From Arcobacter nitrofigilis DSM 7299 (lineage in GTDB: Bacteria; Campylobacterota; Campylobacteria; Campylobacterales; Arcobacteraceae), in contig NC_014166.1 in NCBI RefSeq assembly GCF_000092245.1, positions 1,302,001 to 1,366,000 of the forward strand: a stretch of 64,000 bases of DNA, given 5' to 3'. A program made the position numbers and the translations under genes. The first letter of the stretch is position 1; every line of letters begins with the position of its first letter. Below are positions 1 to 64,000 of this stretch, in pieces. A model generated the notes under the pieces. The model did not search any database and had not been told where the DNA came from. It saw nothing but the letters and a program-made list of their open reading frames with translations.

Positions 1-306
1 TTTAGTAAAAATTTTAGTAGTAATCGCACTAAATAAAAAATATAAGATTCTCAAAAGTATAACTGCAATTGCTACAATTGTTATATAATATAAAGCACTC
101 CCTGAAGAGAAATAATGATTTATATTATCTACAAAAAAACCTGGTTTTTTTAATAATACTTCATCCACAAGTGCTGGAAGCATTAAAGGTATTGGAATAC
201 TTAAACTAATAGCAATAAGTGTAAAAATTTGTCCCCAAATGAGATCTTTTTTATTTTTTATTATTAAATTGAATATTTTTTTTAAAGTTATGTCATCTTT
301 TTTCAT
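1..306 (-). CDS. ABC exporter, N-terminal part of the membrane domain (partial)
   Basis: The reading frame is open from an ATG at 304-306 to the window edge (102 codons), so the C-terminal part is missing. The visible part has a short basic cytoplasmic N-terminus, then a hydrophobic helix (about residues 23-45), a loop containing 'LVDEVLLKKPG', and a second helix (about residues 72-95). That arrangement is typical of the first transmembrane helices of ABC type-1 exporter half-transporters (MsbA/multidrug type). The nucleotide-binding domain would lie outside the window, so the family call rests only on this pattern and the substrate is unknown. Confidence 0.6.
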   Translation of the reverse strand, partial: MKKDDITLKKIFNLIIKNKKDLIWGQIFTLIAISLSIPIPLMLPALVDEVLLKKPGFFVDNINHYFSSGSALYYITIVAIAVILLRILYFLFSAITTKIFTK

Positions 307-410
307 AGAGGGATTATATCTTTGTTATTTTAATAGCTTATTAATTCAAAATTATTGTAATTTTTTTAAAATATAATTTAAATCAAAAATCTTTTTAGCT
401 ATTATTTCAT

Positions 411-857
411 ATGGAAAAAATAGTAAGTACAAGAGAATTAAAAAAGAACTTTTTAGAGTTATGTAATGAAATATCAAATGATGACTCAAAAGCCTTATTA
501 GATTTAAAAAATACAGAAAAAATCGAATTTATGTTAAAACCTTATTGTACTGAAGCATATCCAATAAGAAAGGTTCTTATTTTATATCATAGGTATGCCT
601 GTGTTGCTTTTATATCAGCAGAGTTTGTAAAAAATGCAAAGGTTTATATAGATGAAGTTTTGACTAAATATATAGTTTTAGCCCTTGTAAATAAACCAGA
701 TCCAGATGAAGTTTCGGTTGTTTACTCAAATGTAGATGCTCTTTCAAAGTTCCCAACTAGAGCAATTTCTATTAAGGATATAATTGAATATTTAGAATCT
801 GAAAATATAGAAGAGAGCTTAAGAGAATTTTATAAAAAGAAGCAACTCTTCTTCTAA
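411..857 (+). CDS. Conserved hypothetical protein, 148 aa
   Basis: I do not recognise this protein. It is soluble, with no signal peptide or membrane segment, and is mixed alpha/beta in character, with a short hydrophobic run around residues 53-70 ('KVLILYHRYACVAFISAEF') and a charged helical C-terminus ending in 'FYKKKQLFF'. The ATG at 411 is preceded by an A+T-rich stretch without a strong Shine-Dalgarno. Its stop overlaps the end of the convergent HAD gene by 4 nt. The frame is long and its codon use matches its neighbours, so it is probably real, but no function is proposed. Confidence 0.6.
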   Translation: MEKIVSTRELKKNFLELCNEISNDDSKALLDLKNTEKIEFMLKPYCTEAYPIRKVLILYHRYACVAFISAEFVKNAKVYIDEVLTKYIVLALVNKPDPDEVSVVYSNVDALSKFPTRAISIKDIIEYLESENIEESLREFYKKKQLFF

Positions 858-1483
858 TCTAAAATTTTTAAAATATCTTCTAATTTTGATATTTTGTATT
901 TTGCTTTTGAAAAATCTTGAGTTTTTGTAAATTCATTATAAACTATGGCGCAATCAATATTTGCACTATGCGCTGCAATTAAACCTCTTTGCGAGTCTTC
1001 TATTACTATAGCTTCTTCATTTGTAGCATTAAACTTTTCTAAACCTTTTAAATAAGGGTCAGGGTGTGGTTTTGATCTTGCATAATCTTCAACACACAAA
1101 ACAAAATCCATAAAATCAGTAATCCCACGGTTTTCATGAATTATTTCAAAATCAACACGTCTTGAAGTAGTAACAATACCCATTTTATATTTTTTGCTAA
1201 GTTCATTTAAGACATCATGCACATTCTCAATAGCAATATCTTCTTTTTTTAAATACTGCTGATAATATATATCTCTTTTATTTCTTGCAATTATAATCTC
1301 TTCTTTTGTTGCACTAGGAGCAGCAACCCAAACTCCATTTCCTTCTGTCATAATTTTCATATAATCATCAAATTGAATATTTACATTAAAAAATTCTTTT
1401 AAAGCTCTTTTACTAGCTTCAAAATAAAGTGGTTCTGTTTCTACTAAAACTCCGTCATTATCAAAAAGTATATATTTTTTCAT
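854..1483 (-). CDS. HAD-superfamily hydrolase (beta-phosphoglucomutase-like phosphatase)
   Basis: A 209-aa HAD phosphatase, subfamily I (variant 3 caspase). Motif I is 'DNDGVLVET' near the N-terminus (nucleophile Asp8, acid/base Asp10). Motif II is seen as 'IVTTS' and motif IV as 'VIEDSQRGLIAA', with a helical cap between. The family dephosphorylates small phosphorylated metabolites or is a sugar-phosphate mutase; the substrate cannot be told from sequence. Its start overlaps the 3' end of the upstream gene (1461-1880) by 23 nt, suggesting co-transcription and translational coupling. Length and motifs look intact. Confidence 0.85.
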   Translation of the reverse strand: MKKYILFDNDGVLVETEPLYFEASKRALKEFFNVNIQFDDYMKIMTEGNGVWVAAPSATKEEIIIARNKRDIYYQQYLKKEDIAIENVHDVLNELSKKYKMGIVTTSRRVDFEIIHENRGITDFMDFVLCVEDYARSKPHPDPYLKGLEKFNATNEEAIVIEDSQRGLIAAHSANIDCAIVYNEFTKTQDFSKAKYKISKLEDILKILD

Positions 1484-1880
1484 ATATTATATATTGCTCC
1501 AAATAATCAGTAATAACTATATTATGTTCTATCAATCTATCTCTTACTAAAAATATTTTTGCTTTTTGCTTTTCTATATAAAATACACCAATGGCATTTT
1601 TATAGTAATTTAATTGTATTAAACTTGAAGCAAGTATTGGTTTATCATTTATAATTTTTAATCTGTAGTATTCATTTATATATATTAGATCACTTTTATA
1701 GAGTTCTTTAGTATATTTTATGTTTTTAAAACTATATTCTGGATTTCCAATATTATAAATTAATATCTCTTTTTTATTAGAGAATAATCTTTGAAATATC
1801 TCTTCATGAAGTTTTGAATATAAATTCTCTGCTTTTACTAAACTAGTAATTATAAGCAGGCTTAAAAATATTTTTTTCAA
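1461..1880 (-). CDS. Hypothetical exported protein, 139 aa
   Basis: The N-terminus 'MKKIFLSLLIITSLVKAEN' is a typical signal peptide with predicted cleavage after 'VKA', so the mature protein (about 120 aa) is probably periplasmic. The mature part is rich in Tyr, Ile, Lys and Asn and has no family motif that I recognise. It precedes the HAD phosphatase and overlaps it by 23 nt, so both are likely on one transcript. Function unknown. Confidence 0.55.
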   Translation of the reverse strand: MKKIFLSLLIITSLVKAENLYSKLHEEIFQRLFSNKKEILIYNIGNPEYSFKNIKYTKELYKSDLIYINEYYRLKIINDKPILASSLIQLNYYKNAIGVFYIEKQKAKIFLVRDRLIEHNIVITDYLEQYIIYEKIYTF

Positions 1881-1926
1881 AATAAATATTTCACTCCTAA
1901 TTCATTATTTAATTATAATTTTCAGC

Positions 1927-2673
1927 TTATTCATAGGGCATAGGAATAGGCGGCAACTCTCTAAATGCTTCTTTAACTGCATTTGTTATACTACTTCTAT
2001 ATTTATAATTTTCAACTGGATTACTAAACTGTAAAAGTTCCTTTGCACTTTCTATTCCTCTTTCTTTTTTGTATACAAAGGCAACTTTTTTACCCATATC
2101 TTCTGTTCTATTAAATATTGTATTACTATAAGTACGAATAAATGTAAACTCTTTTTGGCTTATTTTATCTCCCCAACAGAAAAATACAAATTTTCCAGAT
2201 GGAACAATATTATTTGCATCTTGATACATAATATCTCTATCAAATTCTGTATTTTGCATTGAGTAGTATTTTTCTAAATCTTCATCAAACTTTGTAAGTA
2301 AAGTTGTAGAGTTGATATTTTTTTCTATTAGATTAAATAGGCTTTTCATTTCAATTAGTTTACCTTTTAATCTAGGTCCAAAGGCATGTTTAAATACTGT
2401 GATATATGTTTCACATTTTAATTCAGTAAATTCGCCAAAGTTATCAAAGTCTTGATCTAATAAAAATTTCTCAGAATCATATCCTATAGGAGTAACAATT
2501 GGATTATAAATAAATATTGTTCCCTCTATATTCTTTTTTCTGTCTTTTTTTGTTTTAATCATATTTTCAAATTCTTCAGGAGTAATCTCTTCTTCCTCAT
2601 AGTTAAAATATAAATAACTTGATGTTAAAAAAATCTCATCATATTTAGTCTCAATTTTACCGAAATATTGCAT
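1927..2673 (-). CDS. Hypothetical cytoplasmic protein, 248 aa
   Basis: A soluble, acidic protein with no signal peptide or transmembrane segment and no family signature that I recognise. It begins 'MQYFGKIETKYDEIFLTSS', contains a central charged helical stretch (about residues 115-150) and ends in a Pro-rich tail 'RELPPIPMPYE'. The ATG at 2671-2673 is preceded by an AAAGGCA Shine-Dalgarno-like stretch. About 118 bp separate it from the next gene downstream of its promoter side, so it probably has its own promoter. Function unknown. Confidence 0.55.
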   Translation of the reverse strand: MQYFGKIETKYDEIFLTSSYLYFNYEEEEITPEEFENMIKTKKDRKKNIEGTIFIYNPIVTPIGYDSEKFLLDQDFDNFGEFTELKCETYITVFKHAFGPRLKGKLIEMKSLFNLIEKNINSTTLLTKFDEDLEKYYSMQNTEFDRDIMYQDANNIVPSGKFVFFCWGDKISQKEFTFIRTYSNTIFNRTEDMGKKVAFVYKKERGIESAKELLQFSNPVENYKYRSSITNAVKEAFRELPPIPMPYE

Positions 2674-2791
2674 TCTTGCCTTTCTTGTATTAAATCACAT
2701 AAGGAAAAGATTCCTTTTGATATTTTATAATTATACTAAAAAGTTTTATTTTTTGTATTAAGTGTTTAAAATATAATATTTTATATTAAAA

Positions 2792-3727
2792 TTAGTATCT
2801 TTCATTAAGTTCATTAAGTAGTTTAAAAAGCTCTTGCGGATCAACTAATATCCCATGAATCCTTGTTCCAAAATGTAAGTGTGGACCTGTTATTCTTCCT
2901 GTATCCCCAGATAAACCTATTCTTTCATCCCTTTTTACTTTTTGACCCTTTTTTACTAAAATTTTACTTAGGTGAAAATAACAAGTGAAAATACCTTGTC
3001 CATGGTCAATTATGATTGAGTTTCCAGAATAAAATCTATTTCCAGCAAATCTTACAATTCCATCATTAGCTGCTCCTACAGGACTTCCAATATCTGCCCT
3101 AAAATCAATTCCACTATGGTAACTTTTTAATTGACCATTATAAACTCTTTTAGTACCAAACTCACTTGTAATTTTACTATACATAGGAAAAGTAAAATCT
3201 TTTTCCCAAAGCATCTCTTTTGTATTTGTATTATAAATCTGCATTGCTTCTTTATATTCTGTGTTAACTCTTATACTAGCTTTTTTATTTAGATTTATTT
3301 TTGAATCTGCAACTTCTATTTTTTCACTTTCATAATTTCCTCCATAAATATATATTTTTATTGAGGTAAATAATCTTCTATTATTTCTTACATATGAAAT
3401 TATAACTTTTTCACTTTCTAGTTTATGATAATAAGAAATAGGGACAAGAGCATAAAAAGAGTTTTTTTTAAAGGGCTCTTTATAAAAAGGTAAATTAATA
3501 TTTCCAAAAGTTAATTTAGGGTCTGAAATTTTTTCATTTATTATTTGTATTAATAAAGTTTGTCCATTAGCGATATTTTTTTCATATTTTATTTGTAGAG
3601 GATCATTATTTAAGTATAGTTTTTTTGCATTATTGATATTGTTTTGATATTGATAAACATTCATCGAATTTGAAAATGCAAGGGTCGTAAATAGGGTTAA
3701 AAGTAGGGTGTTTATAAAAATATTCAT
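2792..3727 (-). CDS. M23-family peptidoglycan endopeptidase
   Basis: A 311-aa LytM/peptidase M23 protein exported by an N-terminal signal peptide ('FINTLLLTLFTTLAFS'). The catalytic domain occupies the last 110 residues. Zn ligands are visible as His204 and Asp208 in 'HSGIDFRAD' and His285 in 'PHLHFG', with the catalytic His283 in the same motif and another conserved His in 'CYFHLS' (about 252). All key residues are present, so it should be an active endopeptidase that trims peptidoglycan cross-links. Campylobacterota use such enzymes for cell shape, but which paralogue this is cannot be said. It begins 5 bp after a small Cys-rich gene on the same strand, likely co-transcribed. Confidence 0.9.
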   Translation of the reverse strand: MNIFINTLLLTLFTTLAFSNSMNVYQYQNNINNAKKLYLNNDPLQIKYEKNIANGQTLLIQIINEKISDPKLTFGNINLPFYKEPFKKNSFYALVPISYYHKLESEKVIISYVRNNRRLFTSIKIYIYGGNYESEKIEVADSKINLNKKASIRVNTEYKEAMQIYNTNTKEMLWEKDFTFPMYSKITSEFGTKRVYNGQLKSYHSGIDFRADIGSPVGAANDGIVRFAGNRFYSGNSIIIDHGQGIFTCYFHLSKILVKKGQKVKRDERIGLSGDTGRITGPHLHFGTRIHGILVDPQELFKLLNELNERY

Positions 3728-3732
3728 AACGT

Positions 3733-3927
3733 TTAAAATTCATTTCCTTCTATTAAATTATAATTAAATGTTGTTACTATACCATCTTCTACATTGTAAG
3801 AAACTTCAATAGGTCTACAACAAACTTCACAATCATCAACTATCTCTGTATATCCAAAGACTCCCGTATCTAGTAAAATAGTTATGGCTTGTCTGCAATA
3901 AGGACAGGTTAAATTTAACTCTTCCAT
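3733..3927 (-). CDS. CPXCG-motif cysteine-rich small protein
   Basis: A 64-aa protein with two zinc-ribbon-like knuckles: 'CPYC' at residues 8-11 and 'CEVCC' at about residues 33-37. This matches the small CPXCG-motif cysteine-rich family found across Proteobacteria, of unknown function and probably zinc binding. It sits 5 bp upstream of the M23 peptidase on the same strand. Confidence 0.75.
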   Translation of the reverse strand: MEELNLTCPYCRQAITILLDTGVFGYTEIVDDCEVCCRPIEVSYNVEDGIVTTFNYNLIEGNEF

Positions 3928-4013
3928 TAGTCTACCTTTTTAAATGTATAATATCATATTTATAACAAACTTGCTATAATCGCATAAAATTATGAAAATT
4001 ATTGGAGAAATTT

Positions 4014-4724
4014 ATGGGTAGAGCCTTTGAATATAGAAAAGCAGCCAAAATGAAAAGATGGGGAAACATGTCAAGAGTTTTCCCAAAATTAGCTAGAGCA
4101 ATTGAAGTAGCAGCAAAAGCTGGAGTTCCAGATCCTGAGATGAATTCAGCACTTAGAACAGCTATTTTAAATGCAAAAGCTGAAAATATGCCAAAAACAA
4201 ATATTGATGCAGCTATTAAAAGAGCATCAGGAAAAGATTCAGCAAACTTTTCAGAAGTAAACTTTGAAGGTAAAGGTCCTCATGGTGTTTTGATTTTTGT
4301 AGAAACTGCAACGGACAATAACACAAGAACAGTAGCAAATGTTAAAATGTACTTTAATAAAAATGGTGGTTCTATGGCGCCTACTGGTTCATTAGAATTC
4401 TTTTTTGATAGAAAAGCAATTTTTGAATTCAATAAAACTGAAGATATGAGTATTGAAGAGTTAGAGCTTGAATTAATTGATGCTGGTTTAGAAGAGATTG
4501 AAGAAGAAGATGGAGTTGTTTTAGTAACAGCTGATTATAAAGATTTTGGTACTTTGAATAAAGCCTTTGAGGATATGGGAATTGAACTTACTAAAGCAAA
4601 ATTAGAGCGAATTTCAAATAATCCTCAAGAATTTACAGAAGAACAACAAGAAGAAATCGGTAAATTATTAGAAAAAATTGAAGATGATGATGATGTTCAA
4701 GCTGTTTATACAAATATAGCATAA
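4014..4724 (+). CDS. YebC/PmpR-family protein
   Basis: A 236-aa YebC-family protein with the conserved N-terminus '[20 protein letters not shown]' and the family patterns '[18 protein letters not shown]' and '[14 protein letters not shown]'. YebC-family members have been described as DNA-binding transcriptional regulators and, more recently, as translation factors relieving stalled ribosomes. The ATG at 4014 was chosen over an upstream in-frame TTG (4002) because a GGAG Shine-Dalgarno lies at 4004-4007, correctly spaced, and MGRAFEYRK is the family's usual start. The C-terminus is acidic. A peroxiredoxin gene follows 18 bp downstream. Confidence 0.92.
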
Positions 4725-4742
4725 TACTAAAATAGGATTTAA

Positions 4743-5285
4743 ATGAGTCAATCAAGTGATTTAGCTATTCCTTTAGATGATGGTAAATGTAATCATCTAA
4801 TGGGAATGAATTTACCAAATGTAGTTTTAACTTCTACAAGTGATAAGAGGGTTGATTTATCAAAGTTAAAAGGCTTGAGTGTACTTTATTTTTATCCTAA
4901 AACAGGAAGACCAGATATAAAATCACCTGATGGTTGGGATGAAATCCCAGGGGCAAAAGGTTGTACTCCACAATCTTGCTCTTTCAGAGATAAGAATGAA
5001 ATCTTTGAAAAACTTAATGTTAAAGTTTATGGAATAAGTACTCAATCAACTTCTTATCAAAAAGAAGTTGTGCAAAGATTACATTTACCATATGAGATAC
5101 TTAGTGATGAAGAGTTAAGATTAACAAAAGAGCTAAATTTACCAACTTTTGATGTTGATAATATGATTTTAACAAAAAGATTTACCTTGATATGCAAGGA
5201 CAGTAAAATAATTAAAGTTTTTTATCCTGTTTTCCCTCCTGAAAAAAATCCAGAAGAAGTACTTGATTGGATAGAAAAAAATTAG
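4743..5285 (+). CDS. Peroxiredoxin, Bcp/PrxQ-like
   Basis: A 180-aa thioredoxin-fold peroxiredoxin. The active-site motif 'GCTPQSCSFRD' carries the peroxidatic Cys74 and, five residues later, the resolving Cys79, the spacing of Bcp/PrxQ enzymes that reduce H2O2 and organic peroxides with thioredoxin. Compared with E. coli Bcp, about 13 extra residues (about 55-70, 'GRPDIKSPDGWDE') lie between the 'FYPKTG' strand and the active-site loop. It follows yebC by 18 bp and may be co-transcribed. Confidence 0.85.
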   Translation: MSQSSDLAIPLDDGKCNHLMGMNLPNVVLTSTSDKRVDLSKLKGLSVLYFYPKTGRPDIKSPDGWDEIPGAKGCTPQSCSFRDKNEIFEKLNVKVYGISTQSTSYQKEVVQRLHLPYEILSDEELRLTKELNLPTFDVDNMILTKRFTLICKDSKIIKVFYPVFPPEKNPEEVLDWIEKN

Positions 5286-5338
5286 CTTAATGCTTGATAG
5301 GATTTTCCTATTTGCATTTATTTAATACCTTAACTACT

Positions 5339-6094
5339 TTATCTTTTATTCTTTTTAATCTCTTGTATTACTTTAGAAATATCTGCAATTCTTGTACTAG
5401 AATTTGGGTGTGTTGATAAAAATTCAATTGATTCTTTTTTACCTTTACTCATATTTTGCCAAAATTTTAAAGCCTCATCAATGTTGTATCCAGCTTTATA
5501 CATAAGATGTATTCCTATCTCATCAGCTTCACTCTCTTGCATTCTTCCATAAGGTAGTAGAACTCCATATTGGGTTCCTAATCCATACGCTGCGTTGAAG
5601 GCATTTGTATATTCTGGTGCTTGAGAACCTAATACAATATTTCCTAATACTTGTGCTCCTTGGGCTAACATTCCCGTTGTCATTCTCTCAGCACCATGAC
5701 GTGCAAGTGCATGGGCAATCTCATGGGACATTACAGTTGCTAATTGATCATCATTTTTAGCAACACTTAGTATTCCTGTATAAACTACAACTTTTCCTCC
5801 CGGAAGGCAAAAGGCATTTTTTTCTTTATTTTTTACTAAATTAAATTCCCACTTGTAATCTTTTCTATTGACTACTTTTGCAATTTTTTGACCTATCTCT
5901 TTTATTTTTTTTGATTCTTTTGTATTTGTTATTACTTCAGATTTTTTTAGTGTATCTTCATAAGATTTTTCACCTAAAGCTAACTCTTGATCTTTAGATA
6001 TTAAAATCATTTGAGACCTATTTGTAAAGGGAGCTTTATTTGTACATCCAACTAGTGAAAAAAACAAAAGTAATATCAAAATATATTTTTTCAT
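5339..6094 (-). CDS. M48-family metallopeptidase, lipoprotein
   Basis: A 251-aa protein with a lipoprotein signal peptide (lipobox 'SLVGC', lipidated Cys17) and a gluzincin M48 domain. The zinc motif is 'HEIAH' (His124, Glu125, His128) and the downstream third-ligand region reads 'ESEADEIG'. It resembles BepA/LoiP-type envelope proteases that degrade misassembled outer-membrane proteins. The start at 6094 is preferred over an ATG six bases upstream because AAGG is then correctly spaced. It follows a frameshifted DUF3108 gene whose original stop would overlap this start region, so the two were an operon. Confidence 0.88.
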   Translation of the reverse strand: MKKYILILLLFFSLVGCTNKAPFTNRSQMILISKDQELALGEKSYEDTLKKSEVITNTKESKKIKEIGQKIAKVVNRKDYKWEFNLVKNKEKNAFCLPGGKVVVYTGILSVAKNDDQLATVMSHEIAHALARHGAERMTTGMLAQGAQVLGNIVLGSQAPEYTNAFNAAYGLGTQYGVLLPYGRMQESEADEIGIHLMYKAGYNIDEALKFWQNMSKGKKESIEFLSTHPNSSTRIADISKVIQEIKKNKR

Positions 6095-6096
6095 TA

Positions 6097-6240
6097 TCAT
6101 CCTTTATCTATTTTAAATTTTATCATTTCGCCTGTAATATCACCAAAAATAAGTACATCTTTTAAAACAGCCTTATTACAAAAGCCTTCATTATTTAATG
6201 ATATAAAAAGTTCTCCGTTTGAACTTGAAAATATTTTTTT
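6097..6240 (-). pseudogene. Out-of-frame C-terminal remainder of the DUF3108 gene
   Basis: Read in the +1 frame relative to the upstream gene, this stretch encodes an intact, plausible C-terminus containing 'GELFISLNNEGF' and 'KDVLIFGDITGEMIK', ending at a TGA (6097-6099) that overlaps the next gene's start region. Removing one A from the A7 tract (T7 on the plus strand, 6234-6240) joins it to the 6191-6886 frame. This is seen directly; whether it is a mutation, a slippery phase-variable site or a sequencing error is not decided by the sequence. Confidence 0.75.
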
Positions 6241-6886
6241 GATGAATTGCGACTATAAACTTTTTATTTTTAGTATTTAAAGCCTCTTGGAGCTCTTTAT
6301 AAGCTTTATTTTTAGGAATTATTATATCTAACTTCCCATTATCTTTATTTGCACCAATAACTTTAAAAGTATAACTATTACCTTGCTCAAAACTAGGAAC
6401 TACTTTTGTTATATTAAAAAAAAGTGATAATAAGTCATTTGTTGCAAAAAAATTTGTAAACTCTTTTGACTCACTAGTTTTCCAAGATTCTTTCTTTTTT
6501 AAGTTTTCGTCATATTTTATATTAACTTTTTTTTCATATTTTTTAACTAAAATTTGCTTTTTTTTATAGTTAAAAAGATAAGTTTTTTTTCTTTTTTTAT
6601 AGTCATTATTTGTAACAGTTATATATTTATTAGGAATAAGTAAGTTGTCTCTTACAACTCCTTGGCTTTCATAAAACTCTTCTTTATTGCTACTTAAAAA
6701 TTTTGCAATACCAGTTGCATAAGCATGGACTTTTATTTTATATGTATTATTAGGAAGAATTTCGAGGCTTGTTTTTGCAAGACCTAATTCTCCAAAAATA
6801 CCATAGCTTATTTTATATGTAGCTTCAAATGTTTTAGCATTTGAAAATATAGATAAAAAGATTATAACTATAATTATTTTGTTCAT
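6191..6886 (-). CDS. DUF3108-family periplasmic protein, frameshifted at the 3' end
   Basis: A 231-aa reading frame with a signal peptide ('IIIVIIFLSIFSNAKTF'). The body matches DUF3108 proteins: an N-terminal 'YKISYGIFGELGLAKTSLE' beta segment, then 'TGIAKFLSSNKEEFYESQG'. The family is periplasmic and of unknown function. The last 17 or so residues ('KFKRRTFYIIK' type) look unnatural, and the expected C-terminus lies in another frame immediately downstream (6097-6240), the two being joined by one fewer A at 6234-6240. The protein as encoded is therefore truncated by about 30 residues and altered at the end. Confidence 0.75.
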   Translation of the reverse strand: MNKIIIVIIFLSIFSNAKTFEATYKISYGIFGELGLAKTSLEILPNNTYKIKVHAYATGIAKFLSSNKEEFYESQGVVRDNLLIPNKYITVTNNDYKKRKKTYLFNYKKKQILVKKYEKKVNIKYDENLKKKESWKTSESKEFTNFFATNDLLSLFFNITKVVPSFEQGNSYTFKVIGANKDNGKLDIIIPKNKAYKELQEALNTKNKKFIVAIHQKNIFKFKRRTFYIIK

Positions 6887-6958
6887 AATTAATTATAACA
6901 TACAAAGTTTTATACTATTTTCTATTATAATATTTGAAAATTTATGAGGGACTTTTTA

Positions 6959-7849
6959 ATGCAGCATACAAAAGGTAATATTTTAGGTTTATTAACAATA
7001 TTTTTATGGTCAACACTAGCACTTTTTACAGTATATTCTGGAAATATTCCTCCCTTTGAACTTTTAAGTATCTCTTTTTTTATTGCTTCACTTATTGGAG
7101 TTTTGATGTTAAAAAAACAAAAAAGAAGTTTCGCAAGTTTGAAAACAATTCCTCTTAAAGCATATATAATAGGAGTTAGTGGATTATTTGGGTATCACTT
7201 TTTTTATTTTTTAGCAATAAAAAATGCTCCTGCTGTTGAAGCAAACTTGTTAAATTATTTATGGCCTTTACTTATTGTTCTTTTTTCAGCTCTTTTACCA
7301 AATGAAAAGTTAAAGTGGTTTCATATTCTAGGTACAATATTAGCTTTGATTGGGGCTTTTTTACTTGTATTAAAAGATGGAAGTTTAGAGTTTGATACAA
7401 AATATACTTTAGGATATGCCTTTGCACTTGCTGCTGCTCTTATTTGGTCAAGTTATTCTGTTATATCTAAAACATTGACCCATGTGCCAACCTTTGCAGT
7501 GACGGGGTTTTGTATAATAACTGCTATACTCTCTTTTATCGCACACTTAATTTTTGAACAGAGTATAACTCCTTCAATTACAGAACTTTTAGCAGCTGTT
7601 ATGTTAGGATTAGGTCCTGTTGGTGGAGCCTTTTATTTATGGGATTTTGCACTTAAAAATGGTGATATAAAAATATTAGGTTCACTTGCATATCTAGCTC
7701 CACTTTTATCAACATTGATTTTAGTACTAGTTGGAGTATCTAAAATGACAACATCAATTGCATTAGCTTGTTTATTTATAGTTTTAGGCTCAATTATTAG
7801 TTCAAAGCAGTATTTAAAAACAATAATAAATCTGCTTTTTAAGTCTTGA
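6959..7849 (+). CDS. EamA/DMT-family transporter
   Basis: A 296-aa integral membrane protein with about ten predicted helices in two EamA repeats, for example 'GLLTIFLWSTLALFTVYSG' at the start of repeat 1 and 'GYAFALAAALIWSSYSVISK' at the start of repeat 2. The pattern resembles YddG-like aromatic amino-acid exporters, though the substrate is not certain. The ATG at 6959 was chosen over one at 6944 because GAGGGA at 6947-6952 is then a well-spaced Shine-Dalgarno. Its 3' end overlaps the convergent thioesterase gene by 11 bp. Confidence 0.85.
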   Translation: MQHTKGNILGLLTIFLWSTLALFTVYSGNIPPFELLSISFFIASLIGVLMLKKQKRSFASLKTIPLKAYIIGVSGLFGYHFFYFLAIKNAPAVEANLLNYLWPLLIVLFSALLPNEKLKWFHILGTILALIGAFLLVLKDGSLEFDTKYTLGYAFALAAALIWSSYSVISKTLTHVPTFAVTGFCIITAILSFIAHLIFEQSITPSITELLAAVMLGLGPVGGAFYLWDFALKNGDIKILGSLAYLAPLLSTLILVLVGVSKMTTSIALACLFIVLGSIISSKQYLKTIINLLFKS

Positions 7850-8282
7850 TAACATAGACTCCATAAAAGTCAACGCAGACTTTATCATTTTCTATGATTT
7901 GAGAATGTATTTTTATTGAAGCACTATTTTTTGTATTTATTTTTGATAGTAAAGTATTTTGTTCTTCTTCATTTGGAATTAAAGTATGACAAATAATATC
8001 TTTTGTAACTGGTCTTATAAATTTTGTTTCATTTTTAAATATGACTATACTTGGGTTTTCTAAATTAAATTTTTTTGATAAATAATATGCCATACACCAA
8101 GATGAAATAATAGTTATACTATTTAAACTTCCTCCAAAAGCTGTACCTTTGTCATTTACATTAATATCAAGGGGAGCTGTTGTGATAAGTTGCGTTTCAT
8201 TTAAATCTTTCAACTCCAATTTCATTAGTTTTGTCATAGGTATTTGTGTATGTATTTTGTTTTGTATCTCTTCTATAACCAT
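7839..8282 (-). CDS. Thioesterase, YiiD C-terminal-type hotdog fold
   Basis: A 147-aa protein resembling the YiiD_C putative thioesterase family (hotdog fold). The motif 'NDKGTAFGGSLNSITIISSW' is the conserved helix/active-site region. It is the last gene of the beta-oxidation operon and overlaps the upstream PlsC-hydrolase gene by 10 nt. By context it may release or edit acyl-CoA intermediates; that role is inferred. The fold assignment is from motif recognition only. Confidence 0.7.
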   Translation of the reverse strand: MVIEEIQNKIHTQIPMTKLMKLELKDLNETQLITTAPLDINVNDKGTAFGGSLNSITIISSWCMAYYLSKKFNLENPSIVIFKNETKFIRPVTKDIICHTLIPNEEEQNTLLSKINTKNSASIKIHSQIIENDKVCVDFYGVYVIKT

Positions 8283-10402
8283 TCTTTTCCTTCTATTTTT
8301 TTGATAAAATTATAAATTTTAGCATATAACTCTTTTGTATTATCGCCCTTAATAATAACATGATTTTTTCGCTCTAAAATAATCAAATCTTTTTCTTTAG
8401 ATTTTATTTTCTCAAAAATTTCATAGGCAGATGCTGGGTTTACAACTGGATCATTTTTTCCTTGAATTATTAAAATAGGGCTTTGTATGTTTTTAAGATT
8501 TTCTCTTGTTTTTACCATTAATTTACTTAATTGTTCTATGGCTTTGATATAAAATTTATCATAATTTATATCTGGATTTTCAGCGTGATTATCCACATAC
8601 TCTTTTGCATAACTATTTGCATGTACACTATTTACTAAATCATTCCAAAAAGAGACAGCTGGAAGTAGAGTTTTAACTCGTATATCATTTAAATGTAAAG
8701 CAGTATTTATACAAATAATTCCAGCAAATTCCATATAACATTTTTTTGTACTAAGAAGTGAAAGAAGTCCTCCTGTTGAAAATCCAATAATAATAATTCT
8801 TTTGTGTTTTAATGTAGCAATTATAATTGCCCTTGAAAGGGATAAATACCAATCCTTCCATGTCGTATCTCTTAAGTCTTCGGGAACAGTTCCATGTCCT
8901 TTTAGTCTAGGAGAATAAACATTTATCTCTTTACTTCTAATAAACTTGCTTAATTGTTCTACTTCTTTTGGAGATGAGGAAAAACCATGCAAAGTTATAA
9001 CACAAACATCTGAAACAGCATGATTATAATATCTTGGTCTTCCTATTTCTTTATCTTTTATATTAGGAAAATCTTTAAACTTTTCATAATCAGATTCAAA
9101 TTCATCATGCTCCTCTTTCTCTAAAGTAGCAAGAAGCAGTCTATCTATCTCTTCTTTTTCTTTTAAAACTAAGTTTTTTGCTAAAATATTTAGTTTATCT
9201 ATTATTAGTACTTCATTTAAAATTACATGAAGTATATTTTTAAGACGAATTGTATGGTGAGTATAACTATTTAAAAGAGCATCTTTATTTATAAAATAGT
9301 TAACTTTGTCTTCTAAAATAATATTATCTTTTAAAGCAATTTTTAAAATATTTTCAAAGGGAAGAAACTCTTCATAGGAAATGAGATTTATAATATTACT
9401 TTCTTGTTCAATATCATAAGAAAAGAAGTTTGCTTTAAGTTGATTCCATAGAAGGTAAATCATTCTTTTTAAATGGTTTTTATTGATTGATTTTTTAGGA
9501 TATAAAAAAATAAGAAGGATAAATATATGGTCAAAGTTTATATTTAAATTTTTATAAATATTGTCCATAAAACGATGTGTTAATTCATATCTATATTTAT
9601 TTATTATATTATTATGATTCTTCTCTTTTTTATAAATATCTTCCAAAATATCTTGGGTGCTAATAGGTTTTAGAATTTGAATTGTGATTTTTGAATTTAA
9701 AACAATATTTGACTCTATTTCTAACTCTTCTAAAAAGTGTTCTCCAATATTATCCATAAATTTTGAAACCATATCAAGTAAAAAGTTTTTTCCAGTACGA
9801 AGATTTGAATAAGATATATTAATAGGGACAATCATTGTCTCTTCTTCTCTTATATCTTTACACTCATGTATGAAATATTTGTGTTGAAATTTTTTGAAGT
9901 CTTTTATTTTTCTACTAAAATAATCATTTCTTAATAATTGAGAGTTTAATGCAAAAAAAGCAGAACCTGTGTGTACAACTTGGCAGGTTCCATTTATCTT
10001 TACGCAAAAATGATTTTTTTGCTTAGAAATATCCTTTGCTTTTACCATTAGTCCTTCTGGAAAAACCATCCAATCTTTACATCCCGTGATTAAATCACCA
10101 ATAATAGTATTATTTCTAAAAGGCGATGATTTTGGCATTGCGCCAATATCTTTTAAAAAATCTCCAAAATAAGTATGAAATAAACTATCATCAGCAATGA
10201 CACCTACTTTTTTATTAGTAAGTTCATATAAAGCATAAGGTACGAGTAGGGCTTCCATTCTTGTAAAATGATTTGCCACAAATATTTTAGGATTGTCTTT
10301 TGGAATATTTTCTACTCCTTTGACTTCTATATTTGCATCAAATATTTTTTCTAAAATATTTAGCAAAATACCACTTGAATTTATAAGCAAATCTTTTTTC
10401 AT
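8273..10402 (-). CDS. PlsC-type acyltransferase fused to an alpha/beta hydrolase
   Basis: A 709-aa two-domain protein. The N-terminal part (about 1-230) is a lysophospholipid/glycerol acyltransferase domain: 'NHFTRMEA' at residues 44-51 corresponds to the NHxxxxD box but has Glu in place of Asp, and 'FPEG' is at 114-117. A helical linker (about 260-450) has no recognised domain. The C-terminal part (about 455-709) is a serine hydrolase: oxyanion segment 'HGFSSS', nucleophile Ser542 in 'GFSTGG', Asp651 in 'GKNDP' and His681 in 'RKNH'. It lies 4 bp after the acyl-CoA dehydrogenase gene and overlaps the thioesterase gene, so it acts in lipid breakdown or acyl transfer, probably at the membrane. 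The exact reaction is unknown. Confidence 0.82.
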   Translation of the reverse strand: MKKDLLINSSGILLNILEKIFDANIEVKGVENIPKDNPKIFVANHFTRMEALLVPYALYELTNKKVGVIADDSLFHTYFGDFLKDIGAMPKSSPFRNNTIIGDLITGCKDWMVFPEGLMVKAKDISKQKNHFCVKINGTCQVVHTGSAFFALNSQLLRNDYFSRKIKDFKKFQHKYFIHECKDIREEETMIVPINISYSNLRTGKNFLLDMVSKFMDNIGEHFLEELEIESNIVLNSKITIQILKPISTQDILEDIYKKEKNHNNIINKYRYELTHRFMDNIYKNLNINFDHIFILLIFLYPKKSINKNHLKRMIYLLWNQLKANFFSYDIEQESNIINLISYEEFLPFENILKIALKDNIILEDKVNYFINKDALLNSYTHHTIRLKNILHVILNEVLIIDKLNILAKNLVLKEKEEIDRLLLATLEKEEHDEFESDYEKFKDFPNIKDKEIGRPRYYNHAVSDVCVITLHGFSSSPKEVEQLSKFIRSKEINVYSPRLKGHGTVPEDLRDTTWKDWYLSLSRAIIIATLKHKRIIIIGFSTGGLLSLLSTKKCYMEFAGIICINTALHLNDIRVKTLLPAVSFWNDLVNSVHANSYAKEYVDNHAENPDINYDKFYIKAIEQLSKLMVKTRENLKNIQSPILIIQGKNDPVVNPASAYEIFEKIKSKEKDLIILERKNHVIIKGDNTKELYAKIYNFIKKIEGKEWL

Positions 10403-10406
10403 CTTT

Positions 10407-12767
10407 TTATCTCATTGTTTTGTATGTTCTTGCTTTATACGAGTCAACTTCTATGCTTGATTGTTTTAGTTTATTTGCTTTTTTTAATTGTGCTAACTCA
10501 TTTTTATCAACAATTCCTTTTTCTAAGGCTTCTTCAAACATATTTTCTAAAGAGTCTTTTTTAATATCACCATTTTTAATAGCCAATTTTATTTTTATAA
10601 AAGCTGGTTTTGTTTCATTGTTTAATTCAATTGCTTTTTCTAGGATATTTAACCTATCTTTTGCATCACTTGATACAAATACACTTGAAGTTAGTTCTTT
10701 TAGATATGCTTCATTTTTTAAGTTATTTACAATCTTTTCATTTAATTTATCTGGTGCTTTTACACTTAATGGATTTAACCTTACTAATGGTAAGAAAACT
10801 TTTAACATAGGAAGATTATATAAGATATTCTCTTTTGCTTTTTGAATTTCTTCAAAGGCATAGTTGCATATATAATTTACTAAATCTTTATCTTCTTCTT
10901 TAGGATTATTATCAAACTCCCTAAGGGTTGCAGTTATTAAATACATATAAGAAAGCATATCTCCAAATCTTCCAGAGATATTTTCTCTTTTTTTAAGAGC
11001 TGATCCTAAAAGAGCAAGGGCTGTATTACTCAATAATGTAAACTCTGAACTTGCCCAAACAAGTTTTTGTTTGTATCTTTTGAAATTTCCTTGTGTTTTT
11101 AAGAAATATCCCCTTGTGAAATAACAAGTAATAGTTTTAGCAAAAGCTTTAACTACAAGTTTTATATGAGAAAAAAATGCTTCATCAAAAGCTTCCACAT
11201 CATTTTTATTTAAAGCTTGTATCTCTTTATAAATATAAGGGTGTGATTTTATTAATCCTTGCCCAAATTGCATCAAATTTCTAGTAAGAATATTTGCACC
11301 TTCAACAGTAATAGAAATAGGAAGAGCAAAATATGCATGGGCTAATAGATTTTTTTCACCTCTTATAATTCCACTTCCTCCTACTACATCCATAGAGTCA
11401 TTTATCACTTCTCTAAATTTTTCAGTTGCATGGTATTTCATAACAGAGTTTATAACCCCTGGTCTTACTCCATTATCTATTGCATCAAGGGTATAGTTTC
11501 TTGAAGCATTTAACATATAAGTAAAGGCTGCAATTTTTGCAATTTTTTCTTCAACACCTTCAAATCTATCAATACTAAGTCCAAATTGTTCTCTAATTTG
11601 TGAATATGAAGATACTACTTTTAAAGCAAGTTTACTTCCTCCTAAAGAAACACTTGGAAGTGATATTCCTCTTCCAATAGATAGTGACTCAACAAGCATT
11701 TGCCAACCAAGTCCAATACCGTCAATTCCTCCTATAATATCATCTATTTCAATAACTACATCTTTTCCAAATAATGGAGAGTTTACAAAAGGAATACCAA
11801 GTGGGTCATGACGTCTTGAATTATCTATTCCTTTTAATTTAGAATCAAGTAATCCAAAAGTGATACCTAAATCTTTTTTCTCACCTAATATTTGTTCTGG
11901 ATCGTGTAGTTGAAAAGCAATACCGATAAGAGTTGCAATATTTCCTAAAGTTATATATCTTTTTTCAAAATTTAGTTTAATTTTTATTTTTTTATCTTCA
12001 TCTTTAAATATAACACCACTTGAAGTAATTGAAGTAGCATCACTCCCTGCATTTGGTTCAGTTAGTCCAAAACAAGGAACTTGTCTACCATTTGCTAAGT
12101 CATCAAGATATTTATCTTTTTGTACTTGTGTTCCATATTTTAAAATCAACTCAGCAGGTCCAAGAGAGTTTGGCACCATAATAGTAATAGCTAATACTTG
12201 AGAACGACTAACAAGTTTTTCTATTACATGTGAATGGGCAGTTGCAGAAAATCCTAAACCACCATACTCTTTTGGAATAATCATTCCAAAGAATTTTTTA
12301 TCTTTTATAAATTTCCAAACATCAGGACGTAAATCTCTATCTTGAAATATTTCCCAATCTGTAGTCATAGAACATAGTTCATTTACTTCATTATTTATAA
12401 AATCTTGCTCTTCTTTTGTAAGTTTTGTAACATACTCTTCTTTTATTCTTTTGAAGTTTATATCTGCTTTAAAATAATCAGATTCTACCCAATTTGTTCC
12501 AGCTTGAAGGGCTGCTTCTTCTGTGGCAGATATTTTTGGTAATAAGCCTTTTTTCATAATAAATTTTACTATTGGAGAAGTTATAAGATTTATTCTATTT
12601 TTGTGTATTATAAAGGTTACTGCTAAAATGGCAAATATAACCCAAAATAAAATATTTGTATCAAAAAATACTAGTGAATATACACCAATAAAACCAAACC
12701 ATAAAATTAAAGGATATGAAAAGTATCCAAAAATAATAAGTATAAGTACAAACGCTAAAGCTTCCAT
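10407..12767 (-). CDS. fadE: Acyl-CoA dehydrogenase, FadE type
   Basis: A 786-aa protein close in length to E. coli FadE (814 aa), with one or two N-terminal hydrophobic segments (about residues 1-55), a feature of this large membrane-associated class. The FAD-dependent dehydrogenase core shows 'CFGLTEPNAGSDATS' (substrate and flavin binding) and 'SIGRGISLPSVSLGG', followed by 'DVVGGSGIIRGEKN' and the FadE-specific C-terminal domain. It introduces the trans-2 double bond in acyl-CoA, the first step of beta-oxidation. It overlaps the upstream FadJ-like gene by 13 nt within a compact operon. The symbol is by similarity of architecture. Confidence 0.88.
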   Translation of the reverse strand: MEALAFVLILIIFGYFSYPLILWFGFIGVYSLVFFDTNILFWVIFAILAVTFIIHKNRINLITSPIVKFIMKKGLLPKISATEEAALQAGTNWVESDYFKADINFKRIKEEYVTKLTKEEQDFINNEVNELCSMTTDWEIFQDRDLRPDVWKFIKDKKFFGMIIPKEYGGLGFSATAHSHVIEKLVSRSQVLAITIMVPNSLGPAELILKYGTQVQKDKYLDDLANGRQVPCFGLTEPNAGSDATSITSSGVIFKDEDKKIKIKLNFEKRYITLGNIATLIGIAFQLHDPEQILGEKKDLGITFGLLDSKLKGIDNSRRHDPLGIPFVNSPLFGKDVVIEIDDIIGGIDGIGLGWQMLVESLSIGRGISLPSVSLGGSKLALKVVSSYSQIREQFGLSIDRFEGVEEKIAKIAAFTYMLNASRNYTLDAIDNGVRPGVINSVMKYHATEKFREVINDSMDVVGGSGIIRGEKNLLAHAYFALPISITVEGANILTRNLMQFGQGLIKSHPYIYKEIQALNKNDVEAFDEAFFSHIKLVVKAFAKTITCYFTRGYFLKTQGNFKRYKQKLVWASSEFTLLSNTALALLGSALKKRENISGRFGDMLSYMYLITATLREFDNNPKEEDKDLVNYICNYAFEEIQKAKENILYNLPMLKVFLPLVRLNPLSVKAPDKLNEKIVNNLKNEAYLKELTSSVFVSSDAKDRLNILEKAIELNNETKPAFIKIKLAIKNGDIKKDSLENMFEEALEKGIVDKNELAQLKKANKLKQSSIEVDSYKARTYKTMR

Positions 12768-14875
12768 AATTCTTCCCCTGTTTTAAAATCTTTATTCTCT
12801 TTATCTAATTTTTCTAATAATAAACTTGGTTTAAATCTTTCGCCAAAAACTTTTTCATATTGTTTTAGTTCATCTACAATATATGAAATTCCCATGTCAT
12901 TTGCATAGGCACAAATCCCACCTTTATATGGAGGAAAACCAGTACCTGTAATCATAGCAAAATCTATGATTTTTGGATCATTTACAATACCTTCTTCCAA
13001 ACATCTTGAGGCTTCATTTACCATAATAAACATACAACGCTCAATTATCTCTTTTTGGGTAAATTCTTTTCTATTTGTTGAAAGTAGTTTTGTAACTTCT
13101 TCATTTATCTCTAAATTTTTTGTGTTATGAAGATAAAAACCTTTTTTGGCTTTTTTACCTAATAATTTTAAGTCTTTATATACTTTTGTAAGTATAGGAG
13201 CTACAGTCATACGTGAACCATATGATTCTTGTAATATTGTTGCTACTTTAAAACCTATATCAATACCAACAGTATCTGCTAAAATAAAAGGTCCCATAGG
13301 TAAACCAAAATCTTTTAAAATTTTATCTATGGTTTTAATATCTGAACCCTCTTCTAGTATAAAAGCAGCCTCATTTATATATGGAAGTAAAATACGATTG
13401 ACAATAAATCCAGCACAATCTCCAACTACTATGGGTGTTTTCCCACAAGTTGTTAATAACTCTATTACTCTATTTATAGTCTTTTTAGAAGTGTGTGATG
13501 AAGGTATAACTTCAACAAGTGGCATCATATTTACAGGATTGAAAAAATGTATTCCCAAAAAGTTTTTCTTATTTTTTAGTTCACTTCCAAGTTTTTCTAT
13601 GGAGATTGAAGAAGTATTTGTTGCAATAATTGCATCTTTATCAAGAACTTCTTCTAGTTCTTTAAAAGCCTCTTTTTTTGCATTTTCATTTTCAATAATA
13701 GCTTCTAGAGCTAGTTGGGTTTGACCTAAACCATTAAATTTATCAGTATAAGAGATTTTATTTAATTTAAAGTCAACTTGATTTTGACTCATAGTTCTTC
13801 TTTTTATAGAACTATCATATAGTTTTGCAACGTCTTTTATGATGTCATTGGCTTGTTCTATTTTTCTTATTTTGATTCTTATTTCATTTAAAAACTTTGA
13901 AAATAACCAAATAATTCCTTTACCCATTACACCATTTCCTAATACTGCTACATTTGAAATTGGAGTTGGTGTTTTTTCGAAATTTTTATTTAGTTTTTCA
14001 AACATGAAAAATAGCTCTATCATATACTTAGACTCTTTTGTTGCTGCTAGTTGTGAAAAAGCTCTAGCTTCTATATCTATACCTTTTTCAAAGCTTTCAG
14101 TAAAAGTATTTTGTATAACTTCCAAAGCCGTATACGGTGCTTTAAAATCTCTATTTACTTTTTTCTCTATTCCTTGTAATGATTTTTTGTAAATGTATGC
14201 TCTTGTGAAAGAAAATTTTTCCATAAGATTATTTACAAAAGGTAGTTTTTTTCTTTGAACTTTGTTTTCAAGAACTTTTGTAATAAACTCTTTTAACTTA
14301 AACTCTTTTTGTCCATTATCAAATATTTCATCCACAAGTCCCATTTTTAATGCTTTTTTAGCATCATGATTTTTACCCGTTAAAATCATCTCAAGGGCAG
14401 TTATAAGCCCTACAAGTTTTGGGGCTCTTTGTGTTCCCCCAAGACCTGGGAAAAATCCAAGTTTTATCTCAGGAAAGGCTAATTTTGTTTTTTCATTTGT
14501 AGTAGCAACTCTATATTTACAACATAAAGCAAGTTCTAAACCTCCACCCATACAAGCTCCATTGATATAGGCTATTGTTGGTATACTTAAGGCTTCTAGT
14601 TTAGTTAAGATATTATCACCTTTTGTGATTTGCTCATAAACTTCTTCTTCTGTGCTCATAGCCTCTATCTCTTTAATATCAGCACCTGCAATAAATATAG
14701 TAGGTTTTGCACTATCAATAACAAGAACTTTTATTTGCTTATTTTGTTTTATCTCATCTAAGGCATTGTTTAGTTCACTTAATACTTCAAAAGATAATTT
14801 ATTTGCCTTTGTGTTTTTTAAATCAAAGGTTAATGTTGCAATATCATTATTTATTTCTAAATTTAAATTATTCAT
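12755..14875 (-). CDS. fadJ: Bifunctional enoyl-CoA hydratase / 3-hydroxyacyl-CoA dehydrogenase
   Basis: A 706-aa FadJ/FadB-type multienzyme. Residues 1-190 are a crotonase domain with 'FIAGADIKEIEAM', the oxyanion loop 'CMGGGLELALCC' and 'AFPEIKLGFFPGLGGTQR'. From about residue 310 a Rossmann fold begins with 'VAVLGNGVMGKG', followed by 'ATNTSSISIEKL', 'GIHFFNPVNMMPLVEVI' and the C-terminal domain with 'GFIVNRILLPY'. It hydrates enoyl-CoA and oxidises the 3-hydroxy product with NAD+. It lies 1 bp after the thiolase gene. I use fadJ rather than fadB because the partner thiolase is separate and the length fits FadJ, but the two are hard to tell apart. Confidence 0.88.
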   Translation of the reverse strand: MNNLNLEINNDIATLTFDLKNTKANKLSFEVLSELNNALDEIKQNKQIKVLVIDSAKPTIFIAGADIKEIEAMSTEEEVYEQITKGDNILTKLEALSIPTIAYINGACMGGGLELALCCKYRVATTNEKTKLAFPEIKLGFFPGLGGTQRAPKLVGLITALEMILTGKNHDAKKALKMGLVDEIFDNGQKEFKLKEFITKVLENKVQRKKLPFVNNLMEKFSFTRAYIYKKSLQGIEKKVNRDFKAPYTALEVIQNTFTESFEKGIDIEARAFSQLAATKESKYMIELFFMFEKLNKNFEKTPTPISNVAVLGNGVMGKGIIWLFSKFLNEIRIKIRKIEQANDIIKDVAKLYDSSIKRRTMSQNQVDFKLNKISYTDKFNGLGQTQLALEAIIENENAKKEAFKELEEVLDKDAIIATNTSSISIEKLGSELKNKKNFLGIHFFNPVNMMPLVEVIPSSHTSKKTINRVIELLTTCGKTPIVVGDCAGFIVNRILLPYINEAAFILEEGSDIKTIDKILKDFGLPMGPFILADTVGIDIGFKVATILQESYGSRMTVAPILTKVYKDLKLLGKKAKKGFYLHNTKNLEINEEVTKLLSTNRKEFTQKEIIERCMFIMVNEASRCLEEGIVNDPKIIDFAMITGTGFPPYKGGICAYANDMGISYIVDELKQYEKVFGERFKPSLLLEKLDKENKDFKTGEELWKL

Positions 14876-14876
14876 T

Positions 14877-16148
14877 TTATACCTCCACTAAAAAACTTGC
14901 ACCTTGCCCACCACCAACACAAAGTGTAGCAAGACCAGTTTTTAGGCCTTTTCTTTTAAGTTCTTTTACTGTGTGAAGTACAATTCTAGCTCCACTCATA
15001 CCAACTGGATGACCAATGGCAATTGCTCCTCCATTTACATTTAATATCTCTTCATTTATTTCACCAAGAGGCTCAGAGTTAAACTCTTTTTTGCAAAAAC
15101 TTTTTGATTTAAAAGCTTCAAGGTTTGCAATAACTTGCGCAGCAAAGGCTTCATTTAGTTCTATTAAATCTATATTTTTTAGACTGACACCTGTTTTATC
15201 AAATAGTTTTTTTGTGGCAAAGATTGGACCTAAGCCCATTTTATTGGCATCAAGACCAGCATAAGCATAATCTTTTATAAAACCTATTGGCTCAAGACCC
15301 AACTCTTTTGCTTTTGATTCAGAGCATAATATCATCATACAAGCACCATCTGAAACTTGAGATGAGTTTCCAGCTGTTACAGTTCCATTTCTATCAAATA
15401 TTGGTTTTAGTTTGTTTAGGGCTTGAATAGTTTGGTTAAATCTTATTCCATCATCATCCATGATTGAAGAATCTTTTGTCATGATAGGGTGTATTTCATC
15501 ATTTAAAATACCACTTTCTATTGCTTTTTGTGCTTTTAGATGTGATTGTAGTGAATATTCATCTTGGGCTTGGCGACTTATTTTAAACTCATTTGCAAGA
15601 TTTTCAGCAGTTATTCCCATGATTTTTCCAGAAATTGGGTCTGTTAATCCAGAAATTAATCCAATAGTAGGTTTTAAAAAACTAAGCCGAAAACTTGTAA
15701 GTAATTTTAGTTTTTCAGATGTACTTTTTGCATAGGTAAATTTTGTCATAAAATCTTTAAATTGGTTTGAAAAGAGTAGGGGAATATTACTCATGGATTC
15801 AACTCCACCGGCCAGATATATTTTCCCTTGTTTTGTATATATTTTTTCAATTGAGCTTGATAGGGCTTGCATACCTGAAGCACAATTTCTATGAACAGTA
15901 TATGCAATGGTTTTTTTAGGAAAACCAGCTCTCATAGCTAGAACTCTTGCTATATTTGCTGCATTTGCTGGTTGGGCAACATTTCCAATAATAACTTCAT
16001 CAAAATCATCATAGGGTATATTATTTCTAAGAACTAGCTCTTTTGCAATAATTGCACCTAAGCTATCAGCACTTACATTATTTAATTTCCCATTTGCTTT
16101 TGCTACTGGGCTTCTTAATCCATCAATTATCGCTATTCTTTCACGCAT
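14877..16148 (-). CDS. fadI: Acetyl-CoA C-acyltransferase (3-ketoacyl-CoA thiolase)
   Basis: A 423-aa thiolase. The nucleophile Cys89 is in 'HRNCASGMQALSS', the catalytic His is in 'GGAIAIGHPVGMSGAR' and the second active-site Cys is in 'TLCVGGGQGASF'. It cleaves 3-ketoacyl-CoA to acetyl-CoA and a chain two carbons shorter, completing the beta-oxidation cycle with the FadJ-like protein encoded 1 bp downstream. The length is close to FadI (436 aa) and longer than most biosynthetic thiolases. All catalytic residues are present. Confidence 0.88.
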   Translation of the reverse strand: MRERIAIIDGLRSPVAKANGKLNNVSADSLGAIIAKELVLRNNIPYDDFDEVIIGNVAQPANAANIARVLAMRAGFPKKTIAYTVHRNCASGMQALSSSIEKIYTKQGKIYLAGGVESMSNIPLLFSNQFKDFMTKFTYAKSTSEKLKLLTSFRLSFLKPTIGLISGLTDPISGKIMGITAENLANEFKISRQAQDEYSLQSHLKAQKAIESGILNDEIHPIMTKDSSIMDDDGIRFNQTIQALNKLKPIFDRNGTVTAGNSSQVSDGACMMILCSESKAKELGLEPIGFIKDYAYAGLDANKMGLGPIFATKKLFDKTGVSLKNIDLIELNEAFAAQVIANLEAFKSKSFCKKEFNSEPLGEINEEILNVNGGAIAIGHPVGMSGARIVLHTVKELKRKGLKTGLATLCVGGGQGASFLVEV

Positions 16149-16157
16149 TTTAAGCTC

Positions 16158-17879
16158 CTAATACATACTTTGAATTTCTTCTTTATATTTATTTTCAATT
16201 GCTTCTCTACAAACTTTCATAGAAGGGGTTAATTCTCCACCTTCTATTGTGGCTTGTTTTGTTATTAGTTTATATTTTATAATCATTTCCCATTTATTTA
16301 CTTTTTTGTTTAATCTATCTATATGGTTTTGTATAGATTTTTGAATTCTACTTTGGTTAAAATACTCATCTATAGTTAAGTTACTTGATTTTTCATGTTG
16401 AGTATATCGCTCGTGGTCAACAAAGAGTAAGGCTGTAGTATATTTTCTATTACTTGATATTAAAACTGCAAACTCTATATATTTATTTTTAGAAAGTTCT
16501 TGTTCAATTGGAATTGCATTTACATACTCTCCTGTAGAGGTTTTAAATATATCTTTTTTTCTACTTTGAATATAAATATATCCATCTTCATCAATTGAAG
16601 CAACATCTCCTGTATGAAGCCAACCCTTTTCATCAATAGTTTTTTTAGTTAGTTCTTCATTATTTAAATATCCTTTCATCAAAGAAGGACCTTTTACTAG
16701 AAGTTCATCATTTTCAATCTTAACTTCTGCCGTTGGCATTGCTTTACCTGATGTTCCCACACGATTTGCCCCAGGATAATTTGTAGAAATAACTGGGGAA
16801 AACTCAGTCATACCATATCCTTGATATAGTGGAACTTCAATATTTAAGAAAAATTGATAGATATTTTTTTCTAAAGGAGCACCTCCTGAGACTAACCACT
16901 TGATTCTTCCACCAAATATTTCTCTAAATTTTGAATAAACAAGTTTATTAAATAGTTTAAATAAGATTGAGTCTTTATTTATATTCTCTTTTAGTGCATA
17001 GTGAAAAGCAAAAGAAGCAATTAGTTTACTAAAAAAGGGTTTGTCAGATATATTTGTTTTTATTTTGTAATATATTTTTTCTAAAAGTCTTGGCACTACG
17101 GTCATCATTGTTGGACGGACTGTTTTCATCAACGTTGCTACATTTGTAATATCATCTATAAAGTAAATAGAAACACCCCTTGAAATATAATAACTCATAA
17201 CAGCTCTTTCAAAAATATGAGCAAGGGGAAGTATAGATAAAATAACTTCTTTTTTATCCAATTGAATTAACTCATTTATATCTTTTACTTGGGAAATTAT
17301 ATTTTTATGACTTAGAATAACACCCTTTGGATCACCTGTATTTCCACTTGTATAAACAATAGAAAAAATATCATCTTCTTTTGGTTTATGCTCTACATAT
17401 TCAAGTCTATTACAAATCTCTTTTCCCATAACTATTATTTCATCTAAGTTGTAGTAGTTTTTTTCTTTTATACAAAAATTATGGGTGATGAAAATAATCT
17501 CTTCTTTTATGTCATTTATTCTATTTATATCATCTATAAAGATATATTTACATTTTGAATCTTTTAATTCAAAATTTAAATTTTTTGTTGAGATGTTTGC
17601 AAATATTGGGACAGATACTGCTCCTAGCTGTTGAAGTGCAAAATCAAAGATTAACCAAAAAGGAGATGATTTTGAAAAAATAGCAACCATTGTGCCTTTT
17701 TTTATACCCAAGTTTTGTAAAGCAGCACATAAGCAAATTACTTTTTCTTTGAATTGCAATGCAGATATTGATTCATATTTATTATTAGCATTTATGAAGT
17801 TTAGTAAAGTAGGATTATCATAAGTAGTTGTTAGATAATCAAACATTTCATTGTAAGTAGAAAATCTATATGGATTCAT
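16158..17879 (-). CDS. Long-chain acyl-CoA synthetase (AMP-forming)
   Basis: A 573-aa adenylate-forming enzyme. The phosphate-binding motif is 'YTSGNTGDPKGV' (Asn in place of the usual Thr in SGTTG), followed by 'YQGYGMTEFSPVI' (A5), 'GWLHTGDVASIDEDGY' and 'QSRKKDIFKTSTGEYVNA' (hinge and A8/A10 region). It resembles FAA1/FadD15-type synthetases that activate fatty acids to acyl-CoA. It is the first gene of the beta-oxidation operon, 9 bp upstream of the thiolase, and is transcribed divergently from acnB across a regulatory region with repeated TTGTAC motifs. Confidence 0.88.
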   Translation of the reverse strand: MNPYRFSTYNEMFDYLTTTYDNPTLLNFINANNKYESISALQFKEKVICLCAALQNLGIKKGTMVAIFSKSSPFWLIFDFALQQLGAVSVPIFANISTKNLNFELKDSKCKYIFIDDINRINDIKEEIIFITHNFCIKEKNYYNLDEIIVMGKEICNRLEYVEHKPKEDDIFSIVYTSGNTGDPKGVILSHKNIISQVKDINELIQLDKKEVILSILPLAHIFERAVMSYYISRGVSIYFIDDITNVATLMKTVRPTMMTVVPRLLEKIYYKIKTNISDKPFFSKLIASFAFHYALKENINKDSILFKLFNKLVYSKFREIFGGRIKWLVSGGAPLEKNIYQFFLNIEVPLYQGYGMTEFSPVISTNYPGANRVGTSGKAMPTAEVKIENDELLVKGPSLMKGYLNNEELTKKTIDEKGWLHTGDVASIDEDGYIYIQSRKKDIFKTSTGEYVNAIPIEQELSKNKYIEFAVLISSNRKYTTALLFVDHERYTQHEKSSNLTIDEYFNQSRIQKSIQNHIDRLNKKVNKWEMIIKYKLITKQATIEGGELTPSMKVCREAIENKYKEEIQSMY

Positions 17880-18265
17880 AGTATAATCCTTAACTAATAT
17901 AACAATATTGTATCATTATAACAAAAAAATAACAGAAATGTTTTAATTAATAATTATAATTAAGAAAAATATAACATTAGTAATTAAAGTAAAAAATTAA
18001 GTTTATATTGTACTAAAATTGTACAATAAAAGAATTGAAGTACAAAACATAGTCAAGTAAGAAAAAAACTTAATAAAAAGATTAGTACAATTATAAACAT
18101 TAACTATTTACAAAAGCCCAATAATACGAATAACTAAGCTAAATGTAAGTTTTTTTTGTAACTTATATATACACAAATTAAACTTGTGCAACTCATATCA
18201 AGAATTGTACATTAATACACTTGGGTATATGTTATAATCAAGTACAAATTAACTAGGAGAGATAT
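17880..18265. promoter_or_regulatory. Divergent regulatory region between the beta-oxidation operon and acnB
   Basis: This 386-bp gene-free stretch holds six copies of TTGTAC/GTACAA: 18008-18013, 18019-18026 (the full palindrome TTGTACAA), 18040-18045, 18085-18090, 18205-18210 and 18242-18247. By base composition about 0.1-0.2 would be expected in 240 bp, so the cluster is striking. It probably contains the promoter of the fatty-acid operon on the minus strand and that of acnB on the plus strand. The binding protein is unknown. I see no RNA gene here. Confidence 0.55.
18233..18238 (+). promoter_or_regulatory. -10 box of the acnB promoter
   Basis: TATAAT preceded by a T/A-rich stretch without a clear -35 box, as usual for Campylobacterota housekeeping promoters. 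It lies 27 bp before the acnB ATG and is flanked on both sides by TTGTAC/GTACAA motifs (18205-18210 and 18242-18247), so a bound protein could block initiation. Confidence 0.55.
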
Positions 18266-20842
18266 ATGAGTTTAATCGCTGATTATAAAGCACATACGCA
18301 AGAGAGACTTAATGAAGGTGGTCTTCCTCCATTGGCATTGACTGCTGATCAAACGGCACAATTGGTTGAACTATTAAAAGCAAATACTGTAGAAGATTCA
18401 GATTACGCATTAGATATGTTTAAAAATAAAATTAACCCAGGTGTAGATGATGCTGCATACGTAAAAGCTGCATTCTTAAATGATCTAGTACAAGGTAAAG
18501 CTGCATGTCCTGTGATTTCTAAGCTTGAAGCAATTGAGATTTTAGGGACAATGATGGGTGGATTTAATGTACTTCCATTAATTGAAGCATTAAAAGTAGA
18601 AGAAACTGCAGCAGAAGCAGCAAAACAATTAAAAAATACAATTTTAGTATATGATTCATTTAATGATGTAAAAGATTTAGCAGATGCTGGAAACAAATAT
18701 GCTAAAGAGATTATTGAATCATGGGCAAATGGTGAATGGTTTACAAACAAACCAGCACTAGAAGAAGAAATTACTTTAACAGTTTATAAAATTCCTGGTG
18801 AAACAAATACAGATGATTTATCTCCTGCAACTGTAGCATTTACAAGAGCAGATATTCCATTACATGCAACAGCTATGTTGCAATCAAGAATGGAAAAACC
18901 ATTAGAAAAAATGGTTGAACTTAAAGAAAAAGGTTACCCTTTAGCATACGTTGGTGATGTTGTTGGAACTGGAAGTTCTAGAAAATCAGGTATTAACTCA
19001 GTTCAATGGCATATGGGTAGAGATATTCCAGGTGTTCCTAATAAAAGAACTGGTGGGGTTGTTATTGGTTCTATTATTGCTCCTATTTTCTTCAATACAG
19101 CAGAAGATTCAGGATGTTTACCAATTCAAGCAGATGTTGATGCTTTAGAAACTGGTGATGTTATTACTGTAAAACCTTATGCTGGACAAATTTTAAAAGA
19201 TGGAAAAGTTGTTTCTGAATTTACTTTATCTCCAAATACATTAACAGATGAAATGAGAGCAGGTGGAAGAATTCCATTAATTATTGGAAAAGGATTAACT
19301 GCAAAAGCTAGAGAAGCTTTAGGTTTAAAAGCATCTGATTTATTTATTACTGCATCTCAACCAGCTGCAAGTACAAATGGATATACTCAAGCTCAAAAAA
19401 TGGTAGGAAGAGCGTGTGGTGTTGAGGGTGTTAAACCTGGTATGTATGTTGAACCTATCTGTACAACTGTTGGATCACAAGATACTACAGGACCTATGAC
19501 TAGAGATGAGATTAAAGAACTTGCTGCACTGTCTTTTGGTGCTGATATGGTTATGCAATCATTCTGTCATACTGCTGCTTATCCAAAGCCATCAGATATT
19601 AACTTACAACATACGCTTCCTGAATTTATTACTTCAAGAGCAGGTGTTACTTTAAGACCAGGTGATGGTGTTATTCACTCTTGGTTAAATAGACTATGTT
19701 TACCAGATACTGTTGGTACTGGTGGAGATTCTCATACTAGATTCCCTATTGGTATTTCATTTCCTGCTGGTTCTGGTCTTGTTGCATTTGCAGGGGTTAC
19801 AGGTATGATGCCTTTAACTATGCCTGAATCTGTACATGTTAAATTTACTGGTGAATTACAACCAGGAATTACATTAAGAGATTTAGTTAATGCTATCCCT
19901 TACCAAGCTATTAAAGATGGTTTATTAACAGTTGAGAAAAAAGGTAAGAAAAATATTTTTGCAGGTAATGTAATCGAAATTTCTGGTCTTCCACAACTTA
20001 AAGTTGAGCAAGCATTTGAGCTTTCAGATGCAGCCGCAGAAAGAAGTGCAGCAGCTTGTTCTATTCAATTGGATAAAGAACCAATTATTGAGTACTTATC
20101 TTCAAATATCGCTTTAATTGAAAAAATGATTGAAGAAGGTTACCAAGATGCTAGAACTTTACAAAGAAGAGCTGATAAAATGAAAGAATGGATTGCTAAT
20201 CCAGAATTAATCACTCCAGATGCAGATGCAGAGTATTTAGCAACTATTGAAATCAATTTAAATGAAATCACTGAACCATTATTAGCTTGTCCTAATGATC
20301 CAGATGATGTTGATACATTATCAAATATTTTAGCTGATCCAAAAAGACCAACTGAAAAAATCGATGAAGTATTTGTTGGTTCTTGTATGACAAATATTGG
20401 ATTATTCAGAGCTTTAGGTGAAGTTCTTAAAGGTGAAGGTCCAGTTCCTGCAAAACTTTGGGTTGCACCACCAACAAAAATGGATCAACAACAATTAACA
20501 GAAGAGGGTTATTACTCAATCTTTGGAGCAGCTGGTGCTAGACTTGAGATACCAGGATGTTCATTATGTATGGGTAATCAAGCAAATGTTGGTCAAGGTG
20601 CAGTTGTATTTAGTACATCTACAAGAAACTTTGATAACAGACTTGGAAAAGACTCTAAAGTTTATTTAGGTTCTGCAGAAGTTGCAGCATTAGCAGCACT
20701 TTTAGGAAGACTTCCAACTAAAGAAGAATACTTAAATATGGTACCTAAAAAAATCACTCCTGAAAAAAGAGATGATATTTATAAATATTTAAATTTCCAC
20801 TTATTATCAGGTGATGAGTTAACTAACTTAGTTCACTCTTAA
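18266..20842 (+). CDS. acnB: Bifunctional aconitate hydratase 2 / 2-methylisocitrate dehydratase
   Basis: An 858-aa AcnB, matching the family's usual length (865 in E. coli). It has the N-terminal HEAT-like domain ('[26 protein letters not shown]'-type start), the swivel domain containing '[13 protein letters not shown]', and the catalytic domain with '[14 protein letters not shown]' and the [4Fe-4S] ligands in 'VGSCMTN' and '[10 protein letters not shown]'. It interconverts citrate and isocitrate in the TCA cycle. A GGAGAG Shine-Dalgarno precedes the ATG at 18266. The shared upstream region links acetyl-CoA entering the TCA cycle with the divergent beta-oxidation operon, which may be a shared control point. 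Confidence 0.97.
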
Positions 20843-20849
20843 TAGATAT

Positions 20850-20880
20850 GCAAAGAGGTATTTACCTCTTTGCTTCTTTT
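20850..20880 (+). terminator. Intrinsic terminator after acnB
   Basis: A perfect 11-bp stem (GCAAAGAGGTA / TACCTCTTTGC, 20850-20873) with a 2-nt centre, followed by TTCTTTT. The hairpin overlaps the last codons and stop of the convergent HAD-IIA gene, so it probably ends transcription from both sides. Confidence 0.8.
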
Positions 20881-21644
20881 ATTTTCTCTTTCAATTCTAT
20901 CAAAGACTTAAAACTCATAAAATCAAAATCAAGTGTATTGTATGGTAATTTATTACCTGAATTTATCCATCCTGCATAAATGTTTGCATTTTTTGCCCCT
21001 AAAATATCAGTTTCAAAAGTATCACCAATCATAAGAGTTTCGCTTTTTTGTTTATCAAATTTTGATAATATAGTATCAAAACCATAAGGGCTTGGTTTTC
21101 CTATAACTTGAACCATTTTTTTAGTATATTCTTCAATTATATCAATCAAAACTCCACATTCTAATTCAAAACCATCTTTTACAGGAATTAATTTATCAGG
21201 ATTTGCTGCTATTATTTGGGTATCTTTGTCTATTAAATTAATAGTATTTGAAATATCTTTTAGTGTAATATTATTTTCCATTCCAAGTATTACTATATTG
21301 GGATTTATACTATTTTGTGTATATTTATCATATAAAGTATCTTGTAATTGTTTACTTCCTAGAACATAAATATTGTCTAAATTGTTTTCAAATAAATAGT
21401 GTTCAATTAATTTTGTAGTTGTGAAAATATTTTTTTCACTTACTTCTATACCACAAGTTAAAAGTTTCTCTTTATATCTATGAATTTTATAATTAGAATT
21501 ATTAGTAAAAAAACAGTATTCAATATTTTCTTCATTTAGATAATCAATTATCTCTTTTGTTCCCTCTAAACTTTGGTTTTCTCTATAAAAAACACCATCT
21601 AAATCAAATATAATAAAAGTAATATTTTTTAAAGCATCGTACAT
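20862..21644 (-). CDS. HAD-IIA family phosphatase (NagD/phosphoglycolate-glycerol-3-phosphate phosphatase-like)
   Basis: A 260-aa HAD subfamily IIA hydrolase: motif I 'FDLDGVFYREN', motif II 'FFTNNS', then a C2 cap and motifs III/IV 'KPSPYGFD' and 'MIGDTFETDILGAKNA'. NagD, AraL and PGP of this class dephosphorylate small sugar or polyol phosphates, including glycerol 3-phosphate in some members. Its start touches the stop of the upstream ABC permease (1-nt overlap), so it is the last gene of a transport operon. By context it may remove phosphate from the imported compound; the substrate is inferred. Confidence 0.82.
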   Translation of the reverse strand: MYDALKNITFIIFDLDGVFYRENQSLEGTKEIIDYLNEENIEYCFFTNNSNYKIHRYKEKLLTCGIEVSEKNIFTTTKLIEHYLFENNLDNIYVLGSKQLQDTLYDKYTQNSINPNIVILGMENNITLKDISNTINLIDKDTQIIAANPDKLIPVKDGFELECGVLIDIIEEYTKKMVQVIGKPSPYGFDTILSKFDKQKSETLMIGDTFETDILGAKNANIYAGWINSGNKLPYNTLDFDFMSFKSLIELKEKIKEAKR

Positions 21645-22441
21645 TATTTTATTCCTGTATGTAAAAATGAATTAACAAACTGTTTTTGAAAAATCAAGAA
21701 TGCTAATAATAAAGGTGCCACAGATATTAAAGTTGCTGCTGATATTGTAGACCACTGAACTCCAGATTCTGGAGCTGCAAAAATTGCAAGTCCCACAGTT
21801 AATGGTTTTACATTGTTTGAATTTGCAATAATAAGTGGCCATAAAAAATTATTCCAATGATATGAAACAGATACTAAAGCATAAGCTAAATATGTAGATT
21901 TTGAAAGTGGAATATAAACTCTAAACAAAATACCAAGTTGAGAACAACCTTCCATTTTAGCGGCTTCATCAAGTTCAGTTGGTATAGTTTTAAATGTTTG
22001 TCTTAAAAGAAATATTCCAAATGCTGATGCAATATATGGTATTGCCATTCCCCATGTTGTATCTACTAAATTTAAATATGAAATAGTTTTATAATTTTCT
22101 AAAATCAAGTTTTCTGGCATAATCATTAGTTGCATCAATACTAGAAAAAAAGCAACACTTTTACCATAAAAATCAAACTTTGCAAAAGCATATGCAGCAA
22201 GGGTACATAATATCATTTGACCTATTAATATAATTGTAACTAAAGTAAATGTATTTATCAAATAGTGTAAAAATGGAGCCTGATTCCAAGCGTCATAAAA
22301 ACTTTGAATACTCAATGGTGCAAATATATCAAAATTTGCAGAGTACTTTTCACTGTGAAAAGCAGCCCAAAATGTATAAAATAATGGAAGTATCCATATA
22401 AGTGCTAATAGATAAGTTGCTATTTTTTGTAATAATTTCAT
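21644..22441 (-). CDS. ABC transporter permease, UgpE/MalG type
   Basis: A 265-aa inner-membrane protein with six predicted helices and the MalG-type coupling loop 'DEAAKMEGCSQLGILFRVYIPL' (EAA motif) that contacts the ATPase. It belongs to the carbohydrate uptake CUT1 family (MalG, UgpE). It starts 5 bp after the partner permease and overlaps the HAD phosphatase gene by 1 nt. The substrate is best guessed from the binding protein (see 23319-24587). Confidence 0.87.
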   Translation of the reverse strand: MKLLQKIATYLLALIWILPLFYTFWAAFHSEKYSANFDIFAPLSIQSFYDAWNQAPFLHYLINTFTLVTIILIGQMILCTLAAYAFAKFDFYGKSVAFFLVLMQLMIMPENLILENYKTISYLNLVDTTWGMAIPYIASAFGIFLLRQTFKTIPTELDEAAKMEGCSQLGILFRVYIPLSKSTYLAYALVSVSYHWNNFLWPLIIANSNNVKPLTVGLAIFAAPESGVQWSTISAATLISVAPLLLAFLIFQKQFVNSFLHTGIK

Positions 22442-22446
22442 AATTT

Positions 22447-23310
22447 CTACTTGTAGTGAATTTTTTTCTCAATTAATCCAAATTGAATTAAAGAGATGAT
22501 TATTAATATTGTTAGCAATACCATTGTAAGTGTGGCTGCATAGGAATAATCAAAAAATGAAAAGGCAACATCATATATATAGTATAACAATAAATTTGAT
22601 GCATTATCTGGTCCACCTTTTGTAAGTATAAATAGATGGTCAATCATCTTAAATGAGTTGATTAAAGCATTAATCATAACAAAAAATGTTGTAGGCATCA
22701 AAAGAGGAAAAGTTACTTTTGTAAATGTCGTCCAAGGCGATGAGCCTTCTATTTTTGCAGCTTCATATAACTCTTTTGGTATACCTTGTAGTGCTGCTAG
22801 ATAAAATATCATAAAAAATCCAGCTTCTTTCCATACAGTCATAACTATAGTTGAACCTAAAACTAAATCTCTATCTCCTAAAAAATTGTATTCATTAAAT
22901 CCAAAGTAGTGAAGAACTTGATTTATTAAACCAATTTCAGGGGCATAGAAAAACAGCCAAATATTTGCAACTGCAACCATAGGTAAAATTGTAGGTGTAA
23001 AATATGCAAGTCTTACAATTGATCTAGCTTTTATTTTTTCTTGAACAAAAATTGCCATTGCTAAAGCTATCATGATTGATAGAGGAACTGTTGTTAGTGA
23101 AAAATAAAGTGTATTTTTTAGTGTTTGCATAAATATTGGGTCGTGGAGCATATATTCATAGTTATCAAGCCCAATAAATCTTTTGGGCTTGAGTACTGTT
23201 TGATTAGAAAAAAATGAGTTAATAAATGTAGTTACAGTTGGATAATGAGTAAATGCAACAATTAAAATAAATCCAGGTAATAACAATAACCAACCGTAAA
23301 CATGTCTCAT
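22447..23310 (-). CDS. ABC transporter permease, UgpA/MalF type
   Basis: A 287-aa inner-membrane protein with six predicted helices and the EAA loop 'YEAAKIEGSSPWTTFTKVTFP'. It is the second CUT1-family permease of this operon (UgpA-like). It lies 8 bp after the binding-protein gene and 5 bp before the UgpE-like permease, in the usual binding protein-permease-permease order. Confidence 0.87.
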   Translation of the reverse strand: MRHVYGWLLLLPGFILIVAFTHYPTVTTFINSFFSNQTVLKPKRFIGLDNYEYMLHDPIFMQTLKNTLYFSLTTVPLSIMIALAMAIFVQEKIKARSIVRLAYFTPTILPMVAVANIWLFFYAPEIGLINQVLHYFGFNEYNFLGDRDLVLGSTIVMTVWKEAGFFMIFYLAALQGIPKELYEAAKIEGSSPWTTFTKVTFPLLMPTTFFVMINALINSFKMIDHLFILTKGGPDNASNLLLYYIYDVAFSFFDYSYAATLTMVLLTILIIISLIQFGLIEKKIHYK

Positions 23311-23318
23311 AATCTTCC

Positions 23319-24587
23319 TTATTTATAATCTCTTAATAATCTATTTGCTTGGTTTTGAGCATCATTTAATGCATCTTTAGCACTTTTTTTATCTGTTAAT
23401 ACAGCTTGAATAGAGTCATCTAATATTTTTCTAACTCTTCCTGTTTGATAAGTTGATAATTCTGCTGTTGCAAAGTCTAATTGATCTCTTGCAACTTTTG
23501 CAGGAGGAAACTCTTCTACATATTTTTTAAGAGCAGGTGTTTCATAAGCAGCTTTTGAAATACCAATATATCCCGTACCAATTGACCATTTCGCAGAGTT
23601 TTCTGGGCTAGTCATAAATTTGATTAATTTTAAAGAAGCCTCTTTTTGTTTTGCTGTAGTATTTTTAAAAATATAAAAGTTTCCACCACCTGTTGGAGTT
23701 CCTCTCATCTCTTTTGCTGGTAGCATAGCAACACCAAAGTCAAAAGTTGCATTTTTCTTAACAGCTGTTAAATTACCAGTTGAATGCCACATCATAGCAG
23801 TCTTACCACTTAAGAAATTTTTTCTAAGTGTTCCCCATTCAATTGTACCTTCTGGCATAATTTTATATTTGCTTGATAAATCTTTCCAGTATTGTAAGGC
23901 CTCAATAACTTTTGGATTATTGAAATAAGTTTTTGTTCCTTCCCCATTCATAAGGACTTCACCATTTTGTTTAGCAAGTGCTCCAAACATCCAATATGGA
24001 TAACCAGTTGAAGGAATCATTAATCCCCATTGTTTATCATTTGTAAGTTTTTTACCCATTGAAACCATTTCATCCCAATTTTTTGGTGGTTTGTTTGGAT
24101 CTAAACCTGCTTTTTTAAATGCATCTTTGTTATAATACATTACAATGGTAGAACGTTGAAAAGGGATACCCCAAACTTTCCCTAAAGTTGTACCATTTTC
24201 CATTAAAGCTGGATAAAAACTTTTTAGCCATTTTTTATCTTCTTGGGATTTTGCAAGGTCAGAGAAAGATACAATGGCATTTTGCTCAATTAAGTCGTAA
24301 ACATCAATAGAGAACATTACGGCTAATTGGGCAGGTTCTCCAGCTTTTAGGGCTGCAAGTGATTTAATTCTTGCATCATTATAATTACCAGCATATATTG
24401 CTTTTACATCAATATCTGGATTTTGTTTTTCAAAATCATAAACCATAGAGTCAACTATTTTTGTCAATGGACCACCTACTGATACAGGATAATACATTGT
24501 TAGTTTTGTTTTATCTGCATTCGCACTTGTTAGCAAACTTGCAGCTATGACACTATATATAGCAACTTTTTTTATAAGTTTTAACAT
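23319..24587 (-). CDS. Periplasmic substrate-binding protein, UgpB-like (CUT1 family)
   Basis: A 422-aa protein with signal peptide ('KVAIYSVIAASLLTSANA') and an SBP_bac_1-type fold. Segments resemble E. coli UgpB, the glycerol-3-phosphate binding protein: 'YYNKDAFKKAGLDPNKPPKNW' is nearly identical in the family, and the C-terminal 'RVRKILDDSIQAVLTDKKSAKDAL' region matches its end. That suggests a phosphorylated polyol or sugar as ligand, but related sugar-binding proteins share these stretches. It sits between the ATPase and permease genes. Confidence 0.82.
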   Translation of the reverse strand: MLKLIKKVAIYSVIAASLLTSANADKTKLTMYYPVSVGGPLTKIVDSMVYDFEKQNPDIDVKAIYAGNYNDARIKSLAALKAGEPAQLAVMFSIDVYDLIEQNAIVSFSDLAKSQEDKKWLKSFYPALMENGTTLGKVWGIPFQRSTIVMYYNKDAFKKAGLDPNKPPKNWDEMVSMGKKLTNDKQWGLMIPSTGYPYWMFGALAKQNGEVLMNGEGTKTYFNNPKVIEALQYWKDLSSKYKIMPEGTIEWGTLRKNFLSGKTAMMWHSTGNLTAVKKNATFDFGVAMLPAKEMRGTPTGGGNFYIFKNTTAKQKEASLKLIKFMTSPENSAKWSIGTGYIGISKAAYETPALKKYVEEFPPAKVARDQLDFATAELSTYQTGRVRKILDDSIQAVLTDKKSAKDALNDAQNQANRLLRDYK

Positions 24588-24614
24588 TTTATTTCCTCTT
24601 ATTAAAAATACTTT

Positions 24615-25688
24615 TTAAGATAAGATTTCTCTTCTCTCACCAAAAGAATCAAAAAAATTAATCTTTGATTCATGCCAATTTACCCAAACCCTATCTCCCA
24701 TTTGATAGTTGTTTTTTTTGTCACTTCTCACTAAAATAGGTTTTTCTAAATCATTTTTTAATGTTTGAATACCTAATATTGTGTCAGAACCATGATAGTC
24801 TTGAAAAATAACTTTAGCTTCTATACCTTCTTTTTCTTTTACAAAGAATATATCTTCAGGTCTTATTCCAAAGAAATTTGTTTTATTGGAAATACGGTTT
24901 GAGTAAGTAGATTTAAATTCTTGGTCATCTATAAATATTTTTGTACCTTCTATTTTTACTTTTATTATATTCATAGGAGGAGTTCCTATAAATTTACCTA
25001 CAAAAGTAGATGCAACATTTTCATATAATTCTTGTGGTGTTCCTTGTTGTTCTATTTCTCCTTTATTTAATAAAATAATATGATCAGCCATACTCATAGC
25101 TTCTGTTTGGTCATGGGTTACATATAAAACTGTCATTTTAAGTTGTTGTTGTAGCTTTTTTATCTCTATTCTCATCTCATTTCTTAGTTTTGCATCAAGA
25201 TTTGATAAGGGCTCATCCATAAGGCATATTTTATTTTTTGCTACAAAAGCACGAGCTAATGCAACTCGTTGTTTTTGACCACCTGATAATTGAGAGGGTT
25301 TATTTTCCAATAATCCTTCAAGACCTACGAGTTTTACTACTTTTTTTAGTCTTTTCTCTTGGGTTTGCTTAGATACTTTTCTTACCTTTAGTCCAAAAAG
25401 AATATTTTCTTTAACATTTAAGTGAGGAAATAAGGCATAAGATTGAAATACCATTGAGATACCTCTTTTTGAAGATTGCAATTTTGATACATCTTTACCA
25501 TCTATTAGTATTTCACCTGAAGTGATTTCTTCAAGTCCTGCAATCATTCTTAGAGTTGTAGATTTACCACAACCTGATGGACCTAATAAAACTGTAAAAC
25601 TCTCCTCTTTAATTGTAAAGTTTAAATTCTCTATAATTACTTTATCTTCATATTTTTTTGTTATATTTTTTAATTGTATTGATGACAT
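24615..25688 (-). CDS. ABC transporter ATPase, UgpC/MalK type
   Basis: A 357-aa ATPase with Walker A 'GPSGCGKST', Q-loop 'MVFQSYALFPHL', signature 'LSGGQKQRVALARA', Walker B 'ICLMDEPLSNLDA' and H-loop 'YVTHDQTEAM'. The C-terminal 115 residues form the TOBE/regulatory domain typical of MalK/UgpC. It energises the importer with the two permeases. The gene begins 12 bp after the DeoR-type repressor gene. Confidence 0.92.
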   Translation of the reverse strand: MSSIQLKNITKKYEDKVIIENLNFTIKEESFTVLLGPSGCGKSTTLRMIAGLEEITSGEILIDGKDVSKLQSSKRGISMVFQSYALFPHLNVKENILFGLKVRKVSKQTQEKRLKKVVKLVGLEGLLENKPSQLSGGQKQRVALARAFVAKNKICLMDEPLSNLDAKLRNEMRIEIKKLQQQLKMTVLYVTHDQTEAMSMADHIILLNKGEIEQQGTPQELYENVASTFVGKFIGTPPMNIIKVKIEGTKIFIDDQEFKSTYSNRISNKTNFFGIRPEDIFFVKEKEGIEAKVIFQDYHGSDTILGIQTLKNDLEKPILVRSDKKNNYQMGDRVWVNWHESKINFFDSFGERREILS

Positions 25689-25700
25689 TAAATATTTTTC

Positions 25701-26465
25701 CTATTCATTTTCATAGTTTATTTCTACACGATTTTTTTCTAATAACTTACAGATATTTTTTGGAGGTTTTTTATCACAAAAGATAGAATCAACATTTGAA
25801 ATATTTCCACTTCTTATATAGGCATTTCTTCCAAATTTAGAGTAATCAGCCACTAAAAATATTTTTTTACTAGATTTACTTATGGCTTCTCTAGCTTGAC
25901 ACTCTTCTTGGGTAAAATCTAATAAAGAACCATCTTCTTCTATTGCACCAACACCATATATCCCAAAATCAACACGATAAGAACTAAAAAAATTTTCAAT
26001 ATCATTTCCAACTATGTCTCTGTGTTTATTTCTTAATAATCCACCATGAAGTGTTACTTCAAAAGATGAATTTTCACAACATACAAGAGCAACATTTATA
26101 TTGTTTGTAAATATTTTTAGATTTTTATGATTGATTAATTCTTTTGCGATTATTTCAGGAGTTGTACCAATAGAAAAAAATAAAGAGGAATTATTTGGTA
26201 TTTGTTTTGCAATTAATTTTGCAATGATTTTTTTCTCATCAAAGTGGATTATTTTTCTACTATCATATGATATATTATCTTTTTGCAATGCCATTTCAAC
26301 ACCACCATATGTTCTTCTTAAAAGTCCTTCTTCGCATAAAAAGTTTATATCTTTTCTAATAGATTGTACAGATACAGAAAAAATCTTGCTTAACTCTTCC
26401 ACTGTTGCAGATTTTTCTTGCCTAACTTTTTCTAAGATGTATGCTTGTCTCTCTTTTGGTTTCAT
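25701..26465 (-). CDS. DeoR/GlpR-family transcriptional repressor
   Basis: A 254-aa regulator with the family N-terminus 'RQAYILEKVRQEKSATVEELSKIF' and winged HTH ('SVSVQSIRKDINFLCEEGLLRRTYGG'), followed by a sugar-phosphate isomerase-like sensor domain containing 'LFFSIGTTPEIIAKEL' and 'GVGAIEEDGSLLDFTQEE'. The family senses phosphorylated sugars or glycerol 3-phosphate. It is the first gene of the ABC importer operon and probably represses it and itself. Candidate operator repeats CTTTCGTT lie just upstream (26472-26479, 26495-26502). Confidence 0.87.
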   Translation of the reverse strand: MKPKERQAYILEKVRQEKSATVEELSKIFSVSVQSIRKDINFLCEEGLLRRTYGGVEMALQKDNISYDSRKIIHFDEKKIIAKLIAKQIPNNSSLFFSIGTTPEIIAKELINHKNLKIFTNNINVALVCCENSSFEVTLHGGLLRNKHRDIVGNDIENFFSSYRVDFGIYGVGAIEEDGSLLDFTQEECQAREAISKSSKKIFLVADYSKFGRNAYIRSGNISNVDSIFCDKKPPKNICKLLEKNRVEINYENE

Positions 26466-26471
26466 TATAAG

Positions 26472-26509
26472 CTTTCGTTTTTATAATTTTAAATCTTTCG
26501 TTCGAAAGA
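26472..26509 (-). promoter_or_regulatory. Candidate operator of the DeoR-family repressor
   Basis: Two direct copies of CTTTCGTT (26472-26479 and 26495-26502, plus-strand sequence), the second forming a near-perfect inverted repeat TCTTTCG-TT-CGAAAGA (26494-26509). Repeated TTTC-containing elements are typical operators of DeoR-family repressors such as AgaR. The site lies 6-44 bp upstream of the repressor start, which fits autoregulation. Inferred. Confidence 0.45.
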
Positions 26510-26598
26510 AATTAAGGAAGTATAAATATAAACTATTACATTATGATTACAAAAAAAGACTTTCTATTCTTAGGTTTAGATTTAATTATTAGAAAATA

Positions 26599-26614
26599 GT
26601 GAATATTCATTTAT
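26599..26614 (+). promoter_or_regulatory. ATGAAT-N4-ATTCAT-like palindrome upstream of the TetR gene (degenerate)
   Basis: The sequence GTGAATATTCATTTAT differs from ATGAAT-N4-ATTCAT at two positions and contains the perfect 10-mer TGAATATTCA. It begins 69 bp upstream of the TetR-family gene at 26668, consistent with autoregulation. The same 13-bp core TGAATATTCATTT is found upstream of hydA1 (29772-29784). Confidence 0.55.
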
Positions 26615-26667
26615 TATTAACATAGTTTTTAATATTATATATCATTATTAAATTAAGGTAAAAAATT

Positions 26668-27264
26668 ATGTCTGCAAAAGAAGAGAAAAAAAATAGTATT
26701 ATTCAAAATTCATTGATATTATTTGCAAAAAAAGGTTTTTATAATACAACTATTCCAGATATAGCAAAAGCTATGAGTATGAGTGTTGGTAACATGTATA
26801 ATTACTTTTCTTCAAAAGAAGAGTTAGCAAAAGTAGCCATAAAATATTCTACAAATATTATGGCAGATGACTTGCGAAAAATTAATAATATGGATATTAG
26901 TTCAAAAGAAAAGTTATATTTGTTTATTAAAAATTATTTAAATAATGTTAAAAACTCGCCTGAAGTTATAGATTACTTTTTAAGGGTTTATTTATCTAAT
27001 AGAGAAGTTTTTAAAGAAGGTTGTGAGGGATTCTTATGCGTAGGTGAATTTGTAACTGAAGTTATGATTTTACTTGATGATGGAGCTCAGAAAAAAGAGT
27101 TTAGAGAACAAGAATTTTTCCCTGCCTTTGGTATGTTAATGGGAAGTTTAGGTGGATTTGCATTTATGAATGGTGAAAATGTATTAGAAAAAGATTTATT
27201 AGAATATTCTGATTCTATTGCAGAAAATATTTATAGAGCATTAAAATATGATGAAAATCTATAA
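26668..27264 (+). CDS. TetR/AcrR-family regulator, candidate hydrogenase regulator
   Basis: A 198-aa protein with the TetR N-terminal HTH: 'SLILFAKKGFYNTTIPDIAKAM' then 'SVGNMYNYFSSKEEL' (recognition helix region). The C-terminal ligand domain has two or three Cys residues (for example in 'EGCEGFLCVGEF'), which could respond to redox or a metal, though that is only a guess. The stop overlaps the sensor-hydrogenase small-subunit gene by 17 nt, strongly suggesting joint translation. Palindromes of TetR-operator type lie before this gene and before both hydrogenase operons and hypB. I infer that it controls those genes; the mode is not known. Confidence 0.85.
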   Translation: MSAKEEKKNSIIQNSLILFAKKGFYNTTIPDIAKAMSMSVGNMYNYFSSKEELAKVAIKYSTNIMADDLRKINNMDISSKEKLYLFIKNYLNNVKNSPEVIDYFLRVYLSNREVFKEGCEGFLCVGEFVTEVMILLDDGAQKKEFREQEFFPAFGMLMGSLGGFAFMNGENVLEKDLLEYSDSIAENIYRALKYDENL

Positions 27265-28183
27265 AGAGGCTTTACCAAAAGTTGTTTGGCTTCAAGGTAT
27301 TACTTGTAATGGTAATACCCACTCTTTTTTATCTGCAAACTCATCAAGGTTTGAGCAGTTTAATAATAACTTTGATTTGATTTATCATCCAAGTTTAACT
27401 GTTGATACTACTCTTGATGAGATTTTAGAATCAGAAGATAGAATTGATTATTTGTTAGTTGAAGGTGCAATAACAAATGATGAATTTTATTTTTCAATTT
27501 CTAACAAAAATTTATCAGATGTTTTAAATACCCTTGTTTTAAAATCAGATTTTTTAATTGCCGTTGGTTCTTGTGCTTCTTATGGTGGAATACATGCAAA
27601 GTTTGAACAAAATAGTAAAATTGGTGGATTAAAAGATTCTATTTCCAATGAAAATCAAGCTTTATTATCCCATGAAATTATTAATCTTACTGGTTGTCCT
27701 GTTCATCCAGAATGGATATTACAAACTCTTTTTACGCTGAAGTTTAATGCTTCAATTACCCTTGATAATAAATCAAGACCAATAGAAATGTATGGAGGTC
27801 TTGCTCACCATGGTTGTACTAGAAATGAGTATTTTGAGTGGAAAGTGGAAGCTAAAAATTTTGGATTAAAAGAGGGTTGTTTATTTTATAATGAAGGTTG
27901 TCGTGGTCCCATGACACACTCAAATTGTAATAAAATTTTATGGAATGATGTTAGTAGTAAAACAAGAGTTGGTATGCCCTGTATAGGTTGTACAGAATAT
28001 GATTTTCCTAGACTTAATATGTTTGAAACTAAAAAACATATAGGAATACCTTTTGAGCCACCACTTGGAATTCCTAAAAGAGCATATTTATCAATTTCTG
28101 GTGTTGCTAAAACATTTACAATTCCTAGATTAAACCAAAAATTAAATCACTTTTATGAGAGTAAAAACAATGAAAACAGTTGA
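27248..28183 (+). CDS. hupU: [NiFe] hydrogenase small subunit, sensor-like (HupU/HoxB type, group 2)
   Basis: A 311-aa small subunit without a twin-arginine signal and without a C-terminal membrane anchor, so it is cytoplasmic like group-2 enzymes (cyanobacterial HupS, sensor HupU/HoxB). The N-terminus 'VVWLQGITCNGNTHSFLSA' carries Cys20 but has Asn23 where standard small subunits have the second Cys of CxxC. Further cluster ligands are in 'GSCASYGG', 'TGCPVHPEW', 'EGCLFYNEGCRGP' and 'PCIGCTEYDFP'. It is encoded with a large subunit that lacks a cleavable tail (next gene), as in H2 sensors. It overlaps the TetR gene by 17 nt and the large-subunit gene by 14 nt. Confidence 0.85.
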   Translation: MMKIYKEALPKVVWLQGITCNGNTHSFLSANSSRFEQFNNNFDLIYHPSLTVDTTLDEILESEDRIDYLLVEGAITNDEFYFSISNKNLSDVLNTLVLKSDFLIAVGSCASYGGIHAKFEQNSKIGGLKDSISNENQALLSHEIINLTGCPVHPEWILQTLFTLKFNASITLDNKSRPIEMYGGLAHHGCTRNEYFEWKVEAKNFGLKEGCLFYNEGCRGPMTHSNCNKILWNDVSSKTRVGMPCIGCTEYDFPRLNMFETKKHIGIPFEPPLGIPKRAYLSISGVAKTFTIPRLNQKLNHFYESKNNENS

Positions 28184-29522
28184 TATTGTCGAACGAATTG
28201 AGGGTGAAGCAAAACTTAATCTAATTTGGAAAGATAAGAAAGTAAGTGATGCTTCTATAGACTTTCTAAATTTTAGAGGTTTTGAATATATTTTAGAAAA
28301 TAAACCTATTTTAGATGCTTTAGTTTATACCCCAAGAATTTGTGGAATTTGTGGACAAGCTCACCTTTTAGCAACTGTTAATGCAATAGAGAATTTATAT
28401 AAAAACTCTGGCAATGAATTACAAATAACAAATAAGGCTAAAATACTTAGAGAATTAGGATTGATTATTGAAATAATTGATTCTCATATCAAGTGGTTTT
28501 ATATGTTTATTATGCCAGATGTTATTGAAATATCTAAAAAACAGTATGAGGGATATACTCCTTTAAAAGGGGAGAAATGGTTAGGAGCACAAAAAGGTGC
28601 AAGTGAGATAATTAAAGCCTTAGCTATATATGCCGGGCAATGGCCACATACTTCTTATATGCTTCCAGGGGGAGTAGTAAGTGACCCTACATTATTAGAT
28701 ATTGTAACTTGCGAAAACTATATTGATCAAACTATAAAGTACTTTGAAAAAGATATAGCAGGTATAAGTATTGAGAAATATTTATCTTTAAATAGCTTTG
28801 AAGAATTAACTTCTTTGTCTTCTTCTTTGAGAGATTTTGTTGATATTTCTTTTGAAACAAAATTAGAGCAAGTAGGAAAAGCACACAATAGGCATTTAGT
28901 TTTGTCAGATATGATAGGTGTAAAATCAGGATTTTTCAATAAAAAAATATCTATAAATTTAGATTTATCTAAAATAAAAGAGAGTGAAGAATACACTTTT
29001 AAATTAGAGAAAAGAAATGACAAAAAAGCTCATACTTGGTCTAAAAGTGTACAATATAATAAACAGTTTTATGAAGTAGGACCTCTATCAAGAGCTGTTA
29101 TAAATGAAAGAGAGTTTATAACAGCACTACATAATAAGTATGCTGATTCAACATTTACAAGAGTAATGTCTAGGGTTGATGAGATAGCACATCTTTTAAT
29201 TTATAGTAAAAAACTTATAAAACAAATAGATATAAGTGAAGACTCATATATTAAGCCTAAAGTTGATTTAAAAAGCTTAGAAAACATATCTGCAACTTCT
29301 ACAGTTGAAGCATGTAGAGGTTCTTTAGTTCATACTGTTAGTGTAAACAAAGGGCTTATTACAAAATATGATGTAATTACACCTACAGTTTGGAATTTAG
29401 GTCCAAGAAATAATGACGAACTAGGTGTTTCACAAAAAGCAATAATAGGTTCAAAATCGCTAAATGAGGCAAAAATCATATTAAGATCATTCGATATATG
29501 CTCTGTTTGTACCACACATTAA
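28170..29522 (+). CDS. hupV: [NiFe] hydrogenase large subunit, sensor-like (HupV/HoxC type)
   Basis: A 450-aa large subunit. The N-terminal motif is 'RIEGEAKLNLIW' and the first Ni ligands are in 'RICGICGQAH'. The second pair is in the C-terminal 'DICSVCTTH', and translation stops directly after that His. Catalytic uptake enzymes instead carry a 15-25 residue tail removed by a maturation protease; absence of the tail is the hallmark of regulatory hydrogenases such as HupV/HoxC. The ATG at 28170 was chosen over one at 28155 because GAGAG (28158-28162) gives correct spacing. No kinase such as HupT/HoxJ is encoded nearby. Confidence 0.85.
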   Translation: MKTVDIVERIEGEAKLNLIWKDKKVSDASIDFLNFRGFEYILENKPILDALVYTPRICGICGQAHLLATVNAIENLYKNSGNELQITNKAKILRELGLIIEIIDSHIKWFYMFIMPDVIEISKKQYEGYTPLKGEKWLGAQKGASEIIKALAIYAGQWPHTSYMLPGGVVSDPTLLDIVTCENYIDQTIKYFEKDIAGISIEKYLSLNSFEELTSLSSSLRDFVDISFETKLEQVGKAHNRHLVLSDMIGVKSGFFNKKISINLDLSKIKESEEYTFKLEKRNDKKAHTWSKSVQYNKQFYEVGPLSRAVINEREFITALHNKYADSTFTRVMSRVDEIAHLLIYSKKLIKQIDISEDSYIKPKVDLKSLENISATSTVEACRGSLVHTVSVNKGLITKYDVITPTVWNLGPRNNDELGVSQKAIIGSKSLNEAKIILRSFDICSVCTTH

Positions 29523-29537
29523 TGAACGTTTATTCAA
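29522..29537 (+). promoter_or_regulatory. ATGAAC-N4-ATTCAa palindrome after hupV
   Basis: ATGAACGTTTATTCAA matches ATGAAY-N4-RTTCAT except at the last base. It overlaps the hupV stop and lies about 270 bp upstream of hydA1, so it could act on the hydA1 promoter or on read-through from hupUV. Confidence 0.5.
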
Positions 29538-29718
29538 AAAAGTAGAGTAGTTTTGTAACAAACTTTCAAAATTGTTAAAATTAATATTACTTATGTATTT
29601 TTAGAACCAAAAAATAAATAAGTGCCAACTTATCGTAATATTTGATTTAATTATAATTGTAATCTATAAATATATTCTTCTAAATGCTATTTTATTGCTA
29701 TTCTAGGTATATTTCACA

Positions 29719-29724
29719 TATAAT
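29719..29724 (+). promoter_or_regulatory. Possible -10 box for the first hydrogenase operon
   Basis: TATAAT in a T/A-rich context, 80 bp before the hydA1 start. The rest of the 281-bp gap between hupV and hydA1 holds two palindromes (29522-29537, 29771-29786) and no recognisable RNA gene. Confidence 0.4.
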
Positions 29725-29770
29725 GAATTAAGTTTTATTTAAGTAACCAATAGTTAAATTACGGTAATAA

Positions 29771-29786
29771 ATGAATATTCATTTTT
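29771..29786 (+). promoter_or_regulatory. ATGAATATTCAT palindrome directly upstream of hydA1
   Basis: The 12-bp perfect palindrome ATGAATATTCAT lies at 29771-29782, within ATGAATATTCATTTTT, a degenerate match to the ATGAAT-N4-ATTCAT form. It is 18-33 bp before the hydA1 ATG and just upstream of the AAGGAG Shine-Dalgarno, downstream of the likely promoter, which fits a roadblock-type operator. Confidence 0.55.
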
Positions 29787-29803
29787 TAATTTAAGGAGAA
29801 CAA

Positions 29804-31051
29804 ATGGCTTACGATTCTCAGGAGATGGTTAAAAAAATTTTTAACCAGAACTCTGCAAGGGTGGATACGAACAAAGGTGAAGAGTTTTACAATAATCTAT
29901 TTGAAAAAACAAAAGCTAGATTAAGTAAACTAAGAAAACAACCAGCTCTTAAAGATATCGATATTATTGATATAGTAGAGAGTGAAGGTGTAAATAGAAG
30001 AGATTTTATGAAGTGGGCAAGTGCAACAACTGCTACACTTATGTTACCTCCTATGTTTACTCCTTTAGTAGCAGAAGCTGCTGAACTTATGAATAGAGTT
30101 CCTGTAATTTGGATTGAGTTACAAGATTGTGCTGGAAACTCTGAAGCATTATTAAGATCTTCTGCTCCTACAGTTGATTCTTTAATATTTGATGTATTAT
30201 CTTTAGAATTTCATGAAACAATTATGGCAGCTTCTGGTCATCAAGCTGATGCTCAACTTGAAGATGCAGTTGAACACTTCAAAGGTAAATATTTATTATT
30301 TGTAGAAGGCTCAATTCCTACAGCTATGAATGGTCAATATGGAACAATTGGTGCTTCTGGAGAGACTTTTCAAGAACATTTAATGAGACTATCAAAAGAT
30401 GCAGGAGCAGTTATTGCTGTTGGAGCCTGTGCTACATTTGGTGGAGTTCCAGCAGCTGCGCCAAATCCAACAGGTGCTGTTGGGGTTATGGATTTAGTTA
30501 AAGGTAAACCTGTAATTAATATTCCTGCCTGTCCTGCAAATCCAGCAAATATGGTTGGAGTTGTATTGCATTATATATTAACAGGGCAAGTTCCAGAATT
30601 AGACTCGTTACTTAGACCAAAATTTGCATTTGGATATAGAATTCATGATAACTGTGAAAGAAGAGCACACTTTGATGCAGGTGAATATGTGGAAGAGTGG
30701 GGAGATGAAGGTGCTAAAAATAACTGGTGTTTATATAAAATGGGATGTAAAGGTCCAATGACTTTTAATAACTGTTCTATTATTAGATATAACGAAGGTA
30801 CAAACTGGCCTATTGGTGTAGGACGAGGATGTATTGGATGTTCTGAACCAGATTTCTGGGATAAATATGCCTATGAAAGACCTATGGCTGACGCACATAT
30901 AAAAGCTCCAACTGGTGGAGTTGAGAAAACTGTTGATGAGTTTGGGTTAGGTTTATTAACTGCAACTACAATAGGTATTGGTGTACATGCAGTTGCATCA
31001 GCTGTAATTGGGAAAAGATCAATAAATAATGGTGAAAGTGAGGATGAATAA
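29804..31051 (+). CDS. hydA: Uptake [NiFe] hydrogenase 1, small subunit (Tat-exported, non-canonical proximal cluster motif)
   Basis: A 415-aa small subunit with an unusually long N-terminus: the twin-arginine motif 'NRRDFMKW' is at residues 64-71, followed by a hydrophobic segment. A C-terminal helix ('GLGLLTATTIGIGVHAVA') anchors it in the membrane. Cluster ligands are in 'GACATFGG', 'PACPANP', 'CERRAHFD', 'CLYKMGCKGP', 'NNCS' and 'CIGCSEPDFW'. The first motif reads 'DCAGNSEALLRS' (Cys109, Asn112), whereas hydrogenase 2 has the usual CTGCSES, so one proximal [4Fe-4S] ligand is replaced. It passes electrons from H2 to the cytochrome b subunit. It overlaps the large-subunit gene by 1 nt. Confidence 0.92.
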   Translation: MAYDSQEMVKKIFNQNSARVDTNKGEEFYNNLFEKTKARLSKLRKQPALKDIDIIDIVESEGVNRRDFMKWASATTATLMLPPMFTPLVAEAAELMNRVPVIWIELQDCAGNSEALLRSSAPTVDSLIFDVLSLEFHETIMAASGHQADAQLEDAVEHFKGKYLLFVEGSIPTAMNGQYGTIGASGETFQEHLMRLSKDAGAVIAVGACATFGGVPAAAPNPTGAVGVMDLVKGKPVINIPACPANPANMVGVVLHYILTGQVPELDSLLRPKFAFGYRIHDNCERRAHFDAGEYVEEWGDEGAKNNWCLYKMGCKGPMTFNNCSIIRYNEGTNWPIGVGRGCIGCSEPDFWDKYAYERPMADAHIKAPTGGVEKTVDEFGLGLLTATTIGIGVHAVASAVIGKRSINNGESEDE

Positions 31052-32787
31052 TGGGTAAACATATAGTAATAGATCCTATTACAAGGATTGAAGGACATTT
31101 AAGAATTGAAGCAGTAATTGATGACAATAATGTTGTTACTGATGCTTATAGTTCTTCAACAATGTTTAGAGGGATTGAAGAGATTTTAAAGGGTAGAGAT
31201 CCTAGAGATTGTGGTTTACTTGCTATGAGAATTTGTGGAGTTTGTACAGGTACTCACTATCAAAGAAGTATAGAAGCTGTTGAACATGCATTTAAAGTTA
31301 CAATTCCTAAAAATGCAAGACTAGTGAGAAATATGATGCAAGGGTCATTATATGTTCACGATCACATTGTTCATTTTTATCATTTACATGCGCTTGATTG
31401 GGTTGATATTACAAAAGCACTTGAAGCTGATCCTAAAAAAGCAGTTGAAGAAGCTCAAAAATGGGCTAAACTTTCAGGTCAAAGACCATGGAATGCTAGT
31501 GAAGATGTTTATGCAGAAGTTCAAGAAAGAGTAACAAAATATGTTAAACAAGGTAGACTTGGTATATTTGGAAATGCTTATTGGGGAAGTAAAGCTTATA
31601 AACTAACTCCTGAGCAAAATTTAATTGGTCTTTCTCATTATTTAGATGCCTTAGAATTACAAAGAGAAATTGCTAAAGCACAAGCTATTTTTGGAGGTAA
31701 AAATCCACATCCACAATCAATTGTTGTAGGTGGAGTTACTTGTGTACAAGATATAAAAAATCCTGCAAGAATTGCTGAATTTAAAACTATTATGCAAAAA
31801 GCACAAAAATTTGCAAAACAAGCATATTTACCTGATGTTTACATGGCTGGAACTATGTATGCTGATGAAGCACTTGATGGAACTGGTGGTGGTTTAGGTA
31901 ACTATATGTCTTATGGTGATTTTAATTTAGATGATACATCTTTTTATGAAGCTAAAAAACTTTTCCCTTCTGGAATAGTTATGAATAAAGATTTATCAAA
32001 AGTTTATGATTTAGATCAAACGAAAATATCAGAAGATGTAACTCACTCTTGGTATGAAGGTAAAACAAATTTACACCCTTATGTTGGTGAAACTAAACCA
32101 AACTATACAGGGTTTAAAGATAAAAAAGATGGTATTGCTTATTTAGATATTAAAAATAAATACTCTTGGATTAAATCACCTTTATATAATGATAATAGAA
32201 TGGAAGTTGGACCACTAGCTAGAATGATAGTAGGTGTAGCACGTGGTGATGAAAGAATTAGCAAATATGTTACTACATTTTTGAAAAATGGTAACTTACC
32301 AACTAAAGTTTTATTTTCAACTGTAGGAAGAACTGCTGCTCGAGCTATTGAGACAGAAATGATGAGTGATGTTATTCTTGATTGGGCAGATGAATTAGCT
32401 AAAAATGCAGCAAGTGGTGATTTATCTACTTGGACTGATTTTGATTTTGATAAAGTATCTAAAGATGCTCAAGGTTTTGGTATGGCTGAAGCTCCAAGAG
32501 GTGCTTTAGGACATTGGATTAAAATCAAAGATGGTAAAGTTTTAAATTATCAAGCGGTAGTTCCTTCAACTTGGAATGCAGCGCCTAAAGATTATAAAAA
32601 TAGAATGGGTGCTTATGAATCATCTTTAGTAGGAACAAAAGTAGTAGATCCTGATATGCCCTTAGAGATATTAAGAACAATACATAGTTTTGACCCTTGT
32701 ATTGCATGTGCAGTGCACATTGTAGATACTAAAGGTAAAGAACTAGGTGTATACAAAATTGATCCAACAGGTGTTTGCCGTGCGTAA
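31051..32787 (+). CDS. hydB: Uptake [NiFe] hydrogenase 1, large subunit
   Basis: A 578-aa catalytic subunit. Ni-Fe ligands are in 'RICGVCTGTHY' near the N-terminus and 'DPCIACAVH' near the C-terminus. After the last His there is a tail of about 22 residues ('IVDTKGKELGVYK...') to be removed by the HydD-type protease. 'RIEGHLRIE' is the usual N-terminal motif. It oxidises H2 at the periplasmic face. It starts in the stop of hydA1, and its 3' end overlaps the probable start of the cytochrome gene by 8 nt. Confidence 0.95.
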   Translation: MGKHIVIDPITRIEGHLRIEAVIDDNNVVTDAYSSSTMFRGIEEILKGRDPRDCGLLAMRICGVCTGTHYQRSIEAVEHAFKVTIPKNARLVRNMMQGSLYVHDHIVHFYHLHALDWVDITKALEADPKKAVEEAQKWAKLSGQRPWNASEDVYAEVQERVTKYVKQGRLGIFGNAYWGSKAYKLTPEQNLIGLSHYLDALELQREIAKAQAIFGGKNPHPQSIVVGGVTCVQDIKNPARIAEFKTIMQKAQKFAKQAYLPDVYMAGTMYADEALDGTGGGLGNYMSYGDFNLDDTSFYEAKKLFPSGIVMNKDLSKVYDLDQTKISEDVTHSWYEGKTNLHPYVGETKPNYTGFKDKKDGIAYLDIKNKYSWIKSPLYNDNRMEVGPLARMIVGVARGDERISKYVTTFLKNGNLPTKVLFSTVGRTAARAIETEMMSDVILDWADELAKNAASGDLSTWTDFDFDKVSKDAQGFGMAEAPRGALGHWIKIKDGKVLNYQAVVPSTWNAAPKDYKNRMGAYESSLVGTKVVDPDMPLEILRTIHSFDPCIACAVHIVDTKGKELGVYKIDPTGVCRA

Positions 32788-33499
32788 TTTTAAAAGGGTT
32801 GAGAGAATGACTCCAATCATGCGAATAATACATTGGACAAATGCTATTTGTATGATTGTTGCAGTTGCAACCGGGCTATATATTGGTCATCCTTATTATC
32901 AAACATTTATTGCAGATCCTGCAGTTGATAAATATGTTATGGCATGGAATAGATGGGGACACTTTATTGTGGCAATTATTTTTGATGTAACAGCTATTTT
33001 AATTGGTTATTTATATCTTTTTTCTAGATTTGAAAAACCATATAGAAAAATTTTACCAACAAAGAAAAACTTCATAGAATTTTGTGAAGTATTTTTTAAC
33101 CTTATAACTTTTAATAGAAGAAAAAAGTTTGATTCAACATATAGTGATAGTTATAACATTATGTTTTTTACGCTTTTTCATATATTATTAGTGTTTATGC
33201 TTTTAACTGGACTTCAAATGTATGTTCAAGGTTTAGAGTCTGGACAGAGTTCAATTGGGGCTTGGTGGCCATGGCTTTTACACTTTTCTACTGATTGGAC
33301 CCTTTGGGTATTTGGTGGAAATATGGGAGTTAGAATTGCACATCATACAGCAATGTATCTTTTATTGATGTGGGTTTTTTCTCATATTTATTATCAAATT
33401 TGGAGAACAATCTTCTGGAGAGAAGGTGATATGAATATTGTATTTGGTGGAACAAAATTCATAAATGACAAAGTTAACGCTAAAAATCTAGAAAAATAG
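32780..33499 (+). CDS. hydC: Hydrogenase 1 cytochrome b subunit
   Basis: A membrane di-heme cytochrome b (about 240 aa) of the Ni/Fe-hydrogenase family with four transmembrane helices. Probable heme-ligand histidines are in 'RIIHWTN', 'WGHFIVA' and 'AHHTAMYLLLMWVFSHIYY'. It links the hydrogenase to the menaquinone pool. The start is uncertain: a GTG at 32780 overlapping the hydB stop gives the conserved 'RNFKRVERMTP' N-terminus; an ATG at 32807 is the alternative. A hairpin follows the gene (33500-33526). Confidence 0.88.
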   Translation: MRNFKRVERMTPIMRIIHWTNAICMIVAVATGLYIGHPYYQTFIADPAVDKYVMAWNRWGHFIVAIIFDVTAILIGYLYLFSRFEKPYRKILPTKKNFIEFCEVFFNLITFNRRKKFDSTYSDSYNIMFFTLFHILLVFMLLTGLQMYVQGLESGQSSIGAWWPWLLHFSTDWTLWVFGGNMGVRIAHHTAMYLLLMWVFSHIYYQIWRTIFWREGDMNIVFGGTKFINDKVNAKNLEK

Positions 33500-33526
33500 A
33501 AGTTATGAGCTATGCTCATAACTTTT
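33500..33526 (+). terminator. Hairpin between hydC1 and hydD1 (possible partial terminator)
   Basis: A perfect 11-bp stem, AAGTTATGAGC / GCTCATAACTT, with a 3-nt loop, ending in a short T4 run. It separates the three structural genes from hydD/hydE and may reduce downstream expression or protect the hydABC mRNA 3' end. No such hairpin exists in the second operon, where hydC2 and hydD2 overlap. Confidence 0.6.
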
Positions 33527-33603
33527 ATCACTTATATAATAATATATCCACAAGTAAAAGTTGTTTTGTTTTTGAATGTATTAAATAAATATGAAGGTTA
33601 TAT

Positions 33604-34179
33604 ATGAAAAATATTGTAATAGGTGTTGGGAATTTACTTTTCAAAGATGAGGGAGTAGGTATCTTAGCTGCTAAATATTTAGAAGAAAATTATAAATTTG
33701 AAGGTGATATAGAGATTATTGATGGGGGAACATTAGGTTTTAAACTAATGACATATTTTCAAGAGTATGATAATGTAATTATCTTAGATACAGTATCTAT
33801 TGAAGATAAAGTAGGTGATATTTATAGACTTCCATCTGATGTTTTATTGGGACTTGGCCAGTATAGAAAAACAGCTCATGAAGTTGAGATTGTAGAGATG
33901 TTAGAGATATGTTCTGTTTTAGATAAACATGCAGAAGTAACAATCATTGGAATTATTCCTGAAGATATTATAAGTGTTCAAATCGGGCTTACAAAAACTA
34001 TTGAAGATAAGTTTATGGGACTAATTAATCAGGCTATTACAGATATTGAGAACTTGGGAATAAAAGTAGAAAAAAATGATGAACAAAAATCAATAGCTCA
34101 AATTTGTAAAGGCCTTTTAGGGTCATATAATGATGAGTATGATGAAAGAATACCAAATGATGAGGATACTACAAGATGA
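33604..34179 (+). CDS. hydD: Hydrogenase maturation endopeptidase
   Basis: A 191-aa protease of the HyaD/HycI (M52) family. It begins 'NIVIGVGNLLFKDEGVGILAA', with the conserved 'GNxLxxDEG' motif whose Glu is a nickel-sensing ligand; Asp and His ligands are expected in 'VIILDTVSI' and 'KTAHEVEI'. It cleaves the C-terminal tail of the hydrogenase large subunit after nickel insertion. The C-terminus has an acidic extension of about 30 residues. It overlaps hydE1 by 4 nt. Confidence 0.9.
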   Translation: MKNIVIGVGNLLFKDEGVGILAAKYLEENYKFEGDIEIIDGGTLGFKLMTYFQEYDNVIILDTVSIEDKVGDIYRLPSDVLLGLGQYRKTAHEVEIVEMLEICSVLDKHAEVTIIGIIPEDIISVQIGLTKTIEDKFMGLINQAITDIENLGIKVEKNDEQKSIAQICKGLLGSYNDEYDERIPNDEDTTR

Positions 34180-35720
34180 AGCTATTTTATAAAATAGAAT
34201 TTAATTGTACAAATCTATACTATAAATATATTTTAGAAAACTTAATAAAGGAGTATGATATAAGTGCAAGTGTTAGACAATATATTGGATTTATATTAAT
34301 TACTTGCAATGATAGTGAAGAAAAAATTGAAGGTTTTTTTGGATACTTAGGTAAAACTTTGCCTTTATCAATATTTTTAAAGAATTCATATGTTATTGAT
34401 GAGTTTGATGAATCTTTGGAAGAAATTGAAGATAAGAATATATTACAAAATGTCCTTACTTTTACTAATGATGATATTAAAAATATAATAAATGAAAATA
34501 CAAATATAAATTTTTCAAATGATATAAAAAGAATAAAAGAGGGAAAAATCTCTAAAATAGAGACACACAATGGACTAAAAAATATATTTTTACCTTCAAA
34601 AGTTTTAAGGGAAGAGTTTGAATCTAAAAACAATGAAGTGAAACTTTTTATTTGTAATATAAATAAATTGTCACAACTGTTTTCTTTAAGTCAAAGGGAT
34701 TTACAACTTCTTTGTTCTATTGAAAGACCTTTGGTAAAGTTAAAATTTAATATTTTGGAAAATAAAGAAAAAGAGTATTCAAAAACTAACTTTATATATG
34801 CCAAACTTCCAGATGATAAAGAGACTATACTTTTTGCAAATGCTTTACAAAAAGAGGGTATTGATTATTTATTATATGTAAAAGAAGAGAGCTTACAAGA
34901 TGGATTAAAAGTCACTTATTTCAACAATGAAAATATAATAATATGTGGCGAAAAATCTCTATTTCCAAAATATGATTATACTTTAAATAAGAAGTATAAT
35001 AATTCAAAAGATTTTTTTGATGATAATGGGGGAGTTATAAAAGCTACACTTGCAACAAATAATAAAAGAATAAAACCAAGTGTGTCAATTTATTTTTCAT
35101 ATAATAGTGATAATAGTTCTATTTCATTAAATATTCCAGGAAAAGGATTAAAAAATATTATTGTAATACCAAATATTATTTATGATGTTAATAATGCAAT
35201 GGAAGAGATATCTTTGATTGATGAAAATACAGCTAGATTAATCACAAATTACAAAAATAAATTTTCACAAAATTTTACTAAAGAGTTTAAAAATAAAGAT
35301 TTAAATGGATTTGAAGCAATCTTAAATCTTACATCTTACGTGCTTGGATTAGAGGATTATTTAGATTTTGAAAATGCAGCTTTTAATTGTAATGTAAAAA
35401 GTGGAATTCAAATCGATATGAAACTAATAAAAATCGATGGGATGAATTATTTAGACTATAGACGGGTTATTCAAAGTATAATGAGTTATAAAATGGCAGA
35501 TGTGTCAAATGAAATTTTGGCTTATTCTTTTTATGAAAGTTTAAGTGAATTTTTAAGTAATCAAATAAGTGCTCTTAATAAAGAGTTTAACTTTAAAGAC
35601 ATAATTTTATGTGGAAATATGTTTTCAAATTCACTTCTTTTAGAAAAAGCTAATAAATCTTTTTCAAAAACATTTAATGTAATTATTCCGAAAGAATACC
35701 CACTTGATATGGAGTTTTAA
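34176..35720 (+). CDS. hydE: HydE, HypF-like hydrogenase accessory protein (no Zn finger)
   Basis: A 514-aa protein at the HydE position of the Wolinella-type hydABCDE operon. Its C-terminus 'DIILCGNMFSNSLLLEKA' corresponds to the Kae1-like end of HypF ('VLLSGGVFQNKTLLEQL' in the hypF product here). The N-terminal part has 'LGKTLPLSIFLKNSYVIDE', matching the second HydE ('LSKFLPMSIFLKNVEV'). Unlike that paralogue it has no CxxC pairs. I infer a degenerate HypF relative, perhaps a maturation or scaffold factor; the actual function is not known. Length and frame look intact. Confidence 0.7.
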   Translation: MKLFYKIEFNCTNLYYKYILENLIKEYDISASVRQYIGFILITCNDSEEKIEGFFGYLGKTLPLSIFLKNSYVIDEFDESLEEIEDKNILQNVLTFTNDDIKNIINENTNINFSNDIKRIKEGKISKIETHNGLKNIFLPSKVLREEFESKNNEVKLFICNINKLSQLFSLSQRDLQLLCSIERPLVKLKFNILENKEKEYSKTNFIYAKLPDDKETILFANALQKEGIDYLLYVKEESLQDGLKVTYFNNENIIICGEKSLFPKYDYTLNKKYNNSKDFFDDNGGVIKATLATNNKRIKPSVSIYFSYNSDNSSISLNIPGKGLKNIIVIPNIIYDVNNAMEEISLIDENTARLITNYKNKFSQNFTKEFKNKDLNGFEAILNLTSYVLGLEDYLDFENAAFNCNVKSGIQIDMKLIKIDGMNYLDYRRVIQSIMSYKMADVSNEILAYSFYESLSEFLSNQISALNKEFNFKDIILCGNMFSNSLLLEKANKSFSKTFNVIIPKEYPLDMEF

Positions 35721-35837
35721 AATATTATTTTTTTAAAAGTACCAATAAGTAACATATGACCAAAATAATTTTATAAAACTAAATTTTATTATAAAGTTAA
35801 GATTAAGTTAAGATTTTTACTTGTAATATTTCTCTAG

Positions 35838-35853
35838 ATGAACAACCGTTCAT
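35838..35853 (+). promoter_or_regulatory. TetR-type palindrome ATGAAC-N4-GTTCAT
   Basis: A perfect 6+4+6 inverted repeat with AACC between the arms, about 200 bp upstream of hydA2. It is the strongest member of the seven-site set. Confidence 0.65.
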
Positions 35854-35880
35854 TAAAATAACATAAGATTTAAAGTTAAA

Positions 35881-35910
35881 AACCAACTTCATTTTGAAGC
35901 TGGTTTTTTT
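35881..35910 (+). terminator. Terminator-like hairpin between operator palindromes (first)
   Basis: Stem AACCAACTTC / GAAGCTGGTT with one mismatch and a 5-nt loop, followed by a T-rich run and preceded by an A-run that could extend the stem. It could terminate read-through from hydE1 or a short transcript starting near 35850. Confidence 0.65.
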
Positions 35911-35922
35911 ATTATCTTATTT

Positions 35923-35938
35923 ATGAATAGTCATTCAT
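35923..35938 (+). promoter_or_regulatory. TetR-type palindrome ATGAAT-N4-ATTCAT (left of inverted pair)
   Basis: Perfect 6+4+6 palindrome with AGTC in the middle. Together with TTT on its right it is the reverse complement of 35997-36015. Confidence 0.65.
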
Positions 35939-35956
35939 TTTTTTATTATACTTTTG

Positions 35957-35987
35957 CCAACCACTTTTTTAAAGGGTTGGTTTTTTT
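35957..35987 (+). terminator. Terminator-like hairpin between operator palindromes (second)
   Basis: Stem CCAACC / GGTTGG with a 12-nt T/A-rich loop, followed by seven T residues. It lies between the inverted pair of palindromes, 60 bp before the hydA2 start. Confidence 0.6.
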
Positions 35988-35999
35988 ATTCAAATTAAA

Positions 36000-36015
36000 A
36001 TGAATGACTATTCAT
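36000..36015 (+). promoter_or_regulatory. TetR-type palindrome ATGAAT-N4-ATTCAT (right of inverted pair)
   Basis: Perfect 6+4+6 palindrome with GACT in the middle, 32 bp before the hydA2 start and 20 bp upstream of its AAAAGGA Shine-Dalgarno. Confidence 0.65.
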
Positions 36016-36046
36016 TCTTAATATTTATTACTAAAAAGGACTAATT

Positions 36047-37213
36047 TTGGATATGTCAAAATTATTTAACAAATTATCAAAAAGATTAGAGAATTTAGAA
36101 AAACTTCCTAAATTAAATGATAATAAATCAATCCCAGATGTTTTAGCAGAAAAAGGGATTAATCGTAGAGATTTTATGAAATGGGCATCTGCAATGACTG
36201 CAATGTTAGCTCTTCCTGGAACATTTACTCCTTTAGTTGCAAAAGCTGCAAAACTAAGTGATAGATTACCTATTATTTGGCTTCATATGGCTGAGTGTAC
36301 AGGATGCTCTGAATCACTCCTAAGAACAGATTCTCCAACAATAGATTCATTGATTTTTGATTATATCTCTTTAGAATATCACGAAACACTTATGGCAGCA
36401 GCTGGTTGGCAAGCTGAAGGAAACTTAGAGAATGCAATAGAAAAGCATAAAGGTAAATATATCTTGATGGTTGAAGGTGGAATTCCCCATGGAGCAAGTG
36501 CTCACTTTCTAACTATTGGTGGACATGGTAAAACAGGTGAAGAAAATGCAAAAGCTGCTTGTGAAGATGCAGCCGCAATTTTTGCCATTGGTACATGTTC
36601 ATCTTTTGGTGGAGTGCAAGCTGCTATTCCAAATCCAACAGGTGCTGTAGGGCTTTCAAAAATTACAAATAAACCTGTAATTAATGTACCTGGTTGTCCT
36701 CCAAGTGAAAAAAATATTGTTGGTACTTTGATGCATTTTATCTTATATGGAAGTTTACCTGCTCTTGATGCATATAATAGACCAAAATGGGCTTATGGTA
36801 TGCGTATTCATGACTTATGTGAAAGAAGAGGTCATTTTGATGCTGGTGAGTTTGTAGAAGAGTTTGGGGATGAGGGTGCAAAAAGAGGTTATTGTTTATA
36901 TAAAGTAGGATGTAAAGGTCCATACACTTTTAATAACTGTTCTAAAAATAAATTTAATTCACATATGTCATGGCCTATACAAGCAGGACATGGATGTATA
37001 GGGTGTAGCGAACCAGACTTTTGGGATACTATGGGACCTTTTGAAGAACCAGTTGCTGATAAATTATATAACACAGTTTTTGGTGGAGGTGGTGCTGATG
37101 CTACTGCTGATAAAATTGGTATTGGTTTATTAAGTGTTACAGCAGTTGGAATTGCAGCTCATGCAGTAATAGCAAATTTTAAAAATCCAAAAAGTGATGA
37201 TGAGGAAGAATAA
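36047..37213 (+). CDS. hydA: Uptake [NiFe] hydrogenase 2, small subunit (canonical)
   Basis: A 388-aa small subunit very like Campylobacter/Wolinella HydA. The twin-arginine motif 'NRRDFMKWA' is at residues 39-47, and the C-terminal anchor is 'GIGLLSVTAVGIAAHAVIA'. The proximal-cluster motif is the standard 'ECTGCSESLLRT', followed by 'GTCSSFGG' and 'PGCPPSEKN', with distal and medial ligands in 'CERRGHFD', 'CLYKVGCKGP' and 'CIGCSEPDFW'. The TTG at 36047 is the best-spaced start after AAAAGGA (36034-36040); an ATG at 36053 is possible. It overlaps hydB2 by 1 nt. Confidence 0.95.
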   Translation: MDMSKLFNKLSKRLENLEKLPKLNDNKSIPDVLAEKGINRRDFMKWASAMTAMLALPGTFTPLVAKAAKLSDRLPIIWLHMAECTGCSESLLRTDSPTIDSLIFDYISLEYHETLMAAAGWQAEGNLENAIEKHKGKYILMVEGGIPHGASAHFLTIGGHGKTGEENAKAACEDAAAIFAIGTCSSFGGVQAAIPNPTGAVGLSKITNKPVINVPGCPPSEKNIVGTLMHFILYGSLPALDAYNRPKWAYGMRIHDLCERRGHFDAGEFVEEFGDEGAKRGYCLYKVGCKGPYTFNNCSKNKFNSHMSWPIQAGHGCIGCSEPDFWDTMGPFEEPVADKLYNTVFGGGGADATADKIGIGLLSVTAVGIAAHAVIANFKNPKSDDEEE

Positions 37214-38943
37214 TGGCAAATAAAAGAATAATAGTAGATCCAATTACTAGAATAGAAGGACACTTAAGAATAGAAGTTGAAATTGATGAGAACAATGTTA
37301 TCAAAAATGCTTTTGCTTCATCTACTTTATGGAGAGGGTTAGAAACAATAGTTAAAAATAGAGACCCAAGAGATGCTGGGTTTTTGATGCAAAGAATTTG
37401 TGGAGTATGTACTTTTTCTCACTATCGTGCAGGAATCGAAGCAGTTGAAGATGCACTTAAAATTACTCCTCCTTTAAATGCAAAATTAACTAGAAGTTTG
37501 ATGAATCAAGCTTTGTTTATGCATGATCATTTAGTACATTTTTATCATCTTCATGGTTTAGATTGGGTTGATATTACATCAGCTTTAAAAGCAGATGTTG
37601 CAAAAGCTAGTAAAGAAGCTTTTAAATATACAAAATATCCAATTGCAACAGGAGAAAATGATTTATTAAAAGTAAAAGATAGAGTAAAAGAGTTTGCAGA
37701 TAGGGGAGAACTTGGACCTTTTGCAAATGCATATTGGGGACATGAAACATTTAGATTAACACCAGAGCAAAACTTAATAGCTTTAAGTCACTATTTAAAA
37801 GCTTTAGAAGTGCAAAGAACAGCAGCTCAACTTATGGCGATGTTTGGTGGGAAACAACCACATCCACAAAGTTTAACAGTAGGTGGGGTTACTTGTGTAA
37901 TGGATTTATTAGATCCATCAAGAATGAGTGAATATCTAACAAAATATAAAGAAGTTGCAAACTTCATTGAACATGCTTATTATGCTGATATTTTGATGGC
38001 TGGAAAAGCTTATGCTTCTGAGCCTAGTGTTACAGCAAAGGCTGGAACTATGAATTTCATGTCTCATAAAGAGATGCAATTAAATAGAAGTGAATTTCTT
38101 TTTGATACAGGGATTATTTTAAATGGTGATTTATCAAAAGTTCACCCTATAAATGAAGATTTGATAACTGAAGAAGCAACACACTCTTGGTATAAAGATG
38201 ATGAACCATTACACCCCTATGATGGGAAAACAAATCCAAATTATACAGGTATGAGCGAAGCCATGACAATTGGAGCTGAAGGAAAAGAAGTTCATTCTAA
38301 AGTTATTGATGAAAAAGGTAAATACTCTTGGATAAAATCTCCTAGGTATGATGGAAAAGCTATGGAAGTTGGACCTTTAGCTTCTGTATTAGTTTCATAT
38401 GCAAGTGGGAATAAAAGAATAGTTAAAATTGTAGATGGATTTTTAGAAGAGACAGGACTTCCAACACAAGCTTTATTTACTACATTAGGAAGAACAGCTG
38501 CAAGAGCTTTACAAGTAAAAGCTATCATTGAAAATGGTTTAGAGACATTTGATGCTTTAATTGAAAATTTAAAAGTTGACCAAGAAACATATACTACTTA
38601 TAAAATAGATAAAGAGAAAGAGTACAAAGGTAGATTTATCGGCGATGTTCCAAGGGGAATGTTAAGCCATTGGATAAGAATCAAAAATGGAGTAGTTGAA
38701 AACTATCAAGCAGTTGTTCCTTCAACTTGGAATGCGGGTCCTGAAGACTCAACTGGACTAAAAGGACCTTATGAATCAAATCTAATAGGGTTAAAAGTAA
38801 AAGATATAACACAACCATTAGAGATTATTCGTGTTATTCATAGTTTTGACCCATGTATTGCTTGTGCTGTTCATGTGATGGATACAAAAGGTAATGAACT
38901 TGGAAGTTATAAAGTTGATCCAACTTATGGCACTTCGTGCTAA
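37213..38943 (+). CDS. hydB: Uptake [NiFe] hydrogenase 2, large subunit
   Basis: A 576-aa catalytic subunit with Ni-Fe ligands in 'RICGVCTFSHY' and 'DPCIACAVH', then a cleavable tail of about 22 residues ('VMDTKGNELGSYK...'). 'RIEGHLRIEVE' is the N-terminal motif. It is clearly paralogous to the product at 31051-32787 and matches the Campylobacter/Wolinella HydB used for H2-driven anaerobic and microaerobic respiration. It starts in the stop of hydA2 and is followed 12 bp later by hydC2. Confidence 0.96.
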   Translation: MANKRIIVDPITRIEGHLRIEVEIDENNVIKNAFASSTLWRGLETIVKNRDPRDAGFLMQRICGVCTFSHYRAGIEAVEDALKITPPLNAKLTRSLMNQALFMHDHLVHFYHLHGLDWVDITSALKADVAKASKEAFKYTKYPIATGENDLLKVKDRVKEFADRGELGPFANAYWGHETFRLTPEQNLIALSHYLKALEVQRTAAQLMAMFGGKQPHPQSLTVGGVTCVMDLLDPSRMSEYLTKYKEVANFIEHAYYADILMAGKAYASEPSVTAKAGTMNFMSHKEMQLNRSEFLFDTGIILNGDLSKVHPINEDLITEEATHSWYKDDEPLHPYDGKTNPNYTGMSEAMTIGAEGKEVHSKVIDEKGKYSWIKSPRYDGKAMEVGPLASVLVSYASGNKRIVKIVDGFLEETGLPTQALFTTLGRTAARALQVKAIIENGLETFDALIENLKVDQETYTTYKIDKEKEYKGRFIGDVPRGMLSHWIRIKNGVVENYQAVVPSTWNAGPEDSTGLKGPYESNLIGLKVKDITQPLEIIRVIHSFDPCIACAVHVMDTKGNELGSYKVDPTYGTSC

Positions 38944-38955
38944 AAAGGTTAAAAA

Positions 38956-39645
38956 ATGATTGAAAGAAAATATGAGTTTTCTGGTGTACTAAGATTAAAT
39001 CACTGGATTAGGGTGGTTACTTTATTGATACTAGTTGTGACAGGTTTTTATCTTGCAAAACCATTTTTAACACCATTTGTTACTAATGAACCAGTAAATT
39101 TTATGAATGCATTATGGAGATTTTGGCATTTGATTTTTGGATTTGTATTGATTGGTACAACTATATTCAAAATATATTTATTTATATTTGATAGACAAAG
39201 TAGAAATGAAAGGGTTTCATTTTTTGATTTTATTAGTCCAAAAATATGGATTCAACAGATTAAATATTATATGTTAATTGGTACCCATCCAGAGGGAAGA
39301 GGAATTTATAATCCTTTACAATTTATAGCTTACTTTATGGTATTTGTGACCTTATTTTTAGTTTCATTGACGGGATTAATACTTTATATGCATGTTTATC
39401 ATGATGGATTAGCTGGATTACTTTTTCCATTATTGAGACCAATAGAGGTACTTATGGGTGGCTTAGCCAATGTTAGAGAATTACACCATCTTACGATGTG
39501 GATATTTTTGATTTTTATTCCTATTCATATTTATATGGCAGTGTTTAATTCTGTATATGGTAAAAGTGGTTCTATGGATACTATTTTTAGTGGATATAGT
39601 TGGCATAAAAAACATGAAAAAAAAGAGGGTAAAACAAAAAAATGA
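38956..39645 (+). CDS. hydC: Hydrogenase 2 cytochrome b subunit
   Basis: A 229-aa cytochrome b with four transmembrane helices. Candidate heme ligands are His in 'RLNHWIRVV', 'FWHLIFG', 'MHVYHDG' and 'ELHHLTMWIFLIFIPIHIY'. It transfers electrons from HydA to menaquinone. It is shorter than the first operon's cytochrome and follows hydB2 by 12 bp, with AAAAGG before the ATG. Its stop overlaps hydD2 by 4 nt. Confidence 0.92.
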   Translation: MIERKYEFSGVLRLNHWIRVVTLLILVVTGFYLAKPFLTPFVTNEPVNFMNALWRFWHLIFGFVLIGTTIFKIYLFIFDRQSRNERVSFFDFISPKIWIQQIKYYMLIGTHPEGRGIYNPLQFIAYFMVFVTLFLVSLTGLILYMHVYHDGLAGLLFPLLRPIEVLMGGLANVRELHHLTMWIFLIFIPIHIYMAVFNSVYGKSGSMDTIFSGYSWHKKHEKKEGKTKK

Positions 39646-40205
39646 ATATCTTAATATTAGGAATAGGAAATATTCTTTTTCAAGATGAAGGTATAGGTGC
39701 ACATTTTGTGCACTATTTAGATGAAAAATATACATTTAAATCAAAAAAATCAAAAGTAACTATTATTGATGGTGGAACTTTGGCTCAAAGATTGATTCCT
39801 GAAATTATCAAGTATGATGAAGTAATTATAATTGATTGTATTGATGCAAATAATGCAAAAGCAGGTGATGTGTACTTTTTCGATTATAATGCTATGCCAA
39901 ATTGTGTAAATTGGCAAGGAAGTGCCCATGAAGTAGAGATGCTTCAAACACTTAAAATGATAGATATGAATCAAGACTTGCCTTTTACTAAAATCTTGGG
40001 AATCATTCCAAAAAGAGTTGCAGATGATACTACTTTTGAATTAAGCGAAGAGATTCAATCTTCAATTATAACTATGGAAAATAGTATTAAGAATTATTTG
40101 AAGTTATTTGATGTAGAAATGTATGTAAAAAAAATGGATACATATATCGCAAATATAGCAGAAATAAGCTATAAAAGGGACATTATAAATGGTCCTTACT
40201 TATAA
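39642..40205 (+). CDS. hydD: Hydrogenase maturation endopeptidase
   Basis: A 187-aa HyaD/HycI-family protease beginning 'NILILGIGNILFQDEGIGAHF', with 'VIIIDCIDANNAKAG' and 'GSAHEVEML' as the other metal-ligand segments. It should trim the HydB tail. It is paralogous to 33604-34179 and overlaps hydC2 (4 nt) and hydE2 (17 nt), so translation is coupled. Two proteases may each serve their own large subunit; that pairing is inferred from position. Confidence 0.92.
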   Translation: MNILILGIGNILFQDEGIGAHFVHYLDEKYTFKSKKSKVTIIDGGTLAQRLIPEIIKYDEVIIIDCIDANNAKAGDVYFFDYNAMPNCVNWQGSAHEVEMLQTLKMIDMNQDLPFTKILGIIPKRVADDTTFELSEEIQSSIITMENSIKNYLKLFDVEMYVKKMDTYIANIAEISYKRDIINGPYL

Positions 40206-41847
40206 GTTTGAATATCTTTCAAATAATTTTACCTTAATTCATAATTTAAAAGCATGTTTAAAAAGTTTTGAATTAAATTATAAAATTTTAAAACAGAATA
40301 ATCATATAAATTTATATGTAGAAGGTGAAGCAATAATTCTTGATGAGTTTTCTAAATATTTGTCAAAATTTCTTCCAATGTCTATTTTTCTAAAAAATGT
40401 AGAAGTTAAAAATATTGATAAGATTCCAACACATAGTGATATCACTTATTTAGATTCTTCACCTTTGACTTTTTGTTCTAAATGTTTACAAGCAGTTGAA
40501 GAAAAAGGCAATCTAAATTATTATAATCCTTTTATTTTTTGTGAAGAGTGTGGACAAGATTTAGAAGCAAAGGGTTTAATATTATTTGATGGTAAAAAAG
40601 AGATAAAAAAATCAAATTATATTGAATATTTTGAATATAGTTCAAAATTAATAAATGATGGAAAAAGAATAAAAATCAAAACCTTAAGTGGTGATTTTAT
40701 TTTCTCAAAACTTGAGTGTATCCCTGAAAATGAAAAAGTTAATGTTAAATTATTATGTACTGATTTAAATAGTATTTCTGAAGTTTTTATTGCCTCAAAA
40801 GAAGAAATAGTAGCCCTTGGATCGACTGAAAAACCATCTATAAATTTAAAAGTTAATGAAGTTTTTAAATCAAAAAATCTTTTAAAAAATGAATATGTTA
40901 ATACAAGATATGCAAATGACATGATTTTGTACTTATTAAGTTTAGAGTTAGAGAAATATAATATAAAATTTTTGGCATATTGGAATAGTGATAACTTTGA
41001 TTCATTATTAAGTTTTATTAGTACTTTTCCTTATAAAAAAATAGATATCCCAGAAATTTCTATTTTACAAAATAATCAAGTGCTAATTTTAAAATCAAAA
41101 GATTATGATAAGAGTTTAAACAAAGTATATAAGAAATTTGAGGAAAAAAATAAATCACAATTTATGGTACTTTTAAAAGAAAACTTCTTACAAGAAAAGA
41201 GTATTTTAAATACGTATTCAAGTAGTAAACATGATGATGCGATGACATTATATTCTCCAAAAATAGATGGAATGATTGATATATTCAAATTTGACTTACC
41301 TAGAAGCATGGTAGAATTATTTAATGAAATAAAAAAAGACTCTATTGGTAAAAAGTTAATTTTAAATTATGAAAAATCTTTTCCAAGTTTATATAATAAT
41401 GTACTTGCTTATGATTTATCTACTATTCATAATAATTCAATAAATAGTTTATGGAAAATAGTATCTATAATTTTAGGTTTTGATATGAGTGTTTTAGAAG
41501 GTGCCAATAATGCCCTAGTAAGTAAAGGTCCTAGAATAGATTATAAATTAAAAGAAAGCGATAAAATATATAATAAAGAGTTTGATGTTTTAAAATTCAT
41601 ACAAAGTGGTATAAGTTATAAACTTGCGGGAACTGATGATAGAGTTATTAGTTTAGGATATGTAGAAAGTTTTGCACAATTTATATCATCATGTGTTGAT
41701 ATGGTAAATGAAGAAATGCCTTTAGATGGAATAAGTCTTTGTGGAGATTTATTTGCCAATAAACTTATTTCTTCTTTTGTACATAAAAGCATTACAAAAA
41801 ATTATAAAATATATTATAATAAGGACTTTCCTATACAAATTGATTAA
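40189..41847 (+). CDS. hydE: HydE, HypF-like hydrogenase accessory protein (with Zn finger)
   Basis: A 552-aa protein homologous to the product at 34176-35720. It keeps two CxxC pairs ('CSKC' about residue 99 and 'CEEC' about residue 122) that recall HypF's zinc-finger domain. The N-terminal 'LSKFLPMSIFLKNVEV' matches the other HydE. The C-terminus 'DGISLCGDLFANKLISSF' corresponds to HypF's 'SGGVFQNKTLL'. I infer a HypF-derived accessory factor for hydrogenase 2, of unproven role. It overlaps hydD2 by 17 nt and ends 9 bp before hypF. Confidence 0.72.
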   Translation: MVLTYKFEYLSNNFTLIHNLKACLKSFELNYKILKQNNHINLYVEGEAIILDEFSKYLSKFLPMSIFLKNVEVKNIDKIPTHSDITYLDSSPLTFCSKCLQAVEEKGNLNYYNPFIFCEECGQDLEAKGLILFDGKKEIKKSNYIEYFEYSSKLINDGKRIKIKTLSGDFIFSKLECIPENEKVNVKLLCTDLNSISEVFIASKEEIVALGSTEKPSINLKVNEVFKSKNLLKNEYVNTRYANDMILYLLSLELEKYNIKFLAYWNSDNFDSLLSFISTFPYKKIDIPEISILQNNQVLILKSKDYDKSLNKVYKKFEEKNKSQFMVLLKENFLQEKSILNTYSSSKHDDAMTLYSPKIDGMIDIFKFDLPRSMVELFNEIKKDSIGKKLILNYEKSFPSLYNNVLAYDLSTIHNNSINSLWKIVSIILGFDMSVLEGANNALVSKGPRIDYKLKESDKIYNKEFDVLKFIQSGISYKLAGTDDRVISLGYVESFAQFISSCVDMVNEEMPLDGISLCGDLFANKLISSFVHKSITKNYKIYYNKDFPIQID

Positions 41848-41856
41848 AGAGAGTGA

Positions 41857-44085
41857 ATGAGTAAGTTTAAAATTGAAGTCCAAGGTATTGTTCAAGGTGT
41901 TGGATTTCGTCCCTTTGTGTATAATCTTGCCTTAAAACTCAATCTAAATGGATATGTTAACAATGATGATAAAGGTGTAAACATCTTACTTCAAGGTAAG
42001 AAAAGTAATATTGACATCTTTTTATCTGAACTTAAAAATAAGCCTCCAGTTTTATCAAAGATAGATAATATCTTTATATTTGAAGATAACTCATTAGAAG
42101 AGTTTTCTGATTTTAAAATTATTCAAAGTGCTAATCAAAAAAGTAAATCTACTTTAGTCTCACCAGATATTGCCATATGTGAAGATTGTATAAAAGATAT
42201 TAAAAATACACAAAATAGAAGATACCAATATGAGTTTACAAACTGTACAAATTGTGGACCTAGATATTCTATAATCAGTACTGTACCCTATGATAGAATC
42301 AATACTTCTATGAGTGATTTTATTATGTGCCAAGAGTGTAAAGAAGAGTATGAAGACCCCACAAACAGACGCTACCATGCTCAACCAATTTGTTGCCCTA
42401 ATTGTGGACCCAAATTAAAATTATACGATAATCAAAAAAATGAATTAAGTAGTAATGAAACTCTTAAAAAAATAGCCCAAAAGATAAATTCTGGATTTAT
42501 AGTTGCTATAAAAGGAATAGGGGGCTTTCATATAATTTGTGATGCAACAAATGAAAATGCGGTTAAAAAACTAAGAGAAAAAAAGAATCGTCCGACAAAA
42601 CCTTTTGCGGTGATGTTTAAATATATTGATGAAATAAAAAGTTGTACAAATATTTCAAAAAAAGAAGAAGAGATAATTCTTTGCAAAGAAAAACCAATAG
42701 TAATAGTAGATAAAAATTCTATGGGTAAAATTAGTGAACAAATAGCGCCAAATATAAATAGACTTGGAGTTTTCCTTCCTTATAGCCCTTTGCACATTTT
42801 ACTTTTTGAATATTTAAATAATCCAATAATAGCCACAAGTGCAAATTTAAAAGATGAACCAATAATAAAAAGTGTTGAAGAGATATTTAATAAACTTGGA
42901 AATGTAGTTGATTATGTGTTAGATTTCAATAGAGAGATAATAAATGCTTGTGATGACTCTATTGTTCAAGTTGTTAATGATGAGATACAAATATTAAGAC
43001 TAGCCAGAGGCTATGCGCCAATATCTTTTAAAAGTAATAGTAATTTTGATAAAAATATTTTAGCCCTTGGTGCAAATCAAAAGAGTTCTATCTCTTTAGG
43101 GTTTAATAAAAATATAATTTCTTCACCATATATTGGAGATATGAACTCTATTGTTTCTATGGAGTATTTTAAAAGAAGTGTAAGTACCTTTGAAAAATTT
43201 TATGATTTTAAAACACAATTAATAGTTTGTGATAAACATCCTTCTTATGAAACAACAAAGTGGGCGATGAATCAGAAAAAACCAGTAAAACAGCTCCAAC
43301 ATCATTATTCACATGCACTAGCTACTATGGCTGAATATGATTTAGATGAAGATGTCTTAGCCTTTGTATTTGATGGAACTGGATATGGAGATGATGGAAA
43401 TATTTGGGGTGGAGAAGTTTTTATTGCAAATAGAAACTCATACAAACGAATAAATCATATAAAGTATTTTAAACTTTTAGGTGGAGAAAAAGCTGTAAAA
43501 GAGCCAAAAAGAGTTGCTTTATCTTTACTCTTTGATAATTTTACTTTTGAAGAAGTTTTAAATTTAGATAATGCATGTGTAAACTCTTTTTCTAAAAATG
43601 AGCTAGAGTTATTTTATAAAATGTGGCAGAAAAATTTAAATGCACCACTTACTAGCTCTTTTGGAAGAGTTTTTGATGCAATATCATCATTTAGCAATAT
43701 TTTACAAATACAAACTTATGAAGGTGAAACAGGTCTTTTGATTGAAAAAGAGTATGATGAAAACATTAAAGAAACATATGACTATGAAATAGTAGATAAT
43801 CAAATTGACTTATCAAAAGCAATAATAGCAATAATAAAAGATAAAGATAAAAAAGTTATTTGTAGTAAATTTATAAATATGATTATAAATATTATATGTG
43901 AAATCTCTTTAGAAAATAAGAACTTAAAAGTTCTATTGTCTGGTGGGGTATTTCAAAATAAAACATTATTAGAACAATTATCTAAGAGATTGAAAAAAGA
44001 AAAAATTAAATTCTATTTTTCTAAAACTATTCCTCTAAATGATCAAGGAATTTCTCTTGGTCAACTATATTTTCAAAATAAATAA
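41857..44085 (+). CDS. hypF: Carbamoyltransferase HypF
   Basis: A 742-aa HypF with all domains: acylphosphatase ('VQGIVQGVGFRPFVYN', residues 8-23), two zinc fingers ('CEDC', 'CTNC', 'CQEC', 'CPNC'; about 105-185), a YrdC-like domain ('LREKKNRPTKPFAVMFK') and a Kae1-like C-terminal domain ('HHYSHALATMAEYD', 'FDGTGYGDDG', 'LSGGVFQNKTLLEQL'). It transfers carbamoyl from carbamoyl phosphate to HypE for the CN ligands of the NiFe centre. It is the last gene of the hydrogenase-2 operon rather than sitting with hypBCDEA. Confidence 0.95.
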   Translation: MSKFKIEVQGIVQGVGFRPFVYNLALKLNLNGYVNNDDKGVNILLQGKKSNIDIFLSELKNKPPVLSKIDNIFIFEDNSLEEFSDFKIIQSANQKSKSTLVSPDIAICEDCIKDIKNTQNRRYQYEFTNCTNCGPRYSIISTVPYDRINTSMSDFIMCQECKEEYEDPTNRRYHAQPICCPNCGPKLKLYDNQKNELSSNETLKKIAQKINSGFIVAIKGIGGFHIICDATNENAVKKLREKKNRPTKPFAVMFKYIDEIKSCTNISKKEEEIILCKEKPIVIVDKNSMGKISEQIAPNINRLGVFLPYSPLHILLFEYLNNPIIATSANLKDEPIIKSVEEIFNKLGNVVDYVLDFNREIINACDDSIVQVVNDEIQILRLARGYAPISFKSNSNFDKNILALGANQKSSISLGFNKNIISSPYIGDMNSIVSMEYFKRSVSTFEKFYDFKTQLIVCDKHPSYETTKWAMNQKKPVKQLQHHYSHALATMAEYDLDEDVLAFVFDGTGYGDDGNIWGGEVFIANRNSYKRINHIKYFKLLGGEKAVKEPKRVALSLLFDNFTFEEVLNLDNACVNSFSKNELELFYKMWQKNLNAPLTSSFGRVFDAISSFSNILQIQTYEGETGLLIEKEYDENIKETYDYEIVDNQIDLSKAIIAIIKDKDKKVICSKFINMIINIICEISLENKNLKVLLSGGVFQNKTLLEQLSKRLKKEKIKFYFSKTIPLNDQGISLGQLYFQNK

Positions 44086-44202
44086 TTAAACAAAAAATCA
44101 AGTAAATTTACTTAATAATTTGTTATTTTCACTTTAAATAAATTATTTAAAAAATTATTTTTATTTATATTTATTGTTTTTTAAGCAATTATTTAATTAT
44201 TT

Positions 44203-44208
44203 TATAAT
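44203..44208 (+). promoter_or_regulatory. Possible -10 box of the chemoreceptor gene
   Basis: TATAAT 69 bp upstream of the ATG at 44277, in a 191-bp gap after hypF that is strongly T/A rich. No hydrogenase-type palindrome is seen here, so this gene may be regulated separately. Confidence 0.4.
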
Positions 44209-44276
44209 AATCTTATCAATATGATTAAAATTAACAAATTATTTTTAATTTATAAAGAAAAATTTAGGAGTAGGAG

Positions 44277-46283
44277 ATGAGTATTAAAAATAAAATTGTT
44301 GGATCTTTTATTATTTTGATTATTTTGTCATTAATATCTAGTATTTATGTTTCATCAAATATTAAAGGCATAAAAGCTAACTTTTTAAATCTCTGTTATA
44401 AAGAGTTTGCGGGTATTATTGTATTATTAGAAGGAGATAGGGATTCTTATCAGTCAAATGTTTCATTGTTGCAAATTATGAATTTAAAAGATGACGCTGA
44501 AATAAAAAATAAAATAGACAAAGGAGTCAATGAAAATTTACTTCAAGTTAACGAAAGATATGAAAAGTTTAAAAGTCTTTTGAGCAATGATTTAGATAAA
44601 GAAAAATTTAATCAATTTGAAGTGAATTATAGTCAAACAAAATCAGATACTGAGAAGTTAATTCAATTGATAAATTCAAATAAAATTGAAGAAGCAAAGG
44701 ATTTTTATTTTCAATCATATCTACCTAATTTTGGGAAAATGAGAAGTATACTTGATGAATTTTCAACTGAAGTGTACAAAATCATAAAGAAAAATGAGGA
44801 GTATACATCTACTTTAATCTCTTCTTCACTTTTTATTTTTATTACTATAACCGGTATAATTATATTTACAACAATTTTATTATCATTTTTGTTAAGAAAA
44901 AATATTGATAAAGCAATAAGTAGTTTTGAAGATGGCTTAATAAATTTCTTTAAGTTTTTAAATAGGGAAAATAGTGATGTAAATTTGATTGATGATAGTG
45001 GAAAAGATGAATTCTCAAAAATGGCAAAAGTGGTCAATAAAAATATTGAATTGACTAAAGAAGGTATTCTTGAAGATAGAAAACTAATTGATGAAACTAT
45101 TGCTGTAGTTTCAGAGTTTGAACAAGGAGATTTATCTCAAAGATTAGATATGAATGCTTCTAATCCAGCATTAATGCAATTAAAAGATGTACTAAATAAA
45201 ATGGCAGAAAATCTTGAAAGTAATGTTGATAAGATACTTAATATTATGGAAGAGTACTCATCATATAATTACCTAAATAAAATATCTACAACTGGACTAA
45301 AAGAGCATCTTTTAAAATTAGCAAGTGGAGTAAATAACCTAGGTGATTCAATAACTGAAATGTTAGTAGAAAATAAATCAAATGGTTTAACCCTAGATAA
45401 AAGTTCATATACACTTTTAAAAAATGTAGATAAATTAAATCAAAGTTCAAATGAAGCAGCAAGCTCACTAGAAGAGACAGCAGCAGCTTTAGAAGAAATC
45501 ACAAGTAATATCAGAAGTAATACAGAAAATATTGCAAAAATGTCTGAACTATCAAGTGGTGTAACAAAATCAGCAAATGAAGGTGAAGCATTAGCAAATG
45601 ACACAACAGTAGCAATGGAAGAGATAAATGCACAAGTAACAGCAATAAAAGAAGCAATTACAGTAATTGATCAAATAGCTTTCCAAACAAATATTCTAAG
45701 TCTAAATGCAGCAGTAGAAGCAGCAACAGCAGGAGAAGCAGGAAAAGGCTTTGCAGTAGTTGCAGGAGAAGTGCGAAATCTAGCTTCAAGAAGTGCAGAA
45801 GCAGCAAGTGAGATAAAATCATTAGTAGAAAATGCTACAAATAAAGCAAATGATGGGAAAAATATAGCAGGTGAAATGATAAAAGGATATAAAGCATTAA
45901 ATAGTAATATCTTAGAATCAACAAACCTAATTACAGATATAGAAAGTGCTTCAAAAGAGCAACTGTCAGGAATAGAACAAATTAATGATGCTGTAAATGA
46001 ATTAGATCAACAAACACAACAAAATGCTATGGTAGCCTCTGAAACACAAGATATAGCAATCTTAACGGATGAAATAGCTAAACTAATTGTTAGTGATGCA
46101 AACAATAAAGAGTTTGCTGGAAAAGAGAATGTAAAAGCTAAATCAACTAATACGAAACAAGAAGTAAATAAAGAGAAAGTTAATACTCCAGCTAAAAAAG
46201 AAGTAAAACATGAAAAAAGAAAAGAAGTAAAAAACGAAGTTATGAAATCACAAAAAGACAAAGATGAGTGGGAGAGCTTTTAA
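44277..46283 (+). CDS. Methyl-accepting chemotaxis protein
   Basis: A 668-aa chemoreceptor: a transmembrane helix at about residues 8-27, a helical (4HB-type) ligand domain to about 175, a second helix ('[23 protein letters not shown]'), a HAMP-like linker, then the signalling domain with tip '[19 protein letters not shown]' and '[23 protein letters not shown]'. The C-terminus is a Lys-rich linker ending in 'EWESF', which resembles the CheR/CheB-docking pentapeptide NWETF. It lies between hypF and unrelated genes; energy or H2-linked taxis is possible but unproven. Confidence 0.9.
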
Positions 46284-46309
46284 AGACTAGGTAATCCCTA
46301 GTCTTTTTT
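46282..46309. terminator. Bidirectional terminator between the chemoreceptor and a DUF2892 gene
   Basis: Stem AAAGACTAGG / CCTAGTCTTT with a 5-nt loop and T run, starting at the chemoreceptor stop. The A-run on the left gives a T run on the other strand. It overlaps the 3' end of the convergent gene. Confidence 0.8.
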
Positions 46310-46501
46310 ACAACTTTCTTTATCACAAGTTGTATCGATTTTAAGTGGACAATATAATGGACACCATCCAATAAGTGCTGTACCTAATGGAATCAATCCA
46401 ATTACACCTAACCAACTATTTGTCATAAACCCATATGCTATAATTGCTACTCCTACAATAATTCTAACTATCTTGTCTATTTTACCTATATTTTTGTTCA
46501 T
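46298..46501 (-). CDS. DUF2892-family small membrane protein
   Basis: A 67-aa protein with the DUF2892 pattern: 'IGKIDKIVRIIVGVAIIAYG', a short turn, then 'LGVIGLIPLGTALIGWCPLY', giving two transmembrane helices, and a short Cys-containing tail ('TTCDKESCKKD'). Members are often linked to rhodanese or sulfur genes; function unknown. Its 3' end overlaps the shared terminator. Confidence 0.82.
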   Translation of the reverse strand: MNKNIGKIDKIVRIIVGVAIIAYGFMTNSWLGVIGLIPLGTALIGWCPLYCPLKIDTTCDKESCKKD

Positions 46502-46599
46502 ACAAATCCTTTAGATATTAGTTTTACTAATGATACTACAATTTATAATATATTAATATAAAAAAATTTAGATTATAAATAAATTAGATTTTCTAATAA

Positions 46600-46896
46600 T
46601 TATATTAGTGCTAGTTTTTTGATTTTTCTTTCAATAAAAAATAGTCCAAAAGGAATAACTGAGTATATAAAGAGTTCTATTGTAAATCTTATATTCCAAT
46701 TATATTTTTTCATTGCTTCATATAATAGTATTAAAAATAATATAAATAAAATACCATGTGTCATGCCTATAATTTTCACAGGATAAGGGTTGTGACCTAT
46801 ATATTTTATTGGCATTGCAATAAAAAGTAGAGTTAAATAAGATATTCCTTCTATTATTGAAATAAGTCTAAATCTATTTATAGCTGTTTTAAGCAT
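46600..46896 (-). CDS. DUF3817-family membrane protein
   Basis: A 98-aa membrane protein with three predicted helices and the family pattern 'FRLISIIEGISYLTLLFIAM' then 'GMTHGILFILFLILLYEA'. DUF3817 proteins are small inner-membrane proteins of unknown role. The ATG is preceded by AAAGGAAA. A 98-bp spacer separates it from the DUF2892 gene. Confidence 0.82.
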   Translation of the reverse strand: MLKTAINRFRLISIIEGISYLTLLFIAMPIKYIGHNPYPVKIIGMTHGILFILFLILLYEAMKKYNWNIRFTIELFIYSVIPFGLFFIERKIKKLALI

Positions 46897-46994
46897 TTGC
46901 TTTCCTTTTGTTTGTGTTATATTAACAAAGTTGTTTTAACTCAAAATTAATAAAATTTACTATAATGTACATTTAAATTAACATAGGATTTTTA

Positions 46995-47528
46995 ATGGAT
47001 AATAGATTACATGAAATTATGGCACAGTGTGCAATTATTCACGAAACAAATATAAAAACAAATATAATAGATGATTTAGACAAAATAGAAGAAAACTTAA
47101 GTAATGGTGACAGTGATGTAAAAGAACATTATTTAACTCTTCTTATGCAGTATTATTTTCAAAAGAATAAATTAGAACAATTGAAACAGTTGCTTTTAGA
47201 GGGCTATAAGTTTGACATGAGATTTATAGATATAGTCGAAGCCTTTTGTCACTTGAAAGATGATGAAGATAATGTTATAGAGTTTTTTGAAGATAATGTT
47301 GTAATGTTAAAAGATAGTATTACAGATAATGATTTAAAAAAGATGTATGAATATTATCAATCAAATTTAGAATATAAAAACTTTATAGATGAGCCATTAA
47401 ATCTTATCAAAAAAAATAGATATGTTTGTGCTCAAGCATATAAAAGTAAAGAAGAGTTTGCAAAGTTCTTTTTAAATGAAGATTTACTCGAATCCCTTAA
47501 AAGAGATATGCCTTTTATTTTGAAGTAA
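46995..47528 (+). CDS. Hypothetical protein, 177 aa
   Basis: I do not recognise this protein. It is acidic, all-helical in appearance and cytoplasmic, with no signal peptide. Stretches such as 'KEHYLTLLMQYYFQKNKLEQLKQLLLEGYKF' suggest tandem helical hairpins of the TPR/HEAT type, but the repeats are not regular enough to assign. The start (46995) is preceded by an AGGATTTTT Shine-Dalgarno. Its 3' end is 5 bp from a convergent gene. Confidence 0.6.
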   Translation: MDNRLHEIMAQCAIIHETNIKTNIIDDLDKIEENLSNGDSDVKEHYLTLLMQYYFQKNKLEQLKQLLLEGYKFDMRFIDIVEAFCHLKDDEDNVIEFFEDNVVMLKDSITDNDLKKMYEYYQSNLEYKNFIDEPLNLIKKNRYVCAQAYKSKEEFAKFFLNEDLLESLKRDMPFILK

Positions 47529-47532
47529 GAAT

Positions 47533-48189
47533 TTAATATTTGAAATATAAATCTTTTAAAATATTTATTTGCTTATTTTGTAAGTAGTTAAATTTGAACT
47601 CACACTCTTTTAAGTAATAAAAGAAGTTTTTCTCATCAACTCCTTTGTATTTTTTCAAATTTTCTTCAAGATATTTCCAAAAAATACCCAAAGGAGTTTT
47701 ATAAGAGTTTATAGAATAAAGTTTATGCCATTTTAAATAATACTCATAATCTTTTGTGCTACTTTCAATACTATGTTTAGGTAGCTTAGGCATAAGTAAT
47801 GTATATATTTTTTTACTTGAATAAAAACCAATGATATTAATAGCATCAAAAAGTGAGCGGGTTTTTTTATTTTGTTCTCTTGTTGTAAAGTAATAGTACT
47901 CTTGATAGGAGCTATTATCTTTTATACTCATATTGTACTCTTCATCTAAAAAGTTTGCTATAAGTCTTCTAAAAAGCATATATCTATTTTGAACAGTTCT
48001 ATAATTTAGTTCTAATATTTGTGCTGTTTTATTTGCATTTATATTGTTACAAAAGTAGTTTATTATTGTTATATCTGTTTCTAATTTTTTTAATGAGAAT
48101 TTTCTTTTGCAAGATTTACATTTTTTATAGTTATCTTGTAAGTTATAAAGTAAGTGATGATTACAAAAAGGGCAATTAGTTAAATTCAT
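47533..48189 (-). CDS. IS1595-transposase-derived zinc-ribbon/HTH protein (probably domesticated)
   Basis: A 218-aa protein. It has an N-terminal zinc ribbon ('CPFC' at 6-9, 'CKSC' at 24-27), a helix-turn-helix ('NKTAQILELNYRTVQNRYML'), and a C-terminal segment 'IFWKYLEENLKKYKGVDEKN' followed by 'LKECEFKFN', which matches the conserved end of IS1595/ISXO2 transposases ('FWSxLKRRLxKFxG...LxECEFRFN'). The acidic DDE residues that I would expect do not appear: 'LGIFW' replaces 'IExFW', and no D near the centre fits. No terminal inverted repeats are seen. I infer an ancient, domesticated derivative; a DNA-binding role is possible. Confidence 0.6.
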   Translation of the reverse strand: MNLTNCPFCNHHLLYNLQDNYKKCKSCKRKFSLKKLETDITIINYFCNNINANKTAQILELNYRTVQNRYMLFRRLIANFLDEEYNMSIKDNSSYQEYYYFTTREQNKKTRSLFDAINIIGFYSSKKIYTLLMPKLPKHSIESSTKDYEYYLKWHKLYSINSYKTPLGIFWKYLEENLKKYKGVDEKNFFYYLKECEFKFNYLQNKQINILKDLYFKY

Positions 48190-48272
48190 AAAAAATTATA
48201 GCTAAAATAGAATTTATATAAATTGATAAGCAAAAAATCATATAATAATAAAATTTAATTATGGAGAGATAT

Positions 48273-48611
48273 ATGAATAATACAGCAAAAATATTGTGGG
48301 CAAGTGATAATAAAGAGACAGCTTTAAGTATGGTGTGTTTGTATGCACATAATGCGAAGGTAAAAGGTTGGATTGATAATGTGCAAGTATTAGTTTGGGG
48401 AGCTTCTCAAAAGCTTATAAGTGAAGATAAAGAAGTACAAGAAAAAGTAAAAGCAATGGTAGCTGATGGTGTTGAAGTAATTGCTTGTCAAAAATGTTCT
48501 GAAGATTTGGGTGTAAAAGATGAGTTACAAGCTTGTAATATGCAAGTTTATTACACTGGTGAATTATTAAGCTCTTGGATTAAAAGTGGAGAGAGTATTA
48601 TCTCAGTATAA
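48273..48611 (+). CDS. DsrE-family protein
   Basis: A 112-aa soluble protein of the DsrE/DsrF/YchN-like fold: the beta-alpha start 'KILWASDNKETALSMVCLYA' and 'VQVLVWGASQKLISED', followed by two central Cys in 'EVIACQKCSEDLGV' and one more in 'LQACNMQVYY'. DsrE-family proteins often carry a thiol for sulfur transfer; this one may be a member of the non-transfer subgroup. The ATG at 48273 is preceded by GGAGAG, and is preferred to the ATG at 48261. Confidence 0.75.
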   Translation: MNNTAKILWASDNKETALSMVCLYAHNAKVKGWIDNVQVLVWGASQKLISEDKEVQEKVKAMVADGVEVIACQKCSEDLGVKDELQACNMQVYYTGELLSSWIKSGESIISV

Positions 48612-49746
48612 ATTTTTTTGTAATAAGAACTAGTAAAACAATTACAAATAGTGAAGCACCTATGATAGAGAAGAATTTTTGTATTTCAAAAATAGCAATT
48701 AATGGATGAAAAACTATAGGTGAAAGAAATTGTCCTAAAAAAATAGATGAAGTGAAGTATCCTGAACTTTTGACTCTCATTTTAGGATTTGTTTTACTTA
48801 ACATCCATGCAACTGCATTTGTCATCATAAATCCACCCGAAAATCCCAATATTGGTGCTGTTATAAAAAAGAAATGAACATTTGTTATTATTCCTACTAA
48901 ACTTAAACCAAAAGAAATAAGTGTTAATCCTATAATATAAATAGTAGAGTATGAATATATTTTTTTTAACTTTGAAAAGGCAATAGCCCCTAAAGCATTA
49001 CAAAAAAATGCAGTAGCAATTATAGTTCCAGCATAAGAGCCACTTACTTTAAATTTTTCAATAAGTAAAAAAGGAAATTGTGTTGGTAAAATAAAAAATA
49101 AAAGCATATAGAAAAAAGCAAAAAAATAGACAAATAAAATATTTTTATTTATGTTTGAAGTTTCATTTTCTTCTATATTTTCTATTTTTATCTCTTCTAT
49201 ATTTTTAAAAACAAAGGGTATTAGAAGTATTCCAATAAAGTAAATACCAAAAGGGAATCTCCAATTCATATCAGATAACATTCCCCCACCGATGACAAAA
49301 AAGACTCCACCTAAAGCCATAAATGAACTTTGATAAGCCATGAATTGATGTCTTTCATCTTCTTTAAAATAATCCCCAACAAGAGATGTTGAAACAATCA
49401 TTAAAGTAGCAACACATAATCCAAATAGTGCCCGCGATGCTAAAAGTGTCTCTATACTATCAAGATATAATCCAGCTGTACCAAAAAGTGAAAAGAAAAA
49501 AAGTGCAATAAGAACTGATTTTTTTTTACCAAATTTAAATATAAGATGTCCTAAAACAGGAGCTAATAGTGCAATAGAAAGGGAAGGTAAAGTAAGCATT
49601 AATCTTGAATAAAACTCTATATTTGCTATATGATTAAAATACTCTTTTAAATGTGGTAAAGATGTAACAATTGCTACATTTGACATAGTAGTTGTCATTG
49701 CTAATAAAAGTAAAGTTAGGAGAGTAAGTTTGTGTATATTTTTCAT
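48598..49746 (-). CDS. Major facilitator superfamily transporter
   Basis: A 382-aa protein with about twelve predicted helices. The MFS loop-2-3 motif is seen as 'GHLIFKFGKKKSVLIAL' (after helix 2), and 'SRALFGLCVATLMIVSTSLVGDYF' is helix 4. The pattern resembles drug/metabolite efflux MFS proteins, but the substrate is unknown. Its 3' end overlaps the DsrE gene by 14 bp (convergent). It is divergent from the gene at 49862. Confidence 0.87.
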   Translation of the reverse strand: MKNIHKLTLLTLLLLAMTTTMSNVAIVTSLPHLKEYFNHIANIEFYSRLMLTLPSLSIALLAPVLGHLIFKFGKKKSVLIALFFFSLFGTAGLYLDSIETLLASRALFGLCVATLMIVSTSLVGDYFKEDERHQFMAYQSSFMALGGVFFVIGGGMLSDMNWRFPFGIYFIGILLIPFVFKNIEEIKIENIEENETSNINKNILFVYFFAFFYMLLFFILPTQFPFLLIEKFKVSGSYAGTIIATAFFCNALGAIAFSKLKKIYSYSTIYIIGLTLISFGLSLVGIITNVHFFFITAPILGFSGGFMMTNAVAWMLSKTNPKMRVKSSGYFTSSIFLGQFLSPIVFHPLIAIFEIQKFFSIIGASLFVIVLLVLITKKFILR

Positions 49747-49822
49747 CTGTGGAAGTGTATCATCATTTAAATTAAAAATTTAATTGTTTATGGAGTAAAA
49801 ATTGCATAATATTCTAATATGA

Positions 49823-49835
49823 GAGTATGATACTC
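49823..49835 (+). promoter_or_regulatory. Palindrome GAGTATGATACTC upstream of the NifX-like gene
   Basis: A perfect 6+1+6 inverted repeat 27 bp before the ATG at 49862 and just downstream of an A/T-rich promoter-like stretch. It is different from the hydrogenase palindromes. The binding protein is unknown. Confidence 0.35.
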
Positions 49836-49861
49836 ATATAAATTAATAAAAGGTAAATATT

Positions 49862-50254
49862 ATGAAAATAGCAATTCCCGTAAAAGATGAGAAATTAACT
49901 TTTTTTAGTAATGCAGGGCATACTCCAAAGTTTGCAATATATGATTTAAGTGGAACAGGAATGTTCCGTTCTTTTAATCTAAACTCTGTAATAAATAATC
50001 CAAGAAGTGATATTGATCATGAACATCCAGAAGAAGAACATGCTTGTGACCATGCACATGATGATGAAGAACATATAGCTCAACATAATAAAATGGGTGT
50101 AGCACTTAATGGATGTGATTATGTTGTAGTTAAAAAAGCTTGCAAAAATACAGCTAAATCTTTCACTTCTCAAGGTATAAAGATAGTTAAGTATAATGGT
50201 GAATCAATAGACGTAAATGAGATACTAAAAGAGACATCTGCAAATTTTGCGTAA
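49862..50254 (+). CDS. NifB/NifX-type cofactor-binding domain protein with His-rich insert
   Basis: A 130-aa protein of the dinitrogenase iron-molybdenum cofactor (NifX/NafY) fold family: 'MKIAIPVKDEKLTFFSNAGHTPKFAIYDL' is the characteristic N-terminus. Between the two halves (about residues 55-80) is a His/Asp/Glu-rich metal-binding insert ('DHEHPEEEHACDHAHDDEEH'). Family members bind metal clusters. It lies directly upstream of hypB, whose product also has a His-rich N-terminus, suggesting a role in nickel or iron handling for hydrogenases. That link is inferred from position. Confidence 0.75.
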   Translation: MKIAIPVKDEKLTFFSNAGHTPKFAIYDLSGTGMFRSFNLNSVINNPRSDIDHEHPEEEHACDHAHDDEEHIAQHNKMGVALNGCDYVVVKKACKNTAKSFTSQGIKIVKYNGESIDVNEILKETSANFA

Positions 50255-50336
50255 TAAATGCTTTTATAGTTCTAAAAGTACATAAGAATAAAATTTTTTA
50301 GTTTAGTTTTATATTACTTGCATTACACTACAGTAA

Positions 50337-50352
50337 ATGAACAAGTATTCAT
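50337..50352 (+). promoter_or_regulatory. TetR-type palindrome ATGAAC-N4-ATTCAT upstream of hypB
   Basis: ATGAACAAGTATTCAT fits the 6+4+6 form of the hydrogenase palindromes, with one C-A asymmetry in the arm. It is 22 bp before the hypB ATG, which puts the maturation operon in the same candidate regulon. Confidence 0.6.
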
Positions 50353-50374
50353 AATCTAAACTAAAAGGCAAAAC

Positions 50375-51151
50375 ATGTGTAAAGATTGCGGTTGTAGTAT
50401 AACAGACCATCATCATCACGACCATGAGCATAACCATTCTCATGATAGTCACTCTCATCAAGCGGCACACGAAACACTTCATCATAATCCACAGTTAAAT
50501 GATTCAAAAACAATCTCAGTAATCAAAAAAATACTTGATAAAAATGACCATGAAGCAGCTCACAATAGAGCACACTTTGAAGAAAACAAAGTATTAGGTA
50601 TAAATCTTATGTCAAGTCCAGGAAGTGGAAAAACATCATTATTGGAAAAATTTGCTGATATGGTTGATTTTAAATTTGCTGTTGTGGAAGGTGATTTAGA
50701 AACTTCAAGGGATGCAGATAGATTAACAGCTAAAGGAATAAATGCTGTTCAAATACAAACAGGAAGTGCCTGTCATTTAGATGCATTTATGGTACATAAG
50801 GGATTACATGATATTTCTTTAGATGACATTGATGTTTGTTTTGTAGAAAATGTAGGAAACCTTGTATGTCCAGCATCATATGATGTGGGAACTCATTTAA
50901 ACATAGTATTAGTATCTGTTCCAGAAGGTGAAGATAAAATAGAGAAATATCCAGTTATGTTTAGATGTGCTGATTTGATACTTATCACTAAAACAGATTT
51001 ATTACCATACTTTGAATATGATATTCAAAAAGAGAAAGAGTATGCAAGAAAACTAAATCCAAGTGTTGATATCTTGGAAATATCAACTAAAGATGAAGAG
51101 AGTATTAAAAAAGTAATTGAGTGGATAAATTTTAAAAGAAAAATGCGATAA
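50375..51151 (+). CDS. hypB: Hydrogenase nickel incorporation GTPase HypB
   Basis: A 258-aa HypB. The high-affinity Ni motif 'CKDCGC' is at the extreme N-terminus, followed by a His-rich stretch ('DHHHHDHEHNHSHDSHSH') for nickel storage. The GTPase domain has Walker A 'MSSPGSGKTSLLE', 'EGDLETSRDADRL', the metal-binding 'GSACHLDAFM' and 'KTDLLPYF'. It delivers Ni with HypA. It opens the hypBCD-GATase-hypE-hypA operon, with an operator-like palindrome upstream. Confidence 0.96.
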   Translation: MCKDCGCSITDHHHHDHEHNHSHDSHSHQAAHETLHHNPQLNDSKTISVIKKILDKNDHEAAHNRAHFEENKVLGINLMSSPGSGKTSLLEKFADMVDFKFAVVEGDLETSRDADRLTAKGINAVQIQTGSACHLDAFMVHKGLHDISLDDIDVCFVENVGNLVCPASYDVGTHLNIVLVSVPEGEDKIEKYPVMFRCADLILITKTDLLPYFEYDIQKEKEYARKLNPSVDILEISTKDEESIKKVIEWINFKRKMR

Positions 51152-51203
51152 GTCAAAATTAATCTGCATTTAAAAGCGATGACAGTAAAAGGAATAAATA
51201 AAG

Positions 51204-51485
51204 ATGTGCCTATCAATACCATCAAAAATAAAAAGTATAAATAAAGAGAGTAATACTTGTATAGTAGATACTATGGGAGTAGAGCGAAGTGCAAGTTTAG
51301 ATCTTATAGACCAAGAGGTTGTTATTGGAGATTATGTACTTATTCATATAGGTTTTGCTATGAATAAAATAGATGAAGATGATGCAAAGGAATCACTAAA
51401 AGTATATAAAGAGATAATAGAGAAAATGGAAGAACAAGATAGACTGCAAGCAATAGAAGATGCAGAAAACTGTCCTTCTAGGTAA
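51204..51485 (+). CDS. hypC: Hydrogenase assembly chaperone HypC
   Basis: A 93-aa HypC/HupF-family protein with the essential N-terminus 'MCLSIPSKI' (Cys2 binds the Fe(CN)2CO intermediate) and 'VLIHIGFAMNKIDEDDA'. It carries the Fe unit between HypD and the large subunit. It lies 52 bp after hypB and 5 bp before hypD. Confidence 0.95.
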   Translation: MCLSIPSKIKSINKESNTCIVDTMGVERSASLDLIDQEVVIGDYVLIHIGFAMNKIDEDDAKESLKVYKEIIEKMEEQDRLQAIEDAENCPSR

Positions 51486-51490
51486 AGTAT

Positions 51491-52615
51491 ATGAGTGAAT
51501 TACAACTAAAAGATTTATACGATGGTTTTAGAGACCCAAAAACAATAAAGGCACTAAAAAAGCTAATAGATAAAGAGGCTCAAAAACTAAATAAAGATAT
51601 AAATATTATGGAAGTATGTGGTGGACATACTCATACTATTATGAAGTATGGACTTCCTCAACTTCTTCCTTCAAATATAAACTTTGTACATGGTCCTGGT
51701 TGTCCTGTATGTGTTATGCCAAAAGAGAGAATTGACCATGCATATATATTAAGTTTACAAGAAGATGTAATACTTGTAACACTAGGTGATATGATAAAAG
51801 TTCCAGGAAGTCATGGAAGCTTACAAGATGCCAGAAGTAAAGGTGCAGATGTAAGATTTGTATATTCACCTTTAGATACTATAAAAATAGCAAATGAGAA
51901 TCCAGAAAAAAAGATAATCTTTTTTGCAATAGGCTTTGAAACAACTACTCCTATGACAGCAGCATTATTGGAGCACGTAACTAAGAGTGGAATAAAGAAC
52001 ATACTATTTCATATAAATCATATAACAGTACCAGAACCTATGAGAGCATTACTTGATAGTAGTGATTGTAAAATAGATGCTTTTATAGGACCTTCACATG
52101 TAAGTGTAATAACTGGCTCTAAGATATATGAAGAGTTTGTAGTTGATTATAAAAAGCCAGTAGTAGTAAGTGGCTTTGAACCAGTAGATGTAATGCAATC
52201 AATTTTATCAATTGTAAAACAGTTCAATGAAAATAGATGTGACTTGGAACTTCAATACTCAAGAGCAGTATCATATGATGGAAACCTAAGAGCACAAGAG
52301 TTAAATAATAAGTTCTTTACAAAAGCAGAACATTTCAGATGGAGAGGTTTAGGCGATATAAAAGATTCAGCATATAAACTAAGAGATGAATACTCTTCTA
52401 TAGATGCCGAGATAATATATAAAGATATCTTACCAAATGAAAAAATAGATGACCATAAACTTTGTATTTGTGGAAGTATTATGAGGGGTGTAGCTAAACC
52501 AAATGATTGTAAAGTCTTTGGAACAGCATGTAAGCCAAGTAGCCCGTTAGGAAGTTGTATGGTGAGTAGTGAAGGTGCATGTAGTGCATATTATAAATAT
52601 GGAAATCTATTATAA
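51491..52615 (+). CDS. hypD: Hydrogenase formation protein HypD
   Basis: A 374-aa HypD with the conserved segments 'EVCGGHTHTIMKYGL', 'HGPGCPVCVMP' and 'FFAIGFETTTPMTAA', and a C-terminal [4Fe-4S] Cys set in 'CICGSIMRGVAKPNDC', 'FGTACKPSSPLGSCMVSSEGAC'. It is the scaffold on which Fe(CN)2CO is assembled with HypC and HypE. The stop is directly followed by the ATG of the next gene. Confidence 0.96.
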   Translation: MSELQLKDLYDGFRDPKTIKALKKLIDKEAQKLNKDINIMEVCGGHTHTIMKYGLPQLLPSNINFVHGPGCPVCVMPKERIDHAYILSLQEDVILVTLGDMIKVPGSHGSLQDARSKGADVRFVYSPLDTIKIANENPEKKIIFFAIGFETTTPMTAALLEHVTKSGIKNILFHINHITVPEPMRALLDSSDCKIDAFIGPSHVSVITGSKIYEEFVVDYKKPVVVSGFEPVDVMQSILSIVKQFNENRCDLELQYSRAVSYDGNLRAQELNNKFFTKAEHFRWRGLGDIKDSAYKLRDEYSSIDAEIIYKDILPNEKIDDHKLCICGSIMRGVAKPNDCKVFGTACKPSSPLGSCMVSSEGACSAYYKYGNLL

Positions 52616-53335
52616 ATGAAAAAGCTTTTTATTATTAAAGCTGGTATTACATTTGCTGATACAAAAAAAGAGAATAAAGATTTTGATACTTGGGTTATTG
52701 AAAAATTAGATAATTCCAATTTAGATATTGAAGTTATACATATACAAGAGAAAATCTATTTTCCAAATATAGATGAGGTTGCTGGAGTTATAATAACAGG
52801 TTCCCATTCTATGGTAACAGATGAAGAACATTGGAGTGTTGCAATTGAAAAATGGATTCCAACTTTAATACAAAATGATATTCCTTTATTGGGGATATGT
52901 TATGGGCATCAACTTTTAGGGAAAAGTTTAGGTGGGGTAAGTGGTTATCATAAAGCTGGAATAGAGATAGGTACTGTAGAGATAAACTTATGTGATGAAG
53001 TCAAAAATGATAAACTTTTTAAAGATATGCCTACAACTTTTATGGCACATACTATTCATTCCCAATCCGTATTAGAACTTCCTAGTGGTAGTGTTTTATT
53101 GGCATATAACAAACATGATAAAAATCATGCCTTTAGAGTAGGAAAAAATGCTTGGGGTGTGCAATTTCATCCTGAATATAATGAAACTATCATGAAATCA
53201 TATATTAAAGAAGTAGGAAAAACAAAAGATATCAATACAGATATTTTAATAGAAAAAATAAAAAAGACTCCATATGCAAATCTAGTTTTAAAGAGATTTG
53301 GTGAGATAGTTGAAGAAGAGGTTAAAGATGACTAA
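52616..53335 (+). CDS. Class I glutamine amidotransferase-like protein inside the hyp operon
   Basis: A 239-aa type-1 GATase domain (GMP-synthase-like family): nucleophile Cys in 'LLGICYGHQLLGKSLGG', 'VIITGSHSMV' for the oxyanion region, and the His-Glu pair in 'WGVQFHPEYNE'. The catalytic triad therefore looks complete. It starts on the base after the hypD stop and overlaps hypE by 8 nt, so it is translated with them. Stand-alone GATases of this type are often annotated as general amidotransferases. Its role in hydrogenase maturation is unknown; supplying ammonia or hydrolysing a glutamyl compound is conceivable. Confidence 0.82.
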   Translation: MKKLFIIKAGITFADTKKENKDFDTWVIEKLDNSNLDIEVIHIQEKIYFPNIDEVAGVIITGSHSMVTDEEHWSVAIEKWIPTLIQNDIPLLGICYGHQLLGKSLGGVSGYHKAGIEIGTVEINLCDEVKNDKLFKDMPTTFMAHTIHSQSVLELPSGSVLLAYNKHDKNHAFRVGKNAWGVQFHPEYNETIMKSYIKEVGKTKDINTDILIEKIKKTPYANLVLKRFGEIVEEEVKDD

Positions 53336-54326
53336 AACAATAACACTAGCACATGGTAATGGTGGGCAAGAGAATAATGAGCTTATTACGGAAGTTTTTT
53401 ATAAGGCTTTTAAAAATGATATTCTAAGTAAGAGTGAAGATGCTGCTGTTATTCAAGATGGGACTTTGGCTTTTTCTACTGATTCATTTACGGTTAGTCC
53501 CATAGAATTTCCAGGGGCCAATATTGGTAAACTTGCTATTTGTGGCACTTGTAATGACTTAGCTATGATGGGTGCAAAGCCTAAGTATCTTACTTGTTCT
53601 GTTATTCTTGAAGAAGGTTTTGATGTTGAGACTTTGAATAGAATAGTAAGTAGTATGAAAAAAGAGCTTGAAGTAAATGGTGCTATTGTTGTAAGTGGAG
53701 ATACAAAAGTTGTGCCAAAGGGTAGTGTTGATAAGATTTTTATAAATACAACTGGTATTGGAGAGATAGAGCAAAAAGGTATTTCTTCTAATAGTATAGA
53801 AGACGAAGATATAATTATAGTATCTAATTCTATTGGAAAGCATGGAGCAACTATATTTGCTGCTAGAGAAGGAATTGATTTTTCTACTAGTTTAGAATCA
53901 GATTGTGCCTCACTTTGGCCTGTTGTTAAAAAACTAATAGACTCAGGTATTAAAATAAGAGCGCTAAGAGATGCAACAAGAGGTGGTGTTAGTGCTGTAT
54001 TAAATGAATGGGCAAAACAATCAGATATTTGTATAGAAATAGAAGAAGAAAAAATACCAATATGTGATGAGGTAAGTGGAATTTGTGAAATGTTAGGTTT
54101 TGAAGCTTTAAGTTTGGCAAATGAGGGTACTTTTGTAATGGCTATTTCAAAAGATCAAGTTGATAGAGCTTTAGAAGTTTTAAAATCATGTGAGACTTCA
54201 AAGGAAGCAGCTGTAATTGGAAAAGTTACTTCTAGACATAAACATAAAGTAGTTTTAAATACAGCTTGGGGAACACAAAGATTTATTGATTTGCCAACGG
54301 GTGAATTGTTACCAAGAATCTGTTAA
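53328..54326 (+). CDS. hypE: Carbamoyl dehydratase HypE
   Basis: A 332-aa HypE of the PurM/AIR-synthase fold: 'LAHGNGGQENNELI' near the start, 'AAVIQDGTLAFSTDSF', 'GTCNDLAMMGAKPKYL' and 'LRDATRGGVSAVLNEWA'. The C-terminus ends in the required 'PRIC', whose Cys receives the carbamoyl group from HypF and is converted to thiocyanate. The ATG at 53328 overlaps the GATase stop; an upstream ATG at 53310 would add six residues not typical of the family. Confidence 0.95.
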   Translation: MTKTITLAHGNGGQENNELITEVFYKAFKNDILSKSEDAAVIQDGTLAFSTDSFTVSPIEFPGANIGKLAICGTCNDLAMMGAKPKYLTCSVILEEGFDVETLNRIVSSMKKELEVNGAIVVSGDTKVVPKGSVDKIFINTTGIGEIEQKGISSNSIEDEDIIIVSNSIGKHGATIFAAREGIDFSTSLESDCASLWPVVKKLIDSGIKIRALRDATRGGVSAVLNEWAKQSDICIEIEEEKIPICDEVSGICEMLGFEALSLANEGTFVMAISKDQVDRALEVLKSCETSKEAAVIGKVTSRHKHKVVLNTAWGTQRFIDLPTGELLPRIC

Positions 54327-54446
54327 GTACAACTCGTTGTACTCTTTAGGGTTTGCTTCTTTAAAAGGAATTTATTTCCTTTGTTAAAAGAAGTTAAAAA
54401 ATATATAGGTCCCTTTTTAAATGGGACATTTAAAAAGGATTAAAAA
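54327..54446 (+). promoter_or_regulatory. hypE-hypA intergenic with stacked hairpins that may hide the hypA ribosome binding site
   Basis: This 120-nt gap has several stems: GTACAAC-TC-GTTGTAC (54327-54342); an extended hairpin around AAAGGAA / TTCCTTT (54364-54382, flanked by CTTCTTT / AAAGAAG); and a perfect 11-bp stem CCTTTTTAAAT / ATTTAAAAAGG (54412-54422 with 54428-54438) that buries the hypA AAAAAGGA site. The rival stem GTCCC / GGGAC (54409-54413 with 54423-54427) shares bases with it. Two mutually exclusive folds could switch hypA translation. Seen by eye; not energy-modelled. Confidence 0.5.
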
Positions 54447-54788
54447 TTGCATGAATATTCAATTGTTCAATCACTTTTAGAAAGTTGTGAAGAACATGCT
54501 AAGGCTAATAATGCTACAAAAGTTACTAAAGTAGTAGTAAAAATAGGCATTCTAAGTGGAGTTGAACCTGATTTACTTCAAACTGCATTTGATACATTTA
54601 AAGAAAAAACAATATGTGATGAATGTGAATTTATTATAAACAAACAAAAAATAGTCATAGAATGTCAAGATTGCAAAGAAGAATCAACTTTAAAGAAAAA
54701 TGAATTTACTTGTCCTAAATGCGATTCTTCTAATATACGAATATTAGATGGAGAAGATATGTATTTGATGTCTCTTGAAATGAATTAA
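54447..54788 (+). CDS. hypA: Hydrogenase nickel chaperone HypA
   Basis: A 113-aa HypA. The N-terminus Met-His-Glu ('MHEYSIVQSLLE') is required for nickel binding, so translation must start at the TTG at 54447, preceded by AAAAAGGAT at 54432-54440. The zinc domain has Cys pairs 'CQDC' (about 73-76) and 'CPKC' (about 89-92). It delivers nickel with HypB. It is the last gene of the hyp operon and is separated from hypE by a structured 120-nt leader-like gap. Confidence 0.95.
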   Translation: MHEYSIVQSLLESCEEHAKANNATKVTKVVVKIGILSGVEPDLLQTAFDTFKEKTICDECEFIINKQKIVIECQDCKEESTLKKNEFTCPKCDSSNIRILDGEDMYLMSLEMN

Positions 54789-54845
54789 CTTAAAAATTAA
54801 AATTAATTATTACCAATGAATAAAAATTAAAAATTAAAAGAATAA

Positions 54846-54871
54846 TATAATAAACTAACCTTAGGCTAAGG
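54846..54871 (+). promoter_or_regulatory. Promoter-like region of the diguanylate cyclase gene
   Basis: TATAAT at 54846-54851 is followed by an inverted repeat CCTTAG-G-CTAAGG (54859-54871) just before the ATG at 54879, overlapping the probable Shine-Dalgarno AAGGGAT. This could be an operator or an RNA hairpin. Confidence 0.35.
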
Positions 54872-54878
54872 GATATTA

Positions 54879-56774
54879 ATGAAAAAGACAACATTAAAAG
54901 AGATAATATATAAAAATTATCTTAAGACAACTTTATCATCTATATTTTTTATTGAGTTAGTATTATTGATTTTATATTTTTATGCCAATAATAATATTTT
55001 AGAAAAAAGTAAAAAATTAGTTTTGAAAGATGTGAGACAAAGTGTTAATGAAAGAGTTATGTTTATTAAAAAAGATATTAATAACTCTTTTAAAGATATA
55101 GAGACTAATTTAAAATACTTACAAAATGAACAACAAAACTTTTTTAAAGAAATTAATTATATAAAAAATGATAGTAATGTTGAATTTAAATATACCCCAA
55201 GTGGTGCTTATTATAAAGCTATTGATAATGGAGGTTCTTCAGTTTTAGTTAAAAAAACAGCAAATCTTACAGATAAGTTAAAAACTGAACTAAATAAAAC
55301 TGAATTATTAGATAATAATTTAAAAACAAGTGTTGAAAATAATGACTTAGTAGTAGCTGCATATTATAATTCAGGACAGAACTATTCAAGATATTACCCT
55401 TTTATTAAAAATGTGTGGAGTGTTATTCCAAATGACTCAAATATAGTAGATTATACTTTTTATTATAGTGCTGACTTAAAACATAATCCCCAAAAAAAAG
55501 TTGTTTGGACAGATGTCTATTTAGATCCAGCAGGATTAGGTTGGATGATAAGTGCAATTGTTCCTATTTATAAAGGCAATACCTTAGAAGGTGTAACTGG
55601 ATTTGATGTAACTATTAATAAAATTATAAAGAATTTTCTTGATTTTAAAATTCCATATAATGGTTCAACTTTTTTAATTGATAAAGACTTGAATATTATT
55701 GCAATGGAAAAAAATATAAAAGAAGAATTCAAAATAGAAAATTTCAATGAATATAAATATTCAAAGAATGAAAAAATATCACATACAATTTTTAGAAAAA
55801 GAAAGGATTCTTTATTTTTTAAAAATAAGGAGTTACACAGTATTTTAGAAAATATTATTGCTGGTAAAAATAAAAAATATGAATTTAAAAATGGTGGAGA
55901 AAAATATTTTATTTTCTCAAGTAGTGTTGATAAACTACCTTGGTATACAATTACATTAGTAAAAGAATCTAATGTATTAAAAGGTGTAGAAAACTTAAAA
56001 GAAGAATATATTCATTTAGGTATTTTGATTATTATTTTTATTATTGTATTTTATTTTATATTTTTTATATTTTTGTATAAAAGAGCAAATGATTTTGTTT
56101 TATTAATAAATACTCCAATACTAAAAATAATTAATATGACAAAAATACTTGGAAGTAAAAAAAATGAAATATCTTTGAAAGATTGTGGAATTATCGAAAT
56201 TGATAAATTAAGTGAAAATTTTAATAATCTTGCAAAAGAGTTAGATATAAGAACAAAAGAGTTGATAAATGCAGAAGCTAGTAGGGCTTTCCATGAAAAA
56301 CTATCAAATACAGATGCTTTGACAAAAGTTTACAATAGAAGATTCCTAGAAGATTTTTCAAAAAAATATTTTGAAATAATTAAAAGAGAAAAAACTACTT
56401 TGTCTATTTTAATAGTTGATATTGATGATTTTAAAACTATAAATGATAATTATGGACATGAAGCAGGGGATGAAGTATTGTTAAAACTAGTAGAACTTAT
56501 GCAAAATAAAATTAGAGAAAATGATTTTATTGTAAGACTTGGGGGAGATGAGTTTTTAGTTCTTTTACCAAATTCCAATATAAAAGGAGCAAAAATAGTA
56601 GCAGAAAAACTTTTAAAATCTATCTGTGAAGCTAAGAATAATTACAAACGATTTACAGTAAGTATTGGTAGTGCTGAATTTAATTTAGAAGATAAAGATA
56701 TTAATTGTTTAATAAGAAGAGCAGATGAAGAACTTTATAAAGCTAAAAAAGCAGGTAAAAATCAATTATCTTAA
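54879..56774 (+). CDS. Membrane diguanylate cyclase with Cache sensor domain
   Basis: A 631-aa protein: transmembrane helix at about 15-38, a periplasmic dCache-type sensor domain (to about 380; 'VWTDVYLDPAGLGWMISAIVPIYK' and 'GVTGFDVTI' are typical), a second helix ('LGILIIIFIIVFYFIFFIFLY'), a linker, then GGDEF ('DIDDFKTINDNYGHEAGDEV', 'RLGGDEFLVLLP'). The active-site GGDEF is intact and an inhibitory RxxD site ('RENDF') precedes it by five residues. It should make c-di-GMP in response to an extracellular ligand, unknown. Confidence 0.92.
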   Translation: MKKTTLKEIIYKNYLKTTLSSIFFIELVLLILYFYANNNILEKSKKLVLKDVRQSVNERVMFIKKDINNSFKDIETNLKYLQNEQQNFFKEINYIKNDSNVEFKYTPSGAYYKAIDNGGSSVLVKKTANLTDKLKTELNKTELLDNNLKTSVENNDLVVAAYYNSGQNYSRYYPFIKNVWSVIPNDSNIVDYTFYYSADLKHNPQKKVVWTDVYLDPAGLGWMISAIVPIYKGNTLEGVTGFDVTINKIIKNFLDFKIPYNGSTFLIDKDLNIIAMEKNIKEEFKIENFNEYKYSKNEKISHTIFRKRKDSLFFKNKELHSILENIIAGKNKKYEFKNGGEKYFIFSSSVDKLPWYTITLVKESNVLKGVENLKEEYIHLGILIIIFIIVFYFIFFIFLYKRANDFVLLINTPILKIINMTKILGSKKNEISLKDCGIIEIDKLSENFNNLAKELDIRTKELINAEASRAFHEKLSNTDALTKVYNRRFLEDFSKKYFEIIKREKTTLSILIVDIDDFKTINDNYGHEAGDEVLLKLVELMQNKIRENDFIVRLGGDEFLVLLPNSNIKGAKIVAEKLLKSICEAKNNYKRFTVSIGSAEFNLEDKDINCLIRRADEELYKAKKAGKNQLS

Positions 56775-56807
56775 AATTTTTAATGTTATATATTTATATC
56801 TTTAAAC

Positions 56808-56813
56808 TATAAT
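56808..56813 (+). promoter_or_regulatory. -10 box upstream of livJ
   Basis: TATAAT 38 bp before the ATG of the branched-chain amino-acid binding protein, in a T/A-rich setting with GGGAGAG as Shine-Dalgarno. Confidence 0.45.
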
Positions 56814-56850
56814 ATAGTATAGTTATCAATTAAAAAAATGGGAGAGTAAT

Positions 56851-57978
56851 ATGAATATATCGAAAAAAATTTTAGGTCTTAGTGTTGCTACACTTTTATC
56901 TTGTAGTTCACTTTTAAGTGCTAAAGAGATTAAGATTGGAGCAGTAATGCCTATGTCTGGACCTCTTGCAGCTTATGGTCAAGTTACAGATCTTGGTGTT
57001 AAATTGGCACATAAATTACAACCTAAGTTAAAAAATGGCGATACTATAAAAATAGTATTATTAGATAACAAAGGTGATAAAGTAGAAACTGCAAATGCTA
57101 CGACAAGATTAATTTCATCTGATAAAGTTGTTGCTATTTTAGGTGCTTTAACTTCTTCTAATACTGCACAAACAATTGCTATTGCTGATAAGAAAGAAAT
57201 CCCTGTAATTGCAGCAGTTGCAACTGGTGATAAATTAACTGCAAAAAGAGAATTCGCAAATAGAGTATGTTTTTCAAATGCTTTTCAAGGTGAAGTTGTT
57301 GCAAACTATGCAATATCAAAAGGATATAAAACTGCTGTTGTAGTTGTAGATCAAGCACAAGTTTATTCTTTAGGTTTAGCAAAAGCTTTTCAAAAGAAAT
57401 TTAAATCAAAAGGTGGAAAAATTCTTAAAAAAATCAAAATTACTTCAGGTGACAAAGATTTTAAAGCTGTAGTTTCACAAATCAAACAAATAAACCCAGA
57501 CTTTATGTTCTTACCTCTATACCATCCAGAAGCTTCTATGATTGCTAGACAATCTAAACAATTAGGATTAGATAAACCAATGTTTAGTGGTGATGGTGTT
57601 GCAAATCAAACATTTATTGATTTAGGTGGAAATGCTGTAGAAGGTTATATGTTTACAGACTTCTTTGATTATTCAAATCCTCCTTCAAAAACTTCAGCAG
57701 ATTTTGTAGCTTTTCATACAAAAGAAACTGGTGAAAAAGAGATGAATTCATTTACTGCTTTAGGAGCTGATACTTATAATGTATTAATTGCTGCTATGAA
57801 TAGATGTGAAGATCCTACAAATTCTATTTGTATTAATAAAGAGATTAAAAAAACAACTAACTTTGATGGTGTATCTGGAAAAATTACAATTGATAAAGAT
57901 GGTAATGCAACAAGATCAGCAGTTATCAAAGAGATTAAAAATGGTAAAGCTGTATTCAAAGCAATTGTAAATCCATAA
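56851..57978 (+). CDS. livJ: Branched-chain amino-acid-type ABC transporter binding protein
   Basis: A 375-aa periplasmic protein with signal peptide ('KKILGLSVATLLSCSSLLSA') and the LivJ fold: 'EIKIGAVMPMSGPLAAYGQ', 'GALTSSNTAQTIAIADKKEIPVI', 'YHPEASMIARQSKQLG' and the C-terminal 'TNFDGVSGKITIDKDGNA'. It binds Leu/Ile/Val or related amino acids and feeds the LivHMGF complex encoded downstream. A terminator (58001-58030) separates it from livH, which usually gives more binding protein than membrane components. Confidence 0.9.
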   Translation: MNISKKILGLSVATLLSCSSLLSAKEIKIGAVMPMSGPLAAYGQVTDLGVKLAHKLQPKLKNGDTIKIVLLDNKGDKVETANATTRLISSDKVVAILGALTSSNTAQTIAIADKKEIPVIAAVATGDKLTAKREFANRVCFSNAFQGEVVANYAISKGYKTAVVVVDQAQVYSLGLAKAFQKKFKSKGGKILKKIKITSGDKDFKAVVSQIKQINPDFMFLPLYHPEASMIARQSKQLGLDKPMFSGDGVANQTFIDLGGNAVEGYMFTDFFDYSNPPSKTSADFVAFHTKETGEKEMNSFTALGADTYNVLIAAMNRCEDPTNSICINKEIKKTTNFDGVSGKITIDKDGNATRSAVIKEIKNGKAVFKAIVNP

Positions 57979-58000
57979 TTAATTAAAAGAATTAAATAAA

Positions 58001-58030
58001 AAAGTTTAGTCTTAGGGCTAAACTTTTTTT
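58001..58030 (+). terminator. Terminator between livJ and livH
   Basis: Stem AAAGTTTAG / CTAAACTTT with an 8-nt loop, followed by a T run. It probably lets only part of the transcripts enter livHMGF. Confidence 0.8.
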
Positions 58031-58101
58031 GTAATAGTAAAATTAATTTGTGTTATTTTTATTATTGCAAAATGAAGTATTAATATGAATTGGGAGATTT
58101 A

Positions 58102-58998
58102 ATGGATATATTAACGTTTATGCAACAGATGGTAAACGGTTTTAGTTTGGGTAGTATGTATGCCCTTATTGCGATTGGTTATACGATGGTTTATGGTGTG
58201 CTAAGATTAATAAATTTTGCACATGGTGATATTATGATGGTTGGTGCATTTTTAGCTTATACTTTTATGGCAGTATTTAATTTGCCTTTTCCTCTTACTG
58301 TTTTATTGGCAGTTACTCTATCAGCTGCACTTGGTATGTTAATGGATAAAATTGCTTACAAACCATTAAGAGAAGCTCCAAAAATATCTTTACTTATTAC
58401 TGCTATTGGGATATCTTTCTTTTTGGAAAATGCCTTTACTGTATTTGTAGGTGGAGTTCCAAGAGCTTTTCCTGTTCCTTCTTACATGGAACAAATATTC
58501 ACTGTAGCTAATGTTACTTTTTCAGTTTCATCTATTACTGTTCCTCTTGTAACTTTGATTTTACTTTTAGGAATTTTATATGTTTTATATAAAACAAAAT
58601 ACGGGATGGCAATTAGAGCTTTATCTTTTGATATAAAAACAGTAAATTTGATGGGTATTGATGCAAATATGATCATATCATTAGTATTTGCTTTAGGTTC
58701 TGCCCTAGCCGCTGTTGGTGGAATATTTTGGGCTGTAAATTATCCTTCTGTTGAACCTATGATGGGAGTTTTAGTTGGATTAAAAGCTTTTGCTGCTGCT
58801 GTTGTTGGTGGTATTGGTTCTGTTACTGGTGCTGTTTTAGGTGGTTTTATTATTGGATTTACAGAAGTTGTAGTAATTGCATTTTTTCCAGAAATGGGTG
58901 GATATAAAGATGCTTTTGCTTTTGTATTTCTAATACTAGTATTATTATTTAAACCTACTGGTATTATGGGTGAAGATTTAGAAAAGAGTAGGTTTTAA
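58102..58998 (+). CDS. livH: Branched-chain amino-acid ABC transporter permease LivH
   Basis: A 298-aa inner-membrane permease with eight or so helices and the LivH signature: 'FSLGSMYALIAIGYTMVYGVLRLINFAHGDIMM' opening region, the coupling segment 'MAIRALSFDIKTVNLMGID' and 'AAAVVGGIGSVTGAVLGG'. The ATG at 58102 is preceded by GGGAGA; an upstream TTG (58090) is not needed. It is followed 2 bp later by livM. Confidence 0.93.
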   Translation: MDILTFMQQMVNGFSLGSMYALIAIGYTMVYGVLRLINFAHGDIMMVGAFLAYTFMAVFNLPFPLTVLLAVTLSAALGMLMDKIAYKPLREAPKISLLITAIGISFFLENAFTVFVGGVPRAFPVPSYMEQIFTVANVTFSVSSITVPLVTLILLLGILYVLYKTKYGMAIRALSFDIKTVNLMGIDANMIISLVFALGSALAAVGGIFWAVNYPSVEPMMGVLVGLKAFAAAVVGGIGSVTGAVLGGFIIGFTEVVVIAFFPEMGGYKDAFAFVFLILVLLFKPTGIMGEDLEKSRF

Positions 58999-59000
58999 TT

Positions 59001-60041
59001 ATGATAAATGATTCAATTTTTACAAAACAAAGAATAATTAACCTAGGTATTATTATTACTGCTATTTGGTTTACTTGGTTTGCTCAACAAGTTTTTGATG
59101 AATATACAGTAAGAATTATAAATAATGTTGCAATTTTTATTATTCTTGCAGTTTCATATAATCTTATTAATGGTGTTACAGGTCAGTTTTCTTTAGAACC
59201 AAATGGGTTTGTTGCAATTGGTGCTTATGTTACTGCTATCTTATTAGTTGATAAAGAGGGTATGTTATACCAATATGATATTTCAGATCCATATCCTTGG
59301 GTTTTAGCACTACAGACTAATTTTTTCTGGGCTTTAATTTTATCAGGTATTATTTCAGCACTTTTAGCCCTTTCTTTATCTTTTCCAGTATTTAGAGTAA
59401 GAGGTGATTATTTAGCAATTGTTACTCTTGGATTTGGTTTTATTATTAGAATTTTAGCTATTAACTCACCAGAAATCACAAATGGTTCTTTAGGTATAAA
59501 TGATATTCCTCAATTTTCAAATTTGTATTGGACAGGAGGAGTTGCAATATTTGCAGTTCTAGCAATCTTAAATATTATATACTCTAAATATGGGCGAGCA
59601 ATGAAAGCCGTTCGAGATGATGAAGATGCAGCAAGTGCTATGGGTATTAATACTTTTAAAGTAAAAACATTGGCTTTTACTACATCAGCATTTTTTGAAG
59701 GTGTTGGAGGTGGATTATTAGCCGCACTTTTAACATCAATAAGTCCAGACTTATTTACATTCTTCTTTACTTTCCAATTATTAATTATTATTGTAATAGG
59801 TGGACTTGGAAGTACTACAGGAGCAATTATTGGTACAGTTATGGTTATGGCTGGATTAGAATGGATGAGATTCTTAGATGAACCAATTAATTTTATGGGA
59901 ATACATACAGATGCATTACCTGGAATGAGAATGGTTGTATTTGCTTTAATTTTAATAGTAGTAATGCTTTTTGCAAGAGAAGGGTTAATGGGAAAAAAAG
60001 AGTTAAAAGATTTATTTAAAAAGAAAAAGGCAAACAAATGA
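59001..60041 (+). CDS. livM: Branched-chain amino-acid ABC transporter permease LivM
   Basis: A 346-aa permease with the LivM pattern 'YNLINGVTGQFSLEPNGFVAIGAY' (usually 'GYAGLVSLGHAAFFGIGAY'), 'VFRVRGDYLAIVTLGFGFIIRI', the coupling loop 'GRAMKAVRDDEDAASAMGI' and 'VIGGLGSTTGAIIGT'. It overlaps livG by 4 nt. Confidence 0.93.
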   Translation: MINDSIFTKQRIINLGIIITAIWFTWFAQQVFDEYTVRIINNVAIFIILAVSYNLINGVTGQFSLEPNGFVAIGAYVTAILLVDKEGMLYQYDISDPYPWVLALQTNFFWALILSGIISALLALSLSFPVFRVRGDYLAIVTLGFGFIIRILAINSPEITNGSLGINDIPQFSNLYWTGGVAIFAVLAILNIIYSKYGRAMKAVRDDEDAASAMGINTFKVKTLAFTTSAFFEGVGGGLLAALLTSISPDLFTFFFTFQLLIIIVIGGLGSTTGAIIGTVMVMAGLEWMRFLDEPINFMGIHTDALPGMRMVVFALILIVVMLFAREGLMGKKELKDLFKKKKANK

Positions 60042-60805
60042 TTTTAGAGGTTTGCAACGTAACTAAAAACTTTGGTGGAGTAACTGCTATAAAAGATACT
60101 TCATTTCAAGTAAAAGCAAAAGAGATTTATGGTCTTATTGGTCCAAATGGTGCTGGTAAAACTACAATGTTTAATATTATTACAGGAAATTATGAGCCAA
60201 CACATGGAGATATAAAGTTTCATGGTCAAAAAATCAATGGAATAAAACCTTATAAAATAGTTCATAGAGGAATAGCAAGAACTTTCCAAAATATAAGACT
60301 TTTTAATTCAATGACAGTTTTAGATAATGTACTTATTGGATTTGATTATCAAGCTTCATATTCATATTTTGAAACAATTTTTAGATTACCAAGATTTTTT
60401 AAAGAAGAAAAAAGAGTAAAACAAAGAGCTTTTGAGATAATGGAAGTGTTAGGAATTGCCCAGTATGCAGATGAATTGGCAACTTCACTTTCATATGGGA
60501 GTCAGAGAAAAGTTGAGATTGCAAGAGCATTAGCAGCAAATCCCCAATTACTTTTATTGGATGAACCAGCAGCAGGTATGAACCCACAAGAAACACATGA
60601 ATTAGCTGAATTATTCTTTAAAATAAGAGACCAATTTGATATAACTATTTTGCTTATAGAACATGATATGAAATTTGTAAATCACTTATGTGATAGGGTT
60701 ATGGTATTAGATTATGGTAAAACTATATTTGAGGGGAAAATAGAAGATGCAATCAAAGATGAAGAAGTAATTAAGGCTTATTTAGGAGATTTCAAACATG
60801 CTTAA
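60038..60805 (+). CDS. livG: Branched-chain amino-acid ABC transporter ATPase LivG
   Basis: A 255-aa ATPase: Walker A 'GPNGAGKTT', Q-loop 'ARTFQNIRLF', the LivG helix region, signature 'LSYGSQRKVEIARAL', Walker B 'LLLLDEPAAGMNP' and H-loop 'LLIEHDMKFV'. The LivG-type C-terminal 'IKDEEVIKAYLGDF' is present. It overlaps livM by 4 nt and livF by 8 nt. Confidence 0.95.
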   Translation: MILEVCNVTKNFGGVTAIKDTSFQVKAKEIYGLIGPNGAGKTTMFNIITGNYEPTHGDIKFHGQKINGIKPYKIVHRGIARTFQNIRLFNSMTVLDNVLIGFDYQASYSYFETIFRLPRFFKEEKRVKQRAFEIMEVLGIAQYADELATSLSYGSQRKVEIARALAANPQLLLLDEPAAGMNPQETHELAELFFKIRDQFDITILLIEHDMKFVNHLCDRVMVLDYGKTIFEGKIEDAIKDEEVIKAYLGDFKHA

Positions 60806-61496
60806 AGTAAAAAACTTAGAAGTCTTTTATGGTCTTATAAAGGGTGTAAAAGGTATTGATTTTGAAGTTAAAGAGGGAAAAATTGTCTCTTTAATTGGCT
60901 CAAATGGAGCAGGTAAAACTTCAACTTTACAATCAATTGTTAATGATGTGAAAAAAACTGGAAGTATTTTTTTTAATGATTTAAATATTTCAAAACTTCC
61001 AACACATAAAATAATTCAAAAAGGAATTTCTTTAGTTCCAGAAGGGCGAAGGGTATTCCAAAATCTTACTATTGAAGAAAATATGAGAATGGGGTCTTTT
61101 AATCAAAGTGAAGAATTTTATGAAGAGCATCAAGAAAAGATGTTTAAGTTATTTCCACGATTAATTGATAAGAAGGGTCAATTAGGTGGAACTATGAGTG
61201 GAGGAGAACAACAAATGCTAGCAATTGCTAGAGCTTTGATGAGTTCACCTAAACTTCTTATGTTAGATGAACCATCATTAGGTCTTGCTCCAAAGATTAT
61301 TGGAGAACTTTTTGAGACAATTATTAAGTTAAAAGAAGATGGGATTACAATATTATTAGTAGAACAAAATGCCTATGCAGCTTTAGAAATTTCTGATTAT
61401 AGTTATGTTCTAGAAAATGGGCAAGTTGCTTTAGAAGGTATTGGTAGTGAACTTCTAAAATCAAATGATATTAAAGCAAAATATTTAGGTGCTTAA
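60798..61496 (+). CDS. livF: Branched-chain amino-acid ABC transporter ATPase LivF
   Basis: A 232-aa ATPase with Walker A 'GSNGAGKTS', 'LVPEGRRVFQNLTIEENMRMG' typical of LivF, signature 'MSGGEQQMLAIARALM', Walker B 'LLMLDEPSLGLAP' and H-loop 'LLVEQNAYAALEI'. It is the last gene of the livHMGF set and overlaps livG by 8 nt. Confidence 0.95.
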   Translation: MLKVKNLEVFYGLIKGVKGIDFEVKEGKIVSLIGSNGAGKTSTLQSIVNDVKKTGSIFFNDLNISKLPTHKIIQKGISLVPEGRRVFQNLTIEENMRMGSFNQSEEFYEEHQEKMFKLFPRLIDKKGQLGGTMSGGEQQMLAIARALMSSPKLLMLDEPSLGLAPKIIGELFETIIKLKEDGITILLVEQNAYAALEISDYSYVLENGQVALEGIGSELLKSNDIKAKYLGA

Positions 61497-61572
61497 AATA
61501 TTTTTACTGTTTACCGTTGATTAATAGTTAAATAGTAAAGTGCATTATATAAAAAATCGGGGAAGATAATAT

Positions 61573-61974
61573 ATGTTATTAATGAAATTAGAAACTAAAG
61601 AAAAGTTTGCTTTTTTACAGTTGGCTCAACATCTAGCAAGAGTTGATGGGGAATATGGAAATCGAGAACAAGATGTTATTGATGAATATTGTGTTGAAAT
61701 GGGAATTGATAAACCAAGATTTTTTAATGAAGCTGATTTTAATTTAGATGAAATACTTTGTTCTTTTAAATCAAAAAAAAGTAAAAGAATTGTTATTTTA
61801 GAACTTATGATTTTAGTTCATATTGATGACAAATTTGATAAAAAAGAGCATGAATTGACTAAAAAAATAGTTGATTCTTTCAAAATTAATGATAAAGATT
61901 TAAAATATTTTTCTTTTTGGGGAAAAGCTGTTTCTTCTTTATATGAACAAGGTAAACTTTTTATTGAAGATTAA
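61573..61974 (+). CDS. TerB-like domain protein
   Basis: A 133-aa all-helical protein resembling the TerB/DjlA-N domain: 'FAFLQLAQHLARVDGEYGNREQDVIDEYC' and 'LELMILVHIDDKFDKKEHELTKKIV' give the repeated 'D...E' acidic pattern of this metal-binding fold. The role is unknown. The gene starts 76 bp after livF and its end overlaps a convergent VOC gene by 4 bp. Confidence 0.65.
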   Translation: MLLMKLETKEKFAFLQLAQHLARVDGEYGNREQDVIDEYCVEMGIDKPRFFNEADFNLDEILCSFKSKKSKRIVILELMILVHIDDKFDKKEHELTKKIVDSFKINDKDLKYFSFWGKAVSSLYEQGKLFIED

Positions 61975-62342
61975 TAAGATATTTTTGCATAGATCTGAAA
62001 TAGGTGACTATTTGGATCTATGAAAAATATCTCTTTTTTAGAAGAGCTTTGTCTTACTTTCTTATTATTTAATTCATTTATATTATCACCAAATAACAAC
62101 TTCTCTTTTTTTATATTTACAATTAGTTCATCAAATGAAGTTTCATCTACTTCAAAAACATAATGATTGTTTGTATACTCTTGGGTCTCTTCTAATTCAA
62201 ACTTTAATTTTTCATTTACAGTTACAATAATATTTTTATTTTCAGCTTTTACAGATTTAAAATTGAAGATTCTTTTATAGAAATTTTTAGCAATTACAGA
62301 ATCGATACAAGGAACAATAAAATGTACAAGATTGATATTCAT
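61971..62342 (-). CDS. VOC-family (glyoxalase/bleomycin-resistance-like) protein
   Basis: A 123-aa protein of the vicinal oxygen chelate fold: 'LVHFIVPCIDSVIAKNFYKRIFNFKSVKA' is the first beta-alpha-beta module and 'KEIFFIDPNSHLFQIYAKI' the last strands. The metal ligands are not all obvious, so activity is not predicted. Confidence 0.8.
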   Translation of the reverse strand: MNINLVHFIVPCIDSVIAKNFYKRIFNFKSVKAENKNIIVTVNEKLKFELEETQEYTNNHYVFEVDETSFDELIVNIKKEKLLFGDNINELNNKKVRQSSSKKEIFFIDPNSHLFQIYAKISY

Positions 62343-62429
62343 GACTTAAACCTTAGTTATTTCTTTATTATTATACATCATATGTATAAAATTTATTGTA
62401 ATAGTTATAAAATTTAGATAAAATCACGC

Positions 62430-62630
62430 ATGGAAATAAATGAAATACTTAATATGCAAATAGATAAACTATTAGAAGATTATGAATTATTAAAATCTAA
62501 AAATCAATACCTTACAATAGAACTTGAAAAATTAAAGAATAAAAATGATGAATTAATTAGAAATAATCAAGATATGCTTTTAAAAATTGATAGTACTTTA
62601 ACTTTAACAAAGGCAAAGAATGGAGAATAA
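62430..62630 (+). CDS. Small coiled-coil protein, 66 aa
   Basis: A 66-aa protein that is almost entirely heptad-like helix ('LLEDYELLKSKNQYLTIELEKLKNKNDELI'), reminiscent of ZapB-type or other small coiled-coil factors; I cannot assign it. It overlaps the next gene by 11 nt, and the group 62430-63293 is tightly packed upstream of priA. Confidence 0.6.
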   Translation: MEINEILNMQIDKLLEDYELLKSKNQYLTIELEKLKNKNDELIRNNQDMLLKIDSTLTLTKAKNGE

Positions 62631-62835
62631 AAAACTTACATTTCACATTGATAATATGGCATATAGCATTAATGTAGACCCAAAACTAGAGATGGAATTA
62701 ACAAAGTTTTTATCTCCAGATAGATCACATACTACAAAAGAACTTTTATACGCTTACCTTTGTAAATCCCAAGAACATTTTACTTTTAAAGAAGAAGTAG
62801 AAAAAATATCAAGTAAACTTCCCAAACTTTCATGA
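62620..62835 (+). CDS. Small conserved protein, 71 aa
   Basis: A 71-aa protein ('KLTFHIDNMAYSINVDPKLEMELTKFL'-type start, then 'HTTKELLYAYLCKSQEHF'), with no recognised motif. It overlaps the coiled-coil gene by 11 nt and the prepilin-like gene by 4 nt, which suggests one operon. Function unknown. Confidence 0.6.
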   Translation: MENKKLTFHIDNMAYSINVDPKLEMELTKFLSPDRSHTTKELLYAYLCKSQEHFTFKEEVEKISSKLPKLS

Positions 62836-63293
62836 AAAAAGCTTTTTCCCTATTAGAAATAATTGTTGTTGTTTTAATAGTTGGATTATTGGGAGCCTTT
62901 GCTATAAATAAATATTTTTACTCAGTAGATAAATCAAATCAATTTAAAATAAAATCAGAAGTTGCACTTATAAATGAGGCTATAACTAGAACTTATTCAA
63001 ATCAAGTATTATTGGGTAATTCGACTTTTACTTTAGATAGATTGGATGATGCTTCAATAAATACAGCAAGTGAATCATTATTTATAGGTTACAATGAATA
63101 TATTTTGTTAGATATTGTTATTTTATCAACTTCTGAAGATAAAAAAGAACTGGGGAAGTGGATAAAAACTTCACAAACAAGTTATAAAGTGTATCTTTCA
63201 AAGGATAAGGCTATAACTTTTAAATTTGATAATGATGAGGGTACTTTTGCTTGTAAAAAAAGTGATGAAATTTGTAAAGAGTTTATGAAATGA
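62832..63293 (+). CDS. Prepilin-like protein with N-terminal cleavage/methylation motif
   Basis: A 153-aa type IV pilin-like/pseudopilin protein. The N-terminus 'KKAFSLLEIIVVVLIVGLLGAFAI' has the prepilin peptidase pattern (basic leader, cleavage before Phe, Glu at +5, hydrophobic helix), with Ala rather than the usual Gly at -1. Two Cys at the C-terminus ('FACKKSDEICKEF') could form a disulfide. It overlaps priA by 4 nt. Confidence 0.85.
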   Translation: MKKAFSLLEIIVVVLIVGLLGAFAINKYFYSVDKSNQFKIKSEVALINEAITRTYSNQVLLGNSTFTLDRLDDASINTASESLFIGYNEYILLDIVILSTSEDKKELGKWIKTSQTSYKVYLSKDKAITFKFDNDEGTFACKKSDEICKEFMK

Positions 63294-64000
63294 GTTTTTA
63301 TTATGAATTAGCACTGTTAAAGTCACCTTTGGATAATTTGACTTATTGTAGTGATGTAAATATAGAAATTGGAACACTAGTAGAAGTCTCTTTGCAAAGA
63401 AGAAAAGTCTTATCAAAAGCAGTAGTTGTAAAAGAGGTTGAAAAGCCATCTTTTAAGTGTACAACAATTCAAACAATTACAAATCTTTTTTACTCTACAG
63501 AGATGATTAAAATAGCTACTTTTACCTCTATGTATTATGTTTCTTCACTTGGTGAAGCTTTATCTTTATTTATTCCTTTTGATAAAATTGTAATAAAAAA
63601 TAATGAGAAATATAAAGTTAAATCAAATATTCTTTTATCAAAAGAGCAAGAAGAAGCATATAACTTTTGTTTAGAACACAAACAAGCTTTACTTTTTGCA
63701 AACACAGGTGCAGGTAAAACAGAAATTTATATTAAAACAATAGAAAAATATCTAAATGAAGATAAACAAGCTATTCTTCTTATGCCTGAAATCTCTTTGA
63801 CTCCACAGATGCAAAATAGATTAGAGAAAGTATTTAAAGAAAAAGTTGCCATTTGGCACTCAAAAATTACTAAAAAAAGAAAAGAAGAGATAATAAAAAA
63901 AGTTTTATCAGGTGAGATAAAACTATTAGCAGGTGCTAGATCAGCTCTGTTTTTACCATTAGATAATTTGGGCTTGATAATTGTTGATGAAGAGCATGAT
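63290..64000 (+). CDS. priA: Primosomal protein N' (PriA helicase), 5' part
   Basis: The first 237 codons are visible; the rest lies beyond the window. After an N-terminal DNA-binding region comes the helicase core: Walker A 'ANTGAGKTEIY' (about residue 139-149), 'LMPEISLTPQM', 'WHSKITKKRK', and 'GARSALFLPLDNLGLIIVDEEHD' with the DEEH Walker B. Each is characteristic of PriA, which restarts stalled replication forks. The ATG overlaps the prepilin-like gene's stop (ATGA). Confidence 0.93.
   Translation, partial: MSFYYELALLKSPLDNLTYCSDVNIEIGTLVEVSLQRRKVLSKAVVVKEVEKPSFKCTTIQTITNLFYSTEMIKIATFTSMYYVSSLGEALSLFIPFDKIVIKNNEKYKVKSNILLSKEQEEAYNFCLEHKQALLFANTGAGKTEIYIKTIEKYLNEDKQAILLMPEISLTPQMQNRLEKVFKEKVAIWHSKITKKRKEEIIKKVLSGEIKLLAGARSALFLPLDNLGLIIVDEEHD

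Follow-up and report, generated by a model that had tools for sequence, protein, structure and literature searches.

A TetR-family regulator paired with a tail-less group 2d [NiFe] hydrogenase suggests a kinase-free route of H2 sensing in Campylobacterota and Aquificota

Introduction

To our knowledge, all sensor hydrogenases that have been characterized signal through a kinase and a regulator, as in HoxBC-HoxJ-HoxA. In this system of Cupriavidus necator, and likewise in HupUV-HupT-HupR of Rhodobacter, the hydrogenase is a cytoplasmic, tail-less [NiFe] dimer of group 2b with no Tat signal, which is thought to sense H2 and to switch the genes of uptake hydrogenases. Group 2d comprises hydrogenase III of Aquifex aeolicus, Hup2 of Hydrogenobacter, the "cytoplasmic hydrogenase" of Sulfurimonas, and HupSL of Sulfurospirillum. 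The literature that places this lineage in group 2d either leaves its function unresolved or guesses at ferredoxin reduction (PMC5401914, PMC10052474, PMC2628731), and hydrogenase III is barely detectable in Aquifex (PMC10052474). In Sulfurospirillum multivorans, a TetR-like gene upstream of hupSL has already been noted as a possible hupSL repressor (PMC5357620). The genes concerned form the same block, in the same phylum, as those described below; the proposal was limited to repression of hupSL, and the account contains no operator, link to an uptake hydrogenase, sensor role, or phylum-wide pattern.

This work concerns a locus of Arcobacter nitrofigilis DSM 7299 in which both a regulator and a putative operator accompany a hydrogenase, in contrast to the ferredoxin-related or unresolved role found in the group 2d literature. 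The window analyzed is a stretch of 64,000 nucleotides (NC_014166.1, positions 1,302,001 to 1,366,000) from a complete chromosome of 3,192,235 bp; all coordinates given below are positions within it unless stated otherwise. Where HoxBC and HupUV work with a kinase and an NtrC-type activator, the partner of this hydrogenase is a one-component TetR-family protein, a putative repressor. No description of a TetR-hydrogenase sensing circuit was found in the literature, and the genomic evidence suggests a route of H2 sensing that has not yet been described.

Organization of the locus

The three genes of the block lie on the forward strand and overlap head to tail. The first, tetR (26668 to 27264), encodes a one-component regulator of the TetR/FadR clan with 198 amino acids (Pfam TetR_N, 47.7 bits). 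It overlaps by 17 nt the gene for a hupU-like small subunit of a group 2d-type [NiFe] hydrogenase (27248 to 28183; Pfam Oxidored_q6 and NiFe_hyd_SSU_C), which in turn overlaps by 29 nt the gene for a hupV-like, tail-less large subunit with the C terminus ...DICSVCTTH (28155 to 29522; Pfam NiFeSe_Hases). Gene calls and Pfam matches reproduced exactly the coordinates and the 17-nt overlap proposed in an initial interpretation of the DNA letters, referred to here as the sequence-only reading.

Three presumed target operons follow on the same strand. Two of them, hydA1-hydB1-hydC1-hydD1 (29804 to 35720) and hydA2-hydB2-hydC2-hydD2 (36047 to 41847), each encode a Tat-exported uptake hydrogenase and end with a gene for a HypF-C domain. 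The third, comprising the maturation genes hypB, hypC, hypD, hypE, and hypA, spans 50375 to 54788, and hypF (41857 to 44085) comes directly after the hydA2 operon. The last gene of each hyd operon (34176 to 35720 and 40189 to 41847) resembles the C-terminal (Kae1-like) domain of HypF, and their divergence is rapid relative to that of the catalytic subunits. The gene at 47533 to 48189 encodes a small protein whose N terminus resembles a zinc ribbon; it is kept near hypF in several family members.

Class of the hydrogenase

The sequence-only reading had described a large subunit lacking a cleavable tail and a small subunit lacking both a Tat signal and a membrane anchor, and alignment with homologues bears this out. 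All 68 aligned large subunits are tail-less and stop at the same motif, the final residue being H in 51, Q in 13, and K in 4. The small subunit begins directly at the proximal-cluster motif, so that no Tat/RR signal is present in the sequence, and its C terminus lies about 60 residues past the last cluster ligand, with no room taken by an anchor. The Ni-Fe and Fe-S ligands are all conserved except for the second proximal-cluster Cys, which is replaced by Asn (CxGN) as in Huc-type enzymes, and the electron-exit path through the small subunit is complete.

The same reading had labeled the enzyme HupUV/HoxBC, a label that has to be withdrawn, since both the tree and the cluster ligands place it outside group 2b. 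In the tree, the A. nitrofigilis small subunit and those of Aquificota form one clade (99/99) apart from the Huc-type group 2a, whereas HoxB and the HupU of Bradyrhizobium (group 2b) form a clade of their own (100/99). The large subunits are only about 27% identical to those of HoxBC/HupUV. On this phylogeny the hydrogenase is assigned to the clade of the Aquifex, Hydrogenobacter, Sulfurimonas, and Sulfurospirillum enzymes; the clade comes from the tree and the number 2d from the literature. By sequence, the closest solved structure to both subunits is Huc of Mycobacterium smegmatis (group 2a; PDB 7utd), whose relatives share the CxGN motif. Unlike the hydrogenase described here, enzymes of group 2a carry a C-terminal tail, come with a maturation protease, serve energy metabolism, and are accompanied by no such TetR.

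Residues of the gas channel were considered as a sensor signature. At the position of I62 of HoxC, Ile (in the CGIC motif) is common to the group 2b enzymes and to 68 of 68 homologues in our alignment. At the position of F110, the A. nitrofigilis protein has Phe, but so do only 23 of the 68 homologues, the rest having mostly T, V, or S; a bulky gas-channel residue is true of this hydrogenase and not of its clade, and was rejected as a signature. The tail-less enzyme also evolves faster than the uptake enzyme of the same genomes (large-subunit identity of ∼59% versus ∼86%). Separately, a further, only distantly related group 2 hydrogenase was found in one Campylobacterota genome (locus L179, G138:C31); it is tailed, lies among hyp genes with no TetR, and forms a long branch in the tree.

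Co-occurrence of the regulator and the hydrogenase

Among 104 Arcobacteraceae genomes, the small subunit was found in 66 and the TetR protein in 67, in nearly identical sets of genomes. In all 60 Arcobacteraceae loci that were retrieved, tetR-hupU comes first and, where the contig is long enough, hupV and hydA come next; in most of these loci tetR and hupU overlap by 8 to 17 nt. This recurrence, together with the constant gene order in 60 loci, argues that the overlap is not a product of chance. Other Campylobacterota families have the tetR-hupU-hupV block at almost every locus that was read, the paralogous L179 being different, and the block is conserved in part of the Aquificota. In five loci (L045, L046, L049, L052, and L066), a gene of the opposite strand for a transglutaminase-like protein of ∼210 amino acids with a signal-peptide start lies between hupU and hupV.

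Across 397 Campylobacterota genomes, 109 have both proteins, 5 only the TetR, 1 only the hydrogenase, and 282 neither (109 of 115 positives); the corresponding numbers for 121 Aquificota genomes are 47, 6, 1, and 67 (47 of 54 positives). These counts and the Fisher P values derived from them ignore shared ancestry and are descriptive only. The exceptions, in 6 Campylobacterota and 7 Aquificota genomes, some of which are drafts, run against the interpretation favored below. In several Aquificota, the TetR and hydrogenase genes still co-occur at distances of 14 to 736 kb, and therefore hitchhiking within an operon does not explain the pairing. Where the genes are unlinked in Aquificaceae, tetR adjoins hypB and hydA. 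In two Aquificaceae metagenome-assembled genomes (L233 and L234), tetR and hydA are separated by a gene for a GGDEF protein (diguanylate cyclase).

A profile search of GTDB genomes retrieved close members of this TetR family (≥270 bits) only from Campylobacterota and Aquificota. The next TetR proteins score ≤65 bits and are unrelated; they occur without HupU and almost always lack the CxxxxC motif described below.

A palindrome upstream of hydrogenase operons

A 16-bp palindrome, ATGAAYNNNNRTTCAT, has four exact copies on the chromosome, all of them in the hydrogenase cluster. Three precede hydA2, as distal (ATGAACAACCGTTCAT, 35838 to 35853), middle (ATGAATAGTCATTCAT, 35923 to 35938), and proximal (ATGAATGACTATTCAT, 36000 to 36015) putative operators, and one lies 23 to 38 nt upstream of hypB (ATGAACAAGTATTCAT, 50337 to 50352). 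As a simple proportion, the chance that four of four exact copies fall within 25 kb of 3.19 Mb is ∼4e-9. Two further putative operators, each with one mismatch and with positions kept in relatives, precede hydA1: a distal site at the hupV stop codon (ATGAACGTTTATTCAA, 29522 to 29537) and one located 22 to 37 nt upstream of the gene (ATAAATGAATATTCAT, 29767 to 29782). A weak putative operator with two mismatches (GTGAATATTCATTTAT, 26599 to 26614) lies 54 to 69 nt upstream of tetR, and several relatives have sites ∼68 to 82 nt upstream. In many genomes the operator before tetR itself is weak or missing, a finding that counts against the interpretation favored below.

Specificity resides in the 16-bp form: a shorter palindrome, ATGAATATTCAT, was not enriched in the window relative to shuffles and was discarded. 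Candidate regulon members beyond the cluster were counted by a genome-wide pattern search allowing one mismatch, which gave 65 copies versus 55 for a reversed control, and most of these copies are thus due to chance. With at most one mismatch, the palindrome was present at 28/28 hydA2 and 39/55 hydA1 promoters of the family (55/55 for hydA1 at up to two mismatches) and at 25/38 hydA promoters elsewhere in the phylum, versus means of 0.4 to 0.9 for 60 permuted palindromes of the same composition. The consensus over 142 sites is AATGAATRATYATTCATT. Upstream of hydA, sites are concentrated at 30 to 40 nt and again around 110 nt, a spacing expected of a promoter-bound repressor with a second upstream operator.

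The palindrome also follows the regulator. In the most telling control, it was absent, at up to two mismatches, from 17 promoters at 15 orthologous hyd loci in genomes of three genera, the genomes being without TetR/HupUV, and an exact copy was found at a locus (L118) whose genome encodes TetR on another contig. Aquificota have this palindrome before hydA and hypB, the hypB site occurring in Persephonella-type genomes. By this comparison across genomes, TetR controls hyd and hyp through a putative operator whose occurrence depends on the presence of the regulator. We infer the direction of control to be repression, and the operator evidence makes it very probable that TetR represses the hyd and hyp promoters.

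The TetR protein

The regulator has an N-terminal TetR_N helix-turn-helix and an all-helical ligand domain, as judged from Pfam, the structural model, and fold comparison. It belongs by fold to a FadR-like clan, its nearest solved structures including acyl-CoA regulators of the FadR type, and FadR of Bacillus is among them with a VIA-align Z score of ∼19. The known operator of FadR resembles the palindrome of the hydrogenase cluster. Identity with FadR was nonetheless rejected, as the NCBIfam FadR model scores 43 bits against a cutoff of 200. In contrast to Bacillus FadR, moreover, this protein has an invariant Cys pair and adjoins hydrogenase genes rather than genes of fatty acid metabolism.

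The pair in question, C119 and C124 (C119-x4-C124), accounts for all the cysteines of the protein, and both residues are invariant in 96 Campylobacterota sequences; a CxGxxC motif is found in 51 of 52 Aquificota members. The sequence-only reading had hinted at the cysteines of the regulator, a hint that gains weight from their being the sole two and invariant across the phylum. An AlphaFold2 model of the monomer has a pLDDT of 90 overall and low confidence around residues 111 to 120, a loop that bears the first Cys and several near-invariant residues, with C124 in or beside it. A fixed sequence in a loop that is loose when modeled as an isolated monomer would suit a site for a cofactor, a disulfide, or a partner. 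We found no clear precedent in the literature for a TetR protein with a Cys-ligated Fe-S center.

Proposed signal path and alternatives

We propose that these genes form an H2-responsive module, a reading that we consider probable: TetR would repress the uptake-hydrogenase operons and hypB, and the group 2d hydrogenase, as a sensor, would relieve this repression. Besides the comparative evidence above, the fast divergence of the tail-less large subunit, the low detectability of hydrogenase III in Aquifex, and the lack of soluble H2-uptake activity in Sulfurimonas denitrificans speak for this reading. TetR would bind the 16-bp palindrome close to where transcription starts; a further copy often lies ∼75 to 80 bp upstream. 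The tail-less hydrogenase, made from the same transcript as tetR, would oxidize H2 in the cytoplasm and pass a signal to TetR, which would then leave the operator, so that the H2-consuming enzymes would be produced when H2, the presumed signal, is present. The coupling step would most simply be an electron transfer or a contact that alters the state of the C119/C124 loop, either between dithiol and disulfide or at a metal or Fe-S center common to the dimer. That the group 2d hydrogenase is the H2 sensor seems to us the better bet; a thiol or redox step via the cysteine loop, made directly or through a carrier, is put forward tentatively. Equally speculative is the broader idea of an ancient one-component circuit in Campylobacterota and Aquificota: their group 2d hydrogenases would be H2 sensors, each acting on a dedicated TetR repressor via its invariant Cys pair, with direct electron transfer from hydrogenase to transcription factor.

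Transcript data from S. multivorans, which has the same block, temper this proposal. There, hydB is transcribed in nearly all conditions with no significant response to H2, hupL transcripts are almost absent, and the authors suggested that an H2 sensor may be missing (PMC5357620). Either traces of H2 always relieve repression in this organism, or the signal differs. Because its uptake hydrogenase did not respond to H2 in that study, our confidence in the H2-responsive module is only moderate.

Another reading, which we regard as unlikely but as the most serious competitor, has TetR repress hyd/hyp and hupUV in response to a different ligand, perhaps acyl-CoA or another metabolite, with the group 2d hydrogenase simply belonging to the regulon and supplying ferredoxin with electrons, e.g., for the reductive tricarboxylic acid (rTCA) cycle. 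The closeness of the fold to FadR-type acyl-CoA regulators favors such a ligand, although the FadR score given above falls far short of the cutoff. A ferredoxin or rTCA role has been proposed in print (PMC2628731, PMC5401914), yet no electron-acceptor or other partner subunit is encoded with the enzyme. Moreover, no convincing ATP-citrate lyase was found in the A. nitrofigilis genome or in most HupUV-bearing Arcobacteraceae, so the rTCA guess is ill suited to A. nitrofigilis. In Sulfurimonas denitrificans, the gene is transcribed, yet the soluble fraction has no H2-uptake activity (PMC4149538). The role of a plain hupSL repressor suggested in S. multivorans (PMC5357620) would fit this reading as well, but TetR and the hydrogenase co-occur even when their genes are unlinked.

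A variant of the H2-responsive module, slightly less probable than the reading just discussed, dispenses with protein contact: HupUV would act on a small, freely diffusing redox carrier or shift the redox state locally, and TetR would sense this change. The complete electron-exit path of the small subunit and the distance between tetR and the hydrogenase genes in some Aquificota agree with it. Against it, tetR and hupU overlap translationally in most Arcobacteraceae, which suggests that production of their proteins is matched. One Aquificota genome has a [2Fe-2S] ferredoxin gene directly between tetR and hydA (L242:4971-5869), and this ferredoxin is a possible electron carrier to TetR.

Very improbable is a two-component route, with a histidine kinase and its response regulator encoded elsewhere in the genome and TetR as a separate input. 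It has the general precedent of HoxBC/HupUV in its favor, and our kinase look-up covered the neighbors of the block; but no kinase gene was recognized there, the hydrogenase falls outside group 2b, and the A. nitrofigilis genome yielded no activator of the HupR/HoxA type. The canonical route is unlikely because the only strong sigma-54 activator of that genome resembles NifA, starts with a GAF-type region, and lacks a receiver. The central idea of the sequence-only reading, a TetR protein in the place of the kinase, emerges much strengthened by the co-inheritance of the two proteins, the putative operator at hyd and hyp, and the absence of a kinase or NtrC-type activator gene beside the block.

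The H2-responsive module would give a candidate, testable function to a group of hydrogenases that has had none. The analysis yields a named regulator, an exact putative operator, a list of presumed targets, and a candidate sensor common to many H2 oxidizers that live at vents and in redoxclines. Should the coupling prove real, it would constitute a second, kinase-free mode of H2 sensing and offer a compact module with which to make gene expression respond to H2.

Other genes of the loci

Two further features of these genomes merit description. A gene for a methyl-accepting chemotaxis protein (44277 to 46283) lies between hypF and hypB, inside the hydrogenase cluster, and such genes also occur a few kilobases 5' of tetR in other loci of the family (L084, L088, and L092); the protein in the cluster possibly serves energy taxis or H2 taxis. 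A third [NiFe] hydrogenase is encoded near nifA (L125:9442-13529, chromosome positions about 34441 to 38528). Its small subunit forms the C-terminal part of an 807-amino-acid protein, the N-terminal region of which comprises an NAD(P)/FAD oxidoreductase and a BFD-like [2Fe-2S] region, and reading frames of ∼800 amino acids with the same match are present in several other Arcobacteraceae genomes.
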